This document shows positions 1 to 64,000 of a stretch of DNA of 64,000 nt, in pieces. The stretch covers positions 186,001-250,000 of the forward strand of contig NZ_JADOEL010000004.1 in assembly GCF_015645465.1 (NCBI RefSeq), in the 5' to 3' direction. Below the pieces are notes generated by a model. That model was not told the DNA's origin, made no database searches, and saw only the letters and a program-made list of their open reading frames with translations. The stretch's first letter is position 1. The number at the start of each line of letters is the position of its first letter. Position numbers and translations under genes: made by a program. The DNA is from Herminiimonas contaminans (GTDB taxonomy: Bacteria > Pseudomonadota > Gammaproteobacteria > Burkholderiales > Burkholderiaceae_D).

Positions 1-2812
1 GCACAGCAATACCCCACAACGCGATGAAGCCTACCGATGCCGGTACCGACAGATATTCACCGGTAACGAAGAGGCCGATGATGCCGCCTATCGATGCGAA
101 GGGCAGTACGGTGATGATGAGGGTTGCGTAACGTACCGATTTAAACAGCAGGAACAACAGGAAGAAAATCGCCGCTACAGTCGCCGGTACGATGACTGCA
201 AGGTGACCCAGTGCGCGTTCCATGTTCTGGAACTGACCGCCCCATTCGAGATAGTAGCCAGATGGCAGCTGAATCTTGCTTTGCACGACTTGCTGCAGTT
301 CTGCGACGAAGCCACCCAAATCACGATCCGCCACATTGATTGCCACCACGACACGACGCTTACCGCCTTCGCGGCTGACTTGCGCCGGGCCATCACGGAC
401 TTCGATTTTGGCCAGGCTATCCAGCGGTACGCGTGCGCCGTTCGGTGTGGTCAGCATGATTTGCTTGATCGCCTGCACATCGCCACGGAAGCTTTGTGGC
501 AAGCGGACGGCCGCCGAGAAGCGACGTTCGCCTTCGTAGATATCAGTCGCTGTTTTACCAGCGATCGCGACTTCGATCACATCATGCACGTCGGAGACGT
601 TCAGGCCGTAACGTGCAATCGCTTGCCTATCAATATTGATAGACAGGTATTGCTGGCCACTGACGCGATCGACACGAATGTCGCGTGCACCTGTGACGGT
701 TTCCGCTACTTTTGCAATTTGGTGGGCCTTCTCCAGCAGGCGGTCCAGGTCTTCACCGAATACCTTGACCGCAACGTCAGAACGTACACCCGTCACCATT
801 TCATCCACACGATCCGAGATCGGTTGAGCCATGATGATCTGGGCGCTAGGAATCACTTCCAGACGTTTTTTGATTTCGCTAGCAATGGTGTCCTGGGTCC
901 AGCCATCAGGCCAGTCATCCTGTGGTTTCAGGCTGACGATCGGTGTCGATTCATTCTGCGCTTGCGGATCGGCCGGGCTTTCACCGCGACCTACACCCGA
1001 AATCGCTGACTTTACGCCAGGCACTTTCATGATGATAGCCATCGCCTGTTTCTCCAGTGCGATGGATTCTTCCAGCGAGATGTTAGGCACGCGATTGATA
1101 CCTGGTACCAGTGAGCCTTCCTTCATTTCCGGAATGAAGGCGGTACCCAGCAGTGGCAACATACCGACTGCTGCGACGAACGCCAGCACGGAAAGCATGA
1201 CGGTTTTCTTGGCATTGGCCAATACCCAGTCGAGCATGCGCAGGTAGTGCTTTTTCAGGAAGCCAACCAGACGCGTGTCGTGTTCTGCGCCACCCTTGAG
1301 CATGTAAGAGGACAACACTGGTGTCAGTGTCAGCGACAACAGCAGGGAAATGGCCAGCGCGATCGCGATGGTGAATGCAAGCGGCGCAAACATTTTTCCT
1401 TCCATGCCTTGCAGCGTCATCAGCGGCAGGAACACCAGGATGATGATGCCGATACCGAACACGACAGGTGTGGCGACTTCGGTGACGGCTTTCAGGATGA
1501 TGTGGACTTTACGCTTGCCATACTTATTGGGTCGCCCCAAATGTCCGAAGGCATTTTCCACCACCACCACTGAGCCGTCGACCATGAGCCCGATCGCCAC
1601 CGCCAGGCCGCCTAGTGACATTAGGTTGGCTGATATGCCGAACTGGTTCATGACGAAGAAGGTCAGCAGCGGCGTGAGTATCAGCGTCGCAACCACAATC
1701 ACCGACGATCGTATATCACCAAGGAAGACCAGCAGGATGACGACCACCAGAGCCACACCTTCCAGCAAGACCTTGGCGACGGTCCACAAGGCTGCATCTA
1801 CCAGTTCGCTGCGATCGTAGTAGGGCACGATCTGCAAGCCATCCGGCAACATACCGGCCTTGTTGATTTCGGCAACGCGATCCTTGATGCGTGACACTAC
1901 TTCTTTGGCGTTACCGCCGCGCATCATCATCACGATACCGCCGACTGATTCAGTCACACCATTTTTCACCAGTGCGCCGTAACGCACATCGTGACCCAGG
2001 GTGACCTGTGCGACGTCACGGATGTAGACTGGCGTGCCGTTGGATTCACTCAGGACGATGTTGCGGATATCTTCCAGATTCTCGATCAGACCGACGCCGC
2101 GGATGAGGTATTGCTCGGCGTAGTGTGGCAAGATACCGCCGCCCGAGTTGGCATTGTTGCGCGCCAAGCCTTCATAGACTTGCTTGAGCGAGATACCGTA
2201 GTGACTCATGCGATCTGGATTGACCAGAACCTGGTATTGCTTGACGTAACCACCTTGCGAGTTGATCTCGGCTACTTGCGGGATAGAACGCAACAAAGGT
2301 CGTACCATCCAGTCCTGCACGATACGTCTTTCGGTCAATTCCTTTTGTGTCAGTTCACGATCGCCGTCATCCGGTCTATCTAGAGTGTATTGATACACCT
2401 CACCCAGACCGGTAGAAACTGGTCCCAGCACCGGTGTGACACCAGTCGGCATGCGTGCACCGATTTCGATCAGGCGTTCCATCACCAGTTGCCGCGCGAA
2501 GTACACATCGGTGGCATCTGTAAACACCAATGTGATCAACGAGAGACCTGGTTTGTTAAGGGAGCGCATCTCTTCCATGCCGGGCAAACCGGTCATGGCG
2601 ATTTCAATGGGCACCGTGACGAAACGTTCGACCTCTTCGGGGGAACGACCGGTTGCATCGGTGGCGATTTGTACCTGTACGTTGGTGACGTCAGGGAAGG
2701 CGTCGACTGATAACTTGCGCATTGCATCCAGCCCGACTATCAGGGCGATGGCTGCCAGGACGACAATGATCAGCCGCTGCGCCAGGGCGGAGCGAACTAT
2801 CTTCTCTAACAT
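1..2812 (-). CDS. HME-RND heavy-metal efflux pump, CzcA/CusA family (partial, C-terminus outside window)
   Basis: Inner-membrane proton-driven pump that drives metal ions out through a three-part envelope channel. The reading frame is open from the ATG at 2812 to the left edge, 937 codons of the roughly 1,040 usual for the family, so about 100 C-terminal residues are missing. An N-terminal membrane segment is followed by a large periplasmic porter domain. A membrane segment near residues 402-422 carries the TM4 signature AIGLMVDGSVVVVEN. At the three proton-relay positions it has Ala406, Asp412 and Glu419; CzcA proper has Asp at the first position, CusA has Ala. The exported metal therefore cannot be fixed from sequence. 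The start is 4 bp from the end of the membrane-fusion gene, as expected for a czcCBA operon. Confidence 0.93.
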   Translation of the reverse strand, partial: MLEKIVRSALAQRLIIVVLAAIALIVGLDAMRKLSVDAFPDVTNVQVQIATDATGRSPEEVERFVTVPIEIAMTGLPGMEEMRSLNKPGLSLITLVFTDATDVYFARQLVMERLIEIGARMPTGVTPVLGPVSTGLGEVYQYTLDRPDDGDRELTQKELTERRIVQDWMVRPLLRSIPQVAEINSQGGYVKQYQVLVNPDRMSHYGISLKQVYEGLARNNANSGGGILPHYAEQYLIRGVGLIENLEDIRNIVLSESNGTPVYIRDVAQVTLGHDVRYGALVKNGVTESVGGIVMMMRGGNAKEVVSRIKDRVAEINKAGMLPDGLQIVPYYDRSELVDAALWTVAKVLLEGVALVVVILLVFLGDIRSSVIVVATLILTPLLTFFVMNQFGISANLMSLGGLAVAIGLMVDGSVVVVENAFGHLGRPNKYGKRKVHIILKAVTEVATPVVFGIGIIILVFLPLMTLQGMEGKMFAPLAFTIAIALAISLLLSLTLTPVLSSYMLKGGAEHDTRLVGFLKKHYLRMLDWVLANAKKTVMLSVLAFVAAVGMLPLLGTAFIPEMKEGSLVPGINRVPNISLEESIALEKQAMAIIMKVPGVKSAISGVGRGESPADPQAQNESTPIVSLKPQDDWPDGWTQDTIASEIKKRLEVIPSAQIIMAQPISDRVDEMVTGVRSDVAVKVFGEDLDRLLEKAHQIAKVAETVTGARDIRVDRVSGQQYLSINIDRQAIARYGLNVSDVHDVIEVAIAGKTATDIYEGERRFSAAVRLPQSFRGDVQAIKQIMLTTPNGARVPLDSLAKIEVRDGPAQVSREGGKRRVVVAINVADRDLGGFVAELQQVVQSKIQLPSGYYLEWGGQFQNMERALGHLAVIVPATVAAIFFLLFLLFKSVRYATLIITVLPFASIGGIIGLFVTGEYLSVPASVGFIALWGIAV

Positions 2813-2816
2813 GGCA

Positions 2817-3968
2817 TTACTCCTGTGCGATACCGGTACGCTGATTGTTGAGGTGGAACGCGCCATCTACCGCAATGCGATCACCCGTTTTCAGTCCGGA
2901 CGCCACTACCAGAGTGCCGTTGTTGGACTGTCCGATTTTTATCTTGGTGGCACGGAAGTGGCCAGGCTGGATTTCAACATAGACCAGGTCTTCGTTCTCG
3001 AAGCGCACCACAGCAGCAGCCGGAATCACCAGTTGTTCGGTAGGGCGGCTTGCGATCAGCATGGTCGCCAGCATGGCTGGTTTCAGACGGCCATCCTTGT
3101 TGTCTATGGCGGTACGTACTTGCACTGTGCGTGTCGCAGGATCGACGATTTGTCCAACGTAAATCAGCTTGCCGGAAATCTTGAGATTGCCCAGTGCGGG
3201 GACTTCGATGTCTACGGTTTGTCCGACCGCAACCATGTCAGCTTGTTGCTCCGGAACTTCCGCGATGGCCCAGACATGTGAGAGGTCAGCGACGGTGAAG
3301 AGGGCATCAGCTGGTTGTACCACCTGGCCAGGTGAGACTTTCTGTTCCACTACCGAGCCTTGCATGGTGGAGGTGACCGGCGCGAACGAACTGATGTCAC
3401 CGCTTTCTGCCATGCGTTTGATGGCTGCGGATGACATGCCGAGTACCTTGAGCTGTTCAGCTGCGGCGCGTGCTTCGGCAGCAGCGACTGCTGATTCGTT
3501 TTCACGTCGTTGCAGCTCGGCTTTACCGATAACGTCAGCCGCGAACAACTGGCGTGCACGTGTCTGATTGTTTTGTTGCAGTTCAGCTTGCGCGCGCGCT
3601 TTCAGGTAAGCGAGTTGCGCGCTACCGAGTTCAGTGCTGTGCAGACGCGCGAGTACGTCGCCTGGCTTAACACTTTGTCCCAGATTGACGGTGATGTCGG
3701 TGAGGCGGCCTGTAACCGGCGCACCTATGCGAGCCACGCGTTGACGATCAAAATCTATCAGGCCAGGTACACGCAGTACATCGCTGAAAGGTGCGAGACC
3801 GACGGTGCCGATCTTGACGCGTTCACGCAATGCGTCAGGTGCGATCACGACATTCGGATCAACTTTCTTCGCCGGGTCATCGGCTTGAGGTTTGCTTTTG
3901 TCACCACAAGCAGCGAGGGTGAGGCAGAGCGCGATCAGTGCAGCGCTGGAAGAGAGACGGGGCATCAT
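2817..3968 (-). CDS. Efflux RND periplasmic adaptor (membrane-fusion) lipoprotein, CzcB family
   Basis: Membrane-fusion subunit of 383 residues linking the inner-membrane pump to the outer-membrane channel. A signal peptide ends in the lipobox LAAC with the lipidated Cys at residue 21. This is followed by a linker, a biotinyl-lipoyl half-motif, a long alpha-helical hairpin rich in Ala, Gln and Arg (about 120-200), the second lipoyl half, and beta-barrel and membrane-proximal domains. The start ATG overlaps the stop of the upstream outer-membrane gene by 4 bp, which suggests translational coupling. It lacks the His-rich N-terminal metal-binding extension known in some CzcB proteins. Family call is firm; the metal is unknown. 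Confidence 0.92.
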   Translation of the reverse strand: MMPRLSSSAALIALCLTLAACGDKSKPQADDPAKKVDPNVVIAPDALRERVKIGTVGLAPFSDVLRVPGLIDFDRQRVARIGAPVTGRLTDITVNLGQSVKPGDVLARLHSTELGSAQLAYLKARAQAELQQNNQTRARQLFAADVIGKAELQRRENESAVAAAEARAAAEQLKVLGMSSAAIKRMAESGDISSFAPVTSTMQGSVVEQKVSPGQVVQPADALFTVADLSHVWAIAEVPEQQADMVAVGQTVDIEVPALGNLKISGKLIYVGQIVDPATRTVQVRTAIDNKDGRLKPAMLATMLIASRPTEQLVIPAAAVVRFENEDLVYVEIQPGHFRATKIKIGQSNNGTLVVASGLKTGDRIAVDGAFHLNNQRTGIAQE

Positions 3969-5209
3969 GGTTTGTTACCTGTAGAAGAAGTGGCTAAGAG
4001 TCGCTCGATTTCAATGGCGGCTACATGCAGATCAAATTGGGCCGCAATGAGGTCATTGCGTGCGGTGCGTAGTGCGCGTTGTGCATCGAGGTAATCGATG
4101 ATGCCGCGTTCACCGTAACGGTAAGCGGCTTCCGCTATGCGTAAAGCACTTTCGGCCTGGCGTACGATGCCGGACTCCAGTGCTTCCACTTGTGATGCCG
4201 CGATCTGCGATTGCTGATAAGCGGAATCGAGTTGTTGGGTCAGTTCAAATTCGCGTGCTTCCAGCAGGTAACGCACGCGCATGGCGCTGGCGCTCGCTTC
4301 ATTGATAGGGCCGCGATTCTGATCCCACAGCGGTATGCTCATGACTACGCCAAATTGCGTGTCACGTACTTCCGGATCACGGTTTGATACTGCTTTTAAG
4401 GCGACCGATGGCAAACGCAGCGAGCGCTGATAGTCAACAGCCGTTGATGCGCGCTGCAGTTCCAGTCGGTACTGCGCCAGTTCCGGATTGTTGCTGAGCA
4501 TGGTTTGACGCAGAGTGTTAAGCGGAGCCAGGTGCGGCACATTGCCCATGGCACCGGTGATGGCAAAGGTGCTCGGCAAGATGTCGCCTACGTGCTGGCG
4601 CAACGAAGACTTGGCCTGGTTGGCGCGTAACAGCGAGCTGTGGCTGTTTTTCTGTGCGTTTAACAGTTCGGTGGAGACCCGGATGGCTTCATAGCGCGGT
4701 GCTTCACCGACATCGACCCGGACTTGCGCGCGGTCATATAGCTGCTGGGTTACAGCCAGATCTTCCTGTGCTGCTTCGAATTCGGCCTGGCGGCGCAGGG
4801 TCTCGTAGTAGCCAAGTTTGACTTTGGCGACCAGTTCGGCGGAGTACACATCCTGTCCGGCGATGGTGGCGCTGACTGTTTTGCGTGCTACTTCCTGACG
4901 CAGGAAGCGCTGGCTAGGCAGATCGAGACGTTGCGTAACGGAGATGGTCTGTCCGTTGCCGGTGGCGGCGCCAGGTACGCGTGCCGAGACGCGGCCGCTG
5001 GTGTATTCGACCTCGGGATTCGGAAATGCGCTGGCAGTGGTGACGCCGGCACGCGCAGCTTCGACACCAGCTGCCGCGGCTTGCACGCCTTTGTTGCCCT
5101 GCATGGCCAGGGCTAGTAATTGATCCAGTGTATATGGCGGGGCGGCGATCGCAGGCGACCACATGCCGGCCAGCCACACTGACGTAATAAGTAGTGTGAT
5201 AGGTTTCAT
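3965..5209 (-). CDS. Outer-membrane efflux protein, CzcC/TolC family
   Basis: Outer-membrane channel subunit of 414 residues in the same RND system. It has a Sec signal peptide (about residues 1-22, ending AIA), then two tandem OEP repeats made of long coiled-coil helices with many Ala, Gln, Arg and Glu residues. First gene of the tight czcC-czcB-czcA run; its stop overlaps the next start by 4 bp. There is no clear Shine-Dalgarno sequence before the ATG, but the signal peptide supports this start. Confidence 0.9.
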   Translation of the reverse strand: MKPITLLITSVWLAGMWSPAIAAPPYTLDQLLALAMQGNKGVQAAAAGVEAARAGVTTASAFPNPEVEYTSGRVSARVPGAATGNGQTISVTQRLDLPSQRFLRQEVARKTVSATIAGQDVYSAELVAKVKLGYYETLRRQAEFEAAQEDLAVTQQLYDRAQVRVDVGEAPRYEAIRVSTELLNAQKNSHSSLLRANQAKSSLRQHVGDILPSTFAITGAMGNVPHLAPLNTLRQTMLSNNPELAQYRLELQRASTAVDYQRSLRLPSVALKAVSNRDPEVRDTQFGVVMSIPLWDQNRGPINEASASAMRVRYLLEAREFELTQQLDSAYQQSQIAASQVEALESGIVRQAESALRIAEAAYRYGERGIIDYLDAQRALRTARNDLIAAQFDLHVAAIEIERLLATSSTGNKP

Positions 5210-5295
5210 GGTTTTAGTTAGAACGAGTACATGCCGCGGACGAAAAGCCGCACGACATGCGGACGGCCACGGGCCGTCCCGGAAAAATGAATTGT

Positions 5296-5820
5296 TTACG
5301 CCGCCAGGGTAGGCGGACGGTCAGCGCGGAAGACGGGCGCCGGGAGAGGTGGGTGCTGAGTTGCGACAAACAATGTGTCGCCCAGTACCAGGCAATCTAA
5401 AGACAGCGGCAAGGGGAGATCCGCTTCATACGGATCAGGTACTTGCGCGACAGAGTTTTGGTTATGGCTGGGTGGACGGCAGGACAGATTGTCCGCCGCA
5501 TCGCCCCAGTCAGGTGCGAGCATTTGCGCTGCAGAGCCGAACTCGCCCTCTACTTCAAATTCCCAACGCGCCATTTCGCTTTCGATGGATGGTTCGTCGA
5601 TAAAGATGGAGGGAGAAAGTTGGGTGTCTTGCTTCGCGTGTGTCAGTGCTTCGACTTGCTCAGCACTGAGCTTGTGCAGCGCTTGCGCCATTTGCGGCTT
5701 GGCGCTGGTGCTGGAATACGCCGGAGTCGCCTGTCCCTCGGTACGACAAGCGACCGAATTTGCCCACACCCATTGGAGTGGCAAAGAGACCAGGAGCAAA
5801 AGCACATAAATATGACGCAT
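5296..5820 (-). CDS. Small exported protein resembling CzcI, at the head of the czcCBA operon
   Basis: Exported protein of about 174 residues. The chosen start gives a typical signal peptide (MRHIYVLLLL..., cleavage after WVWA); an in-frame ATG at 5868 would add 16 charged residues, and neither start has a good ribosome-binding site. The short signal peptide with LPLQ-W-WA, the scattered Cys and His residues and a proline-rich tail ending in ADRPPTLAA resemble CzcI, a periplasmic protein found before czcCBA in Cupriavidus with a proposed regulatory role. It is longer than the CzcI I recall (about 115 residues). It lies 86 bp upstream of the outer-membrane gene on the same strand. The similarity is judged by eye and is only moderate. 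Confidence 0.6.
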   Translation of the reverse strand: MRHIYVLLLLVSLPLQWVWANSVACRTEGQATPAYSSTSAKPQMAQALHKLSAEQVEALTHAKQDTQLSPSIFIDEPSIESEMARWEFEVEGEFGSAAQMLAPDWGDAADNLSCRPPSHNQNSVAQVPDPYEADLPLPLSLDCLVLGDTLFVATQHPPLPAPVFRADRPPTLAA

Positions 5821-6051
5821 TTCCAGCATTTTAAGGAGAGATCGCACTTTTTGCAATTCGACTCGCATTTTGGATAGGGGCGCAAGGGGATATGATGGCT
5901 AAAACTATGCAAATAGTATGCCCAATCCCAGGCGTGACCCTGCCACGACGTGTAGTAATTGGCAACATCTGTCACTGAGCTTCGTTTTATTGTCATGCAT
6001 GCTGATTGCAGGATGATGACACCGTCCGGTTCAGGACTTGGTTTCGTAGCT

Positions 6052-7191
6052 TTATGGGCGACGTCCGAACATCATTTGTTCAGCGAGAAATTTTTTCGCA
6101 GGTTGCAGTGCATCGACGACGCCCAGCGAGATGCCGAGCAGGGTTTGCGATACGATGCCGCGCGCATTGTCGGCAAACACCCGTGCCATGAGATCCGTCA
6201 GATGGATAGTGGTATTACGATCCGTACGACGTTTTTCTGCAAACTTTTGCAAGGCGTCTGGTATCGCATGCGTACCTAATAGTTGCGCCAATACCGCTGC
6301 GTCGCGTAATCCCAGGTTTAATCCCTGACCTGCGACCGGATGCAGAGTCTGCGCTGCATTGCCAATGGCGATCAGGCGTTCCGAGGTATCTGGCTTGGCA
6401 TTCAGACCCAGGGGGAAGGCATTGCGTTTGCTGCAGGCGGTGAAATTGCCCAAGCGTGTGCCGAAGGCATGACCCAGTTCCTGCAGGAATGTTGTGTCTG
6501 GCAAGGCGAGCAAACGCTCAGCAGTCTTCGGTCGTACACACCATACCAATGCATAGCCATCTTCCTGCGGCAGCAGGGCCAGCGGGCCTTCATCGGTGAA
6601 ACGTTCGTAGGCACGATGTGCGATAGCAGCGTCGACGTGGACATGTGCCACGATAGCCGTTTGCTCATAGTCGCGATGCAAGGTTTTTTTGGTTTGTTCG
6701 TTATAGATGCCGCCTTCGGCTTGCACTACCAGTTGCGCGGAGCATGATGATTGGTCCGTGAAGTCGAGTGTCACCATGGTGCTGCTGGTCGAGACGCCGC
6801 TGACGGTACGGGGACGCAGCATATTGACATCGGTGTCTGCTACACGCGCATTCAGAGCGGAGACGATGGCGCCATAGCGGGTGACGTGTCCGAGTGCAGG
6901 TAACGCGTATGCACTTCTGTCTATGAGCGTGCGGCCAAAATGCGCGCGCCGCGAGACATGGATTTGATGGATGGCGGTGGCGGCGATCGGCCAGGCGCCT
7001 ATCTTTTCCAGCAACTGCTGGCTGCCATAAGAGAGAGCGATAGAGCGCGGATCTTGTGCGCTTTGTTCTACGCTTTTTGCATCTATCAGTGCAATCCTGT
7101 CGGCTTGCTTGCCATGCCGGACCAGCAATGCAGCGAGCGCCAGCCCTACCGGACCGGCACCGCAAATGGCAATGTCGAAATCAGTCTGCAT
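6052..7191 (-). CDS. ubiH: 2-octaprenyl-6-methoxyphenol hydroxylase (UbiH), FAD-dependent monooxygenase
   Basis: Flavin hydroxylase of ubiquinone biosynthesis, 379 residues. The N-terminal Rossmann motif CGAGPVGLALAALL (about residues 10-23) binds the ADP part of FAD. The second FAD motif near residue 305 reads GNAAQTLHPVAGQGLNLGLRD, almost the same as the GN-variant found in E. coli UbiH rather than the GDAAH of other family members, which favours UbiH over UbiF or UbiI. It follows pepP by 10 bp on the same strand, matching the pepP-ubiH pair of enterobacteria. It acts on membrane-bound quinone precursors at the inner face of the cytoplasmic membrane. Confidence 0.88.
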   Translation of the reverse strand: MQTDFDIAICGAGPVGLALAALLVRHGKQADRIALIDAKSVEQSAQDPRSIALSYGSQQLLEKIGAWPIAATAIHQIHVSRRAHFGRTLIDRSAYALPALGHVTRYGAIVSALNARVADTDVNMLRPRTVSGVSTSSTMVTLDFTDQSSCSAQLVVQAEGGIYNEQTKKTLHRDYEQTAIVAHVHVDAAIAHRAYERFTDEGPLALLPQEDGYALVWCVRPKTAERLLALPDTTFLQELGHAFGTRLGNFTACSKRNAFPLGLNAKPDTSERLIAIGNAAQTLHPVAGQGLNLGLRDAAVLAQLLGTHAIPDALQKFAEKRRTDRNTTIHLTDLMARVFADNARGIVSQTLLGISLGVVDALQPAKKFLAEQMMFGRRP

Positions 7192-7201
7192 GTAGATCGG
7201 A

Positions 7202-8533
7202 TCAGTCTTTCATCAGCGCTTCAATATCGGCCACGGATTTGGGTGCGGCAGCACTCAGGATGTGTGAGCCGCTCGCAGTGACCAGTGCATCGTCTTCTAT
7301 GCGTATGCCTATGTTCCAGTATTTTTCCGGTACACCTTCTGCAGGACGCACATAAATACCTGGCTCCACGGTCAGCACCATGCCTGGCTGCAGAGTACGC
7401 CATGGTTTGTCTGCGCCATTCGGTGCTGCATCGCGGTACTCCCCGACATCATGCACATCCATGCCCAGCCAATGGCCGGTGCGATGCATATAGAACTGGC
7501 TATAGGCACGGCTCGCAATCACATCATCGAGTGAGCCGACCTTGTTGCGGTCGAGCAGGCCGGTATCGAGCATGCCTTGCGCCAGCACTTTAACTGCTGC
7601 GTCGTGGCCATCCATAAAGCGTTTGCCCGGACGTGTTTCTGCAAACGCAGCATCTTGCGATGCCAGCACAATTTCATATAACTCTTTTTGTGGGCCGGAG
7701 AATTTTCCGTTGGCCGGGAAGGTGCGTGTGATGTCGGATGCGTAGCTATCCAGTTCGCAACCAGCATCGATCAGGACCAGATCGCCGTCCTTCAACTCTG
7801 CATCGCTGGCGCGGTAGTGCAGTACGCAGGCATTGGCTCCGGTGGCGACGATGGAACCGTAGGCCGGGAATTGCGAGCCGTTGTTGCGGAACTCATGCAG
7901 GATTTCCGCTTCCAGGTGGTATTCGCGCAAGCCAGGGCGTGCGATGCGCATTGCGCGTCGATGTGCAGCGGCAGCGATATCGGCTGAGCGCTGCATGATG
8001 TCGATTTCATTTGCATCCTTGATCAGGCGCATTTCATCGAGCAGGACATGGATGTCGTATGCAGCGTTAGGTGGCGTGACGCCTGCACGTGCTTGTCCAC
8101 GGACACTTTGCAGCCAGCCTTGTACTTGTGTATCGAGTTTGTTGTCGCTGCCGAGTGCGTAGAACAGCGCGGGTGCATTTGCCATCAGCTTCGGTAGTTC
8201 GGTATCCAGCGCTTCTATCGGATAAGCAGCATCAAAACCGAAGGTGGTGCGCGCGACATCGGGACCGTAGCGGAAGCCATCCCAGATTTCGCGTTCCATA
8301 TTCTTTTCGCGACAGAACAATATCGTTTGATTTTTGGCGCCAGCGACCAGCACGATGACAGCTTCCGGTTCCGTGAAGCCGGACAAATAGTAGAAGTAAC
8401 TATCGTGGCGATACGGATAGTCGGCATCGCGATTGCGCATGACTTCCGGTGCAGTTGGAATGATGGCGACACCGCCACCTTTGGCCTGCATTTGTGCAAT
8501 CAGTGCTGCGCGTCTGTCGCTATAAGGTTTCAT
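7202..8533 (-). CDS. pepP: Xaa-Pro aminopeptidase P
   Basis: Cytosolic dimetal aminopeptidase (443 residues) that removes N-terminal residues preceding proline. An N-terminal aminopeptidase-P domain is followed by the pita-bread catalytic domain. The metal ligands are visible as Asp in LIDAGCELDSYASDITRTF (two Asp), the His of HRTGHWLGMDVHDVG, and Glu in TVEPGIYV and RIEDD. Its ATG overlaps the stop of the upstream nucleotidyltransferase gene by 4 bp, and ubiH follows after 10 bp. The length matches the family. Confidence 0.94.
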   Translation of the reverse strand: MKPYSDRRAALIAQMQAKGGGVAIIPTAPEVMRNRDADYPYRHDSYFYYLSGFTEPEAVIVLVAGAKNQTILFCREKNMEREIWDGFRYGPDVARTTFGFDAAYPIEALDTELPKLMANAPALFYALGSDNKLDTQVQGWLQSVRGQARAGVTPPNAAYDIHVLLDEMRLIKDANEIDIMQRSADIAAAAHRRAMRIARPGLREYHLEAEILHEFRNNGSQFPAYGSIVATGANACVLHYRASDAELKDGDLVLIDAGCELDSYASDITRTFPANGKFSGPQKELYEIVLASQDAAFAETRPGKRFMDGHDAAVKVLAQGMLDTGLLDRNKVGSLDDVIASRAYSQFYMHRTGHWLGMDVHDVGEYRDAAPNGADKPWRTLQPGMVLTVEPGIYVRPAEGVPEKYWNIGIRIEDDALVTASGSHILSAAAPKSVADIEALMKD

Positions 8534-9246
8534 TTGTAGTGTCCTGTCAAAGGTGCATTCAGTTCTGCCAGTCGTTCGGCTGTGCCAACATCGGTCCAGT
8601 CGCCGCGATACAGTTCTCCACCGATCTGCCCACGCGCCGCATATTCGCGCAGTAGCGTTACCAGCTTGGCCGATTCACCGGATGTGATCGAATCAAACAT
8701 CGAAGGGCGATACACACCTATGCCGGAGAAGGTCAGCTTTGCTTCTCCTTCGTTGGCCACTGAAAAGCTGTGCAGCGCAAAATCACCTTGTGGATGGTGC
8801 GCAGGGTTTTTCACCAGATACAGCCATGCTACATCGCGTTGATCAACCGGGTAGGGGTTGCCCCAGACATCGCTGTCTTCCAGTACGTTTTTTACTTGTT
8901 CAAAATTGAAATGGGGGCAGTAGATGTCGGCTGCAAGGGCGACAAAAGGTTCATCACCCAGCAGATGACGTGCCTTGGCTATGCCTCCTGCGGTTTCCAG
9001 TGCAGTCTCTTCAGCCGAGTAGCTGATTTTTGCCCCGAATTTTTCGCCGTTGCCTAGAGTTTCTTCTATCAGATTGCCCAGATGTGCGTGATTGATCACG
9101 ATGTCCGTGATGCCGGCTCGGACCAGGTTCAGGATGTGCCAGACGATGAGCGGACGTCCGCGTACCGTCAGCAATGGCTTGGGGCAAGTGTCTGTAAGTG
9201 GGCGCATTCTTTCGCCGCGCCCGGCTGCGAATATCATCGCTTTCAT
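8530..9246 (-). CDS. murU: MurU-like N-acetylmuramate-1-phosphate uridylyltransferase
   Basis: Sugar-phosphate nucleotidyltransferase of 238 residues. The N-terminal nucleotide-binding signature AAGRGERMRPLT and KPLL are intact, and the rest of the Rossmann-type fold is the right length. The neighbouring upstream gene is an AmgK-like sugar kinase. In Pseudomonas the AmgK/MurU pair converts recycled N-acetylmuramic acid to UDP-MurNAc, bypassing de novo synthesis and causing intrinsic fosfomycin tolerance. The assignment to MurU rests on this pairing; by sequence alone it is a mannose-1-phosphate guanylyltransferase-like protein. Confidence 0.82.
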   Translation of the reverse strand: MKAMIFAAGRGERMRPLTDTCPKPLLTVRGRPLIVWHILNLVRAGITDIVINHAHLGNLIEETLGNGEKFGAKISYSAEETALETAGGIAKARHLLGDEPFVALAADIYCPHFNFEQVKNVLEDSDVWGNPYPVDQRDVAWLYLVKNPAHHPQGDFALHSFSVANEGEAKLTFSGIGVYRPSMFDSITSGESAKLVTLLREYAARGQIGGELYRGDWTDVGTAERLAELNAPLTGHYK

Positions 9247-9344
9247 GGTGTTCGCATTTCGCTAATAGGTTCTGGAAGCAGCCTGCATGGCCATGTTTGG
9301 CGGCAGGCTGGGAGAGCGTGTTGCTTGAAAATTCAGTGCCTGGC

Positions 9345-10382
9345 TCAGAAGGTATAGCCGACCTGCGGTGCCTTGTCTTCCAACTCATCCAGCAATTTCA
9401 CCAGCGGTGCCAGTTCCTTGTAGCGGTAGGCGACCTTGCGGGTGTATTCCATCACCAGCGGCAAGTCTTTCAGGTAAGCGTCCTTGCCGTCGCGGTGATA
9501 CAGGCGGGCGAAGATGCCGAGTATTTTGAGGTGGCGTTGCAGGCCCATGAATTCAAAATCACGGTAGAAGCCATCGATATCAGGATTGACTGGCAAGCCC
9601 GCGTGTTTGGCACGTTCCCAGTAACGGATGGCCCAGTCCAGCACGATTTCTTCATCCCACTGGATATAGGCATCGCGCAGCAAGGAGGCAAGGTCGTAGG
9701 TGATAGGGCCGAATACCGCATCCTGGAAATCGAGGATGCCGGGATTGCCTTGTGTCAGCACCATCAGGTTGCGCGAGTGGTAATCCCGGTGCACATAAAC
9801 CTGGGCTTGTGCCAGGTTATTTGCCAGCAGCAGTTCAAAGACCTGGTTCAGCGTGGCAGTTTGCTTTTCTGTCATGGTCAGACCGAGATGCTTGCCGACA
9901 TACCATTCCGGGAACAGCATCAATTCGCGCAGCAGGAGGGTGCGGTCATACTCGGGTAAAACGGCTGGTTTACTATGGATTTGCAGGTGTACCAGCGCGT
10001 CTATCGCATCGATATACAGCTTATGAGCATTGTCTGGAGTCAATAATTGCAGATAAGTGGTAGAACCTAGGTCACTCAGCAGCAGGAAACCTTGTTCGAT
10101 ATCCTGTGCCAGAATGGCGGGCACCGAAACGCCGGTTTCGCCGAAAATCCCCGCTACCTGGATAAATGGACGCACATCTTCCTGCGGCGGCGGGGCGTCC
10201 ATCACGATAAAAGTGGCGCCATCTGCCCCGTCTATACGGAAATAGCGGCGAAAACTTGCATCGGAGGAAGCCGGGCGCAGGGAGTCCAGTTTTAGAGCAG
10301 GAGCAGGTAAAGAGGCGAGCCATTTGTTCAGTTCCGGCAGACGCAGGTCGTCAGCGGAGGCGGGTGTTGTATATAAAGACAT
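9345..10382 (-). CDS. amgK: AmgK-like N-acetylmuramate/N-acetylglucosamine kinase
   Basis: Aminoglycoside-phosphotransferase-fold kinase of 345 residues. The catalytic loop VHRDYHSRNLMVL (HxDxxxxN) and the metal-binding LDFQDAVFGPITYD segment are intact. It is 98 bp upstream of murU on the same strand, so it probably acts in anomeric phosphorylation of recycled MurNAc and GlcNAc. It is divergent from lptD, an arrangement common in beta- and gammaproteobacteria. The exact sugar specificity is inferred from context. Confidence 0.82.
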   Translation of the reverse strand: MSLYTTPASADDLRLPELNKWLASLPAPALKLDSLRPASSDASFRRYFRIDGADGATFIVMDAPPPQEDVRPFIQVAGIFGETGVSVPAILAQDIEQGFLLLSDLGSTTYLQLLTPDNAHKLYIDAIDALVHLQIHSKPAVLPEYDRTLLLRELMLFPEWYVGKHLGLTMTEKQTATLNQVFELLLANNLAQAQVYVHRDYHSRNLMVLTQGNPGILDFQDAVFGPITYDLASLLRDAYIQWDEEIVLDWAIRYWERAKHAGLPVNPDIDGFYRDFEFMGLQRHLKILGIFARLYHRDGKDAYLKDLPLVMEYTRKVAYRYKELAPLVKLLDELEDKAPQVGYTF

Positions 10383-10403
10383 GAAGCAAGCCTAGGTAAT
10401 CCG

Positions 10404-10431
10404 GTTGATGGGCGGTGAGTTCCCATATAAT
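10404..10431 (+). promoter_or_regulatory. Possible sigma-70 promoter of lptD
   Basis: A consensus TATAAT at 10426-10431 is preceded, 16 bp upstream, by GTTGAT (10404-10409), in the divergent gap between amgK and lptD. The -35 box is weak, so only the -10 match is strong. Confidence 0.4.
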
Positions 10432-10483
10432 AAGGGATTAAATTCGAAAAATCGCCAGCGATGGTACTCAAAACTATATTTTC

Positions 10484-12742
10484 ATGACCTGGCCTTTCCC
10501 TTTACGCCGTCCTCAACGTTTGTTCACAACTGTGGCCGCAGTGATAGCAGCGGCTTCTGCGCCGTCCTTGGTTGTCGCCCAGACCAATCCCCAAGCTGCC
10601 AAGGCGGAAGATCGCAAGGATGAAACGCGGATCAGCTCGGAGCAAATGACCGGACGCCCGGATCGGGAATTGGTGCTGGAGCGGGATGTCGAAATTATCC
10701 GTGGCGAAACCACGGTCAATTCGGATCATGCGACTTACTGGGCGGCTGAAGATGAAGTCGAGTTAAACGGCAATATACGAATGACGCGTTTTGGCGACCG
10801 TTATACCGGCGACAAGATGCGACTCAAGATGGATTCGGGTGTCGGCTATGTCACCAATCCGACCTACCATATGCTGGAAAGCAATGGGCAGGGCAAGGCG
10901 GAGCGTATTGATTTTGAATCCGAGGATAGGGCGCTGATTACCGATGGTACTTACAGTACTTGCGAAGGTCCAAATCCTGACTGGTATCTGAAAGCCAGTA
11001 CTCTGAAGCTGGATACCGGGCGCGAAGTCGGTAATGCTGAAGCACCGATTATTTACTTTAAGGGTGTGCCCATCATAGGCGCACTGTCGATGTCCTTCCC
11101 TTTGTCTGCTGCGCGTAAATCAGGTTTCCTCGCGCCTACGCAGGGTACGACCAGTACAGGTGGTTTCGAAGTTTCAGTGCCTTACTATTTCAATATCGCA
11201 CCGAATCGCGATCTGACATTGACGCCCCGGTATATCGCTCGTCGCGGCATGATGCTGGGCGCAGATGCACGCTATATGGACAGCACGTACGCCGGTGAAA
11301 CCAAAGCGGAGTTCCTGCCTAACGATACGCAAACCAAGACCAATCGCTGGTCTATTGCATCGGTACATGCGCAAAAGTTCAGTCCAGAAACGACGATGAA
11401 CTGGAACATCAATGCGGCGTCGGATGACAATTACCCCAGTGATTTTTCACGGAATTTGTCTATCAGTACCCAGCGTTTGTTGTTGCGTGACCTGAACTTT
11501 ACTTACGCTAGTACATTCTGGAGTGCTACTGCGCGTGCATCGAATTATCAGGTCTTGCAAGATCCGGCCGCACCGATTACCCGGCCTTACGACCGGTTGC
11601 CGCAATTTACTTTGACTGCAGCTCGTCAGGACGTGAATGGTTTCGACTGGAACGCGAATCTGGAGGCGACCCGCTTCTGGCATCCGACTATGGTGCGTGG
11701 TGAGCGCTATGTCGTCAATCCTAGTATTTCGTATCCTATAGTCCGTCCCAGCTACTTTATTACGCCCAAGGTTTCGCTGAATGCGGCGACCTATAGTGTG
11801 CAGGATCCGGGTAACAATAATGCTAGTGCCACATATAACCGTGCCTTGCCTACTTTCTCGCTGGACAGTGGACTGGTGTTTGAGCGTGATGCGAACTTCT
11901 TTGGCTCAGCCATGACGCAAACACTGGAACCACGTTTGTTCTACGTCAAAACGCCTTACCGTGATCAAAGCCAGTTCCCTATCTTTGACAGCGCAGTAGC
12001 TGATTTGAGCTTTGCGCAAATTTTCAGCGAAAACCGCTTTATCGGGAATGACCGGATCAGCGATTCGAACCAGTTGACCGCTGCGATGGTCTCACGTTAC
12101 ATCGAGGAAAGCGGGACGGAACGTTTGCGTGTTGCGCTGGCTCAAAGGGTTTATTTTTCTGAGCAACTTGTCACACTGGGAACGCCAACGACGGGTAAAA
12201 GCAAGCCGGACTGGCTGGCATCCGGCACGCTGCAGATTTCGAATGCGCTGCGGACCGAAGGTAATGTGCAATACAGCGCGAATCAGAATTCGGTTATCCG
12301 TGGCAATGCCGGTTTGAGCTGGCGGCCTGAACCGAAGAAGGTGTTGAACCTGACTTATCGCGTCGACGTACCGAATGCCTTGCGTCAGATTGACGTATCG
12401 GGACAATGGCCGATAGCAGATCGTTGGTATGGCGTGGGCCGTCTGAATTATTCCTTGCCTAACGACTATGCCAATCGTCCTGGTTTCGCTCCGTTGACAG
12501 CGCCACCTGCGCGTGGTTTGTCCGAAGGTTTGATGGGTCTTGAATACAAAGCTGATTGCTGGATTTTCCGTGTTGTCGCACAGCGTATTCCGACGGCTAC
12601 TGGCAGGTCGACATCGACCCTCTTTTTCCAGCTTGAGTTGAGTGGTTTGACCAGGTTGGGTTCCGATCCAATGCAAGCGTTGCGTACCAGCATTCCTGGC
12701 TATCAGGAATTGGGAACTACTCCCAACCGTAGCAGCTATTAA
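10484..12742 (+). CDS. lptD: LPS-assembly protein LptD
   Basis: Outer-membrane beta-barrel (752 residues) that inserts lipopolysaccharide into the outer leaflet with LptE. A signal peptide (cleavage near residue 32, after VVAQ) precedes a periplasmic OstA/LptA-like jellyroll domain (about 55-200, with repeated NSDHATYWAAEDEVELNG-type strands). The C-terminal two thirds form the barrel, with many alternating aromatic strands. A Cys pair around residues 160 and 695 could form the inter-domain disulfide known in E. coli. surA follows 20 bp downstream, and SurA assists LptD folding. No clear ribosome-binding site precedes the ATG. Confidence 0.95.
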   Translation: MTWPFPLRRPQRLFTTVAAVIAAASAPSLVVAQTNPQAAKAEDRKDETRISSEQMTGRPDRELVLERDVEIIRGETTVNSDHATYWAAEDEVELNGNIRMTRFGDRYTGDKMRLKMDSGVGYVTNPTYHMLESNGQGKAERIDFESEDRALITDGTYSTCEGPNPDWYLKASTLKLDTGREVGNAEAPIIYFKGVPIIGALSMSFPLSAARKSGFLAPTQGTTSTGGFEVSVPYYFNIAPNRDLTLTPRYIARRGMMLGADARYMDSTYAGETKAEFLPNDTQTKTNRWSIASVHAQKFSPETTMNWNINAASDDNYPSDFSRNLSISTQRLLLRDLNFTYASTFWSATARASNYQVLQDPAAPITRPYDRLPQFTLTAARQDVNGFDWNANLEATRFWHPTMVRGERYVVNPSISYPIVRPSYFITPKVSLNAATYSVQDPGNNNASATYNRALPTFSLDSGLVFERDANFFGSAMTQTLEPRLFYVKTPYRDQSQFPIFDSAVADLSFAQIFSENRFIGNDRISDSNQLTAAMVSRYIEESGTERLRVALAQRVYFSEQLVTLGTPTTGKSKPDWLASGTLQISNALRTEGNVQYSANQNSVIRGNAGLSWRPEPKKVLNLTYRVDVPNALRQIDVSGQWPIADRWYGVGRLNYSLPNDYANRPGFAPLTAPPARGLSEGLMGLEYKADCWIFRVVAQRIPTATGRSTSTLFFQLELSGLTRLGSDPMQALRTSIPGYQELGTTPNRSSY

Positions 12743-12762
12743 GCGAAATACTAAGTTAAATC

Positions 12763-14172
12763 ATGAGTCATATCCGTCCTATGTTTACTATTCAAAAATC
12801 GTTGCAACATGCGAAGCATGCGCTGACTTTGTTGGGTTTGACTTGCGGCGTGATGGCCCATGTGCAGGCACAAGGCCAGGCTCCAGCAGTGCAGCCGCGG
12901 CTGGCTGACGCCATCATCGTGGTAGTGAATAACGAAGTCATCACACGTTACGATTTCCTTGAGCGTTACAAGATGATCGAAGCAAGGCTGCAAAGTCAGG
13001 GCGGTAACTTGCCTCCGCGCGAACAATTGCAACGCCAATTGCTGGAGCGCATGATCGTCGAACGCGCGCAATTGCAGCAGGCCAAAGAAACCGGCATCAA
13101 GATAGATGACACCATGCTGGACCGTGCGATGAGCCGTATCGCCGAGCAAAATAAATTGAGCATGCCTGAGTTCCGCAAGCGCCTGGAAGAAGATGGCTTG
13201 GTGTATTCGAAATTTCGCAATGAAATTCGTGATGAGATGGCGATCCAGCGTCTGCGCGAACGTGAAGTTGATAACCGCGTTCAGGTATCGGATGTAGAAA
13301 TCGATGCCTACATGGCTGCACATAATGCGCCAGCTGCCACAGCACCACAGGAATTGCATATCGCGCAAATCCTGATCCGCGTGCCTGAGAATGCAACGCA
13401 GCAGCAATTGGCAGACAGCAAGCGTCGTGCCGATGAAGTCGTGGCGCAACTGAATGCCGGTGCTGACTTCACCAAACTTGCTACCGTCTACTCCGATGGT
13501 ACCGATGGTTTGACCGGTGGTGAGTTGGGCTGGCGTAGTGCAGATCGTTTGCCGCAGTTATTCGTTGATGCAACGGCTAACTTGCAGGATGGGCAGATTG
13601 CGCCTATCGTAAAAAGCGGTAATGGTTTTCATATCCTGAAGTTGCTGGGTCGTCGCACACAAAGCGTATTGCGTGCGCAAGATGGTGGTGCAGCTGGTGC
13701 TGCGGCGCCTGCGGTAGCGGCAGTAAAGCAAACGCACGCCAGCCATATCCTGATCAAAGTGAATCAGGTTGTGTCCGCTGCCGAAGCGCGCCGCAAACTG
13801 CTGGAACTGAAGCAACGCCTGGATAACAAGGCTGCAACCTTCGAAGAATTGGCTAAACTGTATTCGAATGATTTTTCCGCAGCTAAGGGCGGTGACCTGG
13901 GCTGGATTTATCCGGGTGATACCGTGCCTGAATTCGAGCGCGCGATGGATGCCTTGCCTATCGGTCAGGTCAGTGAACCGATCGAATCACCGTTTGGTTA
14001 TCATTTGATTTTGGTGACGGAGCGCAAGAGCGACGACGTATCGCAAGAACGTCAACGCATGATTGCACGTCAGGCCATACGTGAGCAAAAGGTTGAAGAA
14101 GCAACACAAGACTGGTTGCGTCAGGTGCGTGATCGTGCCTATGTTGAATATCGTCTGGATGATCAACAATAA
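12763..14172 (+). CDS. surA: Periplasmic peptidyl-prolyl isomerase and chaperone SurA
   Basis: Outer-membrane-protein chaperone of 469 residues. Signal peptide to about residue 36 (VQAQ), an N-terminal SurA helical domain beginning LADAIIVVVNNEVIT, and two parvulin-type PPIase domains (about 195-300, with ELHIAQILIRVP, and about 320-425, with HASHILIKV). A short linker of Ala and Gly separates the parvulin domains. A second in-frame ATG at 12781 is an alternative start. It lies between lptD and pdxA in the conserved envelope/pyridoxine group. Confidence 0.95.
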   Translation: MSHIRPMFTIQKSLQHAKHALTLLGLTCGVMAHVQAQGQAPAVQPRLADAIIVVVNNEVITRYDFLERYKMIEARLQSQGGNLPPREQLQRQLLERMIVERAQLQQAKETGIKIDDTMLDRAMSRIAEQNKLSMPEFRKRLEEDGLVYSKFRNEIRDEMAIQRLREREVDNRVQVSDVEIDAYMAAHNAPAATAPQELHIAQILIRVPENATQQQLADSKRRADEVVAQLNAGADFTKLATVYSDGTDGLTGGELGWRSADRLPQLFVDATANLQDGQIAPIVKSGNGFHILKLLGRRTQSVLRAQDGGAAGAAAPAVAAVKQTHASHILIKVNQVVSAAEARRKLLELKQRLDNKAATFEELAKLYSNDFSAAKGGDLGWIYPGDTVPEFERAMDALPIGQVSEPIESPFGYHLILVTERKSDDVSQERQRMIARQAIREQKVEEATQDWLRQVRDRAYVEYRLDDQQ

Positions 14173-14207
14173 TGTCAATTTCGCTGTTTCCATGCCGTGG
14201 GTAGCTT

Positions 14208-15242
14208 GTGAGTAAGCGACCAACTATCGCCATTACAAGTGGCGAGCCTGCCGGGATAGGCCCTGAGATTTCGATCCGGGCTGCATGGGAATTGCGTGCC
14301 GATGTAAAAAGCATACTCATAGGCGACGCTGCCTTCCTGGCGATGACGGCTGCTGCCATCAATCCTGCGATCCGCTTGTCTGCGCTCTCGCTGCAGGCAG
14401 TACGCAACAGCGGCATACCGGATTTTCCGCGTGACCAGATCGCCGTGATTGATTGTCCACTTGCTGCGCATGTGGTGCCGGGCAAGCTGGATGCGCAGAA
14501 TGGTCGTTACGTCTTGCAAACGCTGGACATTGCAATAGACGGTGCGCAACAGGGATGGTTTGATGCCATCGTCACCGCGCCGCTGCAAAAGAGCACTATC
14601 AATGATGCAGGTGTGCCATTCACTGGTCATACCGAATATCTGGCCGAGAAAACAGCGACACCACAAGTGGTCATGATGCTGGCCACGAATGCCACACCGC
14701 AGCCTTTGCGCGTAGCGCTGGCAACCACACATCTGGCTTTAAAGGATGTCGCCACAGCGATTACCACCGACAGCCTGACGGGTATCCTTGATATCCTGCA
14801 CGCCGACCTGCAAAACAAATTTGGTATCGCGCAGCCACGGATACTGGTGACCGGATTGAATCCGCATGCCGGTGAAGGTGGCTACCTCGGACGTGAAGAA
14901 ATCGAAGTAATTACCCCGGTATTGCAGGCTGCTCAGGCACGCGGTTTTGATGTGCGCGGCCCATACCCGGCCGATACTTTGTTCCAGCAAAAGTACCTGG
15001 AAGATGCTGATTGCGTACTCGCGATGTATCACGATCAGGGTTTGCCTGTGTTGAAATATGCCAGCTTCGGCCTGGGTGTGAACATCACTTTGGGTTTGCC
15101 GCTGATACGTACGTCGGTAGATCACGGTACTGCACTGGATCTGGCCGCTGCCGGACTGGGGCATGCTGACCATGGCAGTATGCTGGAAGCCATGCGCATA
15201 GCTGCGCAGATGGCGGCTGCCACGCGTAGCTCGCCCTTATAG
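14208..15242 (+). CDS. pdxA: 4-hydroxythreonine-4-phosphate dehydrogenase
   Basis: Enzyme of pyridoxal phosphate synthesis, 344 residues, oxidising 4-phosphohydroxy-L-threonine with NAD. The N-terminal [12 protein letters not shown] and the [10 protein letters not shown] and [12 protein letters not shown] segments contain the conserved metal-binding His residues. The gene begins with GTG at 14208; no in-frame ATG fits the conserved N-terminus. It lies 35 bp after surA and is followed by rsmA, the surA-pdxA-rsmA order seen in E. coli. Confidence 0.95.
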
Positions 15243-15286
15243 AAGAAATAACCGGCCACTCCGTTTTGGCCAGAAGCGTTTAATTC

Positions 15287-16054
15287 ATGAAACATATTCC
15301 CCGCAAGCGCTTTGGTCAGAACTTCCTGACCGATGACACCGTGCTGTACAACATCATCCGCGTAATCGATCCGCAGCCCAAGGATACGATGGTGGAAATC
15401 GGTCCCGGACTGGCCGCGATGACACGCTTGCTGCTGGAAGGCGTGGAGCAGATGCATGTGGTCGAACTGGATCGTGATCTGGTTGAACGCTTAAAGAAAA
15501 ATTTCGATTCAAAACGCCTGATCATTCATTCTGCTGATGCCTTGCAGTTTGATTTTTCCTGCATTCCGGTACCTGCGGGTAGCAAGTTGCGCGTGGTCGG
15601 CAATCTGCCGTACAACATTTCCAGTCCCTTGCTATTCCATCTGGCTGAAATGGCACCGCATGTGCAGGACCAGCACTTCATGCTGCAAAAAGAAGTGGTC
15701 GAACGCATGGTGGCCGAACCGGGCAGCAAAACTTATGGCCGCTTGTCGGTCATGCTGCAATGGCGTTACCACATGGAACTGATGTTTGTGGTGCCACCGA
15801 CTGCATTTGATCCACCACCACGCGTCGACTCTGCGATCGTGCGCATGATTCCGTTACCTAACCCTTTGCCTTGTGATCAGGCCAAACTGGAGCAGGTCGT
15901 TCTGAAGGCTTTTTCGCAACGCCGCAAAGTCATACGCAATTGCTTGTCCGGGATGTTTACTGAAAGTGATTTGCTGGAAGCCAGTGTCGATCCACAGGCC
16001 CGTCCGGAAATCATACCGCTGGAGCAATACGTCGCACTGGCGAATCGGCTGTAA
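15287..16054 (+). CDS. rsmA: 16S rRNA (adenine1518/1519-N6)-dimethyltransferase RsmA (KsgA)
   Basis: Dimethylates two adjacent adenines in the 3' hairpin of 16S rRNA late in 30S assembly. 255 residues. The start RKRFGQNFL is the usual N-terminal signature. SAM motif I is [11 protein letters not shown] (the usual second Gly is Ala), and the catalytic motif IV is [11 protein letters not shown]. The C-terminal helical domain is present. It is 44 bp downstream of pdxA. Confidence 0.95.
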
Positions 16055-16143
16055 CAACGCCTGCAAACTGCGTTGTCGTCGGCAAGAAATGCCAGATCGG
16101 CATAAAATCGACACTTCAACTTTTACATTCCAAGAGGAACTAC

Positions 16144-16551
16144 ATGCGCATTCTGCACACTATGTTGCGCGTCGGCGACCTGCAACGTTCTATCGATTTT
16201 TACACCAAACTGCTCGGCATGAAATTGCTGCGTCAGGTGGAAAACACAGAATACAAATATACGCTGGCTTATCTCGGCTACGGCAGCAATCCAGAGCACG
16301 CAGAGCTGGAGCTGACCTATAACCACGGCCAGCATGAATACGAGATGGGTACGGCTTACGGTCATATCGCGATTGCCGTGCCTGATGCGTATAAAGCCTG
16401 CGCGGATGTCAAAGCAGGTGGCGGTAACGTGACACGCGAAGCGGGTCCGGTGAAGGGCGGTACTACCGTGATTGCGTTTGTAGCAGATCCGGACGGCTAT
16501 AAAGTCGAACTGATAGAACGCAAGGAATGGGAAAGCACAGACAAGTTCTGA
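16144..16551 (+). CDS. gloA: Lactoylglutathione lyase (glyoxalase I)
   Basis: Metal-dependent isomerase of 135 residues that converts the methylglyoxal-glutathione hemithioacetal to S-lactoylglutathione. Both vicinal-oxygen-chelate halves are present: [22 protein letters not shown] at the start and [15 protein letters not shown] in the second half, with candidate metal ligands His5, Glu, His and Glu at family positions. A good AAGAGGAA ribosome-binding site precedes the ATG. Its length is typical of the short, Ni-dependent bacterial class. Confidence 0.94.
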
Positions 16552-16559
16552 TGCTGATA

Positions 16560-16587
16560 TGGCTCAAGCAGGCAAGCGCTTGAGCCA
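16560..16587. terminator. Inverted repeat between convergent gloA and the YgjP-like gene
   Basis: Perfect 10-bp arms TGGCTCAAGC and GCTTGAGCCA with an 8-nt loop, in the 40-bp gap between two convergent genes. It lacks a T-tract on either strand, so it may be a weak or Rho-assisted terminator, or an mRNA-stabilising hairpin. Confidence 0.45.
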
Positions 16588-16591
16588 ACTA

Positions 16592-17494
16592 TCAAAAGAT
16601 AGGCAACGTCTCGGGAGCGTGGTCGCGCAAGGCTTTTTTCGCCGCGACAAATTCAGGGAATACCGATTGCACCGTCGCCCAGAAGCGCGGGCTGTGATTC
16701 ATTTCACGCAGGTGCGACAACTCATGCGCAATCACGTAATCGATCAGTGGCAACGCGAAATGTATCAAGCGCCAGTTCAGGCGTATCTTTCCATCTGCAG
16801 TACACGATCCCCATTGCGTCATCGCCGATGACAGCGCAAAGGATTGATAGCTGACGTTCAGTTTTTCTGCGTAGACCGGCAGGCGTTCGGCAAAAATGCG
16901 TTTGGCTTCCAGTTGCAGCCAGCCTTGTACCCGGTCTTTTAATTGGCGTTCAGCCGCATCGCCCGGCAGGCATACAGTCAGCTCTTTGGTATCGGCGTTA
17001 TAGACGATACCTGCGGCCTGGGTGCCGAGTATGCGCAAGGTTATATCGTGCCCGAGGTAGGGCAGGGTCGCGCCGTCGCGCCATTCCATTTGCGGTTGCA
17101 AACGACGTGCCGAATGTTCGCGCCGTTCGTTTAGCTTGGTAAAAATCCAGCGCTGCTTTTCGCAAATCGCATTTTCAATCTCGGTCAGCGTCACCCACTT
17201 AGGTGCCGTAATACGCAAGCCATCATCGTCGATCATGAAGCCGATAGAGCGCCGCTTGGAACGCACCAGCGTGTAATCCAGGATGTGCTCGCCGACATGT
17301 ACGCGGCGCTTGCCATGAGGTACCGGAGCGTTTGCATCGCCATTCGACAGCGGCAGGCTGGGCAGCAGCGATCCAGGCGTGCGCTCAGGTGCAGGATGAT
17401 CTACTTTCGGTTGCGATGAAAAATCGGACGAAAAAAAATCAAGTTGCAGCGCAAGCTGTTGTGGATCCGGCGATGATTGACGTAGCAGCTTCAA
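16592..17494 (-). CDS. YgjP-like zinc metalloprotease family protein
   Basis: 300 residues. The N-terminal third is low in similarity and Pro/Ser rich. The C-terminal half has the YgjP/WLM-type zinc motif HELSHLREMNHSPRFW (HExxH and a further His), preceded by WGSCTADGKIRLNWRLIH, both diagnostic of the DUF45 family. Function in bacteria is little known; it is presumed a cytosolic metallopeptidase. It lies 14 bp downstream of plsC and is probably the last gene of that leftward run. Confidence 0.85.
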   Translation of the reverse strand: MKLLRQSSPDPQQLALQLDFFSSDFSSQPKVDHPAPERTPGSLLPSLPLSNGDANAPVPHGKRRVHVGEHILDYTLVRSKRRSIGFMIDDDGLRITAPKWVTLTEIENAICEKQRWIFTKLNERREHSARRLQPQMEWRDGATLPYLGHDITLRILGTQAAGIVYNADTKELTVCLPGDAAERQLKDRVQGWLQLEAKRIFAERLPVYAEKLNVSYQSFALSSAMTQWGSCTADGKIRLNWRLIHFALPLIDYVIAHELSHLREMNHSPRFWATVQSVFPEFVAAKKALRDHAPETLPIF

Positions 17495-17508
17495 GGATAG
17501 TCGGGCCG

Positions 17509-18270
17509 TTATTGGGTAGATTCAGTTTTGGATGTTGCAGGGTAGTCTGCAGGTGAAATCACCCGCATTTCAGATTCTATCCAATTTTCGACTTGCTGCA
17601 TTAAATCGACAGCAGTTAATCCTTCCGGCGACATAGGCTTGCCGATGGAAACGGTCACATGGCCAGGTTTCTTGATGAAGGAGTTCTTGGCCCAGCAATG
17701 GCCTGGATTAAGTGCGATAGGCACGACCACGGTATTGGTTTCGACTGCCAGACGCGCGCCCCCACCTTTGTAGCGACCGCGTTCGCCGACCGGAATGCGT
17801 GTGCCCTCCGGAAACATGATGATCCATTGACCGTCGGCCAGGCGTTTGCGGCCTTGCACTACTACCTGGGCGAATGCATCCTTGCCGTTATTGCGGTCAA
17901 TAGGAATCATGCGCAGCAAGCCAAGTGCCCAGCCGAAGAAAGGCACGTAGAGCAATTCCTTTTTGAAGACGAAGACCAGCGGACGTGGCATCTTGCACAG
18001 CAGGAAAATTGTTTCCCATGCGGATTGGTGTTTGGACAGCAGGATCACAGGCTGGTCCGGCAGGTTTTCCATGCCTTTGATTTCATAGCGGATACCGCAC
18101 AGTACTTTAGCCAGCCAGATGATGAACACATTCCAGCGCGAAGTAATGTAATAGCGCTGGTTATACGACAGCGGCGCAGCCAGGAAGCAGACTGGGGCCC
18201 AGATCAGCGTTGCTACCAGCATGATCAGTGCAAACAACAGGGAACGCAAAAACAAAATAGCGCGTGACAT
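17509..18270 (-). CDS. plsC: 1-acyl-sn-glycerol-3-phosphate acyltransferase
   Basis: Membrane acyltransferase (253 residues) making phosphatidic acid from lysophosphatidic acid. Two hydrophobic segments near the N-terminus (about 5-40) are followed by the catalytic motif KHQSAWET, where the usual HxxxxD is HxxxxE, by the substrate motif FPEGTR, and by VPIALNPGH. The gene is 31 bp downstream of gmhB, as in other Burkholderiales. The Glu variant appears normal for this lineage rather than an inactivating change (inference). Confidence 0.92.
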   Translation of the reverse strand: MSRAILFLRSLLFALIMLVATLIWAPVCFLAAPLSYNQRYYITSRWNVFIIWLAKVLCGIRYEIKGMENLPDQPVILLSKHQSAWETIFLLCKMPRPLVFVFKKELLYVPFFGWALGLLRMIPIDRNNGKDAFAQVVVQGRKRLADGQWIIMFPEGTRIPVGERGRYKGGGARLAVETNTVVVPIALNPGHCWAKNSFIKKPGHVTVSIGKPMSPEGLTAVDLMQQVENWIESEMRVISPADYPATSKTESTQ

Positions 18271-18301
18271 TAAGTCTCCAGATTTTTATAACGGCAATAG
18301 T

Positions 18302-18859
18302 TTAAACGGCGTAAGTAAGCGCAGGCGCTTTCAGCAAATGATCGACCACTGCGGCAAGGTTAGGATAGTTGGTGGTGCCGGGCGGCAAGCCGCCTTTTTC
18401 ACGGGTCTTTTCACCTTTGCCGGTCAGCACCAGATACGGTGCGCACCCCACCACAAAGCCGGCCTGCAAGTCGCGCAAGGAGTCGCCGATGAGCGGCAAG
18501 CCTTTCAGGCTGACGTCGTAACGTTTGGCGATGGTGTGCAGCATGCCAGGTTTGGGTTTGCGACAATCGCAGTGGTCATCCTGAGCATGCGGGCAAAAGA
18601 ACACTGCATCGATTTCAGCACCGACCGATTGTGCGGCGGCATGCATCTTTTGATGGATTGCATTCAGCGCCATGATGTTGAACATGCCGCGTGCGATGCC
18701 GGATTGATTGGTCGCCACCACTACGCGATAGTCAGCCTGATTCAGGCGCGCGATCGCTTCCAGTGAACCGGGTATGGGTATCCATTCATCCGGTGTTTTG
18801 ATAAAGGTGTCCGAGTCCTGATTGATGACGCCATCACGATCGAGGATAACCAGTTTCAT
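18302..18859 (-). CDS. gmhB: D-glycero-beta-D-manno-heptose-1,7-bisphosphate 7-phosphatase
   Basis: HAD-family phosphatase in ADP-heptose synthesis for the LPS inner core. 185 residues from the chosen start MKLVILDRDGV, which has AAAGGTGA at good spacing; an ATG at 18886 would add nine residues. The catalytic DRDGV motif (Asp8, Asp10 region) and the GmhB-type zinc loop CPHAQDDHCDCRKPKPG are intact. It is followed by plsC and preceded by glyS on the same strand. Confidence 0.92.
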   Translation of the reverse strand: MKLVILDRDGVINQDSDTFIKTPDEWIPIPGSLEAIARLNQADYRVVVATNQSGIARGMFNIMALNAIHQKMHAAAQSVGAEIDAVFFCPHAQDDHCDCRKPKPGMLHTIAKRYDVSLKGLPLIGDSLRDLQAGFVVGCAPYLVLTGKGEKTREKGGLPPGTTNYPNLAAVVDHLLKAPALTYAV

Positions 18860-18939
18860 CGGATCACCTTTCAATGTAGCTGGCATGCCGCACCTCCAAT
18901 ACGATGCAGCACTTCAGCGGAGCGGGCATGTAGTTTCAA

Positions 18940-21042
18940 TCAGGCAGCCAGTTTGGAAATATCTGCAACCTGGTTCATCGCCTGATGCAGGGTTGCGAGC
19001 AAGCCCTGGCGATTATTGCGCAGGGCGACATCTTCTGCATTTACCATCACGCCATCGAAGAAGGCATCGACCGGATTTCTCAGGGCAGCCAGTGCCTGCA
19101 GCGAGGCAGTATAGTCACCGCGCGCAAATGCAGCCTCTGCTTGCGGTTTGACCGTAGTCAGCGTCTGGTTGAGCGCCACTTCGGCTGGCTCTTTCAGCAA
19201 AGCTGTATCGACTTGCGCAGCAACCGTACCTTCTACCTTCTTCAAGATATTGCCTACGCGTTTATTCGCTGCGGCCAGGCTGGCAGCTTCCGGCAATGCA
19301 GCAAACGCGCGTACCGCTGCGAGGCGGTCAGCGACATCGGCCAGGCGTTGCGGTTGCAGTGCCAGTACTGCATCAATTTCCTGTGCGCTGTAACCTTGTT
19401 CGCGTAAGGCATTCGCGAGGCGATCAAAAATGAAAGTCAGCAGGGCACCGCGATGTTCTGCACTTAAGCCATTGAATGGTTTTTCGGCGGCGGCGATCAG
19501 GTCATTGATACCGATGTCCAGCTTGCTTTCGATCAGCATACGGATGATGCCGAGTGCATGACGGCGCAAGGCAAACGGATCCTTATCACCGGTAGGTACC
19601 TGTCCTATGCTGAACAGGCCGACCAGGGTTTCCAGTTTGTCTGCCAGTGCGACCACGATGCCGACCGGATTGCGCGGCAATTCATCACCGGCGAAGCGTG
19701 GTTTGTAATGATCTTCTATCGCGTCAGCAACGGTTGCAGGCAGGCCGTCATGCTGCGCGTAGTAGCGGCCCATGATGCCTTGCAGTTCGGGGAACTCACC
19801 GACCATATCGGTCAGCAAATCGGCCTTGGCCAATTGCGCGGCGGTGTCTGCCTGTTGGGCATCGACACCGAGCTTGCCAGCGATTGCCTGCGCGATGGCA
19901 CGCACGCGGGCGATACGTTCGCCTTGGGTACCCAGCTTGTTGTGATAAACGACTTTATCCAGGCCAGCGACACGTGACGCCAGTGTCTTCTTGCGATCCT
20001 GGTCGAAGAAAAATTTTGCATCGGCCAGGCGTGGACGTACCACGCGTTCGTTACCACCGATGACGGTGCTGGCATCGGCCGGACGGATGTTGGAAACGAT
20101 CAGGAATTTATTACTCAGATTGCCTTTGCTATCGAGCAGCGGGAAGTACTTCTGGTTTGCCTTCATGGTCAGGATCAGGCATTCCTGCGGTACTTCGAGG
20201 AAGGCTTCTTCAAACTGACCGATCAGTACATTCGGACGTTCCACCAGACCGGTGACTTCATCCAGCAAGGCTTCATCTTCAATCGGAGTCAGATTGCTGC
20301 CTGCTTCGGCTGCAGCGACTGCGAGCTGACGCACGATTTCTGCGCGACGTTCGGCGAAGCTGGCGATGACCGCACCTTCGGTGGCGATTTGCGCCGCATA
20401 GCTATCGGCATTACGGATATAGACCGGGTCTATGCCTGCTTCGAAGCGGTGACCATGCGTGGTGCAGCCCGCGCGCAGACCGAGTGCTGAGATCGGCAGG
20501 ACATCTGCGCCATACATCGCAACCAGGCCATGTGCAGGGCGCACGAAGTTCACGGTTTCCCAGCCATCGGCCAATTGGTAAGCCATGACTTTCGGGATAG
20601 GCAGTTTGCCCAGGGTTTCTTCCAATGCTTTTTGCAAGCCATCACTCAGCATGACGCCGGTGATGGTGCTGTTGAAATACAGCACGTCGGCTTTGCCATC
20701 GGATTCGCGTTTCAGGCCTGCGACTGCGGATTCATCCGCGCCGAGTGCTGCCAGTTTTTTCAGCAGGGCAGGTGTGGCTTTGCCGTCTGCGCCGAGGCCG
20801 ACTGCAGCTGGCATCAGTTTTTGCATGACGGCTTTGTCGTCGGCTTGTTCCAGCACCTTGGTCAGGTGCACGCCGAGACGACGTGGCGAAGCAAACGCGG
20901 TCAATACGCTATCAGCAGACAGCAAGCCTTGTGCTTGTAACGAGGCTTGCAGGGTTTCTGCAAACGCTGCACCGATTTTCTTCAGTGCCTTAGGTGGCAG
21001 TTCTTCGACAAAGAGTTCGAGGAGTAAATTTTGGGTGCTCAT
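18940..21042 (-). CDS. glyS: Glycyl-tRNA synthetase beta subunit
   Basis: 700 residues, the usual length for the beta chain of the bacterial alpha2beta2 enzyme. The N-terminus LLLELFVEELPPKAL and the HD-like domain are recognisable; the C-terminal anticodon-binding DALR-like region is intact. It starts 2 bp after the glyQ stop, so the two subunits are almost certainly translated from one mRNA. Cytosolic, charges tRNA-Gly. Confidence 0.96.
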   Translation of the reverse strand: MSTQNLLLELFVEELPPKALKKIGAAFAETLQASLQAQGLLSADSVLTAFASPRRLGVHLTKVLEQADDKAVMQKLMPAAVGLGADGKATPALLKKLAALGADESAVAGLKRESDGKADVLYFNSTITGVMLSDGLQKALEETLGKLPIPKVMAYQLADGWETVNFVRPAHGLVAMYGADVLPISALGLRAGCTTHGHRFEAGIDPVYIRNADSYAAQIATEGAVIASFAERRAEIVRQLAVAAAEAGSNLTPIEDEALLDEVTGLVERPNVLIGQFEEAFLEVPQECLILTMKANQKYFPLLDSKGNLSNKFLIVSNIRPADASTVIGGNERVVRPRLADAKFFFDQDRKKTLASRVAGLDKVVYHNKLGTQGERIARVRAIAQAIAGKLGVDAQQADTAAQLAKADLLTDMVGEFPELQGIMGRYYAQHDGLPATVADAIEDHYKPRFAGDELPRNPVGIVVALADKLETLVGLFSIGQVPTGDKDPFALRRHALGIIRMLIESKLDIGINDLIAAAEKPFNGLSAEHRGALLTFIFDRLANALREQGYSAQEIDAVLALQPQRLADVADRLAAVRAFAALPEAASLAAANKRVGNILKKVEGTVAAQVDTALLKEPAEVALNQTLTTVKPQAEAAFARGDYTASLQALAALRNPVDAFFDGVMVNAEDVALRNNRQGLLATLHQAMNQVADISKLAA

Positions 21043-21044
21043 AC

Positions 21045-21962
21045 TTATGCCGCTTCCTTCTCAATCTGGGCCAGCACTTCGGCGGCATGTTCTGGTTTTG
21101 CCATAGGGAAGCCGAGGCGTGCGCGGCTGTCCAGGTAGCTGCGTGCAACGCTGCGTGCGAGGTTGCGGATGCGGCCGATATAGGCAGCACGTTCCGTCAC
21201 CGAAATGGCACCGCGTGCATCCAGCAGGTTGAAGGTATGCGCTGCTTTCAGGACTTGCTCATACGCTGGCAACGCCAGTTTGTTATCGATCAGGTTGAGC
21301 GCTTGCTTTTCATGCGCACCGAAAGCGGTGAACAGGAAGTCGGCATCGCTGTGTTCGAAGTTGTAGGTCGATTGCTCGATTTCATTTTGCTTGTAGACAT
21401 CGCCGTAAGACAGCTTGTCAGTCCAGCGCAAGTCGTACACATTGTCGACACCTTGCAGATACATGGCGAGACGTTCCAGGCCGTAGGTGATTTCACCTGT
21501 AATCGGTTTGCAGTTGATGCCACCGACTTGCTGGAAGTAAGTGAATTGTGTGACTTCCATGCCGTTCAGCCAGACTTCCCAGCCTAGGCCCCAGGCACCC
21601 AGCGTCGGGTTTTCCCAGTCGTCTTCGACAAAGCGGATATCGTTGCTTTTCAGGTCAAAGCCGAGTGCTTCGAGCGAACCCAGATAGAGTTCGAGGATGT
21701 TGTCCGGTGCCGGTTTCAATACAACCTGGTATTGGTAGTAGTGCTGCAGGCGGTTCGGGTTTTCCCCGTAACGGCCGTCTTTCGGGCGGCGCGAAGGCTG
21801 CACATAGGCAGCGCGCCATGGTTCCGGTCCGATTGCACGCAGGAAAGTCGCGGTGTGTGAAGTACCGGCGCCGACTTCCATATCGTATGGTTGTAGCAGT
21901 GCGCAGCCTTGGGCGTCCCAGTACTTCTGGAGCGTCAGAATAATTTGTTGAAATGTGAGCAT
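21045..21962 (-). CDS. glyQ: Glycyl-tRNA synthetase alpha subunit
   Basis: 305 residues carrying the class II catalytic core. The start [13 protein letters not shown] and the segments [36 protein letters not shown] and [20 protein letters not shown] are typical of GlyQ. It is followed after 2 bp by glyS and preceded by lnt with a 71-bp gap. Confidence 0.97.
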
Positions 21963-22033
21963 TTTGTTTGAATTTTTGCATCACCCGGGGCGGGCGAGGG
22001 CAGTGTTGCCAAAACCCTAGATTTTACCGGGTT

Positions 22034-23584
22034 TTAGCGGCTACTAGGGGTTCTGCGCGCAAGATACCAGGCGGCCAACAGCAAGGCCAGCGCCAGCAGG
22101 ACGATGAAAGCGTTGCCGACTGCGACATAGGGGGTAATGCCACGGTAGCCCTGAACCGAGGCAGTCAGTACATTGCGCTCGTACGGTTTGAGCTGCGCCA
22201 GTACTTTGCCGTCGGGGGCAATGATGGCAGTAACACCGGTATTGGTGGAGCGCAGCATGGGGCGGCCGGTCTCCAGTGCCCGCATTTGCGATATTTGCAA
22301 GTGTTGCGGCAGGGCGATGGAATCGCCAAACCACGCGATGTTCGAGACATTCAGCAGCAAGCTTGCGACCGGATTACCGGCAGCATTGCTGGCGCGCAAT
22401 TGACCGGCGATCTCTTCACCAAACAAATCTTCATAGCAAATATTCGGCAGCACCCATTGGTCCTTGACGGAAAACGGTGCTTGCAAGGCATCACCACGGC
22501 TGAAATCGCCGAGCGGGATATTCATCATGTCGACAAACCAACGGAAACCGAACGGAATAAATTCGCCGAATGGCACCAGATGATGTTTGTCGTAGCGATA
22601 CAGCTTGGGTGTGGCGCGATTTGCCGGTGTAGGCGCGATGCCGATGACGCTATTGGCGTATTGCTGCGGGCCGTCGCTGATGGGTATGCCTATCGCCAGG
22701 TGGCTGTTCGAAGCGGTGGCGAATTCGGCCAGGCGTGGCAGGTAATCGACCGGCAACTGATGCGCCAGTAAAGGCAGCGCGGTTTCCGGCGTAGCAATCA
22801 GGTCGGCCGGGGCGGCGCGGATTAAATCTTCGTACAGCGTTAGCGTGGCATTGAGTTGTTCGGCGTCGAACTTGATCTCTTGCGGTACATTGCCTTGCAG
22901 CAGGCGCACCGAGATAGGTTGGCCGTTTGGTGTAGCCCAGCTCAACGATTTCAGTCCCAGGCCGAGTGCCAGGATAGCGAGCAAGAGGACGCCCGCGCTT
23001 TTTTTGCCCGGCAGCAGTACCAGGCATGCTGCCAGTACGGCCACCAGCCAGCCCAGTCCATACACGCCTATCAACGGTGCATAGCCAGTCAGCGGACTAG
23101 CCGTGTGCGCATAGCCGGAAATCGCCCACGGAAAGCCGGTAAACACCCAGCCGCGCAGCCATTCAGAAAACATCCACAAGGCTGGCAGTACCAGCAGTAG
23201 CGTAATCCACGCAGGGACTGTGCGATCACGCCGGAAGCAGGTTGCCAGACCGGTTGCCAGGGCCGGGAATGCACCGAGCAAGAGTGCCAGCAAGGCCACG
23301 GCCAGTGCCGCCAGCGGTGCTGGCATGCCGCCATATTGATGCATGCTGATGTACAGCCAGTAGACGCAGACTACAGACCAGCCGAAGCCATACAGCCAGC
23401 CCAGCAGTACGCCCGCTTTGACGGAAGCGGCTTGCTGCAACAGGTGAAACAGCAGCGCCAGTGCCAGGATTTGTATTGGCCAATAGCCGTAAGGCGCGAA
23501 GGCGAACACATTGCAAGCACCTGCAAACAATGCGGCGATGGCGGCCTGGGTCGGGCTGAAGCGGAAGGAAGTCAATTGCGGCAC
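22034..23584 (-). CDS. lnt: Apolipoprotein N-acyltransferase
   Basis: Inner-membrane enzyme adding the third acyl chain to lipoproteins; 516 residues. About six hydrophobic segments fill the N-terminal 200 residues, followed by the periplasmic carbon-nitrogen hydrolase domain. The catalytic triad is visible as Glu in ATPETALPLL, Lys in YDKHHLVPFGEF and Cys in LPNICYEDLFGE. A last membrane segment closes the protein. It sits between corC and glyQ in the conserved order. Confidence 0.95.
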   Translation of the reverse strand: MPQLTSFRFSPTQAAIAALFAGACNVFAFAPYGYWPIQILALALLFHLLQQAASVKAGVLLGWLYGFGWSVVCVYWLYISMHQYGGMPAPLAALAVALLALLLGAFPALATGLATCFRRDRTVPAWITLLLVLPALWMFSEWLRGWVFTGFPWAISGYAHTASPLTGYAPLIGVYGLGWLVAVLAACLVLLPGKKSAGVLLLAILALGLGLKSLSWATPNGQPISVRLLQGNVPQEIKFDAEQLNATLTLYEDLIRAAPADLIATPETALPLLAHQLPVDYLPRLAEFATASNSHLAIGIPISDGPQQYANSVIGIAPTPANRATPKLYRYDKHHLVPFGEFIPFGFRWFVDMMNIPLGDFSRGDALQAPFSVKDQWVLPNICYEDLFGEEIAGQLRASNAAGNPVASLLLNVSNIAWFGDSIALPQHLQISQMRALETGRPMLRSTNTGVTAIIAPDGKVLAQLKPYERNVLTASVQGYRGITPYVAVGNAFIVLLALALLLAAWYLARRTPSSR

Positions 23585-23629
23585 ACGCGTTGGCGCTGCA
23601 GCAGGATGCGGATGCGAGGTGGTACCAGA

Positions 23630-24520
23630 TTAGCTATCAAGAGCATCCTCGCTAGGAGCAGGTGGTAATTTTTCCACCAGCACGACATGGATATGACGTG
23701 CATCGGCACGCAGGATTTCAAAGCGCAAGCCATCGATGTCCACCACTTCACCCTTATGCGGCATGCGTGCCAGATGGTCGGCGATGTAGCCGCCTATGGT
23801 GTCGACATCGGGATTGGCCAGGAAGGTACCGAGTTCTTCATTGAACTGTGCGATTTCGGTCAATGCCTTGACGCGCCAGCGCGGGCCATGTTCGCCTGCC
23901 TTGATAGGCAATATATTGTCTTCGTCATCGTCGAAATCGTATTCATCTTCGATATCGCCGACGATTTGTTCGAGTACGTCTTCAATCGTGATCAGGCCGG
24001 CGACACCGCCGTATTCGTCGACCACGATCGCCATGTGATTGTGCTTGGCGCGGAAATCACTCAACAAAACATTCAGGCGCTTGGATTCAGGGATGAACAC
24101 TGCGGTGCGCAGCATACGGCGTATATCAAAGGCTTCGTCCGCGTAGTAGCGCAACAAATCCTTGGCCATCAGGATGCCGACCACCTTGTCGCGTTCGCCG
24201 TCCACTGCCGGGAAGCGCGAGTGGGCGGTGCTCAGCACCATGGGCAGCCATTCTTCTATTGGTTTGGTGATATCAACTACATCCATCTGCGCGCGCGGCA
24301 CCATGATGTCGCGGGCCGACAATTCCGACACTTGAAACACGCCTTCTATCATTGCGAGGGCATCTGCATCGATCAGGTTGCGCTCATGCGCATCGTGCAA
24401 GATGGTCAGTAACTCGGAGCGACTTTCGGGTTCGGGGGCGATCAGTGCGGTCAGGCGTTCAATCAGCGATCGATGCGGTTTGGCATCGCCGGATTTGCCG
24501 CTAGTGGGAATGTCTTGCAT
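23630..24520 (-). CDS. corC: CorC/HlyC-family CBS-domain protein
   Basis: 296 residues from ATG 24520 (MQDIPTSGKSG); an ATG at 24589 would add 23 residues of unlikely sequence, and no strong ribosome-binding site decides between them. Two CBS domains (about 70-190, starting RDIMVPRAQMDVV) are followed by a CorC_HlyC transporter-associated domain. In enterobacteria CorC was linked to magnesium/cobalt efflux; it lacks the membrane domain of the larger CNNM-type proteins, so it is probably a cytosolic accessory protein. Conserved next to lnt. Confidence 0.9.
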   Translation of the reverse strand: MQDIPTSGKSGDAKPHRSLIERLTALIAPEPESRSELLTILHDAHERNLIDADALAMIEGVFQVSELSARDIMVPRAQMDVVDITKPIEEWLPMVLSTAHSRFPAVDGERDKVVGILMAKDLLRYYADEAFDIRRMLRTAVFIPESKRLNVLLSDFRAKHNHMAIVVDEYGGVAGLITIEDVLEQIVGDIEDEYDFDDDEDNILPIKAGEHGPRWRVKALTEIAQFNEELGTFLANPDVDTIGGYIADHLARMPHKGEVVDIDGLRFEILRADARHIHVVLVEKLPPAPSEDALDS

Positions 24521-24646
24521 ATGGCGAAAAGCCGTTGCGGGGGTAGTTGCGATAGATATTAGGATACAACAAATGCCGCGCACCACCAAAAATGGAGCGG
24601 AAAGCGCGTGAAAGCAAGTGCTTGCCTACGCGCAAGAGCAATGAAA

Positions 24647-25105
24647 TCAAAGGTTGATGTAGGGATTGCGGTAACCCAGCTCAGCCAGGATCTCGATTTC
24701 CAGCGCTTCCATTTCTTCTGCTTCTTCGTCCGATTCGTGGTCGTAACCTTGTGCATGCAGCACGCCGTGCACCACCAGATGCGCCGCATGTTCTTCCAGG
24801 CTTTTTTCCTGCTCCGCCGCTTCCAGTTGCAATACGTCGGTACAGAGAATGATGTCAGCCTGCGTGGTTTCAGCGTCTTCGTCTTCGGTATAGGCGAAGG
24901 TCAGGACATTGGTGGCGTAATCCTTGCCGCGGTAATTGCGGTTCAAGACCTTGCCTTCTTCGGCATCGACGAAGCGCAGCGTGATCTGCGCCGGTGCCAG
25001 CAAGGCAGCCTTGACCCAGCTGCGTAATTTGGGACGGGTGATGGTGTCTTGCAGGCGTTTGTCCGGGTATTGCACGGACAGGGAAAGCTTATTTTTTTGC
25101 AGCAT
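24647..25105 (-). CDS. ybeY: Endoribonuclease YbeY (rRNA maturation factor)
   Basis: 152-residue single-strand-specific metallo-endoribonuclease acting in 16S rRNA 3' maturation and ribosome quality control. The zinc motif [11 protein letters not shown] (three His) is intact near residue 115. It overlaps the end of phoH by 17 bp, the usual phoH-ybeY coupling. The tail after the motif is Glu rich. Confidence 0.94.
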
Positions 25106-26162
25106 GTTTGGTCGCGGTTTTGGTGGCTACGGTTTTCTTGGCAACGGGTTTGGTCAGCTGGTTTGCTTCATCATAGGCGTCGACTATGCGGGCTACCAGT
25201 GGATGGCGCACCACGTCGGCGCTGGAGAAGCGGGTGAAGGCGAGGCCGCGTACATCTTTCAGTACGTCTACGGCTTCTACCAAACCGCTTTTTTGATTGT
25301 GTTGCAAATCGATTTGCGTGATGTCGCCGGTAACGACGGCCTTGCTGCCGAAACCTATACGCGTCAGGAACATCTTCATTTGTTCCGGCGTAGTGTTTTG
25401 CGCTTCATCCAGGATCACGAATGCGTGGTTCAGGGTGCGGCCACGCATATAGGCAAGTGGTGCAATTTCGATTGCCTGCTTCTCGAACATTTTTTGCGTG
25501 CGGTCGAAGCCGAGCAAGTCGTACAGCGCGTCGTACAGCGGACGCAGATACGGGTCGATCTTTTGCGACAGGTCGCCCGGCAGGAAGCCGAGTCGTTCGC
25601 CTGCTTCCACTGCAGGGCGGGTCAGCACGATGCGTTTGACTGCATCACGTTCCAGCGCATCGACGGCGCAGGCGACTGCGAGATAGGTTTTACCGGTACC
25701 GGCCGGACCGACACCGAAGGTGATGTCGTGTTCCATGATGGCTTTGATGTACTGGATCTGATGCGGCGTACGGCCGCGCAAATCATGACGGCGTGTTTTC
25801 AAGACAGGTGCGTCGGTGACTGATTCGACGACTTTCTTCTTCGACGGTTTGCTTTTTGCAAGCGGCAATACCAGTTCCGGCTCTGCCAGTGCCGCACGTT
25901 GTTCTACCAATGCCAGTTGTACTTCTTCCAGCGGCACGATTTTATCGGCCACTTCATAAAACTGTTCCAGGATTTCCAGCGCACGCGCACCGTTGCTGCC
26001 ACTGACGATGAATTTCTCGCCACGGCGGAAGATGGTGACATCGAGTGCAGCGGAAATTTGCCGCAGGTTTTCATCCATAGGGCCGCACAGATGCGCGAGG
26101 CGCTTGTTATCCAGCGGTTCGGGGACGAAATACAGAGGTTGGACGGCAGTTTTTGTTTTCAA
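25089..26162 (-). CDS. PhoH-like ATPase (PhoL)
   Basis: 357-residue cytosolic ATPase. A KH-like N-terminal region precedes the PhoH domain with Walker A GPAGTGKT (about residue 150) and Walker [19 protein letters not shown]. The C-terminal tail is Lys/Ala/Thr rich ([20 protein letters not shown] region), of low complexity. The gene overlaps ybeY by 17 bp and follows miaB, the order known as miaB-ybeZ-ybeY. Its role with YbeY in RNA metabolism is inferred from this association. Confidence 0.93.
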
Positions 26163-26217
26163 TTTTGGATGGCTAGCTTATTTAGGGGCTTGCACGATAA
26201 ATGTGTAGGCAGCGGAT

Positions 26218-27558
26218 TTACTGCTTCACGATGATTTCGCCACGCAATGTATAGGCGAAGGACTGCACGATATTGACATCAACCATCTGGCCGATCAGGC
26301 GTGCACCATGTTCACCCGCGGCAAAGTTGACGACCCGGTTATTTTCGGTACGACCTTGCAGTTCGTTGTCGTCTTTCTTCGACGGGCCTTCCACCAGGAT
26401 GCGCTGTACGGTACCGACCATTTCACCGCTGTAGCGACGTGTATTCTGATCAATCACTGCTTGCAGGCGTTGCAGGCGCTGGAGTTTGACTTCGTGTGGT
26501 GTGTCATCTTCCAGGTTGGCCGCAGGCGTGCCCGGACGCGGGCTGAAGATGAAACTGAAGCTATTGTCGTAACCGATGTCGGTGATCAGTTTCATCATTG
26601 CTTCAAAGTCGGCATCGGTTTCGCCGGGGAAGCCAACGATGAAGTCAGACGAGATAGAAATGTTCGGACGCACTTCACGCAAGCGACGCAATATGGATTT
26701 GTATTCGAGCGACGTGTAGCCACGTTTCATGGCCGCCAGTATGCGGTCCGAGCCATGTTGCGCCGGCAGATAGAGGTGGTTCACCAGCTTGGGTACTTTG
26801 GCGTAGGTATCGATCAGGCGTTGCGTGAATTCTTTCGGATGGCTGGTAACGTAGCGTATCCGTTCTATGCCTTCCAGCTCGGCGATGTATTCGATCAGCA
26901 GTGCGAAGTCGGCGATCTCGCCATCCGCCATTTCGCCGCGATAGGCGTTGACGTTTTGTCCGAGCAGGGTGATTTCTTTCACGCCTTGTGCTTCGAGTCC
27001 GGCGACTTCAGCCAGCACATCGTCGAAGCGGCGCGAGACTTCTTCACCGCGGGTATAAGGCACGACGCAGTAGCTGCAATATTTGCTGCAACCTTCCATG
27101 ATGGAAACGAAAGCCGTTGCGCCTTCCACCTTGGCGGGTGGCATGTGATCAAACTTTTCGATTTCCGGGAAGCTGATATCGACTTGCGAGCGGCCGGTGG
27201 AACGGCGCTGTTTCAGCATCTCCGGCAGGCGATGCAGGGTTTGCGGGCCGAACACCAGATCGACATACGGCGCACGTTTGACGATGACATCGCCTTCCTG
27301 TGACGCGACGCAACCACCGACGCCGATCACGAGGTCGGGTTTGTTGACCTTCAGCTCACGCAGACGGCCGAGATCAGAGAATACTTTCTCTTGCGCTTTT
27401 TCCCGTACTGAACAGGTATTGAGCAGGATCACATCGGCATCTTCCGGTGTGTCGGTTTTGATCAAACCTTCGGAGGCATTGAGGACGTCGACCATTTTGT
27501 CCGAGTCGTACTCGTTCATCTGGCAACCGAAAGTCTTGATGTATATCTTCTTCTGCAT
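26218..27558 (-). CDS. miaB: tRNA-2-methylthio-N6-dimethylallyladenosine synthase
   Basis: Radical-SAM methylthiotransferase of 446 residues that adds the 2-methylthio group to i6A37 in tRNAs reading codons that begin with U. The N-terminal UPF0004 domain has its three Cys ([26 protein letters not shown]), the radical-SAM motif is [15 protein letters not shown], and a C-terminal TRAM domain is present. miaA, which makes its i6A substrate, is elsewhere in this window (52332-53276). Confidence 0.96.
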
Positions 27559-27581
27559 GGTGTGGCTTATCTAACGTTTAC

Positions 27582-27956
27582 TTATTTGGTCGTGCTTACT
27601 GGTGCTGGCAATGGTTGGACTGGTGTCGGCTTGACTGGCAGCAGCGGCAATGTTTTCTTCGCTTCGTCAGCGGTGAGTATCCAGATGCGATCGATGTCGC
27701 CGGTATCGCTTTCCGTGTAATTCACTGCGAAATCAGTGCCGCGCAAGGCGGATGGCATCTCTATCATATTGTCCTGGTTCCAGATGCGGGCACCGGCTGA
27801 CAAGGTACGTGTCTTTTCATCGATGATGATGGCTGGATAGTTCGCAGGTGTCATCACGCCACGTTTCACGGTATCCGGAAACGGGCGGTCAAATGCCTGT
27901 GCCTTTAGTGTCACAAGGGCAAGGGCGCAGCTGAGCAGGAAAGTTTGTATCCGCAT
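27582..27956 (-). CDS. Small exported protein of unknown function
   Basis: 124 residues. A clear Sec signal peptide (MRIQTFLLSCALALVTLKAQA) is followed by a single compact domain that begins FDRPFPDTVKRGVMTPANYP and a proline-rich tail (PVKPTPVQPLPAPVSTTK). I do not recognise the family. It lies 23 bp upstream of miaB on the same strand and may share its transcript. The body has no Cys, membrane segment or known motif; a periplasmic location is likely. Confidence 0.75.
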   Translation of the reverse strand: MRIQTFLLSCALALVTLKAQAFDRPFPDTVKRGVMTPANYPAIIIDEKTRTLSAGARIWNQDNMIEMPSALRGTDFAVNYTESDTGDIDRIWILTADEAKKTLPLLPVKPTPVQPLPAPVSTTK

Positions 27957-28142
27957 GGCTAATTCCGTTCAGGGCTAGATGACGACGATCAGGGTGAAAA
28001 AGGTGAGATGCGATCTGGCTGGCAGAGGTGGATACGCTTGCATCCTGTGCTGTACAAGCACGTTTTCTGCGCATTTTTTCGAAGCGCAATGATACCACGG
28101 GGACAAAAGCAGCCGGGTCGCTGGTCGCGACCGGAAACAGCA

Positions 28143-28162
28143 GGGGCGACGAGTGTCGCCCC
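28143..28162. terminator. GC-rich hairpin downstream of the universal stress gene
   Basis: Perfect 8-bp stem GGGGCGAC / GTCGCCCC with loop GAGT, 15 bp past the stop of the leftward stress-protein gene. It has no T-tract, so termination by it is uncertain. Confidence 0.35.
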
Positions 28163-28176
28163 GGAGGGGCGGTGCT

Positions 28177-28620
28177 TTAGCGTAGAACCAATACCGGCAG
28201 GCTGGTATGGGCGAGCACTTTTTGCGTTTCGCTACCGATAAAGAGTTTGTTCAGACCTTTGCGACCATGCGAGGCCATGAAGATGGCATCACATTTTTGC
28301 TCTTCTGCAACGCGTACGATTTCTTCATATGGACTGAGGCCGACAGCAACTACGGTTTTGCAAGTAACGCCTTTGTTGCGGGTGGCGGCTTCGACTTTGT
28401 CCAGGTGCTTTTGCGCCAGTTCCTTGACCTTGTCGTCATACATCACCGGATCGGTCGGGAATACCCCGGCACCTTCCATCAGGCCCATATATACATAAGG
28501 TTCGGCGACCGAGAGCACCAGCAATTCGCTGCCCATCTTTTGCGCAAACTCGATGGCGGCATCGACTGCTTTATCCGAAAGTGGCGAGCCGTCGGTAGGG
28601 ATGAGGATTTTTTTGAACAT
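28177..28620 (-). CDS. Universal stress protein, UspA family
   Basis: 147 residues from the ATG at 28620, which has an AAGGAG site 6 nt upstream; a longer frame to 28701 lacks one. The fold starts FKKILIPTDGSPLSDKAV and ends with the ATP-binding loop GSETQKVLAHTSLPVLVLR; the G-2x-G-9x-G(S/T) pattern appears in SHGRKGLNKLFIGSETQ. Cytosolic stress protein of uncertain specific role, transcribed alone. Confidence 0.92.
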   Translation of the reverse strand: MFKKILIPTDGSPLSDKAVDAAIEFAQKMGSELLVLSVAEPYVYMGLMEGAGVFPTDPVMYDDKVKELAQKHLDKVEAATRNKGVTCKTVVAVGLSPYEEIVRVAEEQKCDAIFMASHGRKGLNKLFIGSETQKVLAHTSLPVLVLR

Positions 28621-28803
28621 GATGTACTCCTTCGCTGGGTAGGGGACGCTGCTTGTTCTGATTCTAGGATGACAGTGAAGCGCTTGCTTGATCCATGTCA
28701 AAAGCCCTGAATTAAGTAATCCGGAGGCGGTATATCGCGTGTGCTTGTATTTGTCGGAGTTGCAAGAGACGGATTGGTTCCGGGCTCTTGTCAGCCTGAT
28801 ATG

Positions 28804-28838
28804 AAAAAAGGCCTGCCCGGAAACCGGACAGGCCTTTT
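28804..28838 (-). terminator. Rho-independent terminator of the FAD/Fe-S dehydrogenase gene
   Basis: Stem AGGCCTGCCCGG / CCGGACAGGCCT with a 3-nt loop and one mismatch; read on the minus strand it ends in a T-run of six, about 20 bp after the gene's stop. The A-run on the other side makes it potentially active in both directions. Confidence 0.85.
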
Positions 28839-28858
28839 GTTGACGGCTGTATAGAGGT

Positions 28859-31800
28859 TTACTGCGCGCTCAGGGAGTCTGCCAGCACGCGGGCGACGTG
28901 TATGGCATTTTCCTGTGTCCCGTCGGCAATTTGGTGGCGGCAGCTGGTGCCGTCGGCGACGAATAAGGTGTTTTCCTCTGCTGCGCGGATCGCCGGAAAT
29001 AGCTTGAGCTCCCCCATGGCTTGCGAAGCTTCGTAATGCTCGGCTTCATAGCCGAAGCTGCCCGCCATACCGCAACAGGATGATTCGATCAGCGCGACAT
29101 CCAGCTGCGGTATCCATTGCAATACGGTTTGTACTGGACGCACCGCATTGAAAGCTTTCTGATGACAGTGACCATGCACCATGGCCTTGCTGACGGCCAG
29201 CGGTTTCAGGTCCAGTTGCAGGCGTCCTGCCGCTTTTTCATTGACGAGGAATTCTTCAAACAGCCACGCCATGCTCGCCAGTTTCTTCGCTTCTTCGCCA
29301 TAGCCATAGCTGAGGAATTCATCGCGCAGCGATAGCAGGCAGGATGGTTCCAGGCCGACGACGGCGACGCCGCGATTGATATACGGCATCAGTGCATCGA
29401 GGGTGCGTCGTGCTTCCTGCTTCGCTTCATCGACCAGGCCTGCGGACAGATACGTACGGCCGCAGCACAGTGGACGTTCACCTTCTTTCACATTGAAATG
29501 CACGGTGTAGCCTGCCGCTTCCAATACTGCTTGTGCCGCGCGTGCATTTTCCGGTTCCATGTAATTGTTGAAGGTATCGACAAACAGCAGCACTTCCTTG
29601 TTACTACTTGCGTTCTTTTTAGGGGTGCCTAGTTGCGACAGGAAGGAAGTACGGAAGCGCGGGAAGGCGCGCTGTGGTGCCAGCCCCAGGCCCTTCTTCA
29701 ACCAGCCGGAGATGAACGGCAGTTTGTCGCCGAACGCCAGCAAGCCGCCGATGCGGCTGACATAAGGCGCGTAGCGCGGCATGAAGGCCACCATTTTTTC
29801 CCGCAGCGTGCTGCCATGACGGCTGGCCCATGCCGCGCGTGCTTCTATCTTGATCTTGGCCATGTCGACGCCGGTCGGGCAATCGCGTTTGCAGCCTTTG
29901 CACGAAACGCACAGGTCGAGCACTTCTTTCACCTCGGCACTGGCCAGTCCGTCGTCACCCAGCTGTCCCGAGATCGCGAGACGCAAGGTATTGGCACGAC
30001 CACGTGTGACGTGGCGTTCATCCTTGGTGATGCGATAGCTGGGGCACATGGTGTCTGCATCGAATTTACGGCAGTGACCATTGTTGTTGCACATCTCCAC
30101 CGCCTTGGCCAAACCGCCGGTGCGGTCATCGCCAGTGCCAGGTGCGGTTTCGACACCAGTGGCAGGATCGCGTGTGACGTCCCAGGCGGACCAATCCATT
30201 TGTGTCTTGAGCGGCAATTCGCGATAGCCGGGCGCAAAGCGGAAATTACTTTTCTCATCCATCTTCGGCGGCCGTACGATCTTGTCCGGATTGAAGCGAT
30301 TTTCCGGATCGAACAAGTCCTTGATTTCGCTGAAAGCCTGGTTGATCTTAGGCCCATATTGCCAGGACACCCATTCACCGCGGCACAAGCCGTCGCCATG
30401 CTCGCCGGAATAGGCACCTTTGTATTCGCGCACCAGGGCGGAGGCTTCTTCCGCGATCTGGCGCATATCGGCCGCACCGTTGCGACGCATGTCGAGGATA
30501 GGGCGCACGTGCAAGGTGCCGACGCTGGCATGTGCATACCACGTGCCTTCGGTATGGTATTTGTGGAAGACTTCGGTCAGGCGACTCGTGTATTCAGCCA
30601 GATGCACCAGCGGCACTGCGCAATCTTCGATGAAGGAAACCGGCTTGCCGTCACCCTTCATGCTCATCATGATGTTGAGTCCGGCCTTGCGTACATCCCA
30701 CAATGATTTTTGTTCACCGGCATCGACCATATCCACCACCGAACCCGGCAGGCTGAGATCACTCATCAGGTCGGACAGGGCCGACAGGCGCTCTACTAAC
30801 GCCGCCTTGTCATCACCTGAAAATTCCACCAGCAGGATGGCTTCCGGCGTACCGACCAGTGCTTTTTCTATCACCGGACGGAAGGCTGAATTATTCAGCG
30901 ACAGCTTGATCATGGTGCTGTCGACCAGCTCGACTGCAGTCGGCAGCAGCTTGACGATGTGCTGCGCCGAATCCATCGCCTGATAAAAGGTCGGGAAATT
31001 GATAACGCCGAGTACCTTGTGCTTAGGCAGCGGCACCAGCTTGAGTTTCAGTTGGCGACTATATGCCAGCGTGCCTTCGGAGCCGACCAGGATGTGTGCC
31101 AGGTTGGCGCTGCCATCATCAGTATAAGCGCGTGGATTCTGGCAATCGAACAAGTCGATGTTGTAGCCACCGACGCGACGCAGTACTTTAGGTACGCGTT
31201 CTACGATTTCACTTTGTTCGCGCAGGGCGATGCCGCGCAGGCCCTGCGTAATTTCCTGCAGGCGTGCGTTGCTGGCCATCTTTTCCAGTGTTTCGAAACG
31301 GCCTTGCGTGCCATCGGCGAGTACCGCATCGATGGCCAGTACGTTGTGCACCATATTGCCGTATTCAATCGAGCGCGAGCCGCAGGAGTTATTGCCGGCC
31401 ATGCCGCCTATCGTGCACTGTGCGGCGGTGGAGACATCGACCGGGAACCACAAGTTATGCGGTTTGAGCCATGCATTCAAATGATCGAGCACGATGCCGG
31501 GCTCGACGGTGACGGTGCGTGCTATCGGATCAAAGTCGATGACATTGTTCAGCCATTTGCTGTTATCGATGACCAGCGCTTCGCCTACGGTCTGGCCGCA
31601 CTGGCTGGTGCCGCCGCCACGCGCGAGGATAGGTGTTTTTTCTGAACGTGCGATGTCGAGGGCAAGCAGCAGGTCATCCTGATCGCGCGGCACCACCACG
31701 CCTATCGGCATGATTTGATAGATGGAGGCGTCGGTCGCGTAACGCCCGCGATCCGCCTTGCTGAACAATACGTCGCCTCGCAATTCCTTGCGCAAACGGC

Positions 31801-31861
31801 TGGCCAGCGGATTAGGACTACTGCCGCTTACAGGAACGAAGTGGATAGGCTTGACGAGCAT
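28859..31861 (-). CDS. FAD-linked oxidase fused to Fe-S oxidoreductase (YdiJ-like D-2-hydroxyacid dehydrogenase)
   Basis: 1000-residue fusion. An N-terminal FAD-binding type 4 domain (about 45-230, motif LARGGGTSQCGQTVG) and FAD-oxidase C-terminal domain (to about 540) are followed by a two-cluster 4Fe-4S module (CNNNGHCRKF near 590 with MCPSY, and CVSCKGCKRDCP near 647) and two CCG domains (LCCGRTYLS and SCCGMAGSFGYE). This matches YdiJ of E. coli, a GlcD-GlpC-type dehydrogenase for D-2-hydroxyacids passing electrons to the respiratory chain. The natural substrate (D-lactate, D-2-hydroxyglutarate or another) is not set by sequence. A 34-bp interrupted palindrome lies about 110 bp upstream. 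Confidence 0.9.
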   Translation of the reverse strand: MLVKPIHFVPVSGSSPNPLASRLRKELRGDVLFSKADRGRYATDASIYQIMPIGVVVPRDQDDLLLALDIARSEKTPILARGGGTSQCGQTVGEALVIDNSKWLNNVIDFDPIARTVTVEPGIVLDHLNAWLKPHNLWFPVDVSTAAQCTIGGMAGNNSCGSRSIEYGNMVHNVLAIDAVLADGTQGRFETLEKMASNARLQEITQGLRGIALREQSEIVERVPKVLRRVGGYNIDLFDCQNPRAYTDDGSANLAHILVGSEGTLAYSRQLKLKLVPLPKHKVLGVINFPTFYQAMDSAQHIVKLLPTAVELVDSTMIKLSLNNSAFRPVIEKALVGTPEAILLVEFSGDDKAALVERLSALSDLMSDLSLPGSVVDMVDAGEQKSLWDVRKAGLNIMMSMKGDGKPVSFIEDCAVPLVHLAEYTSRLTEVFHKYHTEGTWYAHASVGTLHVRPILDMRRNGAADMRQIAEEASALVREYKGAYSGEHGDGLCRGEWVSWQYGPKINQAFSEIKDLFDPENRFNPDKIVRPPKMDEKSNFRFAPGYRELPLKTQMDWSAWDVTRDPATGVETAPGTGDDRTGGLAKAVEMCNNNGHCRKFDADTMCPSYRITKDERHVTRGRANTLRLAISGQLGDDGLASAEVKEVLDLCVSCKGCKRDCPTGVDMAKIKIEARAAWASRHGSTLREKMVAFMPRYAPYVSRIGGLLAFGDKLPFISGWLKKGLGLAPQRAFPRFRTSFLSQLGTPKKNASSNKEVLLFVDTFNNYMEPENARAAQAVLEAAGYTVHFNVKEGERPLCCGRTYLSAGLVDEAKQEARRTLDALMPYINRGVAVVGLEPSCLLSLRDEFLSYGYGEEAKKLASMAWLFEEFLVNEKAAGRLQLDLKPLAVSKAMVHGHCHQKAFNAVRPVQTVLQWIPQLDVALIESSCCGMAGSFGYEAEHYEASQAMGELKLFPAIRAAEENTLFVADGTSCRHQIADGTQENAIHVARVLADSLSAQ

Positions 31862-31972
31862 GTTCGGGTTGTCCTTTTCTGGAGCAGATAAGTATTCTGG
31901 TGGTGCTGCACTTTGTTGCTGTGCTTACATCTGTAAAACCTGCCAGCGGAGAGTTCGGTGGCGAAAGGAGGT

Positions 31973-32006
31973 GATACAGATCTACCCGAGCGGGTAAATC
32001 TGTATC
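31973..32006. promoter_or_regulatory. 34-bp interrupted palindrome upstream of the FAD/Fe-S dehydrogenase
   Basis: Outer arms GATACAGAT and ATCTGTATC are perfect; inner arms ACCCG and CGGGT flank a 2-bp centre; only the two bases between them (CT/AA) do not pair. It lies 112 bp before the start at 31861 and 73 bp after the end of the aminotransferase. There is no T-tract, so an operator for a dimeric regulator is more likely than a terminator. The regulator is unknown. Confidence 0.5.
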
Positions 32007-32078
32007 CGTATTGCAGCCTGCTAACGATGTGCTGTTGTGCAAGCATGAAAGTCAGTCGTGGTTTTGAACCGTTTTAAA

Positions 32079-33296
32079 TCACGCTGCGATTTTCAGCGGC
32101 GGAATTTTCTGTTCAGCCAGGTACTCCATTGCCGCGACTACACCGCTGCCTGCGAGTTTGACGCCTGCGATCTTCAGACCCATTTCACAGCCAGCCAGTG
32201 TCGCCATCAAGCTCAGATCATTTGCCTCACCCAGATGGCCGATGCGGAACATGCGTCCTTTCATCTTGCCGAGGCCGGTACCCAGCGACATATTGAAGCG
32301 CTCGTAGATGGTTTTGCGGATCGCATCAGCGTCGAAGCCTTCCGGTGTCATCACGCCGGTCAGGATAGGCGAGTACACGGTCGGGTCTGCGCATTGCACT
32401 TCCAGGCCCCAGGTGTTGACTGCCAGGCGGCACGCTGCAGACAGACGATCGTGGCGCGCAAAGACATTGTCCAGGCCTTCTTCCAGAATCATGTCGAGTG
32501 CTTCGTTCAGGCCGTACAGCAGGTTGGTGTTTGGTGTGTATGGCCAGTAGCCGGTTTTGTTCATCTCGATGATTTCAGTCCAGCCCCAGAATGCGCGTGG
32601 CAGTTTGGCGGTTTTGCTGGCTTCAATAGCTTTTTTCGAGACGGCATTGAAGCTGATGCCAGGTGGCAGCATCAAACCTTTTTGCGAGCCGGAGACAGTA
32701 ACGTCGACGCCCCATTCATCGTGGCGATAGTCAGCGGCAGCGAGGCCGGAGATGGTGTCTACCAGCAGCAGTGCAGGGTGCTTGGCGGCATCGATAGCTT
32801 TGCGTACTGCAGCGATATTCGAAGTCACGCCGGTCGAGGTTTCGTTATGCACGACGCAGACTGCCTTGATGGTGTGGCTGGTATCGGCACGCAGGCGTGC
32901 TTCGATTGCATCTGCCTGTACGCCGCGACGCCAGCCTTCGATACCTGGCAGGCCGATGAATTCAGGTTTGAGGCCGAGGGCCTCTGCCATTTTTTTCCAC
33001 AACGTAGCGAAGTGACCGGTTTCATACATCAGTACGGTGTCGCCAGGGCTGAGGGTATTGGTCAGTGCTGCTTCCCATGCGCCGGTACCGGAAGCAGGGT
33101 AGATCACGACAGGCTGGGTGGTTTTGAAAATCTTTTGAATGCCGGACAGAACTTGCAATCCCAGCGCGCCGAATTCAGGGCCGCGGTGGTCGATGGTAGG
33201 CAGGCTCATCGCACGCAGAATGCGGTCTGGCACAGGACTAGGACCTGGAATTTGCAAGAAATGGCGGCCCGCTGGGTGGAAGTCTAACTTCAACAT
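32079..33296 (-). CDS. Class V aminotransferase, serine/alanine/aspartate-glyoxylate type
   Basis: PLP enzyme of 405 residues that aminates glyoxylate to glycine. The PLP-binding Lys is Lys206 in VSGSQKGLMLPPG, and the Asp of LLLVDTISG (about residue 180) contacts the cofactor ring. The N-terminal PGPSPVPDRILRAM segment is typical of SgaA/AGT1-like enzymes; the same family includes BhcA, the aspartate-glyoxylate aminotransferase of the beta-hydroxyaspartate cycle. The amino donor cannot be told from sequence. A copy of the TATTGNATACAA motif lies 36-51 bp upstream, and the GntR gene is divergent, so the two may be a regulator-target pair. Confidence 0.88.
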   Translation of the reverse strand: MLKLDFHPAGRHFLQIPGPSPVPDRILRAMSLPTIDHRGPEFGALGLQVLSGIQKIFKTTQPVVIYPASGTGAWEAALTNTLSPGDTVLMYETGHFATLWKKMAEALGLKPEFIGLPGIEGWRRGVQADAIEARLRADTSHTIKAVCVVHNETSTGVTSNIAAVRKAIDAAKHPALLLVDTISGLAAADYRHDEWGVDVTVSGSQKGLMLPPGISFNAVSKKAIEASKTAKLPRAFWGWTEIIEMNKTGYWPYTPNTNLLYGLNEALDMILEEGLDNVFARHDRLSAACRLAVNTWGLEVQCADPTVYSPILTGVMTPEGFDADAIRKTIYERFNMSLGTGLGKMKGRMFRIGHLGEANDLSLMATLAGCEMGLKIAGVKLAGSGVVAAMEYLAEQKIPPLKIAA

Positions 33297-33331
33297 TTCA
33301 TTCTCCTAAGGAAACTACGCGTCAATTGAAT

Positions 33332-33347
33332 ATTGCATACAAAATAC
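33332..33347. promoter_or_regulatory. Candidate GntR/FCD operator, site 1
   Basis: TATTGCATACAAAATA, 36-51 bp before the aminotransferase start, where repression of its promoter would be easy. It matches the site before tctC at 14 of 16 positions. The core TGNATACAA resembles operators known for FadR-subfamily regulators. Confidence 0.6.
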
Positions 33348-33418
33348 TTTAGCAGAGGGTTTTTGATTAGTAAAGCCTTTTGCAGCTAAACGTGACGAAT
33401 TTGCTGAAGGTGAGATTT

Positions 33419-33559
33419 ATGTTGCCGGAATGGCTATGCGGAATCACTTTGCCGGTGGCGCGCCAGCCTTTTATGGCATTGGCTTTAGCTAGAGTTTCCG
33501 GATATATCGTTTTTATTGCCTGGCTATATGGCGCGCTGCGTCACCAGAGACACAATTAG
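33419..33559 (+). CDS. Small hydrophobic ORF (46 aa), possible citrate-synthase-family remnant
   Basis: A 46-codon frame starts at ATG 33419 with AAGGTGAG just upstream and ends at TAG 33557-33559, 33 bp before the GntR gene. The product is hydrophobic; its centre, LPVARQPFMALALARVSGYI, recalls the C-terminal segment of citrate-synthase-like proteins (P-F-x(6)-R-x-x-G-x-I), but the His and Glu that normally follow are gone. It may be a decayed fragment, a small one-span membrane protein, or chance. Confidence 0.3.
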   Translation: MLPEWLCGITLPVARQPFMALALARVSGYIVFIAWLYGALRHQRHN

Positions 33560-33584
33560 ATTAAAATAGAGTTAAATTAATTTG

Positions 33585-33600
33585 GACTTCGTATGCAAAA
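33585..33600. promoter_or_regulatory. Weak GntR/FCD operator-like site over the gntR start
   Basis: CTTCGTATGCAAAATA, whose reverse complement contains TTGCATAC as in site 1, overlaps the start codon of the GntR gene. It is the weakest of the four matches and could serve autoregulation. Confidence 0.3.
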
Positions 33601-34309
33601 TACATTGATGGATGGTGATGCAAAGATGAGTAGCCCTGACTTGCCAAGAATGGAACGTCAGCGTTTGCACGATGCAGTGGTCGAGCATTTGCAGCGGCTG
33701 ATCATTGAAGGCGTGCTGACGCCAGGCATGAAGCTGAACGAGCGTGAAGTATGCGAACGCCTTGGTATCTCGCGCACGCCTTTGCGTGAAGCGATGAAGG
33801 TGCTTGCGTCTGAAGGCTTGATAGATATCGTGCCGAATCGCGGTGCTTTCGTCTCTAAGATGAATGACACCGAGATCTGGGAAGCGTTTGAAATGATGAG
33901 TGGCCTGGAAGCCTTGTCGGGTGAGCTGGCCGCGGAGCGTATCTCGCCCGCCGAGATCGCGGACATCAAAATCTTGCACCAGGCCATGCTGGTATGTCGC
34001 TCGCAAAATGATTTGCCGGGTTATTACAGCCGTAACCAGACCATCCATAACAAGATCAATGAAGCAGCGCGCAATTCGATGCTGCGCCAGATCTATTTGT
34101 CGGTGAATCGTCGCTTGCTGGCCCTGCGCTTTAAATCCAACTTTAAAGAAGAGAAGTGGGACCGCGCGATCCATGAGCATGATGAAATGATACAGGCGCT
34201 GGAAGCACGCGACGGCAAACGTCTGGCTGGTATCTTGCGCCAGCATTTGCTCGACAAGCGTGATTCTGTCATGGCTGACCTGCGTGCAGCGAATGGCAAG
34301 GCAGCGTAA
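33593..34309 (+). CDS. GntR-family regulator, FadR/FCD subfamily
   Basis: 238 residues. An N-terminal winged helix-turn-helix (about 20-85, with LNEREVCERLGISRTPLREAMKVL) is followed by an all-helical FCD effector domain (about 95-225) with candidate metal-binding Asp/His residues (His in NQTIHNKINEAA and HEHDEMIQAL). It sits between the divergent aminotransferase and the convergent tctCBA operon. Four copies of a TGNATACAA-type motif nearby make it the likely local regulator, probably a repressor relieved by a carboxylate or amino-acid ligand. In-frame ATGs at 33608 and 33626 are alternative starts. Confidence 0.9.
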   Translation: MQNTLMDGDAKMSSPDLPRMERQRLHDAVVEHLQRLIIEGVLTPGMKLNEREVCERLGISRTPLREAMKVLASEGLIDIVPNRGAFVSKMNDTEIWEAFEMMSGLEALSGELAAERISPAEIADIKILHQAMLVCRSQNDLPGYYSRNQTIHNKINEAARNSMLRQIYLSVNRRLLALRFKSNFKEEKWDRAIHEHDEMIQALEARDGKRLAGILRQHLLDKRDSVMADLRAANGKAA

Positions 34310-34371
34310 TTAAGAGGTTCATTAGCGTATGCAAAGATATCAGCGCTGTATTTAACTGATAGCTACAAAAG

Positions 34372-34404
34372 AAAAAAGCCTGGAGAGTAATCTCCAGGCT
34401 TTTT
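34372..34404. terminator. Bidirectional Rho-independent terminator between gntR and tctA
   Basis: Perfect stem AAAGCCTGGAGA / TCTCCAGGCTTT with a GTAA loop, a T-run on the plus side and an A-run on the other. It can end both convergent transcripts. Confidence 0.9.
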
Positions 34405-34441
34405 GTTTTGGATGGGATGATACCCATCCACTGCACATCTA

Positions 34442-35950
34442 TCAGGCTGGCTTTTGGCTGGCCTGACGGAAGTTGCTGATCAAACTGCTGATGATAGGCC
34501 AGACCAGTGCAATCACAGCCAGCGTCATCACCGTGCCGACCAGGCCGCTGCCCCAGAACACGCCGAGCGCGCCTTTGGAACCCACCATGGTTTGACGGAA
34601 TGCATCTTCTGCACGATCGCCGAGTACCAGCGCCAGCACCAGCGGTGCCAATGGGTACTGCAGCTTCTTGAAGATGTAGCCGATCACACCGAACACCACC
34701 ATCAGCCAGATATCGAACTCTGCGCCGTGCACGGTATAAGCACCGATTGCACAGATCACCATGATGGATGGTGCAATGATGGAGAACGGAATGCGCAGGA
34801 TGGCTGCGAATACCGGCACTGTGCTCAGCACGACCAGCAGGCCAACGATGTTACCGAGGTACATACTGGCGATCAGGCTCCAGACAAAGTCCTTCTGTTC
34901 AACGAATAGCATAGGACCTGGTTGCAAGCCCCAGATCATCAGGCCGCCGAGCAGAACTGCGGCGGTCGCGGAGCCAGGGATGCCGAGTGCCAGCATAGGC
35001 AGGAGTGCGCTGGTACCCGCTGCATGCGCTGCAGTTTCCGGTGCCAGTACGCCTTCCATATTGCCCTTGCCGAAGGATGCCGAATCACGCGACAGCTTCT
35101 TCGCCATACCGTAGCCCATGAAGGATGCGGCAACCGCGCCGCCTGGCGTAATACCCAGCCAGCAACCGATGACCGACGAGCGCAAGAGGGTCATCCAGTA
35201 GCGAGGCATCTGTGCCCAGGTCTTGAACACGATCTTCAGGTCGATGGCTGCTTTCTTGCCCTTGAAGGCCAGGCCTTCTTCCATCGTGATCAGGATTTCG
35301 CTGACGCCAAATAAACCAATCACAGCGACCAGGAAGTCGAAGCCACGCAGCAGGTCAGGAATGTCGTAAGTCATGCGCAACTGGCCGGAGACCGTATCCA
35401 TGCCGACTGCCGCCAGCATGAAGCCGACGCACATCGAAATGATGATCTTCGCTTTTGGTTCCTTGCCCATGCCGATGAAACTGCAGAAGGTCAGGAAGTA
35501 GACCGCGAAGAATTCCGGTGGACCGAAACGCAAGGCGAACTTCGCAACCACTGGTGCGAGGAAGGTGATGACGATCACACCGAACAATGCACCTATGCAG
35601 GAACCGGTGAACGCAGATGTCAACGCTTGTCCGGCCTTGCCCTGTTGCGCCAGTGGGTAACCGTCGAAGGTAGTGGCCACTGACCACGCCTCCCCCGGTA
35701 TATTGAACAGGATGGAGGTGATGGCGCCGCCGAATAATGCGCCCCAATAAATACAGGAGAGCAGGATGATCGCGGAGGTCGGGTTCATCGAGAAGGTCAG
35801 CGGCAGCAGGATGGCGACGCCATTCGGACCGCCCAGGCCAGGGAGTACGCCGACCACGATACCAAGCAGGATGCCGATGAACATCAGCGCAATATTGTGC
35901 CAGCTGAGGACGTGGCCGAAGCCCGTCATGAGTGCGTTAAGTTCTTCCAT
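34442..35950 (-). CDS. tctA: Tripartite tricarboxylate transporter, large membrane subunit TctA
   Basis: 502-residue integral membrane protein with about 12 hydrophobic segments. The N-terminal GILLGIVVGVLPGLGGPNGVA and the later TPGGAVAASFMGY and LGIPGSATAAVLLGG segments are the paired Gly/Pro-rich signatures of TctA. It follows tctB by 9 bp and completes the tctC-tctB-tctA operon. It drives uptake of a carboxylate captured by the periplasmic TctC protein, using the ion gradient. The substrate is unknown; the neighbours point to a hydroxy- or amino-dicarboxylate. Confidence 0.95.
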   Translation of the reverse strand: MEELNALMTGFGHVLSWHNIALMFIGILLGIVVGVLPGLGGPNGVAILLPLTFSMNPTSAIILLSCIYWGALFGGAITSILFNIPGEAWSVATTFDGYPLAQQGKAGQALTSAFTGSCIGALFGVIVITFLAPVVAKFALRFGPPEFFAVYFLTFCSFIGMGKEPKAKIIISMCVGFMLAAVGMDTVSGQLRMTYDIPDLLRGFDFLVAVIGLFGVSEILITMEEGLAFKGKKAAIDLKIVFKTWAQMPRYWMTLLRSSVIGCWLGITPGGAVAASFMGYGMAKKLSRDSASFGKGNMEGVLAPETAAHAAGTSALLPMLALGIPGSATAAVLLGGLMIWGLQPGPMLFVEQKDFVWSLIASMYLGNIVGLLVVLSTVPVFAAILRIPFSIIAPSIMVICAIGAYTVHGAEFDIWLMVVFGVIGYIFKKLQYPLAPLVLALVLGDRAEDAFRQTMVGSKGALGVFWGSGLVGTVMTLAVIALVWPIISSLISNFRQASQKPA

Positions 35951-35959
35951 GTTTTTTCC

Positions 35960-36481
35960 TCAGAAGCCTAGCCAGTTTTCAATCGGACCCTTGGGCAGTG
36001 GCACCTTGAACTGGATTTCGAAAACAAAAAAGAACACCAGCATCATGATGATGGAGACACTGGCGGCTTTCCACCAAGGGAACTTGCCGAGGAAGAGCAT
36101 GAAGGCTGCGATGAAGATGACAGACGCAACATAAATGCCGAGATAGGCAATTGCGAAAACAAACACAATCAATGGCAACAAGATGACTGCGACCAGGCGC
36201 GCCTGTGCAATTTCAAGGAAGGCAGTCTGGTCGTTGTCGCGTATGGCGTGAACCAGTACGACGATGCTGGCCAGCAGGATGACGACGCCCAGTCGTAGTG
36301 GGAAGTAACCAGCATCGGGGCCGTAGGAGCTCCAGCCTGCGCCCAATTGATAGTTACTCCAGATGGTAATCAGGGATACAACGCCGAGGGTAATGGCAAC
36401 CAGGATTTCGGCGTTACGGATGGTAATCACAGCGCGAGAGTGCTCCCTCTCTTCGTCTGCGGAAGTTTCTGATGGATTCAT
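35960..36481 (-). CDS. tctB: Tripartite tricarboxylate transporter, small membrane subunit TctB
   Basis: 173 residues with four hydrophobic segments after an acidic N-terminal tail of about 25 residues (MNPSETSADEEREHSR). Poorly conserved as usual for TctB; identified mainly by size, topology and position between tctC and tctA. Gap of 76 bp from tctC. Confidence 0.85.
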   Translation of the reverse strand: MNPSETSADEEREHSRAVITIRNAEILVAITLGVVSLITIWSNYQLGAGWSSYGPDAGYFPLRLGVVILLASIVVLVHAIRDNDQTAFLEIAQARLVAVILLPLIVFVFAIAYLGIYVASVIFIAAFMLFLGKFPWWKAASVSIIMMLVFFFVFEIQFKVPLPKGPIENWLGF

Positions 36482-36557
36482 ATTCGTTAGTCCGTGATGT
36501 GGCCCAATGACGGCAACAGGGTGCTGTTGGTCATTGAGCCAGGGTGATGACGGTGAA

Positions 36558-37562
36558 TTACTTGGTGAGGAGGAAGCCTGCGTCCTTCATGATTTCGCGA
36601 TGCAGCTGCTCATCCTTTTGCAGGAATGCATTCAGCTTGTCGCCAGTCACGAATTCAGGTTTCAGCGCATTCTTTTCCAGATACGCTTTCCACTCAGGTG
36701 TGGCGATGACTTTCTGGAACAGGTCTACGTAGAACTGGGTTTGTTCCGGTTTGACGCCGCCTGGCATCATGAAAATGCGCAGCATTTCATAGCTGACATT
36801 CAGACCTTGTTCCTTGCAGGTAGGGATGTCGGACCAGGCCATAGTCGTGGTGACTTTGGCGGTATAGCCTATGCGCTTGTCGGAGAACACGCAGAGTGCA
36901 GTGTGTTCACCGGCACGCCATTGAGACACGGATTCGGATGGGTTGTTTGTGTCGGAATTGATGTGATTGCCGGACAGCTGCGTGGCTGCTTCACCGCCGC
37001 CTTTATATGGGATGTAGAGGAATTTCGCGCCGGTTTGCTTTTCGATCATCATGGTAATCATGTGATCTTCGCGCTTGGAGCTGGTACCGCCCATCTTGAA
37101 GGTTTCTGGTTTTTTCTTCACATCATCGATGTAAGCCATCGGTGTCTTGTAGCCAGCCTGGCTATTGGTCCAGAGTACGAATGCATCTTGCGCAATCATC
37201 GCGATCGGTGTCAGGTCGCGCCAGTTGAATGGCAGATTGGTAGCGAGTGGGGTGGTGTAGATGGAGGATGAAGCAACGATGATTTTGTTGGGATCGCCTT
37301 TCGCGGCTTTCAGATCCAGCAAGCCTTCTGCACCGCTGGCTCCTGCCTTGTTTTGCACGATGATGGGTTGCTTCATCAGATTGTGCTTGGTGATGATGCC
37401 CTGGATAGAGCGTGCCATCTGGTCGGATGCGCCACCGGCGCTAAACGGAACCACCAGTTCCACTGGCTTGGTCGGTTCCCATGCGGAAGCGCTGAGTGCA
37501 CAGCACATGGTGGTGACGAAGAAACCGACTTTCATCGGCTGGCGTAAGAAGTTTTTCTGCAT
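36558..37562 (-). CDS. tctC: Tripartite tricarboxylate transporter binding protein TctC (Bug family)
   Basis: 334-residue periplasmic solute receptor. Signal peptide to about residue 27 (ALSASA), then WEPTKPVELVVPFSAGGASDQMAR, the typical Bug N-terminal motif where the ligand carboxylate is held. First gene of the leftward transporter operon. A 374-bp upstream gap contains the strong operator site 2 about 190 bp before its start. Ligand specificity is not readable from sequence. Confidence 0.92.
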   Translation of the reverse strand: MQKNFLRQPMKVGFFVTTMCCALSASAWEPTKPVELVVPFSAGGASDQMARSIQGIITKHNLMKQPIIVQNKAGASGAEGLLDLKAAKGDPNKIIVASSSIYTTPLATNLPFNWRDLTPIAMIAQDAFVLWTNSQAGYKTPMAYIDDVKKKPETFKMGGTSSKREDHMITMMIEKQTGAKFLYIPYKGGGEAATQLSGNHINSDTNNPSESVSQWRAGEHTALCVFSDKRIGYTAKVTTTMAWSDIPTCKEQGLNVSYEMLRIFMMPGGVKPEQTQFYVDLFQKVIATPEWKAYLEKNALKPEFVTGDKLNAFLQKDEQLHREIMKDAGFLLTK

Positions 37563-37751
37563 GATGTTGTCTCCTGTAATTGGGTTGAAGCCCTTATTTG
37601 ACGATCTACTGCATCAGTAGCGCACAACGATGCCCGCATCTGAATTCGTTTTCAGCCGTAATGCCTTGCGTCTGACGCGCTTTTCTCATTTCGGCCCTAC
37701 TGCATGTCCTGAAAACACAGGATCGCAAATTTGCGATCTATGCATTTAGAA

Positions 37752-37767
37752 TATTGAATACAATATA
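37752..37767. promoter_or_regulatory. Candidate GntR/FCD operator, site 2
   Basis: TATTGAATACAATATA; the arms TATTG and CAATA form a perfect inverted repeat around AATA. It lies in the 374-bp divergent gap (37563-37936) between tctC and the aldolase-like gene, which otherwise is AT-rich and holds no gene. Confidence 0.6.
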
Positions 37768-37901
37768 CATTTGAGAAAAAATGTCAATTACTGGATGCGA
37801 GATGAGCAAATTTTTTTAGAAAAATTGCGTTCAGGCGTCTGGAATGGCATTTTGAGTACCAGCTTGCGCTGCGCTGGTCAGAAATATTGCTATTAAGTAA
37901 T

Positions 37902-37917
37902 TGTTTTGTATTCATTT
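37902..37917. promoter_or_regulatory. Candidate GntR/FCD operator, site 3
   Basis: TGTTTTGTATTCATTT, the reverse complement of which contains TGAATACAAAA. It ends 19 bp before the aldolase-like start codon, where binding would block transcription. Confidence 0.55.
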
Positions 37918-37936
37918 ATCTAGCCAGGAGCATCTA

Positions 37937-39079
37937 ATGAAAGACGTATCAGCCTTAAAGCCGCCACCCTTTGCCCGTATCGGGGATTCGATTTCCCTGG
38001 TCAGTACGCCCGCACTGGTACTTGATCTGGATGCTTTTGATGCGAATACCCAGCGCATGGCTGAACTGGCGCGCCGCCACGGCGTGGCGCTGCGACCGCA
38101 TGCGAAGGCGCATAAATCGACCGCAATCGCCTTGCGCCAGCTGGAGCTGGGAGCAGTCGGCGTGTGCTGCCAAAAGATGAGCGAGGCTTATCCGTTTGTG
38201 GCGAAAGGCGTGCTGAGCATCCATATCAGCAATGAATTCGTCGGTGCTGACAAGGTAGCGATGGCAGTGGAGCTGGCCAACTATGTCCGGCTCAGCGTAT
38301 GTGTAGATCATCCGGCGCAGGTAGATGCGTTGGGGCGGGCAGCGACACAGGCCGGTGTGGTGATCACCGTTTTACCGGAAGTGGATATTGGTCAGGGACG
38401 TTGCGGTGTAAAAGGCAATGATGCACTGGCGGCGCTGGTTGACCGGATCGCGCTCTATGCGGGTCTGCGCTTTGGCGGATTGCAGGCGTATCACGGTGGC
38501 ATACAACATCTGTCTACATGGGAGCAGCGCAAGGAAGCCGCTGCAAACGCTGCCCATGCGACCGCGCAGTATGTACAATTCCTGGCCGCGCGCGGTATCC
38601 AGTGCGAGGTCATCACCGGCGGTGGTACCGGTACTGCGGAATTTGATGTGAGCAGCGGTGTGTACACTGAAATCCAGCCCGGCTCATACGTATTCATGGA
38701 CGGCGATTACGGTTCCAAGGATTGGCTGGGTGGCTGGAAACCGGCGCATAGCTTATACATCGCGAGTACTGTCATGAGTACGGCCAAACCCGGGCTGGCG
38801 GTATGTGATGTAGGACTCAAGGGCGTCGCGGTGGATTCTGGTTTGCCAGTGCTGCGACCTGGCGATCATGGCGGCCATTTGCAATACAAGGCAGCGAATG
38901 ACGAACATGGCATCCTGCAAATTGCCGCCGGTGATACACAGGATTATCTCGGCAGCAGGGTCTATCTCATACCCGGACATTGTGATCCGACCGCCAACTT
39001 GTATCAGCAATACGTAGGCTATCGGCGTGATGTGGTTGAATGCATATGGGAGATAGACGCGCGCGGACTTAGTCAGTAA
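37937..39079 (+). CDS. 3-hydroxy-D-aspartate aldolase-like PLP enzyme (DSD1 / alanine-racemase fold III)
   Basis: 380 residues from ATG 37937, preceded by AGGAG at ideal spacing. The PLP-binding Lys is expected at Lys57 in RPHAKAHKS. The segments VGVCCQKMSEA, GGGTGTAEFD, QPGSYVFMDGDYG and the metal-binding PGHCDPTANLYQQYVG are those of fold-type III D-threonine aldolase / D-serine dehydratase proteins and most like the 3-hydroxyaspartate aldolases (for example BhcC) as I recall them. The predicted reaction splits 3-hydroxy-D-aspartate to glycine and glyoxylate. It is divergent from tctCBA. D-threonine aldolase activity is the main alternative. Confidence 0.83.
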   Translation: MKDVSALKPPPFARIGDSISLVSTPALVLDLDAFDANTQRMAELARRHGVALRPHAKAHKSTAIALRQLELGAVGVCCQKMSEAYPFVAKGVLSIHISNEFVGADKVAMAVELANYVRLSVCVDHPAQVDALGRAATQAGVVITVLPEVDIGQGRCGVKGNDALAALVDRIALYAGLRFGGLQAYHGGIQHLSTWEQRKEAAANAAHATAQYVQFLAARGIQCEVITGGGTGTAEFDVSSGVYTEIQPGSYVFMDGDYGSKDWLGGWKPAHSLYIASTVMSTAKPGLAVCDVGLKGVAVDSGLPVLRPGDHGGHLQYKAANDEHGILQIAAGDTQDYLGSRVYLIPGHCDPTANLYQQYVGYRRDVVECIWEIDARGLSQ

Positions 39080-39194
39080 GACTGTTGTATTTCCTGATAG
39101 GGTCTGGCGGCAGGGCGCGGTATAGTACGGCTGCTGAACCGAAATGCGAAATTCGCATAGCCGATTTGCAGCGGGTCAGCGCCTACCTTTAGTC

Positions 39195-39206
39195 ATATAG
39201 TTGTAA
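39195..39206. promoter_or_regulatory. Candidate SoxR operator, copy 1
   Basis: ATATAGTTGTAA, ending on the first base of the DUF302 lipoprotein start codon. It shares CATATAGTTRTA with the copy upstream of soxC. Binding here would block translation initiation or a promoter close to it. Confidence 0.45.
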
Positions 39207-39778
39207 TGAAAATAAATTACTGGATCAAGCTCCTGCCGCTCTGCGCCATCCTCGCCAGCCTGACTGCGTGCGGCACCCTGCGCGCCATCAACAACACGGA
39301 AGATGGCGCAGGTGCGGAAGCGATGAACGTCTGGAGCCGCTGGGTGGATGCGGACGGTGATATCGCCGCCGCCACGACCTGGGAACGCAAGGTCAAGGAT
39401 GGCGTGACGATAGCCGAAGTGGAGCAGGCGTTTACCAGTGTTGCTGCGGAAGACAATATCAAATCCGTCGGCGAATTCCATTTGTCCAAAGAGCTGTCGC
39501 TGCGTAGCGGCAAGCCAGAGAAATTCCTCAAGGTATATTCCTACTGTAGTCCCATGATAGCGCGCCAAATGGTCGACTTCAGTCCGCATATGGCGGCCTA
39601 TATGCCGTGCCGCCTGACCGTGGTCGAGAAGGATGACGGTTTGTGGATCTATGCGCTGAATATGGATATGTTGATCAAAATGGGGCGCAAGTTGCCGCCC
39701 GAACTACGCAAATCTGTCATGCAAGTGCGCGACACCATGTGGAAAATGATGGAGCGCGGGGCGTTGGGCGAATTCTGA
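39206..39778 (+). CDS. DUF302-like lipoprotein at the head of the sox region
   Basis: 190 residues. Signal peptide with lipobox SLTAC, Cys22 being lipidated. The middle-to-late segment KVYSYCSPMIARQMVDF with MPCRLTVVEKDDGLWIYAL resembles the DUF302 fold, whose members often occur near sulfur-oxidation genes. Two Cys residues remain in the mature domain (in YSYCSP and YMPCRL). No enzymatic motif is seen. It lies on the same strand as, and 111 bp before, the SoxH-like gene. Confidence 0.75.
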   Translation: MKINYWIKLLPLCAILASLTACGTLRAINNTEDGAGAEAMNVWSRWVDADGDIAAATTWERKVKDGVTIAEVEQAFTSVAAEDNIKSVGEFHLSKELSLRSGKPEKFLKVYSYCSPMIARQMVDFSPHMAAYMPCRLTVVEKDDGLWIYALNMDMLIKMGRKLPPELRKSVMQVRDTMWKMMERGALGEF

Positions 39779-39820
39779 ACAACGCTATGCGAACCGGATT
39801 TGCTTTGGTAGTATTTGCGT

Positions 39821-39832
39821 ATATAACTATAT
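39821..39832. promoter_or_regulatory. Candidate SoxR operator, copy 2
   Basis: ATATAACTATAT, the exact reverse complement of the copy upstream of soxC, 58-69 bp before the SoxH-like start. Confidence 0.55.
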
Positions 39833-39889
39833 AATTAAGTTTGATTGCCAGGCAGTACCATGCTGACCAGACAACACCGAGGAGACGAT

Positions 39890-40864
39890 ATGTTGGCTTA
39901 CCACAGGATGTGCGGCTTGCTGTTGCTTGCGTTGGCGCTATTCGGTGTGCGTACAGCGGTTGCGGCAGATGACATCACGCTGCGGCCTATCAAGATTTCC
40001 CCACATGTGTACTACTTCCAGGGTACGGCTGGCATGGCCAGTGTCGCCAACAAAGGCTTCATGTCGAACGCTGGCTTTGTCGTTACCAAGGATGGTGTTG
40101 TTGTATTTGATGCACTGGCGACGCCGGTGCTGGGCAATGCGATGCTCAAGGCCATCAAGCGCATTACGCCGCTGCCGGTCAAGCGTGTCATTATCAGTCA
40201 CTACCATGCAGATCATTTCTATGGCTTGCAGGCATTCAAGGCGCAAGGCGCCGAAGTATGGGCGCATGAAAACGGTCGTGCTGCGCTCAATTCCGACCTG
40301 ACGCAGGAGCGACTAAAGCAACGCCGTACCGACCTCGCACCATGGGTCAATGAAAAAACACAATTGATACCGGCTGATCGCTGGCTGGATTTCAAGGATG
40401 GCAAGGTCATGCCGTTTGAAATGGGTGGCATGCATTTCCGCATCATCGATTCCAGCGGAGCGCATTCGGCCGAAGACATCATGTTGTATGTGGAGGAAGA
40501 CAAAGTCCTGTTTGCCGGCGACCTGTTCTTTACCGGACGCATACCTTTTGTCGGCGAAGCGAATAGCAAGGTGTGGCTGGAAGCACTGGACCGCATGCTG
40601 GAAATGAAGCCTGCGCTGGTGGTGCCTGGTCATGGCAAAATGTCTACGCAACCCATGCAGGACATGCAGTTGACGCGTGATTACCTGATCTTCCTGCGTC
40701 AGAAAATGGGTGAGGCGGTCGCCGATATGGTGCCGTTTGAAGAAGCCTATGCAAAAGTAGACTGGGCCAGGTTTGCGAAGTATCCTGCATTTGAACAGGC
40801 GAATCGTTTAAATGCGTATGGCACCTACATATTGATGGAAAAAGAAAGCCTGGAAAAGCGTTAG
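39890..40864 (+). CDS. SoxH-like secreted metallo-beta-lactamase-fold hydrolase
   Basis: 324 residues from ATG 39890, which has GAGGAGA upstream; an ATG at 39845 would add 15 residues. Signal peptide to about residue 25 (VAA). The metal motif SHYHADHFYGLQAF (His104, His106, Asp108, His109) is intact, with a further His in SSGAHSAEDI, Asp in LFAGDLFF and His in PGHGK. This matches SoxH and the quinoprotein-relay-associated hydrolases, which may be glyoxalase II-like thioesterases. The substrate in sulfur oxidation is not known; it could hydrolyse a periplasmic thioester or persulfide adduct. Confidence 0.82.
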   Translation: MLAYHRMCGLLLLALALFGVRTAVAADDITLRPIKISPHVYYFQGTAGMASVANKGFMSNAGFVVTKDGVVVFDALATPVLGNAMLKAIKRITPLPVKRVIISHYHADHFYGLQAFKAQGAEVWAHENGRAALNSDLTQERLKQRRTDLAPWVNEKTQLIPADRWLDFKDGKVMPFEMGGMHFRIIDSSGAHSAEDIMLYVEEDKVLFAGDLFFTGRIPFVGEANSKVWLEALDRMLEMKPALVVPGHGKMSTQPMQDMQLTRDYLIFLRQKMGEAVADMVPFEEAYAKVDWARFAKYPAFEQANRLNAYGTYILMEKESLEKR

Positions 40865-40903
40865 TCTGCTACCGGCCTAAGCAGTATATAAAAGGAGATG
40901 ATG

Positions 40904-41335
40904 ATGAAACTGATACGTACAACATTCCTGCTGCTGTTCTGCGCAGTGCTCGGTACGGCGGTTGCCAATGCGGCTGACCGTGAAGAGAAAGTGGTGTATC
41001 ACATCACCGATAGTGCAATTGCGACCCAGGCATTGAATAACATCCGTAATCACCTGAACGCCAGCCCGAAAGCCAAGATTGTGGTGGTCGCGCATGGTGC
41101 AGGCATAGACTTCCTGCTGGAAGGCGCGAAGAATAAAAACGGTAATCCGTATGACATCGCCGTGCAGGAATTGACGGATCGCGATCATGTGGAATTCCGC
41201 ATTTGTAATAACACGCTGGAAACGCGCAAGATAGACAAGAAACAAGTCATACCGGAAGCCAAGATCGTTCCGTCAGGCGTGGCAGAAGTAGCGCGCCTGC
41301 AGATACAAGAAGGCTACGCTTACATCAAACCGTAG
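40904..41335 (+). CDS. Secreted DsrE/DsrF-like protein
   Basis: 143 residues; three ATGs in a row (40898, 40901, 40904) follow AAAGGAG, and the third has the best spacing. Signal peptide ends near VANA. The mature part KVVYHITDSAIATQALNNIRNHL with KIVVVAHGAGIDFLL has the DsrE-type alpha/beta pattern, and one Cys lies in FRICNNTLE, at the position of the sulfur-carrying Cys in DsrE-like proteins. A periplasmic sulfur carrier is an inference. It lies 39 bp after the SoxH-like gene on the same strand. Confidence 0.75.
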   Translation: MKLIRTTFLLLFCAVLGTAVANAADREEKVVYHITDSAIATQALNNIRNHLNASPKAKIVVVAHGAGIDFLLEGAKNKNGNPYDIAVQELTDRDHVEFRICNNTLETRKIDKKQVIPEAKIVPSGVAEVARLQIQEGYAYIKP

Positions 41336-41398
41336 TACCTGATCCTGTTTATGGATTAGGGTGTACAGATAAATTAACCAAATTAGTGGACGTGTGTT

Positions 41399-41773
41399 GT
41401 GGATAAAAATTTCAACAAAGAAGACATGAGTGAGCTCTTCGAAGAAGTAGCGAATTACTTTTCTTTGCTGTGTGAACCCACGCGCCTGAAAATCCTCTAC
41501 GCGGTCTGTAACGGTGAGCGCTCGGTAGGTGATATCGTCAATGAAGTCGAGTCGACACAGGCGAATGTTTCGCGCCAGATCAACATGCTGTACCGCGCAA
41601 AAATCCTTGCGCGTCGCAAGGAAGGCACGCAGGTTTACTACCGTGTCGATGATGAAAAGACAGTAGATTTGTGCAAAGCAGTATGCGGACGTGTAGCGGC
41701 GCAAATAGGCATGCCATCGCCGGTAGTGCAACTGCCAGTCGTGGCGCCTAAGCGACGCGTCGCCAGCAGATAA
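41399..41773 (+). CDS. soxR: ArsR-family repressor, SoxR type
   Basis: 124 residues from GTG 41399; an ATG at 41426 with AAGAAG upstream is the alternative. A winged helix-turn-helix follows the pattern SVGDIVNEVESTQANVSRQINMLYRA. Cys25, Cys37, Cys92 and Cys96 are present. The SoxR/BigR sensors known to me use a Cys pair 66 residues apart, and this protein does not have it, so its redox sensing would use another pair. Position before soxC and three nearby copies of ATATAGTTRTA support a local repressor of the sox genes. Confidence 0.82.
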   Translation: MDKNFNKEDMSELFEEVANYFSLLCEPTRLKILYAVCNGERSVGDIVNEVESTQANVSRQINMLYRAKILARRKEGTQVYYRVDDEKTVDLCKAVCGRVAAQIGMPSPVVQLPVVAPKRRVASR

Positions 41774-41816
41774 AAATAAAAAATAAAAAAACGGTGCATA
41801 TTATCCGTATATGCGC

Positions 41817-41828
41817 ATATAGTTATAT
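41817..41828. promoter_or_regulatory. Candidate SoxR operator, copy 3, upstream of soxC
   Basis: ATATAGTTATAT, flanked by GC and AG, 40-51 bp before the soxC start, in a very AT-rich gap (41774-41867). Confidence 0.55.
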
Positions 41829-41867
41829 AGGCACATAATTAAACAAAATTGCCGTAGGAGACAACGG

Positions 41868-43226
41868 ATGACTAAGGATGCAATTAAGGCAGGCCGCTTG
41901 CTGCGCGCGCCTGAAAATTTCCTGGACCCGGTAGTGGCCCAGGAAATTACAGCAAATGGCTTGAGTGAAGAGCGCAGGGGCTTCCTGCGTAAAAGTTTTC
42001 TCGCAGCGAGTGCGGCCATGGCAAGCGGTGTCACGTTTGCACAGGGCGGCGTGAGCGGTGATGGCGACCCGAATATATTGAATCTCCCCGAACATTCCAC
42101 CACGCTCGGCCAGGCCGTCGCGACTAATGGTTACGGGGTTCCTTCCAAATATGAAACCAATCTCCTGCGTCGCGAGTCGCCGGGATTGACACGCGTATCT
42201 GCGGCATCGGTTTCATTCGCGCCGCTGCAAGGCCTGTTTGGCATCATCACGCCGAGTGGTCTGCATTTCGAGCGGCATCATCAGGGATGGCACGACATCG
42301 ATCCGAGCAAGCATCGCTTCATGATCAATGGCCTGGTCAAGAATCCCAAGGTCTACACGATGGATGACTTGATGCGCCTGCCTTCGGTATCGCGCATGCA
42401 CTTCATCGAGTGCGGTGCGAATACAGCGATGGAGTGGGGCAATGTCGCGGTGCCTACCGTGCAATACTCGCATGGCATGTTGAGCTGCTGCGAATTCACA
42501 GGCGTACCGCTCTCGGTGCTGCTGGAAGATTGCGGCTACGACAAAAAGAACGGCAAATTCATCCTCGCCGAAGGTGCGGATGGATCAAGCATGACACGTA
42601 CTATCAGCATGGATAGAGCACTCGACGATGTCATCGTCGCATGGGGCATGAACGGCGAAATGCTGCGTCCGGAAAACGGTTATCCGCTGCGCCTGGTAGT
42701 CCCTGGCGTGCAGGGCGTGTCCTGGGTCAAGTGGTTGCGTCGCATCGAAGTCGGTGACAAGGAATACGGCACCAAGGATGAGGCGATCCACTACATCGAC
42801 TCCATGCCGGACGGCATGTACCGTCAGTACACCTCGATACAGGAATGCAAATCGGTGATCACCACACCGTCGGCAGGCCAAATGCTGCTGGATAAAGGCT
42901 TCTACAACATTACCGGTCTTGCATGGTCGGGGCGCGGCAAGATCAAGCGCGTCGACGTCTCCGTCGATGGCGGACGCAACTGGCGCACCGCGAGACTGGA
43001 AGGCCCGGTCAATACCAAGTGCCTGACACGTTTTAATATCAACTGGGTTTGGGATGGCTCACCAGTCGTATTGCAATCACGTGCGATAGATGAAACCGGT
43101 TATGTACAACCGAAGATCAACGAACTGCGTGCCGTGCGCGGTACGCGCTCCATCTATCACAACAACGCAATCCAATCGTGGAAAGTCTCGGAATCAGGAG
43201 AGGTGTCGAATGTACAGGTTTACTAA
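41868..43226 (+). CDS. soxC: SoxC, molybdenum subunit of sulfane dehydrogenase
   Basis: 452 residues. A Tat signal is embedded after a 35-residue leader (RRGFLRKSFLAASA, 36-49), as usual for SoxC. The sulfite-oxidase-type molybdopterin domain has the Mo-ligating Cys182 in MHFIECGANTAMEWG, followed by a dimerisation domain with RGKIKRVDVSVDGGRNW. With SoxD it oxidises the sulfane sulfur bound to SoxY, giving six more electrons per thiosulfate. TAGGAGAC precedes the ATG. Its end overlaps soxD by 17 bp. Confidence 0.95.
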   Translation: MTKDAIKAGRLLRAPENFLDPVVAQEITANGLSEERRGFLRKSFLAASAAMASGVTFAQGGVSGDGDPNILNLPEHSTTLGQAVATNGYGVPSKYETNLLRRESPGLTRVSAASVSFAPLQGLFGIITPSGLHFERHHQGWHDIDPSKHRFMINGLVKNPKVYTMDDLMRLPSVSRMHFIECGANTAMEWGNVAVPTVQYSHGMLSCCEFTGVPLSVLLEDCGYDKKNGKFILAEGADGSSMTRTISMDRALDDVIVAWGMNGEMLRPENGYPLRLVVPGVQGVSWVKWLRRIEVGDKEYGTKDEAIHYIDSMPDGMYRQYTSIQECKSVITTPSAGQMLLDKGFYNITGLAWSGRGKIKRVDVSVDGGRNWRTARLEGPVNTKCLTRFNINWVWDGSPVVLQSRAIDETGYVQPKINELRAVRGTRSIYHNNAIQSWKVSESGEVSNVQVY

Positions 43227-44286
43227 AACTGTCGTCGCCCTGTTGCTGGCGACGAGTAGCACGATGGCGCTGGCACAGGCTGCCTATACAAATATTGGTC
43301 GTCCTGCGACTGCGAAGGAAATTGCAGCCTGGGACATCGATGTGCGTCCAGACTTCAAAGGCCTGCCGCCCGGTTCCGGTACGGTCGCCAAAGGCATGGC
43401 GGTGTGGGAAGGCAAGTGCGCTTCCTGTCACGGCACCTTCGGTGAATCGAATGAAGTGTTTACGCCTATCGTCGGCGGCACTACCAAGGAAGACATCAAG
43501 ACTGGTCATGTCGCTGCATTGTCCAACAACAAGCAACCGCAACGCACCACCATCATGAAAGTGCCGACGGTGTCGACTTTGTGGGACTACATCAATCGCG
43601 CGATGCCATGGACTGCGCCGAAGTCGCTGACGACGGAAGAAGTCTACGCGGTGACAGCATACATCCTGAACATGGCTGAAATCCTGCCCGACGATTTCAC
43701 GCTGTCAGACAAGAACATCGCCGAAGTGCAGCAGCTGATGCCGAACCGGAATGGCATGACACGCAACCATGGTATGTGGGATATCAAAGGCAAGCCTGAT
43801 GTGAAAAGCGTGGCCTGCATGAAGGATTGCAAAGTCAGTACGGATTTGCGTTCCACCTTGCCGGAACCATCACGCAATGCACATGGCAATATCCAGCTGC
43901 AAAACCGTACCTTCGGTGAAGTGCGCGGCGTAGATACTACCAAGCCTGCGTCGACCAAACCGATCTCTGCGATCACAGCTGATCAAAAACTGGCGATGGC
44001 AGCACCGGCCAAGCCAGCAGCGTCTGCCAAGGCAGATGGCCTGGCCTTGGCCAAGCAATATGCGTGCGTAGCCTGTCACGGTGTCAGCAGCAAATTGATA
44101 GGCCCGGGCTTCAATGAGATCGCGGCCAAATACAAAGGCGATGCAGCTGCATCGGCCGCGCTGACCACCAAGATTAAGAACGGCAGCACCGGTGCATGGG
44201 GCCCTATCCCCATGCCAGCCCAGGCCCATGTCAAGGATGAAGACATCAAGACCCTGGTGGGCTGGATACTGGGCGGAGCCAAGTAA
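43210..44286 (+). CDS. soxD: SoxD, diheme cytochrome c subunit of sulfane dehydrogenase
   Basis: 358 residues from ATG 43210 (MYRFTKTVVALLL), preceded by CAGGAGAGG; a longer frame overlapping soxC further is unlikely. Sec signal peptide to about residue 22. Two haem motifs are seen: CASCH at 70-74 and CVACH at 286-290, each with a cytochrome c domain. An Ala/Pro/Lys-rich linker joins them. It accepts electrons from SoxC in the periplasm. Translationally coupled to soxC. Confidence 0.94.
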   Translation: MYRFTKTVVALLLATSSTMALAQAAYTNIGRPATAKEIAAWDIDVRPDFKGLPPGSGTVAKGMAVWEGKCASCHGTFGESNEVFTPIVGGTTKEDIKTGHVAALSNNKQPQRTTIMKVPTVSTLWDYINRAMPWTAPKSLTTEEVYAVTAYILNMAEILPDDFTLSDKNIAEVQQLMPNRNGMTRNHGMWDIKGKPDVKSVACMKDCKVSTDLRSTLPEPSRNAHGNIQLQNRTFGEVRGVDTTKPASTKPISAITADQKLAMAAPAKPAASAKADGLALAKQYACVACHGVSSKLIGPGFNEIAAKYKGDAAASAALTTKIKNGSTGAWGPIPMPAQAHVKDEDIKTLVGWILGGAK

Positions 44287-44375
44287 ATGTAGCAACAAAA
44301 AACTGCAGGAAAAGATGGTTGGCAGGATGTGTAGTAAGTAGGTGTATTAATCAAAACTAAAACGAGGAGATGTAA

Positions 44376-44810
44376 ATGTACAAACTGGTAAGCGCTGTGA
44401 CCCTGGCATTATTTTCATTGAGCGTGTCGGCTGCCGAGCATCAGGTGAAGATGGTAAATAACGGCAAAGACGGCATGATGTCATTCGAGCCTACCTTCCT
44501 GAAAGCTGAAAAAGGCGACACCGTTAAATTCATCAAAACTGATGCAGCGCACAACAGCGCATCCGTCCTGGTACCTGCCGGTGCCAAGGAATGGAAAGGC
44601 AAGATGGATGAAGAAATTGTTGTGTCGCTGACGCAAGAGGGCGTGTATGTTTATGTTTGTGATCCACATAAAACCATGGGCATGGCTGGTGTGATTCAGG
44701 TCGGTAAAGCGGGCAACCTGGATGCAGCAAAAGCTGAAGCCGACAAACTCTCGAAGAGCTTTGTCATGAACAAGGATCGTTTGACCAAAGCACTGGCGCA
44801 AGTGAAGTAA
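44376..44810 (+). CDS. Pseudoazurin-like blue copper protein
   Basis: 144 residues. Signal peptide to residue 20, then a cupredoxin domain. The type-1 copper ligands are intact: His59 (DAAHNSAS), Cys95, His98 and Met103 in YVCDPHKTMGM, with the pseudoazurin spacing. A 35-residue C-terminal extension rich in Lys and Ala (AEADKLSKSF...) resembles the helical tail of pseudoazurins. GAGGAG precedes the ATG. It lies between soxD and soxY, 89 bp after soxD, and is thus a strong candidate electron acceptor for SoxCD or SoxAX. Confidence 0.9.
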   Translation: MYKLVSAVTLALFSLSVSAAEHQVKMVNNGKDGMMSFEPTFLKAEKGDTVKFIKTDAAHNSASVLVPAGAKEWKGKMDEEIVVSLTQEGVYVYVCDPHKTMGMAGVIQVGKAGNLDAAKAEADKLSKSFVMNKDRLTKALAQVK

Positions 44811-44862
44811 GTGGCAGGCGTGCCATCTCGCGATGGCATCAATTTTTCAAGAGGAGAATCTA

Positions 44863-45324
44863 ATGAATCAGAAACGACGTGACGCGTTGCGCATAGCAAC
44901 GGTACTCGGATTGGCTATTTCAGCCGGCATATTGAAGCCTACGGACGTACTTGCTGCTGATTGGAAATCCAGCGGCTTCGATGCTAAATCGCTGCAGGAA
45001 GCATTGGCTGCACTGGGTGCGGACAAAGCGGCAATCAGCACCGATATCGCAGTCAACGGTCCTGATATCGCAGAAAACGGTGCAGTCGTTCCAGTCTCGG
45101 TATCGAGCAATGTGCCGAACACGGAATTCATGGCCATCCTGGTGGAGAAAAACCCGACACCACTGTCCGCCACCATGACCCTGCCAGCCGGCACGGAAGC
45201 CAACGTTAGTACCCGCGTCAAGATGGGCGGTACCTCGAACGTGCATGCACTGGTCAAGGCAAATGGTAAGTGGCTGATCGCCAGTAAAGAGATCAAGGTC
45301 ACTCTCGGCGGTTGCGGCGGTTAA
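44863..45324 (+). CDS. soxY: SoxY, sulfur-carrier subunit
   Basis: 153 residues from ATG 44863, which has AGAGGAGA upstream. Tat-like signal at the N-terminus (KRRDALRIATVLG), as in other SoxY proteins. The C-terminus is the invariant swinging arm GGCGG, with Cys151 carrying the thiosulfate-derived sulfur through the cycle. Partner of SoxZ, encoded 43 bp downstream. Confidence 0.97.
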   Translation: MNQKRRDALRIATVLGLAISAGILKPTDVLAADWKSSGFDAKSLQEALAALGADKAAISTDIAVNGPDIAENGAVVPVSVSSNVPNTEFMAILVEKNPTPLSATMTLPAGTEANVSTRVKMGGTSNVHALVKANGKWLIASKEIKVTLGGCGG

Positions 45325-45367
45325 TTACGCCTGCTAGTTATCCACACCAATTTTTGAGGGAAATATC

Positions 45368-45679
45368 ATGGGAAATCCGATGCGCATACGCGCCAATGCA
45401 ACTGGCGACGTCGTAGAAGTCAAAGTCCTGATGCGTCACGATATGGAAACCGGCCAGCGCAAAGATGCTTCCGCCAAAGCCGTACCGGCGCACTTCATCC
45501 AGACACTGACCGCAAAATGCAATGACAAGGTTGTGCTCGATATGTTGATGGGTACGTCGATTTCAAAAGATCCGTTCTTGTCGTTCAAGTTCAAGGGCGG
45601 TGCCAAAGGTGACAAGATCACCATCAGCTGGACCGATAACACGGGGGACAGCCGTACCGATGAAGCAGCAGTTTCCTGA
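45368..45679 (+). CDS. soxZ: SoxZ, partner of SoxY
   Basis: 103 residues without signal peptide; SoxZ is exported as a complex with SoxY by the Tat signal of SoxY. The segments IRANATGDVVEVKVLMRHDMETGQ and PFLSFKFKGGAKGDKITISWTDN are typical. GAGGGA precedes the ATG. Confidence 0.97.
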   Translation: MGNPMRIRANATGDVVEVKVLMRHDMETGQRKDASAKAVPAHFIQTLTAKCNDKVVLDMLMGTSISKDPFLSFKFKGGAKGDKITISWTDNTGDSRTDEAAVS

Positions 45680-45765
45680 AGCTAATTAAGCAAACGGGAG
45701 CAGAAGTACCCAAGTGATACGAATGTGGCATCAGACCGCATCCACTTAAATTTGAGGAGGGCGTA

Positions 45766-46569
45766 ATGAGACAGAGAAGCTTGTATCTATTTGCAGCGGT
45801 CGCGATCAGCGCAACTGCATCTGTAATGGCGCAATCGACTACAGATGAGATTGCCAAGTATCGCCAGCTGCTGGCTGACGGTAATCCCGCTGAGTTATGG
45901 GAAATGCGCGGTGAAGAACTATGGCGCACCAAAGCCGGTCCGAAAAATGTCAGCCTGGAACAATGCGATCTGGGCAAGGGCGCTGGCGTGGTAAAAGGCG
46001 CTTATGCTGAATTGCCGCGTTACTTCAAGGACGTCAATAAGGTCATGGACCTGGAGCAGCGGCTGATCTATTGCCGTATGAACCTGCAGGGCTTGACGCG
46101 TGAACAGGCGGTGAAGGTGCCATTCGGTTCAGCCGGGAAACCGTCCGATATTGAACCGATGGTGGCCTACATCACGTCCGAATCGCGCGGCATGAAGATG
46201 TCGGTGTCGACTGCGCATCCGGAAGAAAAGCGGGCCTATGAAATCGGCAAGAAGATTTTCTTCTATCGCGCCGGTTCGCATGACTTTGCCTGCGCGACTT
46301 GTCACGCCGTTGACAATCAACGCATCCGTTTGCAGGACCTCCCCAACTTGCTGAACAAGAGCAATGCCCAGGCTGCGTATGGCACCTGGCCTGCTTATCG
46401 CGTATCGCAAGGCGAAGTGCGCACCATGCAGCATCGCCTCAACGATTGCTTCCGTCAGCAACGCTTCCCGGAACCGCTGTACGGCTCTGACGTCATCACT
46501 GCCGTGACGATGTTCCTGGCCAAGAGTGCAGATGGTGGTGTCTATAACGGCCCCGCGCTGAAACGATAG
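45766..46569 (+). CDS. soxA: SoxA, monohaem-type L-cysteine S-thiosulfotransferase subunit
   Basis: 267 residues with a signal peptide to about residue 22. Only one haem motif, CATCH at 176-180, is present; the N-terminal haem of diheme SoxA is missing and Cys67 and Cys103 stand in its domain, probably as a disulfide. Cys228 in RLNDCFRQQRFPEPLYGSD is the expected catalytic Cys ligand of the haem. With SoxX it joins thiosulfate to SoxY. GAGGAGG precedes the ATG; soxX follows after 9 bp. Confidence 0.95.
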   Translation: MRQRSLYLFAAVAISATASVMAQSTTDEIAKYRQLLADGNPAELWEMRGEELWRTKAGPKNVSLEQCDLGKGAGVVKGAYAELPRYFKDVNKVMDLEQRLIYCRMNLQGLTREQAVKVPFGSAGKPSDIEPMVAYITSESRGMKMSVSTAHPEEKRAYEIGKKIFFYRAGSHDFACATCHAVDNQRIRLQDLPNLLNKSNAQAAYGTWPAYRVSQGEVRTMQHRLNDCFRQQRFPEPLYGSDVITAVTMFLAKSADGGVYNGPALKR

Positions 46570-46578
46570 GGAGGCGAT

Positions 46579-47196
46579 ATGAAAAAAAGAATAGGTATCA
46601 TGATAGCGTCCGTCGTCACCATAGCCGGTTGTGCGACGGTGGCGGCAGATACGGACTATGGCAAAGAGACGATAGCCATGCTGAAAGCCGACTTTAAATC
46701 CAAAGGTCCGGCCACCATGGAGCGTTTGCTGAACCAGGATGAGGCGCAGCAACTGTGTAGTGAATATCCAACCGATGTGCCGAAGGACAAGGCCGCAGCG
46801 CTGGAAGCTTCGCAACTGAAGCTGGTGAAGTATCCGGCTGACGGCAAGTACCTGGGTGACTGGAAAGAAGGCGAGAAGATTGCCCAGAACGGTCGCGGCA
46901 TGCAATCGTCGGATGCGGTCGGTAGTGTCAATGGTGGCAACTGTTACGCCTGTCACCAGATCGGCAAGGCAGAAATTTCATTCGGCAATATCGGTCCTTC
47001 CCTCTATCAGTACGGGAAGATACGTGGCCAGAGCGAAGACATGCTGAAGTACACCTGGGCCAAAATCTACAACGCCCAGGCCTTCACTGCTTGCTCCAAC
47101 ATGCCACGCTTCGGTCATAACGGCATCCTGCAAGAGAAGCAAATCAAGGATGTCATGGCCTTGTTGCTGGATCCGGCTTCGCCCGTCAACAAGTAA
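46579..47196 (+). CDS. soxX: SoxX, monohaem cytochrome c subunit of SoxAX
   Basis: 205 residues. The signal region ends in TIAGC with Cys18, which fits a lipobox, although cleavage after VAA a few residues later is also possible. One haem motif CYACH at 122-126, with a Met ligand probably in SNMPRFGHNG. An N-terminal extension of about 90 residues before the haem domain makes this the long type of SoxX. GGGAGG precedes the ATG. A strong hairpin follows the gene. Confidence 0.93.
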   Translation: MKKRIGIMIASVVTIAGCATVAADTDYGKETIAMLKADFKSKGPATMERLLNQDEAQQLCSEYPTDVPKDKAAALEASQLKLVKYPADGKYLGDWKEGEKIAQNGRGMQSSDAVGSVNGGNCYACHQIGKAEISFGNIGPSLYQYGKIRGQSEDMLKYTWAKIYNAQAFTACSNMPRFGHNGILQEKQIKDVMALLLDPASPVNK

Positions 47197-47204
47197 GCAA
47201 CCGG

Positions 47205-47243
47205 GCAATCAAGGCGCAGTGTCACATGCTGCGCTTTGATTGC
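47205..47243 (+). other. Strong hairpin between soxX and soxB
   Basis: 15-bp stem GCAATCAAGGCGCAG / CTGCGCTTTGATTGC with one G-T pair and a 9-nt loop. No T-tract follows, so it looks like an mRNA stability or processing element rather than a full terminator. It lies 8 bp after the soxX stop and 69 bp before soxB. Confidence 0.65.
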
Positions 47244-47312
47244 TGTCACCTTATCGCATCGCTTGCACGTGCAGGCATGGCGAGGTCGTCTACCGAATAA
47301 TCAGAGGAAAAA

Positions 47313-49031
47313 ATGGGTTTGAATCGTCGTGAGTTCATTCAGGTCATGGGTATCGCAGCTGCAGGCGGTATGTTGCTGGATTCCAAAGGCGCGCTGGCTG
47401 CACCCTCCGCCAGCAAACTGTATGACGTGCCGCGTTTCGGCAATGTCCATTTCCTGCACTTCACCGATTGCCATGCGCAATTGAAACCTATCTACTTCCG
47501 CGAACCGAATGTCAATCTGGGCATAGGCGACGCGGTAGGACGCATGCCACATCTGGTCGGCGAAAAATTACTCAAGGAAGTCGGCGTCAAACCGAATACG
47601 CCGGAAGCCTATGCCTTCAGCTATCTGAATTTTGAAAAAGCAGCACAAACCTACGGCAAGGTCGGCGGCTTCGCGCATTTGTCTACACTGGTCAAACGTA
47701 TGAAAGCCAGCCGTCCTGGCGCATTGCTGCTGGATGGCGGCGATACCTGGCAAGGCTCGGCGACTGCGTTGTGGACTAATGGCCAGGACATGGTCGACGC
47801 GTGCCTGGCATTGGGCGTGGATGTGATGACCGCGCACTGGGAAATGACGCTGGGCGACAAACGCGTGAAGGAAATTGTTGAGAAAGACTTCAAAGGCAAA
47901 GTCGATTTCGTTGCGCAAAACATCAAGACCACCGACTTCGGTGACCCGGTATTCCCGCCATATGTGCTGAAGGAAATGAATGGCGTGCAAATCGCCGTCA
48001 TCGGCCAGGCTTTCCCGTACACACCTATCGCCAACCCACGCTATCTGGTGCCGGAATGGAGCTTCGGTATCCAGGAAGAGAATATGCAAAAGATGGTCGA
48101 CGAAGCGCGTAGCAAAGGTGCGAAAGTTGTAGTCGTGCTCTCGCACAATGGTATGGACGTCGATCTGAAAATGGCGTCGCGGGTACGCGGCATAGACGCC
48201 ATCATGGGCGGCCATACGCACGATGGTATGCCAGCGCCGGTCATCGTCAGCAATCCGGGTGGTAAGACACTGGTCACCAACGCCGGTAGTAATAGCAAAT
48301 TCCTTGGAGTACTCGACTTCGATGTGCGCGGCGGAAAAGTACAAGGCTATAAATACCGCTTGTTGCCGGCGTTCTCCAACTTCCTGCCGGCGGACAAGGA
48401 GATGGATGCATTGATCACCAAGATACGTGCACCGTATGAATCCAAGCTGAACGAACGTCTGGCGATGACGGAAGGTACTTTGTACCGTCGCGGCAATTTC
48501 AACGGCACCTTCGATCAGCTCATCGTTGATGCGCTGATGGATGTCAAAGGTGCGGACATCGCGTTCTCTCCCGGCTTCCGCTGGGGCACTTCGCTGTTGC
48601 CGGACAGTCCTATCCTGATGGAGCACCTGATGGACCAGACCGCGACGACTTACTCGTATAGCACACTGACCGACATGAGCGGTGCAACCATCAAAACCAT
48701 ATTGGAAGACGTGGCTGACAACCTGTTCAATCCTGATCCTTACTACCAGCAAGGCGGTGACATGGTGCGCGTCGGTGGCATGAGCTACACGATAGCGCCG
48801 AAAGAAAAAATGGGTGCACGCATCCAGGACATGCGTCTGGACGGCAAGCTGATCGACGCCAGCAAGACCTACAAGGTTGCGGGTTGGGCGCCAGTCGCAG
48901 AAGGTGCGTCCGGCGAACCGGTGTGGGATGTGGTGGCGCAGTGGTTGCGTACCAACAAGGTCGTCACACCACGCAAACTGAATACACCGCGTATCGTCGG
49001 CATGGATGGCAATCCGGGGATCGCGAATTAA
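47313..49031 (+). CDS. soxB: SoxB, dimanganese thiosulfohydrolase
   Basis: 572 residues. Tat signal RREFIQVMGIAAAGG. A calcineurin-like metallophosphoesterase domain has HFTDCHAQLKP, LLLDGGDTWQGS and TAHWEMTLG, then a 5'-nucleotidase C-terminal domain. SoxB hydrolyses the terminal sulfonate from SoxY-bound thiosulfate to release sulfate. CAGAGGAAA precedes the ATG. A long open frame on the opposite strand is a shadow of this gene. Confidence 0.96.
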   Translation: MGLNRREFIQVMGIAAAGGMLLDSKGALAAPSASKLYDVPRFGNVHFLHFTDCHAQLKPIYFREPNVNLGIGDAVGRMPHLVGEKLLKEVGVKPNTPEAYAFSYLNFEKAAQTYGKVGGFAHLSTLVKRMKASRPGALLLDGGDTWQGSATALWTNGQDMVDACLALGVDVMTAHWEMTLGDKRVKEIVEKDFKGKVDFVAQNIKTTDFGDPVFPPYVLKEMNGVQIAVIGQAFPYTPIANPRYLVPEWSFGIQEENMQKMVDEARSKGAKVVVVLSHNGMDVDLKMASRVRGIDAIMGGHTHDGMPAPVIVSNPGGKTLVTNAGSNSKFLGVLDFDVRGGKVQGYKYRLLPAFSNFLPADKEMDALITKIRAPYESKLNERLAMTEGTLYRRGNFNGTFDQLIVDALMDVKGADIAFSPGFRWGTSLLPDSPILMEHLMDQTATTYSYSTLTDMSGATIKTILEDVADNLFNPDPYYQQGGDMVRVGGMSYTIAPKEKMGARIQDMRLDGKLIDASKTYKVAGWAPVAEGASGEPVWDVVAQWLRTNKVVTPRKLNTPRIVGMDGNPGIAN

Positions 49032-49052
49032 ATTGCTTGAGGTTGATTCAAG

Positions 49053-49637
49053 ATGAAAAAGTTGATTGCTGGTTTGATACTGGGTGTGACTTGTGTGTTT
49101 GCCTGGGCTTACGATGCGACGCAAGTGCCGGATATCAAGCAGACCAAGGCAGGGCTGTATCTGGATGCAAAGGAAGCTTACGCACTTAAGCAAAAGCTGG
49201 CTGACAAGGCTTATTTTGTTGACGTGCGTACGCGTGGTGAAATCACCTACGTTGGCATGCCGACCATAGTCGATGCCAGCATACCTTATGTAGAGCATCC
49301 GGATGACGCGCCGTGGGATGACAAGAATGGACGTTTCAAGCTGGACGTGAATAGCGACTTCGGGCCGGAACTGGCGCGACGTATGACCGCAGCAGGACTC
49401 GGTAAAAACGATACCGTGATCCTGATCTGTCGTTCCGGTGACCGCAGCTCGCGTGCGGCCAACTTGCTGACCGATCTTGGTTACACCAAGGTGTATTCGG
49501 TCGTTGACGGTTTTGAAGGTGACCTGGCAAAGAGCGGGCCGCAGGCAGGTCAGCGCGCAGTGAATGGCTGGAAGAATGCCGGGCTGCCGTGGAGTTATAA
49601 GCTGGACAAGAGCAAATTGTATTTCCCCAAGTATTGA
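49053..49637 (+). CDS. Periplasmic rhodanese-domain protein
   Basis: 194 residues. Signal peptide to about residue 19, then one rhodanese domain with active-site loop ICRSGDRSSR, Cys126 being the sulfur carrier. The preceding VDVRTRGEITYVGMP is typical of the fold. It lies 21 bp after soxB and probably shares its transcript. It may move sulfane sulfur between periplasmic thiols; this is an inference. Not one of the standard Sox subunits. Confidence 0.88.
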   Translation: MKKLIAGLILGVTCVFAWAYDATQVPDIKQTKAGLYLDAKEAYALKQKLADKAYFVDVRTRGEITYVGMPTIVDASIPYVEHPDDAPWDDKNGRFKLDVNSDFGPELARRMTAAGLGKNDTVILICRSGDRSSRAANLLTDLGYTKVYSVVDGFEGDLAKSGPQAGQRAVNGWKNAGLPWSYKLDKSKLYFPKY

Positions 49638-49685
49638 AATTCGCTGCGCGCCATTGCGCGTAGCCTGCTTCCTTAGGTGAGTAGC

Positions 49686-50201
49686 ATGATGAAGCGCCTG
49701 TCCCTCGCCGTATCTCGTTTGCTATTTTTGGCATGCGTGGCCGTGTCCGGATCGGTGTGCGCAGCCGATGTGCGGCCAGGCGACACGCCGGTATTGCCGA
49801 CACTGACGACGCTGGACGGCAAGACCATCAATCCGGCCAGCTTGCGCGGCAAGGTCATCGTCATCAGTTACTTCGCGTCCTATTGCCCGTTCTGTGCAAA
49901 CGAGGCACCGAAATTGCAAAAGCTGTATAGCAAGAATACGGACAAGTTGATCGTCATTGGCGTCAACATCGAAACCAAAGATCCTCAGCAGAAAGAGAAA
50001 GCGCAGCAGTGGGTACGCAAGTACCAGCTCACGCATCCTGTCACTACGGACTTTGTCGCTCTCGAACGCGTGTTAGGCAAACGCCAGGGTTTGCCGATTA
50101 ACTATGTATTCGACAAGCGCGGCATGCTGCGGCGGGTTGATGTTGGTGAAATCTTTGACGAAGACTTCGACGACATTGCCAAATTCGCGCAGCAGGATTG
50201 A
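49686..50201 (+). CDS. TlpA-like periplasmic thioredoxin (SoxW-like)
   Basis: 171 residues from ATG 49686, with TTAGGTGAG upstream; a GTG 9 bp earlier is the alternative. Signal peptide, then a TlpA/ResA-like domain with active site SYCPFC (Cys67 and Cys70) and later the cis-proline segment GLPINYVFD. SoxW-type thioredoxins keep the SoxY Cys reduced in the periplasm; a role here is inferred from its place in the cluster. Confidence 0.87.
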   Translation: MMKRLSLAVSRLLFLACVAVSGSVCAADVRPGDTPVLPTLTTLDGKTINPASLRGKVIVISYFASYCPFCANEAPKLQKLYSKNTDKLIVIGVNIETKDPQQKEKAQQWVRKYQLTHPVTTDFVALERVLGKRQGLPINYVFDKRGMLRRVDVGEIFDEDFDDIAKFAQQD

Positions 50202-50208
50202 GTAGCGT

Positions 50209-50736
50209 ATGAAATCATTGCTTCTTTGTTTGCTGTGCCTGGTGTTCAGTGTGCCTGCTCTTGCAGACAATAAGGCGGCCGCGATTCCCATGGTGAGCGA
50301 CCTGGCGCGTGACGGCGCGCAGGCCGAGCGTGAAGGCAAGCCTGTCATACTCTTTTTCTCCTTGCCGGGCTGTCCGTTCTGTCATGTGGTGCGGAATAAC
50401 TATTTGCATCCATTGCTAAGGGATAGCAAAGTTAAGGATCGACCCATCATCCGTGAAGTTGATATGGCGAGTGCACAAAGCGTGCAGAATTTTGATCGCG
50501 GCAGCGCCAGCCCGCGCAGCATCGCGCAGAAATACAAGGTGATCGCAGCACCTACGGTGATCTTCGTCGATGCCAGCGGCTGCATGCTGGCACCGCCCAT
50601 CATCGGTGGCGATATTGCAGGTGTCTATGGTGGGTATCTGGATAATGCGTTTGATGCTTCCGCCAAAAAAATAGCGGCAGCGAAGAAGGCGGGCAAGGTA
50701 GTGAAACGCGGAGTACAAGAATGCGTGCCACCGTAA
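50209..50736 (+). CDS. Secreted thioredoxin-fold protein (DsbC/SoxW-like)
   Basis: 175 residues. Signal peptide to residue 19 (PALA). The active site GCPFC (Cys55, Cys58) is followed by the segment AAPTVIFVDASGC carrying the cis-Pro, and two more Cys follow (GCMLAPP and QECVPP). It lies 8 bp after the previous thioredoxin. A Shine-Dalgarno site is weak (GAGTAG). The pair could pass electrons from the cytosol to SoxY through a DsbD/CcdA-type protein not present in this window. Confidence 0.82.
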   Translation: MKSLLLCLLCLVFSVPALADNKAAAIPMVSDLARDGAQAEREGKPVILFFSLPGCPFCHVVRNNYLHPLLRDSKVKDRPIIREVDMASAQSVQNFDRGSASPRSIAQKYKVIAAPTVIFVDASGCMLAPPIIGGDIAGVYGGYLDNAFDASAKKIAAAKKAGKVVKRGVQECVPP

Positions 50737-50756
50737 TTGATCAAGTCTATGAGCGT

Positions 50757-50790
50757 AAGCAGCCTGTATATCCGGGCTGCTTTATTTTTC
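50757..50790 (+). terminator. Rho-independent terminator at the end of the sox transcript
   Basis: Stem AAGCAGCC / GGCTGCTT with a 10-nt loop and then TTTATTTTT, about 20 bp after the second thioredoxin gene. Confidence 0.85.
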
Positions 50791-50795
50791 CTTAA

Positions 50796-50817
50796 TAATA
50801 TATATAAATATATATTA
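50796..50817. promoter_or_regulatory. AT-rich perfect palindrome, candidate BigR/SqrR operator
   Basis: Arms TAATATATAT and ATATATATTA with a 2-bp spacer AA, 37 bp before the ArsR gene start. BigR-type regulators bind AT-rich palindromes that cover their own promoters. The sequence differs from the ATATAGTTRTA motif of the main sox promoters. Confidence 0.65.
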
Positions 50818-50854
50818 AAATATTGCATATTGTTCGATGCTTAAAAGAGTGTGT

Positions 50855-51187
50855 ATGAGTGCAACGGAAAGTGTGGATCTGGATGCCTTGCAGCAAGCCG
50901 CGGCTAAAGCCTGCGGCTTGCTCAAGACTTTATCCAACCGGGATAGATTGTTATTAATGTGCCAGTTGGCCGAGGGCGAGTACTGCGTCAGCGAACTGGA
51001 AGAGGCGACTGAAATACGGCAGCCGACTTTGTCACAGCAGTTGACTGTACTGCGTGAAGAGCAACTGGTGCATACGCGGCGCGAAGGCAAGCAAATCTAT
51101 TACAGCATGGCCAGCAAAGAAGCGATGGCCGTGATTGAAGTCTTGTACCAACAGTACTGCGCACCTGCGAAGAGGAAAAAATCATGA
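50855..51187 (+). CDS. BigR/SqrR-type ArsR-family persulfide sensor
   Basis: 110 residues from ATG 50855 with AAAAGAG upstream; an ATG at 50837 would add six. The winged helix-turn-helix includes CVSELEEATEIRQPTLSQQLTVLREEQLV. Cys36 (LLMCQLAEGEYC) and Cys102 (QQYCAP) are 66 residues apart, the spacing of the sulfide/persulfide-sensing Cys pair of SqrR and BigR. The stop overlaps the first YeeE gene start by 4 bp, so it likely represses that pair until sulfane sulfur builds up. Confidence 0.9.
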   Translation: MSATESVDLDALQQAAAKACGLLKTLSNRDRLLLMCQLAEGEYCVSELEEATEIRQPTLSQQLTVLREEQLVHTRREGKQIYYSMASKEAMAVIEVLYQQYCAPAKRKKS

Positions 51188-51615
51188 CGATAGACTGGAT
51201 GCATTTCACGCCGTGGCATGCGCTGGCTGGCGGCTTGCTGATCGGACTGGCGGCGGCCCTGTTTATACTCTTCAACGGCAAGATCGCTGGTATCAGCGGC
51301 ATACTCGGCGGCTTGTTGCGACCAGTGAAAGGCGACGTGCTGTGGCGCATTGCGTTCTTGCTGGGCCTGATGATCTCGCCTTTGGTGTTTGCCCTGTTTC
51401 GCCCTTTGCCGGAGGTGACGATAGAAGCCAGTAATGTGACGCTGGTAATCGCAGGTTTGCTGGTCGGGCTGGGGACGCGCTACGGTGCGGGTTGTACCAG
51501 CGGTCATGGTGTATGCGGTTTATCGCGCCTGTCGCTGCGTTCGCTGGTTGCAACGTTGGCTTTCATGGCGGCAGGATTCCTGACCGTGTACATCGTGCGT
51601 CACCTGATCGCCTAG
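51184..51615 (+). CDS. YeeE/YedE-family sulfur transporter half, first subunit
   Basis: 143-residue integral membrane protein with four hydrophobic segments. It carries the family motif GTRYGAGCTSGHGVCGLSRLS, with Cys residues that in YeeE relay thiosulfate through the channel. Its ATG overlaps the BigR-like stop, and its partner begins 10 bp after its end. Together the two halves equal one full-length YeeE. Confidence 0.9.
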   Translation: MTIDWMHFTPWHALAGGLLIGLAAALFILFNGKIAGISGILGGLLRPVKGDVLWRIAFLLGLMISPLVFALFRPLPEVTIEASNVTLVIAGLLVGLGTRYGAGCTSGHGVCGLSRLSLRSLVATLAFMAAGFLTVYIVRHLIA

Positions 51616-51625
51616 GAGCATCGTC

Positions 51626-52063
51626 ATGCAAATCTTTATGGCATTACTGGCTGGCCTGATCTTCGGGATAGGTTTGATTATTTCCGGCATGGCTAATCCG
51701 GCCAAGGTCATCGGTTTTCTTGATCTGGGCGGGAAGTGGGATCCGTCGCTGGCTTTTGTGATGGGTGGTGCGATCTGCGTTGGCCTGATCGCTTTTAGCG
51801 CAGCTGCGAAACGTAGCAAGACTTTACTGGGTGAGCCTTTGCGTTTGCCGCAAGCGAAGCAGATAGACAAGCGGCTGGTATTCGGTGGCCTGGCATTTGG
51901 TGTCGGCTGGGGGCTGGCTGGTTATTGTCCGGGCCCGGCCTTAGCCTCGCTCGTCATCGGCCATAGTAAAACGGTTATCTTCGTGACGGCGATGGTGCTG
52001 GGTATGGCGATATTTGAATTGCTGGAAACGTATATGCGCAAACCGCAAGTGCAGACGAAGTAA
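51626..52063 (+). CDS. YeeE/YedE-family sulfur transporter half, second subunit
   Basis: 145-residue membrane protein with four hydrophobic segments. The motif GVGWGLAGYCPGPAL contains the conserved Cys of the second YeeE repeat. CTAGGAGC precedes the ATG. With the previous gene it should form a transporter for thiosulfate or sulfane sulfur; direction and substrate are not shown by the sequence. Confidence 0.9.
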   Translation: MQIFMALLAGLIFGIGLIISGMANPAKVIGFLDLGGKWDPSLAFVMGGAICVGLIAFSAAAKRSKTLLGEPLRLPQAKQIDKRLVFGGLAFGVGWGLAGYCPGPALASLVIGHSKTVIFVTAMVLGMAIFELLETYMRKPQVQTK

Positions 52064-52087
52064 GACGAATCAACATTCGCAAGCAAC

Positions 52088-52126
52088 AAAAAACCCGCTT
52101 CGGCCGAGGCTGAAAGCGGGTTTTTG
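52088..52126 (+). terminator. Rho-independent terminator after the YeeE pair
   Basis: Stem AACCCGCTT / AAGCGGGTT with a 13-nt loop followed by TTTT, 25 bp after the last YeeE stop. A-run on the left makes it bidirectional, also serving the tRNA on the minus strand. Confidence 0.88.
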
Positions 52127-52158
52127 TAAAGTTCAGGATTGCTCCCGAAACATGTTCT

Positions 52159-52235
52159 TGGTGGTGATAGGTGGACTTGAACCACCGACCCCAGCATTAT
52201 GAGTGCTGTGCTCTAACCAACTGAGCTATATCACC
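52159..52235 (-). tRNA. tRNA-Met (CAT), elongator type
   Basis: 77 nt with CCA encoded. Read on the minus strand: acceptor GGTGATA pairs with TATCACC, D-arm AGCTCAGTTGGTTAGAGC, anticodon stem CAGCA / TGCTG with loop CTCATAA (anticodon CAT), T-arm GTGGTTCAAGTCCAC. The AGAGCA...CTCATAATG layout matches the elongator tRNA-Met of E. coli rather than the initiator, which has a C-A mismatch at position 1:72. Confidence 0.95.
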
Positions 52236-52331
52236 AGATAGCCGAAAATTATCGCGTTTTTGGCATTCCCTGTCAATATCCAAATTCCATTACTTGCTGA
52301 ATATTCGATAAAAATATTGTGGAATTTGCAA

Positions 52332-53276
52332 TCAGCCTTGATTTTGCGCCGTTTCTATTTGTTGCAGGATGCTGCTAGCCGCATTGGGCGCGAGGCAATC
52401 GATGACGTACCGGTCGTCCATGGAGCGCAGCCAGGTGAGCTGGCGTTTCGCCAGTTGACGGGTGGCAGCGATGCCGCGCTCGCGCAATTCTGCCAGGCCG
52501 TAAGCGCCATCCAGATATTCCCAGCTCTGGCGATAGCCTACGCAGCGCATGGACGGCAGGCCCAGATGCAGGTCGCCCCGTGCGCGCAGTGCTTTGACTT
52601 CATCCAGCAGCGCGCCGCCTTTCAGCATGGCGTCGAAGCGCGTGGCGATGCGGGTATGCAGCACGCTGCGATCCGATGGTTCCAGTGCGATCGGCAACAG
52701 CGTAAACGGCAGTTCCGTTTTCGGTGCCTGCGCCAGCAAGGCCGACATAGGCTGACCGGTGAGGGCAATGATTTCCAGTGCGCGCTGTATGCGTTGCGAG
52801 TCGTTTGGTTTCAGGCGCTCGGCAGTGACGGGGTCAAGCGCGGCCAGTTTGGCGTGCATCGCCGGCGAGCCGATTGCTGCCGCTTCTGCATCCAGCTCTG
52901 CGCGTAGTGCAGCATCCGCTTGTGGCAATGCGTCCAGTCCGTCTTTCAAACCTTTGAAGTAGAGCATGGTGCCGCCGACCAGCAGGGGCAGCTTGCCGCG
53001 TGCATGGATTTCTGCGGCGAGGCGTATCGCATCCTGGCGGAATTGCATGACGGAGTACGATTCCAGTGGATCGAGGATGTCGATCAGGTGGTGCGGTACT
53101 TGCGCTAGTTCTTCTGGGGTGGGTTTGGCCGTGCCTATGTCCATCTCGCGATAAACGAGTGCGGAGTCGACGGAGATGATTTCTGCCGGGATGCGTTCCG
53201 CGATAGCCAGTGCGGCGGCAGTTTTGCCGGATGCGGTCGGTCCCATGATGGAGACGACCAGTGGTTTAGCCGACAT
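52332..53276 (-). CDS. miaA: tRNA dimethylallyltransferase
   Basis: 314 residues from ATG 53276, one base after the mutL stop; a longer open frame to 53396 lies inside mutL and is rejected. The P-loop GPTASGKT, the [16 protein letters not shown] motif and the tail [12 protein letters not shown] are typical. Adds a dimethylallyl group to A37 of tRNAs, the substrate of MiaB in this same window. Confidence 0.95.
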
Positions 53277-53277
53277 C

Positions 53278-55119
53278 TTAACGCCCGCGCTCGAAGAGTT
53301 TGTCGAGATCGGACAAGCCCAGTTGCACCCAGGTCGGACGCCCGTGATTGCATTGGTCGGCGCGTTCGGTGGCTTCCATCTGGCGCAGCAGCGCATTCAT
53401 TTCCGGCACGGTCAGCATGCGGTTGGCGCGCACTGCAGTATGGCAGGCCAGGGTACCAAGTAATTCATTGCGCCTTTCCACCAGCACGCGCGAGCCGCCG
53501 TATTCGCGTACATCACGCAAGACGTCGCGCGCCAGCGATTGCGCATCAGCGTTCCGCAGCAGGGTTGGTACTGCGCGTATTGCGAGCGTGGTCGGTGACA
53601 TGACGGCGATATCAAAGCCCAGCGATTGCAGGGTTTCCTTGCTGTCTTCCGCAGTGCCGACTTCGACGTCATCCGCATAGAAGGTGATAGGGATAAGCAG
53701 TGGCTGCACCTGCATCGCATTGTCATCCAATGCGTTTTTCAGTTGTTCGTAGAGTATGCGTTCATGTGCCGCATGCATGTCGATCAGCGCGAGACCTTTG
53801 GTGTTTTGCGCGAGGATGAAGATGCCGTGCAACTGCGCCAGTGCAAAGCCGAGCGGGAATTCTTCATCCGACATGGTTTGCGCTGCAGCGCCATTGAAGA
53901 CGGGCAGGGATGGTGCGCTGCCGTTGCTGTTGTCGGAAACAGCCGTATCCGTATTAAACAATGCACCGTAATTCGCCGTCGTTTGCGCGACGCCATATTG
54001 CTGCTGGAATTGCGGTGCAAAGGTGGTTTGCTGTGCATCGCGCAGCCATGGCAGTGCGCCGGACGGTGCAGGCGTCGGCGATGGTACGGCACCGAAGGCT
54101 GTCGCCGATGTTTGCGCCAGTGCACGGCTGACCGCGTGGAATACGAATTGATGGACGGCGCGGCTGTCACGGAAACGTACTTCAATTTTTGATGGATGTA
54201 CGTTGACGTCGACCAGGGCCGGATCGAGGTCCAGGCTGATGACATATGACGGATAGCGGTCGCCGTGCAGCACGTCCTGATAGGCAGAGCGCACTGCGTG
54301 CGTCAGCAATTTGTCGCGTACGAAACGGCCGTTGACGTAGAAATATTGCGCGTCACCGCGCGCCTTGGAGGCAGTCGGCAAGCCGATAAAGCCATGCAGG
54401 TGCAAAGGCCCGGCAGTTTCTTCCAGTGGCAGGCGGGCACCGGAGAATTCGCTGCCGAGTATGTGTGCGCTGCGTTTGGCGATGTCGTTCACCGACCAGT
54501 GATCGACGGTCTTGCCATTGTGTGTCAGCGAGAACGCGACATCAGGGCGCGACAGTGCGATGCGGCGCACGACTTCTGCGCAATGGCCGAATTCGGTTTG
54601 TTCTGTTTTCAGAAACTTCCGTCGCGCGGGCGTATTGAAGTACAGATCCTGCACATCGACAGTAGTGCCCTGGGAGCCGGACGATGGCGCGACAGTGTTT
54701 TTTTGATCGCTGCCTTGCACGCCGCAGATTTCCCACGCGTGCTGCGCATCTGCAGTGCGCGAAGTGAGCGTGAGTTGCGAGACGGATGCGATCGATGCCA
54801 GTGCTTCTCCACGGAAGCCCAGCGTGGCGACGTTTTCCAGTTCGTTCAGCGAATTGATTTTGGACGTTGCGTGACGCGCCAGCGCCAGTGGTAATTGTTC
54901 CGGGGCAATGCCGCGTCCGTTGTCGGTAATCGCGATGCGTTTTACACCACCTTGTTCCAGCCGGATGTTGATGGTGGTGGCACCGGCATCCAGTGCGTTT
55001 TCCAGCAATTCCTTGACGACGGCGGACGGGCGTTCGACTACCTCACCGGCGGCGATTTGCGAAATGAGTTGATCGGAGAGGGGCTGTATCGGCCGGAGAG
55101 GTTGGGTGGTAGCGTACAT
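53278..55119 (-). CDS. mutL: DNA mismatch-repair protein MutL
   Basis: 613 residues. The N-terminal GHKL ATPase has [22 protein letters not shown] and [12 protein letters not shown]. The C-terminal dimerisation domain carries [12 protein letters not shown], a variant of the endonuclease metal motif DQHA(x)2E(x)4E with Met in place of Gln, which fits a latent nickase as expected in bacteria without MutH. Central linker is Ala/Pro/Ser rich. Stop is 1 bp from the miaA start. Confidence 0.95.
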
Positions 55120-55246
55120 GGGGAGATTATAACTTCTGATTGCCCGGCTGCACGGTGCAGTGAACTGTCGGCGCTGTCCGCAGTCTTTCTACGGTGCCTG
55201 TCGGCAGTGCCGCTGGTGTATCATTCTGCCGCTACCGAGGAAAATT

Positions 55247-55891
55247 ATGGATTTCATGCAGTTCTTCGACATGATTTTGCATGTCGACAAGTATTTAGGC
55301 ACTTTTATCGCGCAATACGGCATGCTGATTTATGTCGTGCTGTTCGCGATTATCTTTAGCGAAACCGGTCTGGTTGTCTTCCCCTTTTTGCCTGGCGATA
55401 CCCTGCTCTTTATAGCGGGTGCATTTTGTGCGTCAGGCAGCATGAATTTGTGGCTGCTGCTGGCTTTGCTGATGACGGCGGCAATCCTGGGCAATACCGT
55501 GAATTACTGGATAGGGCATGCGATAGGCGAGAAGGTGTTCACCCACGATTATCGCTGGCTGGACCGCGATGCCTTGCGCAAAACCCATGCTTTCTATGAA
55601 AAGCATGGCGGCAAGACGCTGATCCTGGCGCGTTTCATCCCGATTGCGCGTACCTTTGCGCCGTTTATTGCCGGGGTGTCGGAAATGACTTTCTTCCGCT
55701 TTCAGTTATTTAACTGTATCGGTGCGGTGCTGTGGGTAGGTTTGCTGGTGGTTGGTGGTTACCTGTTCGGTAATATTCCTATCATTCGTGATCATCTGAA
55801 TACCATCGTGCTGATTGGCGTTGGCGCTGCCGCGGTGCCGGTAGCACTCGGCGCCTTGTGGAAAGTCTTGCAACGTTTCAGAAGTAAATAA
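55247..55891 (+). CDS. DedA-family membrane protein
   Basis: 214 residues from ATG 55247, preceded by CGAGGAAA. Five or so hydrophobic segments, with the DedA hallmarks ETGLVVFPFLPGDTLL and FYEKHGGKTLILARFIPIARTFAPFIAG. DedA proteins are linked to lipid (undecaprenyl phosphate) flipping and membrane homeostasis. It is on the strand opposite to the tsaE-amiC-mutL-miaA genes around it. Confidence 0.92.
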   Translation: MDFMQFFDMILHVDKYLGTFIAQYGMLIYVVLFAIIFSETGLVVFPFLPGDTLLFIAGAFCASGSMNLWLLLALLMTAAILGNTVNYWIGHAIGEKVFTHDYRWLDRDALRKTHAFYEKHGGKTLILARFIPIARTFAPFIAGVSEMTFFRFQLFNCIGAVLWVGLLVVGGYLFGNIPIIRDHLNTIVLIGVGAAAVPVALGALWKVLQRFRSK

Positions 55892-55894
55892 AAC

Positions 55895-55930
55895 AAAAAA
55901 GGCGCTTGGTTTTACCCAAGCGCCTTTTTT
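55895..55930. terminator. Bidirectional terminator between dedA and amiC
   Basis: Stem AAAAGGCGCTTGG / CCAAGCGCCTTTT with a 6-nt loop, T6 on the plus side and A6 on the other, between two convergent genes. Confidence 0.92.
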
Positions 55931-55943
55931 CATCGTACTTCCT

Positions 55944-57248
55944 TTACATCATCCGGCTTTTCGCCAGCGGTGGATTTTTCGCAAAGTATTTCCTGATACC
56001 TTGTGCCACCGCATCTGCCATCCGATCCTGATAAGCATTGTCGTTCAGCTTGGCTTCTTCTTCCGGGTTGGAGATGAAGGCCGTTTCGATCAGGATGCTC
56101 GGGATATCCGGCGCTTTCAATACCGCAAAACCTGCCTGCTCCACTGCATTCTTGTGCAGGCGATTGACGCCGCCGATTTCGTTCAGGACCGCTTTGCCGA
56201 GGCGCAGGCTGTCATTGATCTGCGCCGTCGTGGAGAGGTCGAGCAAGACACTGGCGAGTTGCTTGTCGTGGTTCTTGATATTCGTACCGCCTATCAAATC
56301 GGCAGCATTTTCCTTGTTCGCGAGCCAGCGCGCAGCGGTCGAGCTTGCACCTTTTTCCGACAGGGCGAAAACCGACGAGCCATTTGCTGTCGGTTGCACG
56401 AAGGCGTCCGCATGGATCGAAACAAACAAGTCAGCTTGTACCTTGCGCGCTTTTTGTACGCGCACATGCAGCGGCACGAAGTAGTCGCCGTCACGCGTCA
56501 GCATGACACGCATATTCGGGTGCTGTTCCAGTTTGGCCTTGAGGCGCTTGGCGATCGACAGCACGATGTGTTTTTCATAGCTGCCGCCACGGCCGACCGC
56601 GCCCGGATCTTCGCCACCATGACCGGGATCGAGCGCGATCGTCAGCATGCGGCTGACTTGCGGCGGACGATCAGGTTTGGGTTCGGCAAACGGTGGTTTG
56701 ACTTCGGCTACCGGTGGCGGCATGGTCGGCTCATCCGGTTTGTCGAGCGACCATTGGCCTTTTTCTATCAGCGCAGCGATCGGATCAGGCGGATTGACCG
56801 GATACAGATCGAACACTAGGCGGTGCTGATACTTGTCTACCGGTGCCAGCGTAAACACCTGTGGATTCACTTCTTCCTTCAGGTCGAATACCAGGCGCAC
56901 CACGCCCGGACGGTTCTGGCCGACGCGTACCTGTTTGATATAGGGATCGTTAGGCTGTATTTTCGCGATCAGGCTTTTCAGCGTCGGATTCAGATCGATG
57001 CCTTCGACGTCCACCACCAGCCGCTCAGGATCCTTGATGATGAAGTGATTGGTTTTCAGATTGGCGTCGTTTTCCAGCGTGACGCGGGTGTAGTCCTCGG
57101 ACGGCCAGACGCGGACGGCGAGGATTTGGGAAGCAAATGCCGGGAGCGGCGAAAACAGCGAGATCAGCAGAGTGCCGCCAGCCTTGAGGACTGTGCGACG
57201 CACTTTTGCTTTCACAGGTTTGGAGCGAATTTCAGTCGGTTCAGACAT
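55944..57248 (-). CDS. amiC: N-acetylmuramoyl-L-alanine amidase AmiC-type
   Basis: 434 residues. A twin-arginine-like signal (VRRTVLKAGGTLLISLF, from about residue 17) is followed by an AMIN domain for septal targeting (about 45-150), a Pro/Glu/Lys-rich linker and a zinc-dependent Amidase_3 domain with ALDPGHGGEDPGAVG, a later SIHADAF and a final Glu in LIETAFISNPEEE. Splits daughter-cell peptidoglycan in the periplasm. Overlaps the end of tsaE by 37 bp. Confidence 0.94.
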   Translation of the reverse strand: MSEPTEIRSKPVKAKVRRTVLKAGGTLLISLFSPLPAFASQILAVRVWPSEDYTRVTLENDANLKTNHFIIKDPERLVVDVEGIDLNPTLKSLIAKIQPNDPYIKQVRVGQNRPGVVRLVFDLKEEVNPQVFTLAPVDKYQHRLVFDLYPVNPPDPIAALIEKGQWSLDKPDEPTMPPPVAEVKPPFAEPKPDRPPQVSRMLTIALDPGHGGEDPGAVGRGGSYEKHIVLSIAKRLKAKLEQHPNMRVMLTRDGDYFVPLHVRVQKARKVQADLFVSIHADAFVQPTANGSSVFALSEKGASSTAARWLANKENAADLIGGTNIKNHDKQLASVLLDLSTTAQINDSLRLGKAVLNEIGGVNRLHKNAVEQAGFAVLKAPDIPSILIETAFISNPEEEAKLNDNAYQDRMADAVAQGIRKYFAKNPPLAKSRMM

Positions 57249-57697
57249 TCAACACCTTGGTCGGACAACGCATGCAATTCTACATCACGCCCTTCGCCCG
57301 CAACTGCGAGCGAAATGCTGATATCGGGAGGCGGCAATACCGTTTCAGCCTTTTCCGGCCATTCGATAATGCAGATCGTTTTGTGATTGAAGTACTCGCG
57401 GAAACCAGCATCGAGGAATTCTTCGGCGCTGGCCATCCGGTACAGGTCGAAGTGGATGACGTTGACTGCTGCGTCGCCGATAGTGACCGTGTAGGGTTCG
57501 GCCAATGTGTAAGTCGGGCTTTTCACATGGCCGGTATGGCCCAGCGCGTGCAGCATCGCACGTGTCAGCGCGGTTTTGCCCGCACCCAGATCGCCGTGCA
57601 GATAGATGGTCAGGCCCGGTTGCAGCGCACGCGCGAGCGATGCGCCCAGTGCGAGGGTGCCGGCTTCTTCATGCAGATGGGCAGTGAAATTTTGCAT
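57212..57697 (-). CDS. tsaE: tRNA threonylcarbamoyladenosine biosynthesis ATPase TsaE
   Basis: 161 residues. Walker A GDLGAGKTALTRA near residue 35, SPTYTLAEPY and HFDLYR (Asp and Arg of switch motifs) and IIEWPEKA (Walker B-like) identify it. Part of the TsaBDE complex for t6A37 synthesis. Its last 12 codons overlap the start of amiC in another frame, a long overlap but common in this lineage (recollection). Confidence 0.94.
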   Translation of the reverse strand: MQNFTAHLHEEAGTLALGASLARALQPGLTIYLHGDLGAGKTALTRAMLHALGHTGHVKSPTYTLAEPYTVTIGDAAVNVIHFDLYRMASAEEFLDAGFREYFNHKTICIIEWPEKAETVLPPPDISISLAVAGEGRDVELHALSDQGVECLNRLKFAPNL

Positions 57698-57876
57698 TGA
57701 ATAAGGGTATCCCTGAGTTTGGGTGCTGGATGATGCACCTCGTGCCAGTACTTTAACCTGCAGCTACGATGCAAATATGTGTCCTGAGTTCAATCTTTTT
57801 TCAGGCGAGCGTATTTTATTCCTGCGCCGGGAGCCGCGATAGTGTTGTAACACCTGCGATGCAGAAAAATTCCTGC

Positions 57877-58767
57877 TTACTGTAACAGTGCCAGCCATAG
57901 CGGCAGTGTCGCCATCGAAATCAGGGTGCCGGCAGAAATCAGGAAAGCCACAAACGGGCCATTGCCCCCCATGCGTACCGCCAGTACATAGGCGCTGGAT
58001 GCAGTCGGCAGTGCGGCAAACATCACCACCATTTGCAAATGCGCGGTTGACAGGCCCAGCCAGAGGCCGAGACCGTAGGTGACTAGCGGCACGATCAGCA
58101 ATTTGACGATGATGAAGTAAGCGGCGATGCCTTTGGATGCATGCAAACCGGTCAGGCGCAGACCGGCACCGACCATAATCAGGCCCAGTGCGATCGATGC
58201 ATTGCCGAGACGTGACAGGAAAGCGCCCGCCAGTTCCGGCACATGGAAGCCGAGCAGGTTGAAGGCGACGCCGCCCACGGTGGCCATCAGCAGCGGGTTC
58301 TTCAGCAATTCGAATATCAGCCCACCCTTATTCTTCACCAGCGCGTGGACCGCCGCCATATTGCACAAGGGGACCGCAAAGCCGATTACCAGGCCCATCA
58401 GCGAAGTACCTTCGGCGCCGCCGAGACGGCTGGCGATTGCCAGTGCGATATAGGAATTGAAGCGGAATGCCGTTTGCACACCGGATTCGAACACCATGGG
58501 TTCGGATTTGAACAGCGGTTTGGCCAGCCAGCCAAAGACGATGCCGGTGACGCAGGCGGCGATCGCGACTTGCAGGAACTGGCCGGTAGCGGCGAAGTTG
58601 ATCGGAGAACGTGCGCAGGAGTAGAACAGCAGTGCCGGGAACAGCACGTAGTAAATCAGTTTCTCCATCCCTATCCAGAATTCGGCGTGCCATTTGGTCA
58701 CGCGGAACAGAACTGCGCCGAACAGGATCAGCATGAAGTCGGGCAGCAGGATATTGACGATATGCAT
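57877..58767 (-). CDS. AEC-family (auxin-efflux-carrier-like) permease
   Basis: 296 residues with about nine to ten hydrophobic segments in two inverted halves. The AEC family includes malate and malonate carriers in bacteria. The N-terminal NILLPDFMLILFGAVLFR and C-terminal LPTASSAYVLAVRMGGNG are typical. Neighbour of a DctSR-like system, so a dicarboxylate substrate is plausible. No adjacent gene on the same strand shares its transcript with certainty. Confidence 0.86.
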   Translation of the reverse strand: MHIVNILLPDFMLILFGAVLFRVTKWHAEFWIGMEKLIYYVLFPALLFYSCARSPINFAATGQFLQVAIAACVTGIVFGWLAKPLFKSEPMVFESGVQTAFRFNSYIALAIASRLGGAEGTSLMGLVIGFAVPLCNMAAVHALVKNKGGLIFELLKNPLLMATVGGVAFNLLGFHVPELAGAFLSRLGNASIALGLIMVGAGLRLTGLHASKGIAAYFIIVKLLIVPLVTYGLGLWLGLSTAHLQMVVMFAALPTASSAYVLAVRMGGNGPFVAFLISAGTLISMATLPLWLALLQ

Positions 58768-58822
58768 GACGATCAGCGCCGGGCGCCGGAGTGGAGTAAC
58801 AGTTCAGGAAAACGTCAGGGTT

Positions 58823-58847
58823 ACCGGGGTACGATGCGCGCCCCGGT
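58823..58847. terminator. Hairpin downstream of the response regulator
   Basis: Stem ACCGGGG / CCCCGGT with an 11-nt loop, 11 bp after the dctR-like stop. No T-tract; may end or stabilise that transcript. Confidence 0.4.
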
Positions 58848-58858
58848 ATGGTGTGATT

Positions 58859-59452
58859 TTACTTTAAGAGGCGTGCCAGTTCGACCGCGGTCTTTACATT
58901 CATCTTGTCGAAGATGTGAGCGCGGTGTACTTCGACCGTACGCATGCTGATGCCCAGTTTGTCGGCAATGACTTTATTCATCTTGCCTTCGAGGATCAGG
59001 TCCAGCACTTCGCGTTCACGACCCGACAATGCTGCCAGACGGGTGTGGATGGCAACGCTGGCTGACGCATGTTCGGAGGAGGCGAGTGCTTCCTGGATAC
59101 GATCCATCAGCTTGTTGTCATTGAATGGCTTTTCAAAGAAATCGAAAGCACCGCGCTTCAAAGTGTCGACCGCCATCGGCACGTCACCGTGACCGGTCAG
59201 GAAAATAACCGGGAACGTCTGTGTCAGGCCGCGTGTGGTCAGCAAGTCAAACAAGGCGACGCCGCTGACTTCCGGCATACGCACATCCAGCAGGATGCAT
59301 TGTCCTTGCGGGCTGGTGGCGCGGGTCATGTTATCCAGTGTGGCGAGGAAAGCCTTGCCGCTGTCATAGGCGGCGGCCGGGATGCCGCGCGACTTGGCCA
59401 GCCACATCAGCGAGTCGCGGATTACTTCTTCATCGTCAATAATGTGCAGCAT
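58859..59452 (-). CDS. dctR: FixJ/DctR-type response regulator
   Basis: 197 residues. Receiver domain with the phospho-acceptor Asp in ILLDVRMPEVSG (about residue 54) and Lys in FFEKPF; C-terminal LuxR-type helix-turn-helix LSGREREVLDLILEGKMNKVIADKLGISMRTVEVH split over about 135-170. It follows the sensor kinase gene by 100 bp, a gap that has an 8-bp inverted repeat. Predicted to control dicarboxylate uptake, probably of the divergent dctP. Confidence 0.88.
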   Translation of the reverse strand: MLHIIDDEEVIRDSLMWLAKSRGIPAAAYDSGKAFLATLDNMTRATSPQGQCILLDVRMPEVSGVALFDLLTTRGLTQTFPVIFLTGHGDVPMAVDTLKRGAFDFFEKPFNDNKLMDRIQEALASSEHASASVAIHTRLAALSGREREVLDLILEGKMNKVIADKLGISMRTVEVHRAHIFDKMNVKTAVELARLLK

Positions 59453-59496
59453 TAAATATCCTGTCGGTCTGCCGGGTGTTGCGTTGTATCTGAGTG

Positions 59497-59521
59497 ATAT
59501 CAGCTGTTACATCGCTGATAT
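59497..59521. promoter_or_regulatory. Inverted repeat between dctS-like and dctR-like genes
   Basis: Perfect arms ATATCAGC / GCTGATAT separated by 9 bp, 45-69 bp before the dctR start. Could be an operator or an attenuating hairpin; no T-tract follows closely. Confidence 0.4.
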
Positions 59522-59552
59522 AAGTATCAAAAATATATCAAAAGGATGTTTT

Positions 59553-61589
59553 TTATCTCCGGTTTGCACGCATTGTCGTTTCGATCAAGCGATTTTGCAA
59601 TGTCGGAAGTGAAAAACGGAAGATGGTGCCACCGCCCGGATTGTCCGTATGCGTGAGTGTGCCACCGTGGAATTCTATTGCAGTACGACAAATACTCAAG
59701 CCCATACCCATACCGTCCGCCTTGGTCGAGAAGAACGGAGAATACAGGCGTTCCGCAACTTCCGGCGGGATACCGTGACCCTGGTCGCTGATCGAGACCA
59801 CCACGTTCGGCGGGATCGCATCATCGACGGCTGCGGCTATACGCAGCACGCGTTTTTCCGGCGCGATGTTTTGCATGGATTCGATCGCGTTACGGGTCAG
59901 GTTGAGCAGCACTTGCTCCAGCAAGACGTGATCGGCCAGCACGGACGGCAGGTTGTCCGGAATATCGATCTTGATGAAGACGAAGTATTTTTGCGCCTGC
60001 AGTTCGACCAGTGGTGCGACGTTATCGATTAACTCTTCGATAGTGACCGCAGTACGCATAGGCTCGCGTTTCTTCACGAAGGTGTGCACGCTGCGTATGA
60101 TTTGCCCGGCGCGTTGCGCTTGCGCCTGTGCTTTTTCCAGTGCGTGCGTCAGCATATCGATATTGACGTCGGCTTCCTTCGATTTGTCTCGTTCCAGCAT
60201 ATTCAGCGCACCGGTGGTGTAGCTCGAGATTGCTGCCAGCGGCTGGTTCAGCTCATGCGCGAGGGTAGAGGCAATCTCACCCATAGTGGCCAGGCGTGCG
60301 CTGGCTTGCAGTTTTTCTTCCTGCTGGCGGTTCAGGTCTTCGACCCGTTTGCGATCTGAGATATCGAGGATGGAACCCATCCAGCCGGTTTGCGCGCCGG
60401 TGTTATCGACCAGCGGTGATTCAAAAATCAGTACCGGTATCCGGCGTCCGTCCGAATGCTGGAAGATGGTTTCAAAGCCTTGCGGGTTGGCTGTGCCTGC
60501 CGCGACTTGTGAGAAGTGACGCTGATATTCAGTGCGGGCTTCCGGAGCCCAGTAAGGCATGGGCGGCAGGTGGCCGACGATTTCTTCGGCGGGCATGCCG
60601 ACCATTTGCGAGAACGCCGGATTCACATAAGTTACGCGCCCCTCCAGGTCGCGCGCGCGCAGACCGGTGATCAGTGAATTTTCCATCGCGGTACGGAAGG
60701 CGATCTGTTCGCGCAACGCGGTTTCCGCGGCCAGCCGTCGATTAATATCGCGCCACAGTGCGATCAAGCTCCAGGCCAGACCCAGCGAGAGCAGGATGAC
60801 GGTATCGACCAGCAAACTAGGCAGCAGCTTGGGCGCGCTCTTGATACTGTTGGTGCTGAGTTTGAGCGAGAGACCGGCCAGGTTGAGTGCGCGTCGGTGT
60901 GTATAAACACCGCGACCGGCACCGCCGGATGCACGTTTGTGGATGATGACGTCGTTAATATCAGTCAGGGCAATCTCGTTGTCCTGGGCAAACCACCACG
61001 GCACCATATCGTCCAGGATGCTGGAGGCGAGATAGCTGGCGATGATGCTGCCGATATATTTGTTACCAACAAAAAGCGGCACGTGATAGTCGATCATCAC
61101 CGGACCACTGATATCGGTGGCTGGCTGGCTGTAGAGTGGGGTGCGGGTCGTGCGTGCGCGTTCGTACGCGCGCTTCGAAGGTGCCGACAGCTCATTCAGG
61201 CTGATCAGCGTTTCATCGGTCGAGGTCAGCAACTTGCCATCTGCATCGAGCTGGATGATGCGATGGATTTCGTGATTGTTGCGGATCAGCCCTTCCATCC
61301 GGTCCAGCAGACGCTTGCCGACCAGATAGCCGGATACAATCTCGGAACCCATCAGGCCCAGGCTTTCTTCGTTGCGTTGCAGCTGGAAGCGTATGGTTTG
61401 CTCGACCCACAGGGAGTCAGCGATCAGTTGTTCCTGGCGTTCGGCGGCTTCCTGCTGCTTCTCATGCAGCGGCAGCCAGATCAGCGTAGTCAGGAACAGC
61501 AGCGCCAGGAATAATGGAGCAAGCCAGCGCCACGCCTGTTTGCGACTTGGAAAACCGAAGCTTGGTGAGCGGGTTTGATTTGGTATCAT
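59553..61589 (-). CDS. dctS: DctS-type membrane sensor histidine kinase with PAS domain
   Basis: 678 residues. Transmembrane segment at about 20-40, a periplasmic sensor region of about 220 residues, a second membrane segment near 265-285, a PAS/PAC domain (about 310-430), then HisKA with phospho-His in STLAHELNQPLAAISSY and HATPase with NLTRNAIESM, ISDQGHGIP and KADGMGMGLSI. This is the layout of DctS, the C4-dicarboxylate sensor of Rhodobacter. The signal here is not known; the divergent binding-protein gene is the likely target. Confidence 0.88.
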   Translation of the reverse strand: MIPNQTRSPSFGFPSRKQAWRWLAPLFLALLFLTTLIWLPLHEKQQEAAERQEQLIADSLWVEQTIRFQLQRNEESLGLMGSEIVSGYLVGKRLLDRMEGLIRNNHEIHRIIQLDADGKLLTSTDETLISLNELSAPSKRAYERARTTRTPLYSQPATDISGPVMIDYHVPLFVGNKYIGSIIASYLASSILDDMVPWWFAQDNEIALTDINDVIIHKRASGGAGRGVYTHRRALNLAGLSLKLSTNSIKSAPKLLPSLLVDTVILLSLGLAWSLIALWRDINRRLAAETALREQIAFRTAMENSLITGLRARDLEGRVTYVNPAFSQMVGMPAEEIVGHLPPMPYWAPEARTEYQRHFSQVAAGTANPQGFETIFQHSDGRRIPVLIFESPLVDNTGAQTGWMGSILDISDRKRVEDLNRQQEEKLQASARLATMGEIASTLAHELNQPLAAISSYTTGALNMLERDKSKEADVNIDMLTHALEKAQAQAQRAGQIIRSVHTFVKKREPMRTAVTIEELIDNVAPLVELQAQKYFVFIKIDIPDNLPSVLADHVLLEQVLLNLTRNAIESMQNIAPEKRVLRIAAAVDDAIPPNVVVSISDQGHGIPPEVAERLYSPFFSTKADGMGMGLSICRTAIEFHGGTLTHTDNPGGGTIFRFSLPTLQNRLIETTMRANRR

Positions 61590-61842
61590 AAATAACTAAA
61601 TAAAAAACCGACCATACTATTTACATAAAAAGCGCTGATTAAATAGAACATATTGCGCTGGTATAGTTGGTGCCGATTTTTTGTGGTTCTTACAGCATTA
61701 CATTCAAATTAAAAAATGCTGGTGTATTGCGAGAGCGCGCAGAGCTCATTTATCGAGGCGCAGGATGTGGTTAACCACAGTTGTGACGCCTACAGTGACT
61801 GCGCATAGTATCAACCCGAAATTGAGATTTCCTGGTCGTGCG

Positions 61843-62862
61843 ATGAAATTAGCAACAAAACTGCATCTGTTTATGCTCGGTTTGGCATTATCGCTGACCA
61901 GCGTAATTGTATCCGCGCAAACGACCACTGTAATTAAATTCAGTCACGTTTCTCCGGCCGACAGCCCGAAAGGCAAGGCTGCGCTGCGTTTCAAGGAATT
62001 AGTGGAGCGTAATAGCCAGCGCCGTATCCGGGTCGATGTCTATCCAAATAACCTGCTCTATAAAGAAACCGATGAACTGGAAGCGCTGCAATTGGGTGCA
62101 GTGCAGATGCTGGCGCCGTCACTGGCCAAGCTGGCCCAGTTCGGGGTGCAGGATTTCGAAGTATTTGATTTGCCGTTCGCCTTTACTGACAAGGAATCAG
62201 TAACGCGTGTGACCGAAGGCCCGATCGGCAAGACCCTGCTGCGCAAGCTGGATTCCAAAGGCATGGTCGGCCTCGCCTACTGGAATAACGGTTTCAAGAT
62301 CATGTCCGGCAATAAGCGCCTGCGCGTACCGTCTGATTTCTCCGGACTGGCGATGCGTATCCACTCTTCCAAAGTACTGTCATGGCAGATGGAGTCACTC
62401 GGTGCGATTCCATTGATACTGGATGCATATGAAGTCTACCCGGCCTTGCAAGGTGGTGTGGTTGACGGTGCAGAAACCTCACCTGTTAACTTTTACGCAA
62501 GAAAATGGTACGAGGTACAGAGCAATGTGACGATTTCCAATCACGGCTATCTTGGTAGTGCGGTGGTGGTGAACAAGAAGTTCTGGGATGGCCTGCCTTC
62601 CGATTTGCGCAATACGATAGATCTCGCGATGCGCGAAGCGACGGTGTATGGCAATAATCTGGCGGAAGAAGAAAACGCCGCAGCACTGCAGGCGATCAAG
62701 AAATTAAAGAAGGTCAAGGTTTATACACTGACCGAACAGGAAACCGAAGCCTGGCGGCAGGCAATGCTGCCGGTACATAAACTGCTGGAAGGCCGGATCG
62801 GCAAAGCCATCGTTTATGGCGTCACACGCGATGCTGACCAGCGCCGCAATAATCCACGTTAA
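61843..62862 (+). CDS. dctP: TRAP transporter solute-binding protein, DctP family
   Basis: 339 residues from ATG 61843; a longer frame from 61681 has no signal peptide at its start and is rejected, though no clear Shine-Dalgarno site precedes the chosen ATG. Signal peptide to about residue 26. The DctP fold is shown by VIKFSHVSPADSPKGKAALRFKELV, the ligand-binding Arg region LAMRIHSSKV and the motif GGVVDGAETSPVNFY. No DctQ or DctM gene follows in the 1.1 kb left; the next gene is of an unrelated binding-protein family. Confidence 0.92.
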   Translation: MKLATKLHLFMLGLALSLTSVIVSAQTTTVIKFSHVSPADSPKGKAALRFKELVERNSQRRIRVDVYPNNLLYKETDELEALQLGAVQMLAPSLAKLAQFGVQDFEVFDLPFAFTDKESVTRVTEGPIGKTLLRKLDSKGMVGLAYWNNGFKIMSGNKRLRVPSDFSGLAMRIHSSKVLSWQMESLGAIPLILDAYEVYPALQGGVVDGAETSPVNFYARKWYEVQSNVTISNHGYLGSAVVVNKKFWDGLPSDLRNTIDLAMREATVYGNNLAEEENAAALQAIKKLKKVKVYTLTEQETEAWRQAMLPVHKLLEGRIGKAIVYGVTRDADQRRNNPR

Positions 62863-63280
62863 ACACGTATCAGTAATACATAAGCGATATTAGTTAAGGC
62901 ATTTAATATGATTATTTTTCATGTTGTGCCGGCGGAAATGTATCGATAATGTGAATTCTTGTTTCACCGCGCAGGTATATCAGTGATATGTACCATTACA
63001 GGTGTAAATTGCCACGAATCTTTCTTGCCGGTGGTCTACAAAATCGTTTAGTCTTGACCTCGCAAGTTTGGTGAAAGGTTCGGTAAGTATGATCAGCCCC
63101 CTTGGATTAATTTGGGTGCATATTGTCCTGAACTATTCAAACCGTTTCTTCGCTTCATATTAGGTGCATCAATATCCTCGTATCGCTTTATTTGCGATTT
63201 TGTTAGGATGAACAAACAGCTGGCCTTGATTAGTCCGGTTGTAGTTTTTCCAATAATTATTAAATCAGGAGACACGTCAC
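62863..63280. other. 418-bp AT-rich intergenic region
   Basis: No convincing gene or terminator seen. It has a 13-bp palindrome ATATCAGTGATAT at 62977-62989, which shares ATATCAG with the inverted repeat before dctR. It probably includes the promoter of the next gene. Confidence 0.5.
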
Positions 63281-64000
63281 ATGAAACATAAATTTCTGAA
63301 ATCGGTTGCTGGCCTGGCTATGTTCGCAAGCGCATTTGCCTATGCCCAAACACCTTACCCAACCAAGCCGATCACCATGATCGTGCCGTTTGCTGCGGGT
63401 GGTCCGACCGATACAGTGGCGCGTCTGGTTGCGCAATCGATGGGCAACACACTGAAACAAACCGTACTGGTTGAAAACGTCGGCGGCGCTGGCGGCACCA
63501 TCGGTGCAGCACGCGTTGCGAAATCCGCACCTGACGGCTATACCCTGTTCCTGCACCACATCGGTCAATCGACAGCACCTTCGCTGTATCGCAAACTGAG
63601 CTACAACGCGATCGATGATTTCGAGCCTATCGGCCTGATCACCGACGTGCCTATGACTTTCATCGCACGTGGCGACTTCCCTGCAAAAGACCTGAAAGAA
63701 TTGCTGGCCTACGTTAAAGCCAACAAATCCAAAGTAACTTACGCCAATGCCGGCGTTGGTTCGGCTTCCCATCTGTGCGGTATGTTGTTCATGACAGCTA
63801 TCGACACCGAACTGACTACTGTGCCTTACAAAGGTACCGGTCCTGCAATGAACGATTTGCTCGGCGGTCAGGTTGATTTCATGTGCGATCAAACCACCAA
63901 CACCACCAGCCAGATCAAAGGCGGCAAAATCAAGGCTTACGCTGTCACCACCAAAACACGCGTACCTTCGTTGCCTAACCTGCCAACCATGAACGAAGCT
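63281..64000 (+). CDS. Bug-family tricarboxylate-type binding protein (partial, C-terminus outside window)
   Basis: First 240 codons of a periplasmic receptor; a normal member has about 325, so roughly 85 are missing. CAGGAGACA precedes the ATG. Signal peptide to about residue 22 (FAYA). The start YPTKPITMIVPFAAGGPTDTVAR is the classic Bug signature, with later GYTLFLHHIG and VPYKGTGPAMNDLLGGQVD. Relatives are orphan receptors in large numbers in Burkholderiales; ligand is unknown. Confidence 0.93.
   Translation, partial: MKHKFLKSVAGLAMFASAFAYAQTPYPTKPITMIVPFAAGGPTDTVARLVAQSMGNTLKQTVLVENVGGAGGTIGAARVAKSAPDGYTLFLHHIGQSTAPSLYRKLSYNAIDDFEPIGLITDVPMTFIARGDFPAKDLKELLAYVKANKSKVTYANAGVGSASHLCGMLFMTAIDTELTTVPYKGTGPAMNDLLGGQVDFMCDQTTNTTSQIKGGKIKAYAVTTKTRVPSLPNLPTMNEA

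Follow-up and report, generated by a model that had tools for sequence, protein, structure and literature searches.

The window, meaning the whole 64,000-nucleotide stretch of Herminiimonas contaminans DNA analyzed here, contains seven neighboring genes and two operator-like sites. Two of the genes, on the minus strand, encode an FAD/Fe-S D-2-hydroxyacid dehydrogenase (28859..31861, 1000 aa; named from Pfam, NCBIfam and PDB kin) and a class V (AGT-type) aminotransferase (32079..33296, 405 aa; Pfam Aminotran_5). The operator-like site TATTGCATACAAAA (33331..33344, plus strand) lies 35 bases before the aminotransferase start, and is followed by the gene for a GntR/FCD transcriptional regulator (33593..34309, plus strand, 238 aa; Pfam GntR and FCD). 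Next, on the minus strand, are the large membrane subunit TctA (34442..35950; Pfam TctA, 492 bits), the small membrane subunit TctB (35960..36481; Pfam TctB, 71 bits) and the solute-binding subunit TctC (36558..37562; Pfam TctC, 107 bits). All three are above their Pfam cut-offs and together make a complete tripartite tricarboxylate transporter (TTT); the TctC relatives of known structure are all distant (best 102 bits). The second operator-like site, TATTGAATACAATA (37752..37765, plus strand), is situated between tctC and the gene for a DSD1-type PLP aldolase of the D-threonine aldolase group (37937..39079, plus strand, 380 aa; Pfam Ala_racemase_N and D-ser_dehydrat). The aldolase frame opens at a TTG (37901), and its first ATG, at 37937, has AGGAG immediately upstream.

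The open reading frame list and the Pfam/NCBIfam profiles bear out the genes described in an earlier note on this locus, all of which are intact open frames of the positions and families it gave. Its boundaries (32079-39079) were drawn too early, leaving out the dehydrogenase, which lies downstream of the aminotransferase and belongs to the unit.

Conservation and spread of the gene unit

The seven genes stand side by side in every one of the 11 aldolase-bearing genomes found in the genus (the window and 10/10 others). Another genus of the same family (genome G024) has all seven together in a different order, and in a member of another family (G569) the GntR gene is divergent from an aminotransferase-dehydrogenase-aldolase-TctC-TctB-TctA series on one strand. 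The grouping claimed in the earlier note is thus real and beyond chance: it is syntenic in the ten other aldolase-bearing genus genomes, and persists, rearranged, in the two more distant ones. Caballeronia replicons carry the module with a different transporter; one stretch in Caballeronia grimmiae and Caballeronia sp. Sq4a encodes GntR, aminotransferase, an FAH-family protein, dehydrogenase, an MFS transporter, a CoA transferase and aldolase. The aminotransferase is about 7-8 kb from the aldolase, on the same strand, in 7/7 Caballeronia records with the aldolase.

Across a wider sample of 44 loci, 39 have the dehydrogenase no more than 10 kb from the aminotransferase; L093 was excluded from the neighborhood count (aminotransferase less than 60% identical), and L006 was not counted beside L027, the two probably representing the same genome. 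Many loci have the GntR-aminotransferase-dehydrogenase core without the aldolase, with TTT, MFS or TRAP transporters. No aldolase was found near the aminotransferase in any of 20 further family aminotransferase loci, and the aldolase is away from the module in 7 of the 19 aldolase-bearing family genomes. We conclude that the core (GntR regulator, aminotransferase, dehydrogenase and an exchangeable transporter) occurs as a module more widely in proteobacteria, and that some lineages have added the aldolase to it. Among other genomes, Tateyamaria has an aminotransferase relative near an HbpS-family gene, side by side with a separate bhcABCD set, and relatives in Aminobacter and Defluviimonas are within about 5-12 kb of purine-degradation genes.

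Operator-like sites and regulator

Both divergent promoters contain the motif TATTGnATACAAwA. It occurs at four places in the 4.04-Mb genome, two of which are these promoters, while a control pattern occurs at none. Within the window, three matches with at most one mismatch were found against 0.03 expected, two of the three being the two strands of one site. The aminotransferase-side site keeps its position in 10 of the 11 genus genomes, with a weaker version in the eleventh, and the tctC/aldolase site is identical in 11/11, within an invariant run of 21 bases, longer than any other in the region. Outside the genus the signal is weak, with the best site beating at least 97% of shuffles in 12 of 30 regions and falling below that in 18. 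The other two places in the genome (C17:2151 and C22:1344) are each near an open reading frame resembling, by eye, a TauE/SafE-type permease; neither is counted as a regulon member.

The regulator has no NCBIfam equivalog above its cut-off. Because the genes remain together despite rearrangement and one motif is found in both promoters, the most likely reading is that the GntR/FCD protein binds each of them, and the sequence comparisons make us highly confident of a single putative GntR-controlled regulon covering both divergent units. The same synteny and shared operator-like site lend good support to the proposal of a regulon with its own tripartite transporter.

Identity of the enzymes

The closest solved relative of the aldolase is AxDTA, the Alcaligenes xylosoxidans D-threonine aldolase (PDB 4v15, 390 bits). 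The two share 51% identity, compared with 40% to BhcC, the 3-hydroxyaspartate aldolase to which the earlier note had likened the window enzyme, and the aldolase scores 353 bits on the BhcC model (cut-off 690), where Tateyamaria BhcC scores 752. In the full tree the aldolase and AxDTA form a clade (91/99) that excludes BhcC, and in a pruned tree they form one clade at 100/100 with BhcC apart; 7dib and 7yqa, D-threonine aldolases of known structure, fall outside this clade. An AU test against joining the aldolase to BhcC gave p 0.07 with long branches kept and 0.0019 without them, the latter after dropping three rows (3wqg and L002, both on long branches, and L118), a pruning chosen once the first result had been seen. 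A further test constrained only five BhcC rows and the window enzyme to group (p about 1e-55); as this constraint tears close relatives apart, the test was rejected as unfair.

Of 47 positions distinguishing the AxDTA group from the BhcC group, the window enzyme matches AxDTA at 29, BhcC at four and neither at 14, and the letters beside the active lysine mostly follow AxDTA. The PLP lysine, the base histidine and the His/Asp metal site have the AxDTA letter at all positions checked from an excerpt of the structural paper (PMC4401734), although BhcC has the same catalytic, PLP and metal residues, and these therefore cannot separate the two. A single-sequence AlphaFold model of the aldolase (mean pLDDT 34.7) was set aside. 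Taken together, sequence and phylogeny indicate that the aldolase is likely of the D-threonine type and not a dedicated 3-hydroxyaspartate aldolase.

The best PDB match of the aminotransferase is a serine-glyoxylate aminotransferase (6pk1, 389 bits). It scores 455 bits on the BhcA model (cut-off 650; Tateyamaria BhcA, 729) and falls outside the BhcA group in a tree that carries a long-branch warning. The chances that it uses glyoxylate are about even, and the HbpS and bhc neighbors in Tateyamaria and the purine-degradation neighbors in Aminobacter and Defluviimonas count in favor.

The dehydrogenase contains FAD_binding_4, FAD-oxidase_C, Fer4_8, Fer4_17 and CCG domains, and its PDB kin are D-lactate dehydrogenase, glycolate oxidase and D-2-hydroxyglutarate dehydrogenase. 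Action on D-2-hydroxy acids is very likely. It is not GlcD, scoring 180 of 568 bits on that model. The genome encodes glcDEF outside the cluster, with a GlcD-like gene at 530 of 568 bits and adjoining GlcE and GlcF over their cut-offs; a LysR-like gene (named by eye) lies beside them. A glyoxylate carboligase gene (gcl) is also located elsewhere, and malate synthase G is absent from the genome. With glcDEF and glyoxylate carboligase encoded elsewhere, glycolate and glyoxylate metabolism need not depend on the cluster.

Proposed function and alternatives

We favor a catabolic regulon, controlled by the GntR protein, that serves the breakdown of an imported organic acid; with all of the following steps included, this is on balance probable. 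The GntR/FCD protein would bind both divergent promoters, as their shared motif suggests, and be released by the substrate or a product. From their families, TctABC would import a carboxylate, and the FAD/Fe-S enzyme would oxidize a D-2-hydroxy acid to a 2-oxo acid, with the electrons probably passing to the quinone pool. The aminotransferase would convert a 2-oxo acid, most likely glyoxylate, to an amino acid, most likely glycine, and the aldolase would cleave a D-threonine-type beta-hydroxy-D-amino acid, yielding glycine and an aldehyde, or catalyze the reverse. Class V aminotransferases are expected to yield L-amino acids or glycine. Since the aldolase type is D-specific, only glycine links the two enzymes simply, and glycine would be the metabolite that joins them.

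In the earlier note's reading, 3-hydroxyaspartate would instead enter through the transporter and be cleaved by the aldolase into glycine and glyoxylate, the latter being converted to glycine by the aminotransferase. Both enzymes do belong to the wider BhcC and BhcA families, and that much of the claimed homology stands; identity as BhcC or BhcA is supported by neither model nor tree. Glyoxylate might be accepted by the aldolase, since D-threonine aldolases take many aldehydes (PMC6485451, in part), and with long branches retained the AU test leaves some room for a BhcC link. Even so, we regard this assignment as improbable. Real BhcC and BhcA pass cut-offs that both enzymes miss by far, the trees place both elsewhere, the aldolase grouping with D-threonine aldolase, the outcome that the earlier note itself had named as refuting (the p of 0.07 being the weaker result), and the residues near the active lysine and at the other separating positions are mostly AxDTA-like. 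The dehydrogenase is left without a role. The search of the genome for bhcB and bhcD, which the earlier note had proposed, gave no BhcB over the cut-off (best match 199 bits, cut-off 550; sub-cut-off matches occur in all 14 control genomes as well) and no BhcD match at E <= 0.001. No BhcR-like match, of the IclR type, was found near the aminotransferase in module loci except in the separate bhc set of L098, and the regulator here is GntR/FCD. Nor would GntR control be new, as the note had it: GlcC of E. coli and GlcR of Paracoccus are already described, in an excerpt of PMC11323563, as GntR/FadR-type regulators of glycolate oxidase.

Equally improbable, in our judgment, is a linear pathway for an imported 2,3-dihydroxy acid (e.g., 2,3-dihydroxybutyrate or a tartrate), although family chemistry suggests that the expected product type of each enzyme is the substrate type of the next: the dehydrogenase would oxidize C2, the aminotransferase would aminate the product to a beta-hydroxy-amino acid, and the aldolase would release glycine and an aldehyde. 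In G569 these three genes follow one another directly on the same strand. However, the aminotransferase family is expected to be L-forming and the aldolase type requires D, no racemase is seen in the window's unit in the open reading frame list, and many modules have no aldolase. That last observation suits a 2-hydroxy-acid module ending at the amino acid, which would take in either glycolate (converted via glyoxylate to glycine) or some larger D-2-hydroxy acid. The aldolase would then share the regulation but have a side role, for instance removing beta-hydroxy-D-amino acids that arise from glycine and aldehydes. We consider this reading unlikely: the repeated independent placement of the aldolase in the unit (G024, G569 and Caballeronia) would lack a strong reason, and the glycolate version would be redundant with glcDEF and gcl.

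A D-threonine-aldolase-type subclade gains a firm genomic context here, through synteny and a shared operator-like site, in a defined gene unit. Its tie to that unit makes the physiological role of the aldolase a testable question; the exact physiological function of D-threonine aldolases was called largely unknown in an excerpt of the 2015 paper on the Alcaligenes enzyme structure (PMC4401734). No published account of this gene set or of the aldolase's role was found among open-licence PMC papers, which is weak evidence of absence, and the genes listed for the phenylserine dehydrogenase operon in an excerpt of PMC2963168 include no aldolase. The linear pathway, if true, would be undescribed: it would lead by a new route from a sugar-acid-like substrate used as carbon source to glycine, and assign a physiological role to a D-threonine-aldolase-type enzyme. 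The locus also cautions that adjacent BhcA-like and BhcC-like genes do not amount to a beta-hydroxyaspartate cycle.

Comparison with known systems

The aldolase resembles AxDTA in its clade, its level of identity and its identical catalytic, PLP and metal residues. It differs in that 15 of the 17 rows in its subclade lie next to the aminotransferase module, whereas the AxDTA-side rows whose surroundings were read (AxDTA itself not among them) have no link to that module. Among aldolases outside the module, 12 loci compared with crude gene calling (the aldolase frame was missed in L044) share neighbors other than the aldolase only within pairs of loci. The dehydrogenase has the layout of the D-2-hydroxyglutarate dehydrogenase YdiJ, with the FAD domain in front and Fe-S behind, but is only a distant relative (494 of 1350 bits).

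As in the GlcC and GlcR systems, a GntR/FadR-type regulator adjoins an FAD/Fe-S 2-hydroxyacid dehydrogenase; the present dehydrogenase, however, is a single fused protein, and the GntR/FCD regulator reaches only 69 of 301 bits on the GlcC model. The beta-hydroxyaspartate cycle (BhcABCD with BhcR) of Paracoccus denitrificans and other Alphaproteobacteria likewise has its class V aminotransferase and its DSD1-type PLP aldolase encoded in a single regulated cluster, and glycine, perhaps also glyoxylate, would be common metabolites. The present unit differs from it in having a GntR instead of an IclR regulator and in its added dehydrogenase and TTT transporter, and Tateyamaria carries its bhc set next to, but separate from, the aminotransferase module.

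Gene content and conservation of the unit

The unit comprises seven genes between positions 28859 and 39079, on mixed strands and with all frames intact. By Pfam and NCBIfam families they are, in order, an FAD/Fe-S dehydrogenase (28859-31861, -), a class V aminotransferase (32079-33296, -), a GntR/FCD regulator (+), the tripartite tricarboxylate-type transporter (TTT) proteins TctA, TctB and TctC (all -), and a DSD1-type PLP enzyme, the aldolase (37937-39079, +). The earlier note, which proposed a 3-hydroxyaspartate/glyoxylate catabolic regulon at 32079-39079, named these families correctly; the dehydrogenase, outside that stretch, also belongs to the unit. Next after the dehydrogenase is a universal stress protein gene (28177-28701), found there by tblastn in two of ten genus mates as well, several of the stretches stopping short of the position. 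A sulfur-oxidation stretch lies 3' of the aldolase (39206-43226; likewise in 3/10 genus mates), with a SoxC sulfite dehydrogenase above cut-off (616 vs 420 bits) and, both below cut-off, an ArsR-type regulator (BigR model) and a SoxH-related metallohydrolase.

At E <= 1e-100 the aldolase was found in 19 of 245 family genomes, 11 of them from the window's genus, and not in two further genomes of that genus. Inspection of all 19 surroundings showed the seven genes together in no more than 20 kb in 12 (the window, ten genus mates and G024, from another genus of the family); in the remaining seven the module of regulator, aminotransferase, dehydrogenase and transporter is not beside the aldolase. 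A contig scan returned a single relative, in Herminiimonas sp. KBW02 (aldolase identity 94%). Among 398 genomes sampled from the phylum, 42 including the window's own encode an aldolase relative (E <= 1e-60), and the whole set appears in one of 18 surroundings read in the others, that of G569, from another family of the order; bhcABCD is visible in two of the 18 (loci L158 and L160). The order is rearranged in G024 (TctA, TctB and TctC share a strand with the aminotransferase, with GntR, dehydrogenase and aldolase opposite) and in G569 (aminotransferase, dehydrogenase, aldolase, TctC, TctB and TctA on one strand, GntR divergent). Synteny within the genus, together with these rearranged sets, bears out a single grouped unit. 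In all seven Caballeronia aldolase records of the plasmid collection, the aminotransferase lies on the aldolase strand at a distance of about 7-8 kb; the two loci read fully contain GntR, aminotransferase, FAH-family protein, dehydrogenase, MFS transporter, CoA transferase and aldolase, one with an enoyl-CoA hydratase in addition.

An operator-like site in both divergent promoter regions

An 18-base stretch recurs, with two mismatches, in both divergent promoter regions of the window; the best of 30 single-base shuffles had three mismatches, reached in three shuffles. The operator-like pattern TATTGnATACAAwA (positions 33331 and 37752) gives three window matches with at most one mismatch, against an expected 0.03; the second and third are the two strands of one site. 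Because the pattern was derived from these two sites, only the genome count, its control and conservation count as tests. The whole genome holds it in four places, two of them the window's divergent promoters, and a control pattern in none. In the tctC/aldolase region the 14-mer is identical in 11/11 genus genomes, within a 21-base run that is the region's longest invariant one. In the aminotransferase/GntR region TATTG(C/A)ATACAAAA stands at the matching position in 10/11, with a weaker version in the eleventh, and there the longest stretch without any change, 12 bases, overlaps the site. Beyond the genus the signal weakens, the best site beating at least 97% of shuffles in 12 of 30 regions and failing to do so in 18. 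The other two genomic places (L169:2151-2164 and L170:1344-1357) are each near an ORF resembling, by eye, a TauE/SafE-type permease. We conclude from these sequence comparisons that the unit is real and conserved and is probably under joint control, as the proposed regulon supposed, with a predicted catabolic role for its enzymes.

The core module occurs without the aldolase

The aminotransferase was detected in 65 of 245 family genomes (E <= 1e-100). Surroundings were inspected for 32 of these, for L145 of G569 and for 12 plasmid-collection loci; with L093 dropped, 44 loci at aminotransferase identity of at least 60% were counted. Within 10 kb, GntR occurs in 42 and the dehydrogenase in 39; transporters are TTT (19), MFS (14), TRAP (6) or none of these (5); and FAH-family proteins (15), CoA transferases (15) and enoyl-CoA hydratases (13) recur, some companion matches being weak (~30% identity). 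These counts define a core in which regulator, aminotransferase and dehydrogenase are joined by an organic-acid transporter of interchangeable type. The aldolase is within 10 kb in 15/44, which is no measure of frequency, since 13 loci were selected via the aldolase and two Caballeronia loci with its presence already known; it is absent nearby in all 20 other family loci, which were taken from outside these selected ones. A CoA-transferase III/enoyl-CoA hydratase pair repeatedly adjoins the aminotransferase (L087:3612-5611, L100:14320-16346, L101:5820-7852), and its substrate may point to the module's carbon source. In one related module the CoA transferase most resembles succinate-hydroxymethylglutarate and formyl-CoA transferases, a resemblance that hints at a dicarboxylate and fixes nothing.

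Identity of the aldolase and aminotransferase

The aldolase had been read as a BhcC homologue acting on 3-hydroxyaspartate. Its best PDB matches are AxDTA, the D-threonine aldolase of Alcaligenes xylosoxidans (390 bits), another D-threonine aldolase (305) and BhcC (266), and it scores 353 bits on the BhcC model (cut-off 690; true BhcC 752). In the 59-row tree it groups with AxDTA (27 rows, 91/99), apart from BhcC (19 rows, 100/100). With 3wqg and L002 (both long branches) and L118 left out, support is 100/100 and 100/99, and the window subclade (17 rows, 15 adjoining the aminotransferase) has 100/99.7. The AU test against joining this subclade to BhcC gave p 0.0019 with those rows left out and 0.07 with them kept. 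Since the solved D-threonine aldolases 7dib and 7yqa belong to neither group, the name "D-threonine aldolase" does not denote a single clade. Every AxDTA residue checked from PMC4401734 is present in the window aldolase, and Tyr187 and Thr233 are kept in 15/17 and 16/17 subclade rows, in a numbering that begins one residue ahead of the true start. At 47 positions separating the two groups, the window carries the AxDTA letter at 29, the BhcC letter at 4 and another at 14. The genome carries a further DSD1-type aldolase (L156:8954-10204), which is 44% identical to the first and scores 369 of 690 on the BhcC model; window-type neighbours were not seen within the L156 stretch read.

The aminotransferase, taken less certainly for a BhcA homologue, best matches the serine-glyoxylate aminotransferase 6pk1 (389 bits) and scores 455 of 650 bits on the BhcA model. 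A true BhcA, from Tateyamaria, scores 729, and the non-Bhc aminotransferase adjoining that same bhc set 449. It falls outside a group of six (100/94) formed by four BhcA rows, 6pk1 and L093, at which, by a tool warning, long branches meet. Elsewhere in the genome the aminotransferase has a single match, a weak one (23% identity, 38 bits). Genome-wide (4.04 Mb, 56 contigs), no BhcD match and no BhcB match above cut-off was found, extending the noted absence of both from the window. The gene and tree tests here thus speak against a beta-hydroxyaspartate cycle. The unit is moderately interesting in that a D-threonine-aldolase-type enzyme gains firm genomic context.

Comparison with glycolate and glyoxylate systems

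Neighbour genes in other bacteria suggest that the aminotransferase may use glyoxylate: its relatives lie near an HbpS-family gene, which we take to be GlcG-like, and a bhc set in Tateyamaria, and about 5-12 kb from purine-degradation genes in Defluviimonas and Aminobacter. On a Tateyamaria omphalii plasmid (L098:1790-16505), a GntR/dehydrogenase/aminotransferase/TRAP module directly adjoins a separate complete bhcABCD-bhcR set. Elsewhere in the Herminiimonas genome are a glcDEF set (contig C4, 106-110 kb; GlcE and GlcF above cut-off, GlcD 530 of 568 bits) and a glyoxylate carboligase above cut-off, an intact 582-aa frame terminated by the TAA that falls within the match; a genome search found malate synthase G absent. 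Glycolate and glyoxylate are therefore probably usable independently of the window cluster. GntR control had been put forward as new. PMC11323563 describes two GntR/FadR-type regulators of glycolate oxidase, the Paracoccus GlcR and the E. coli GlcC, so control of this type is already known in this metabolic area.
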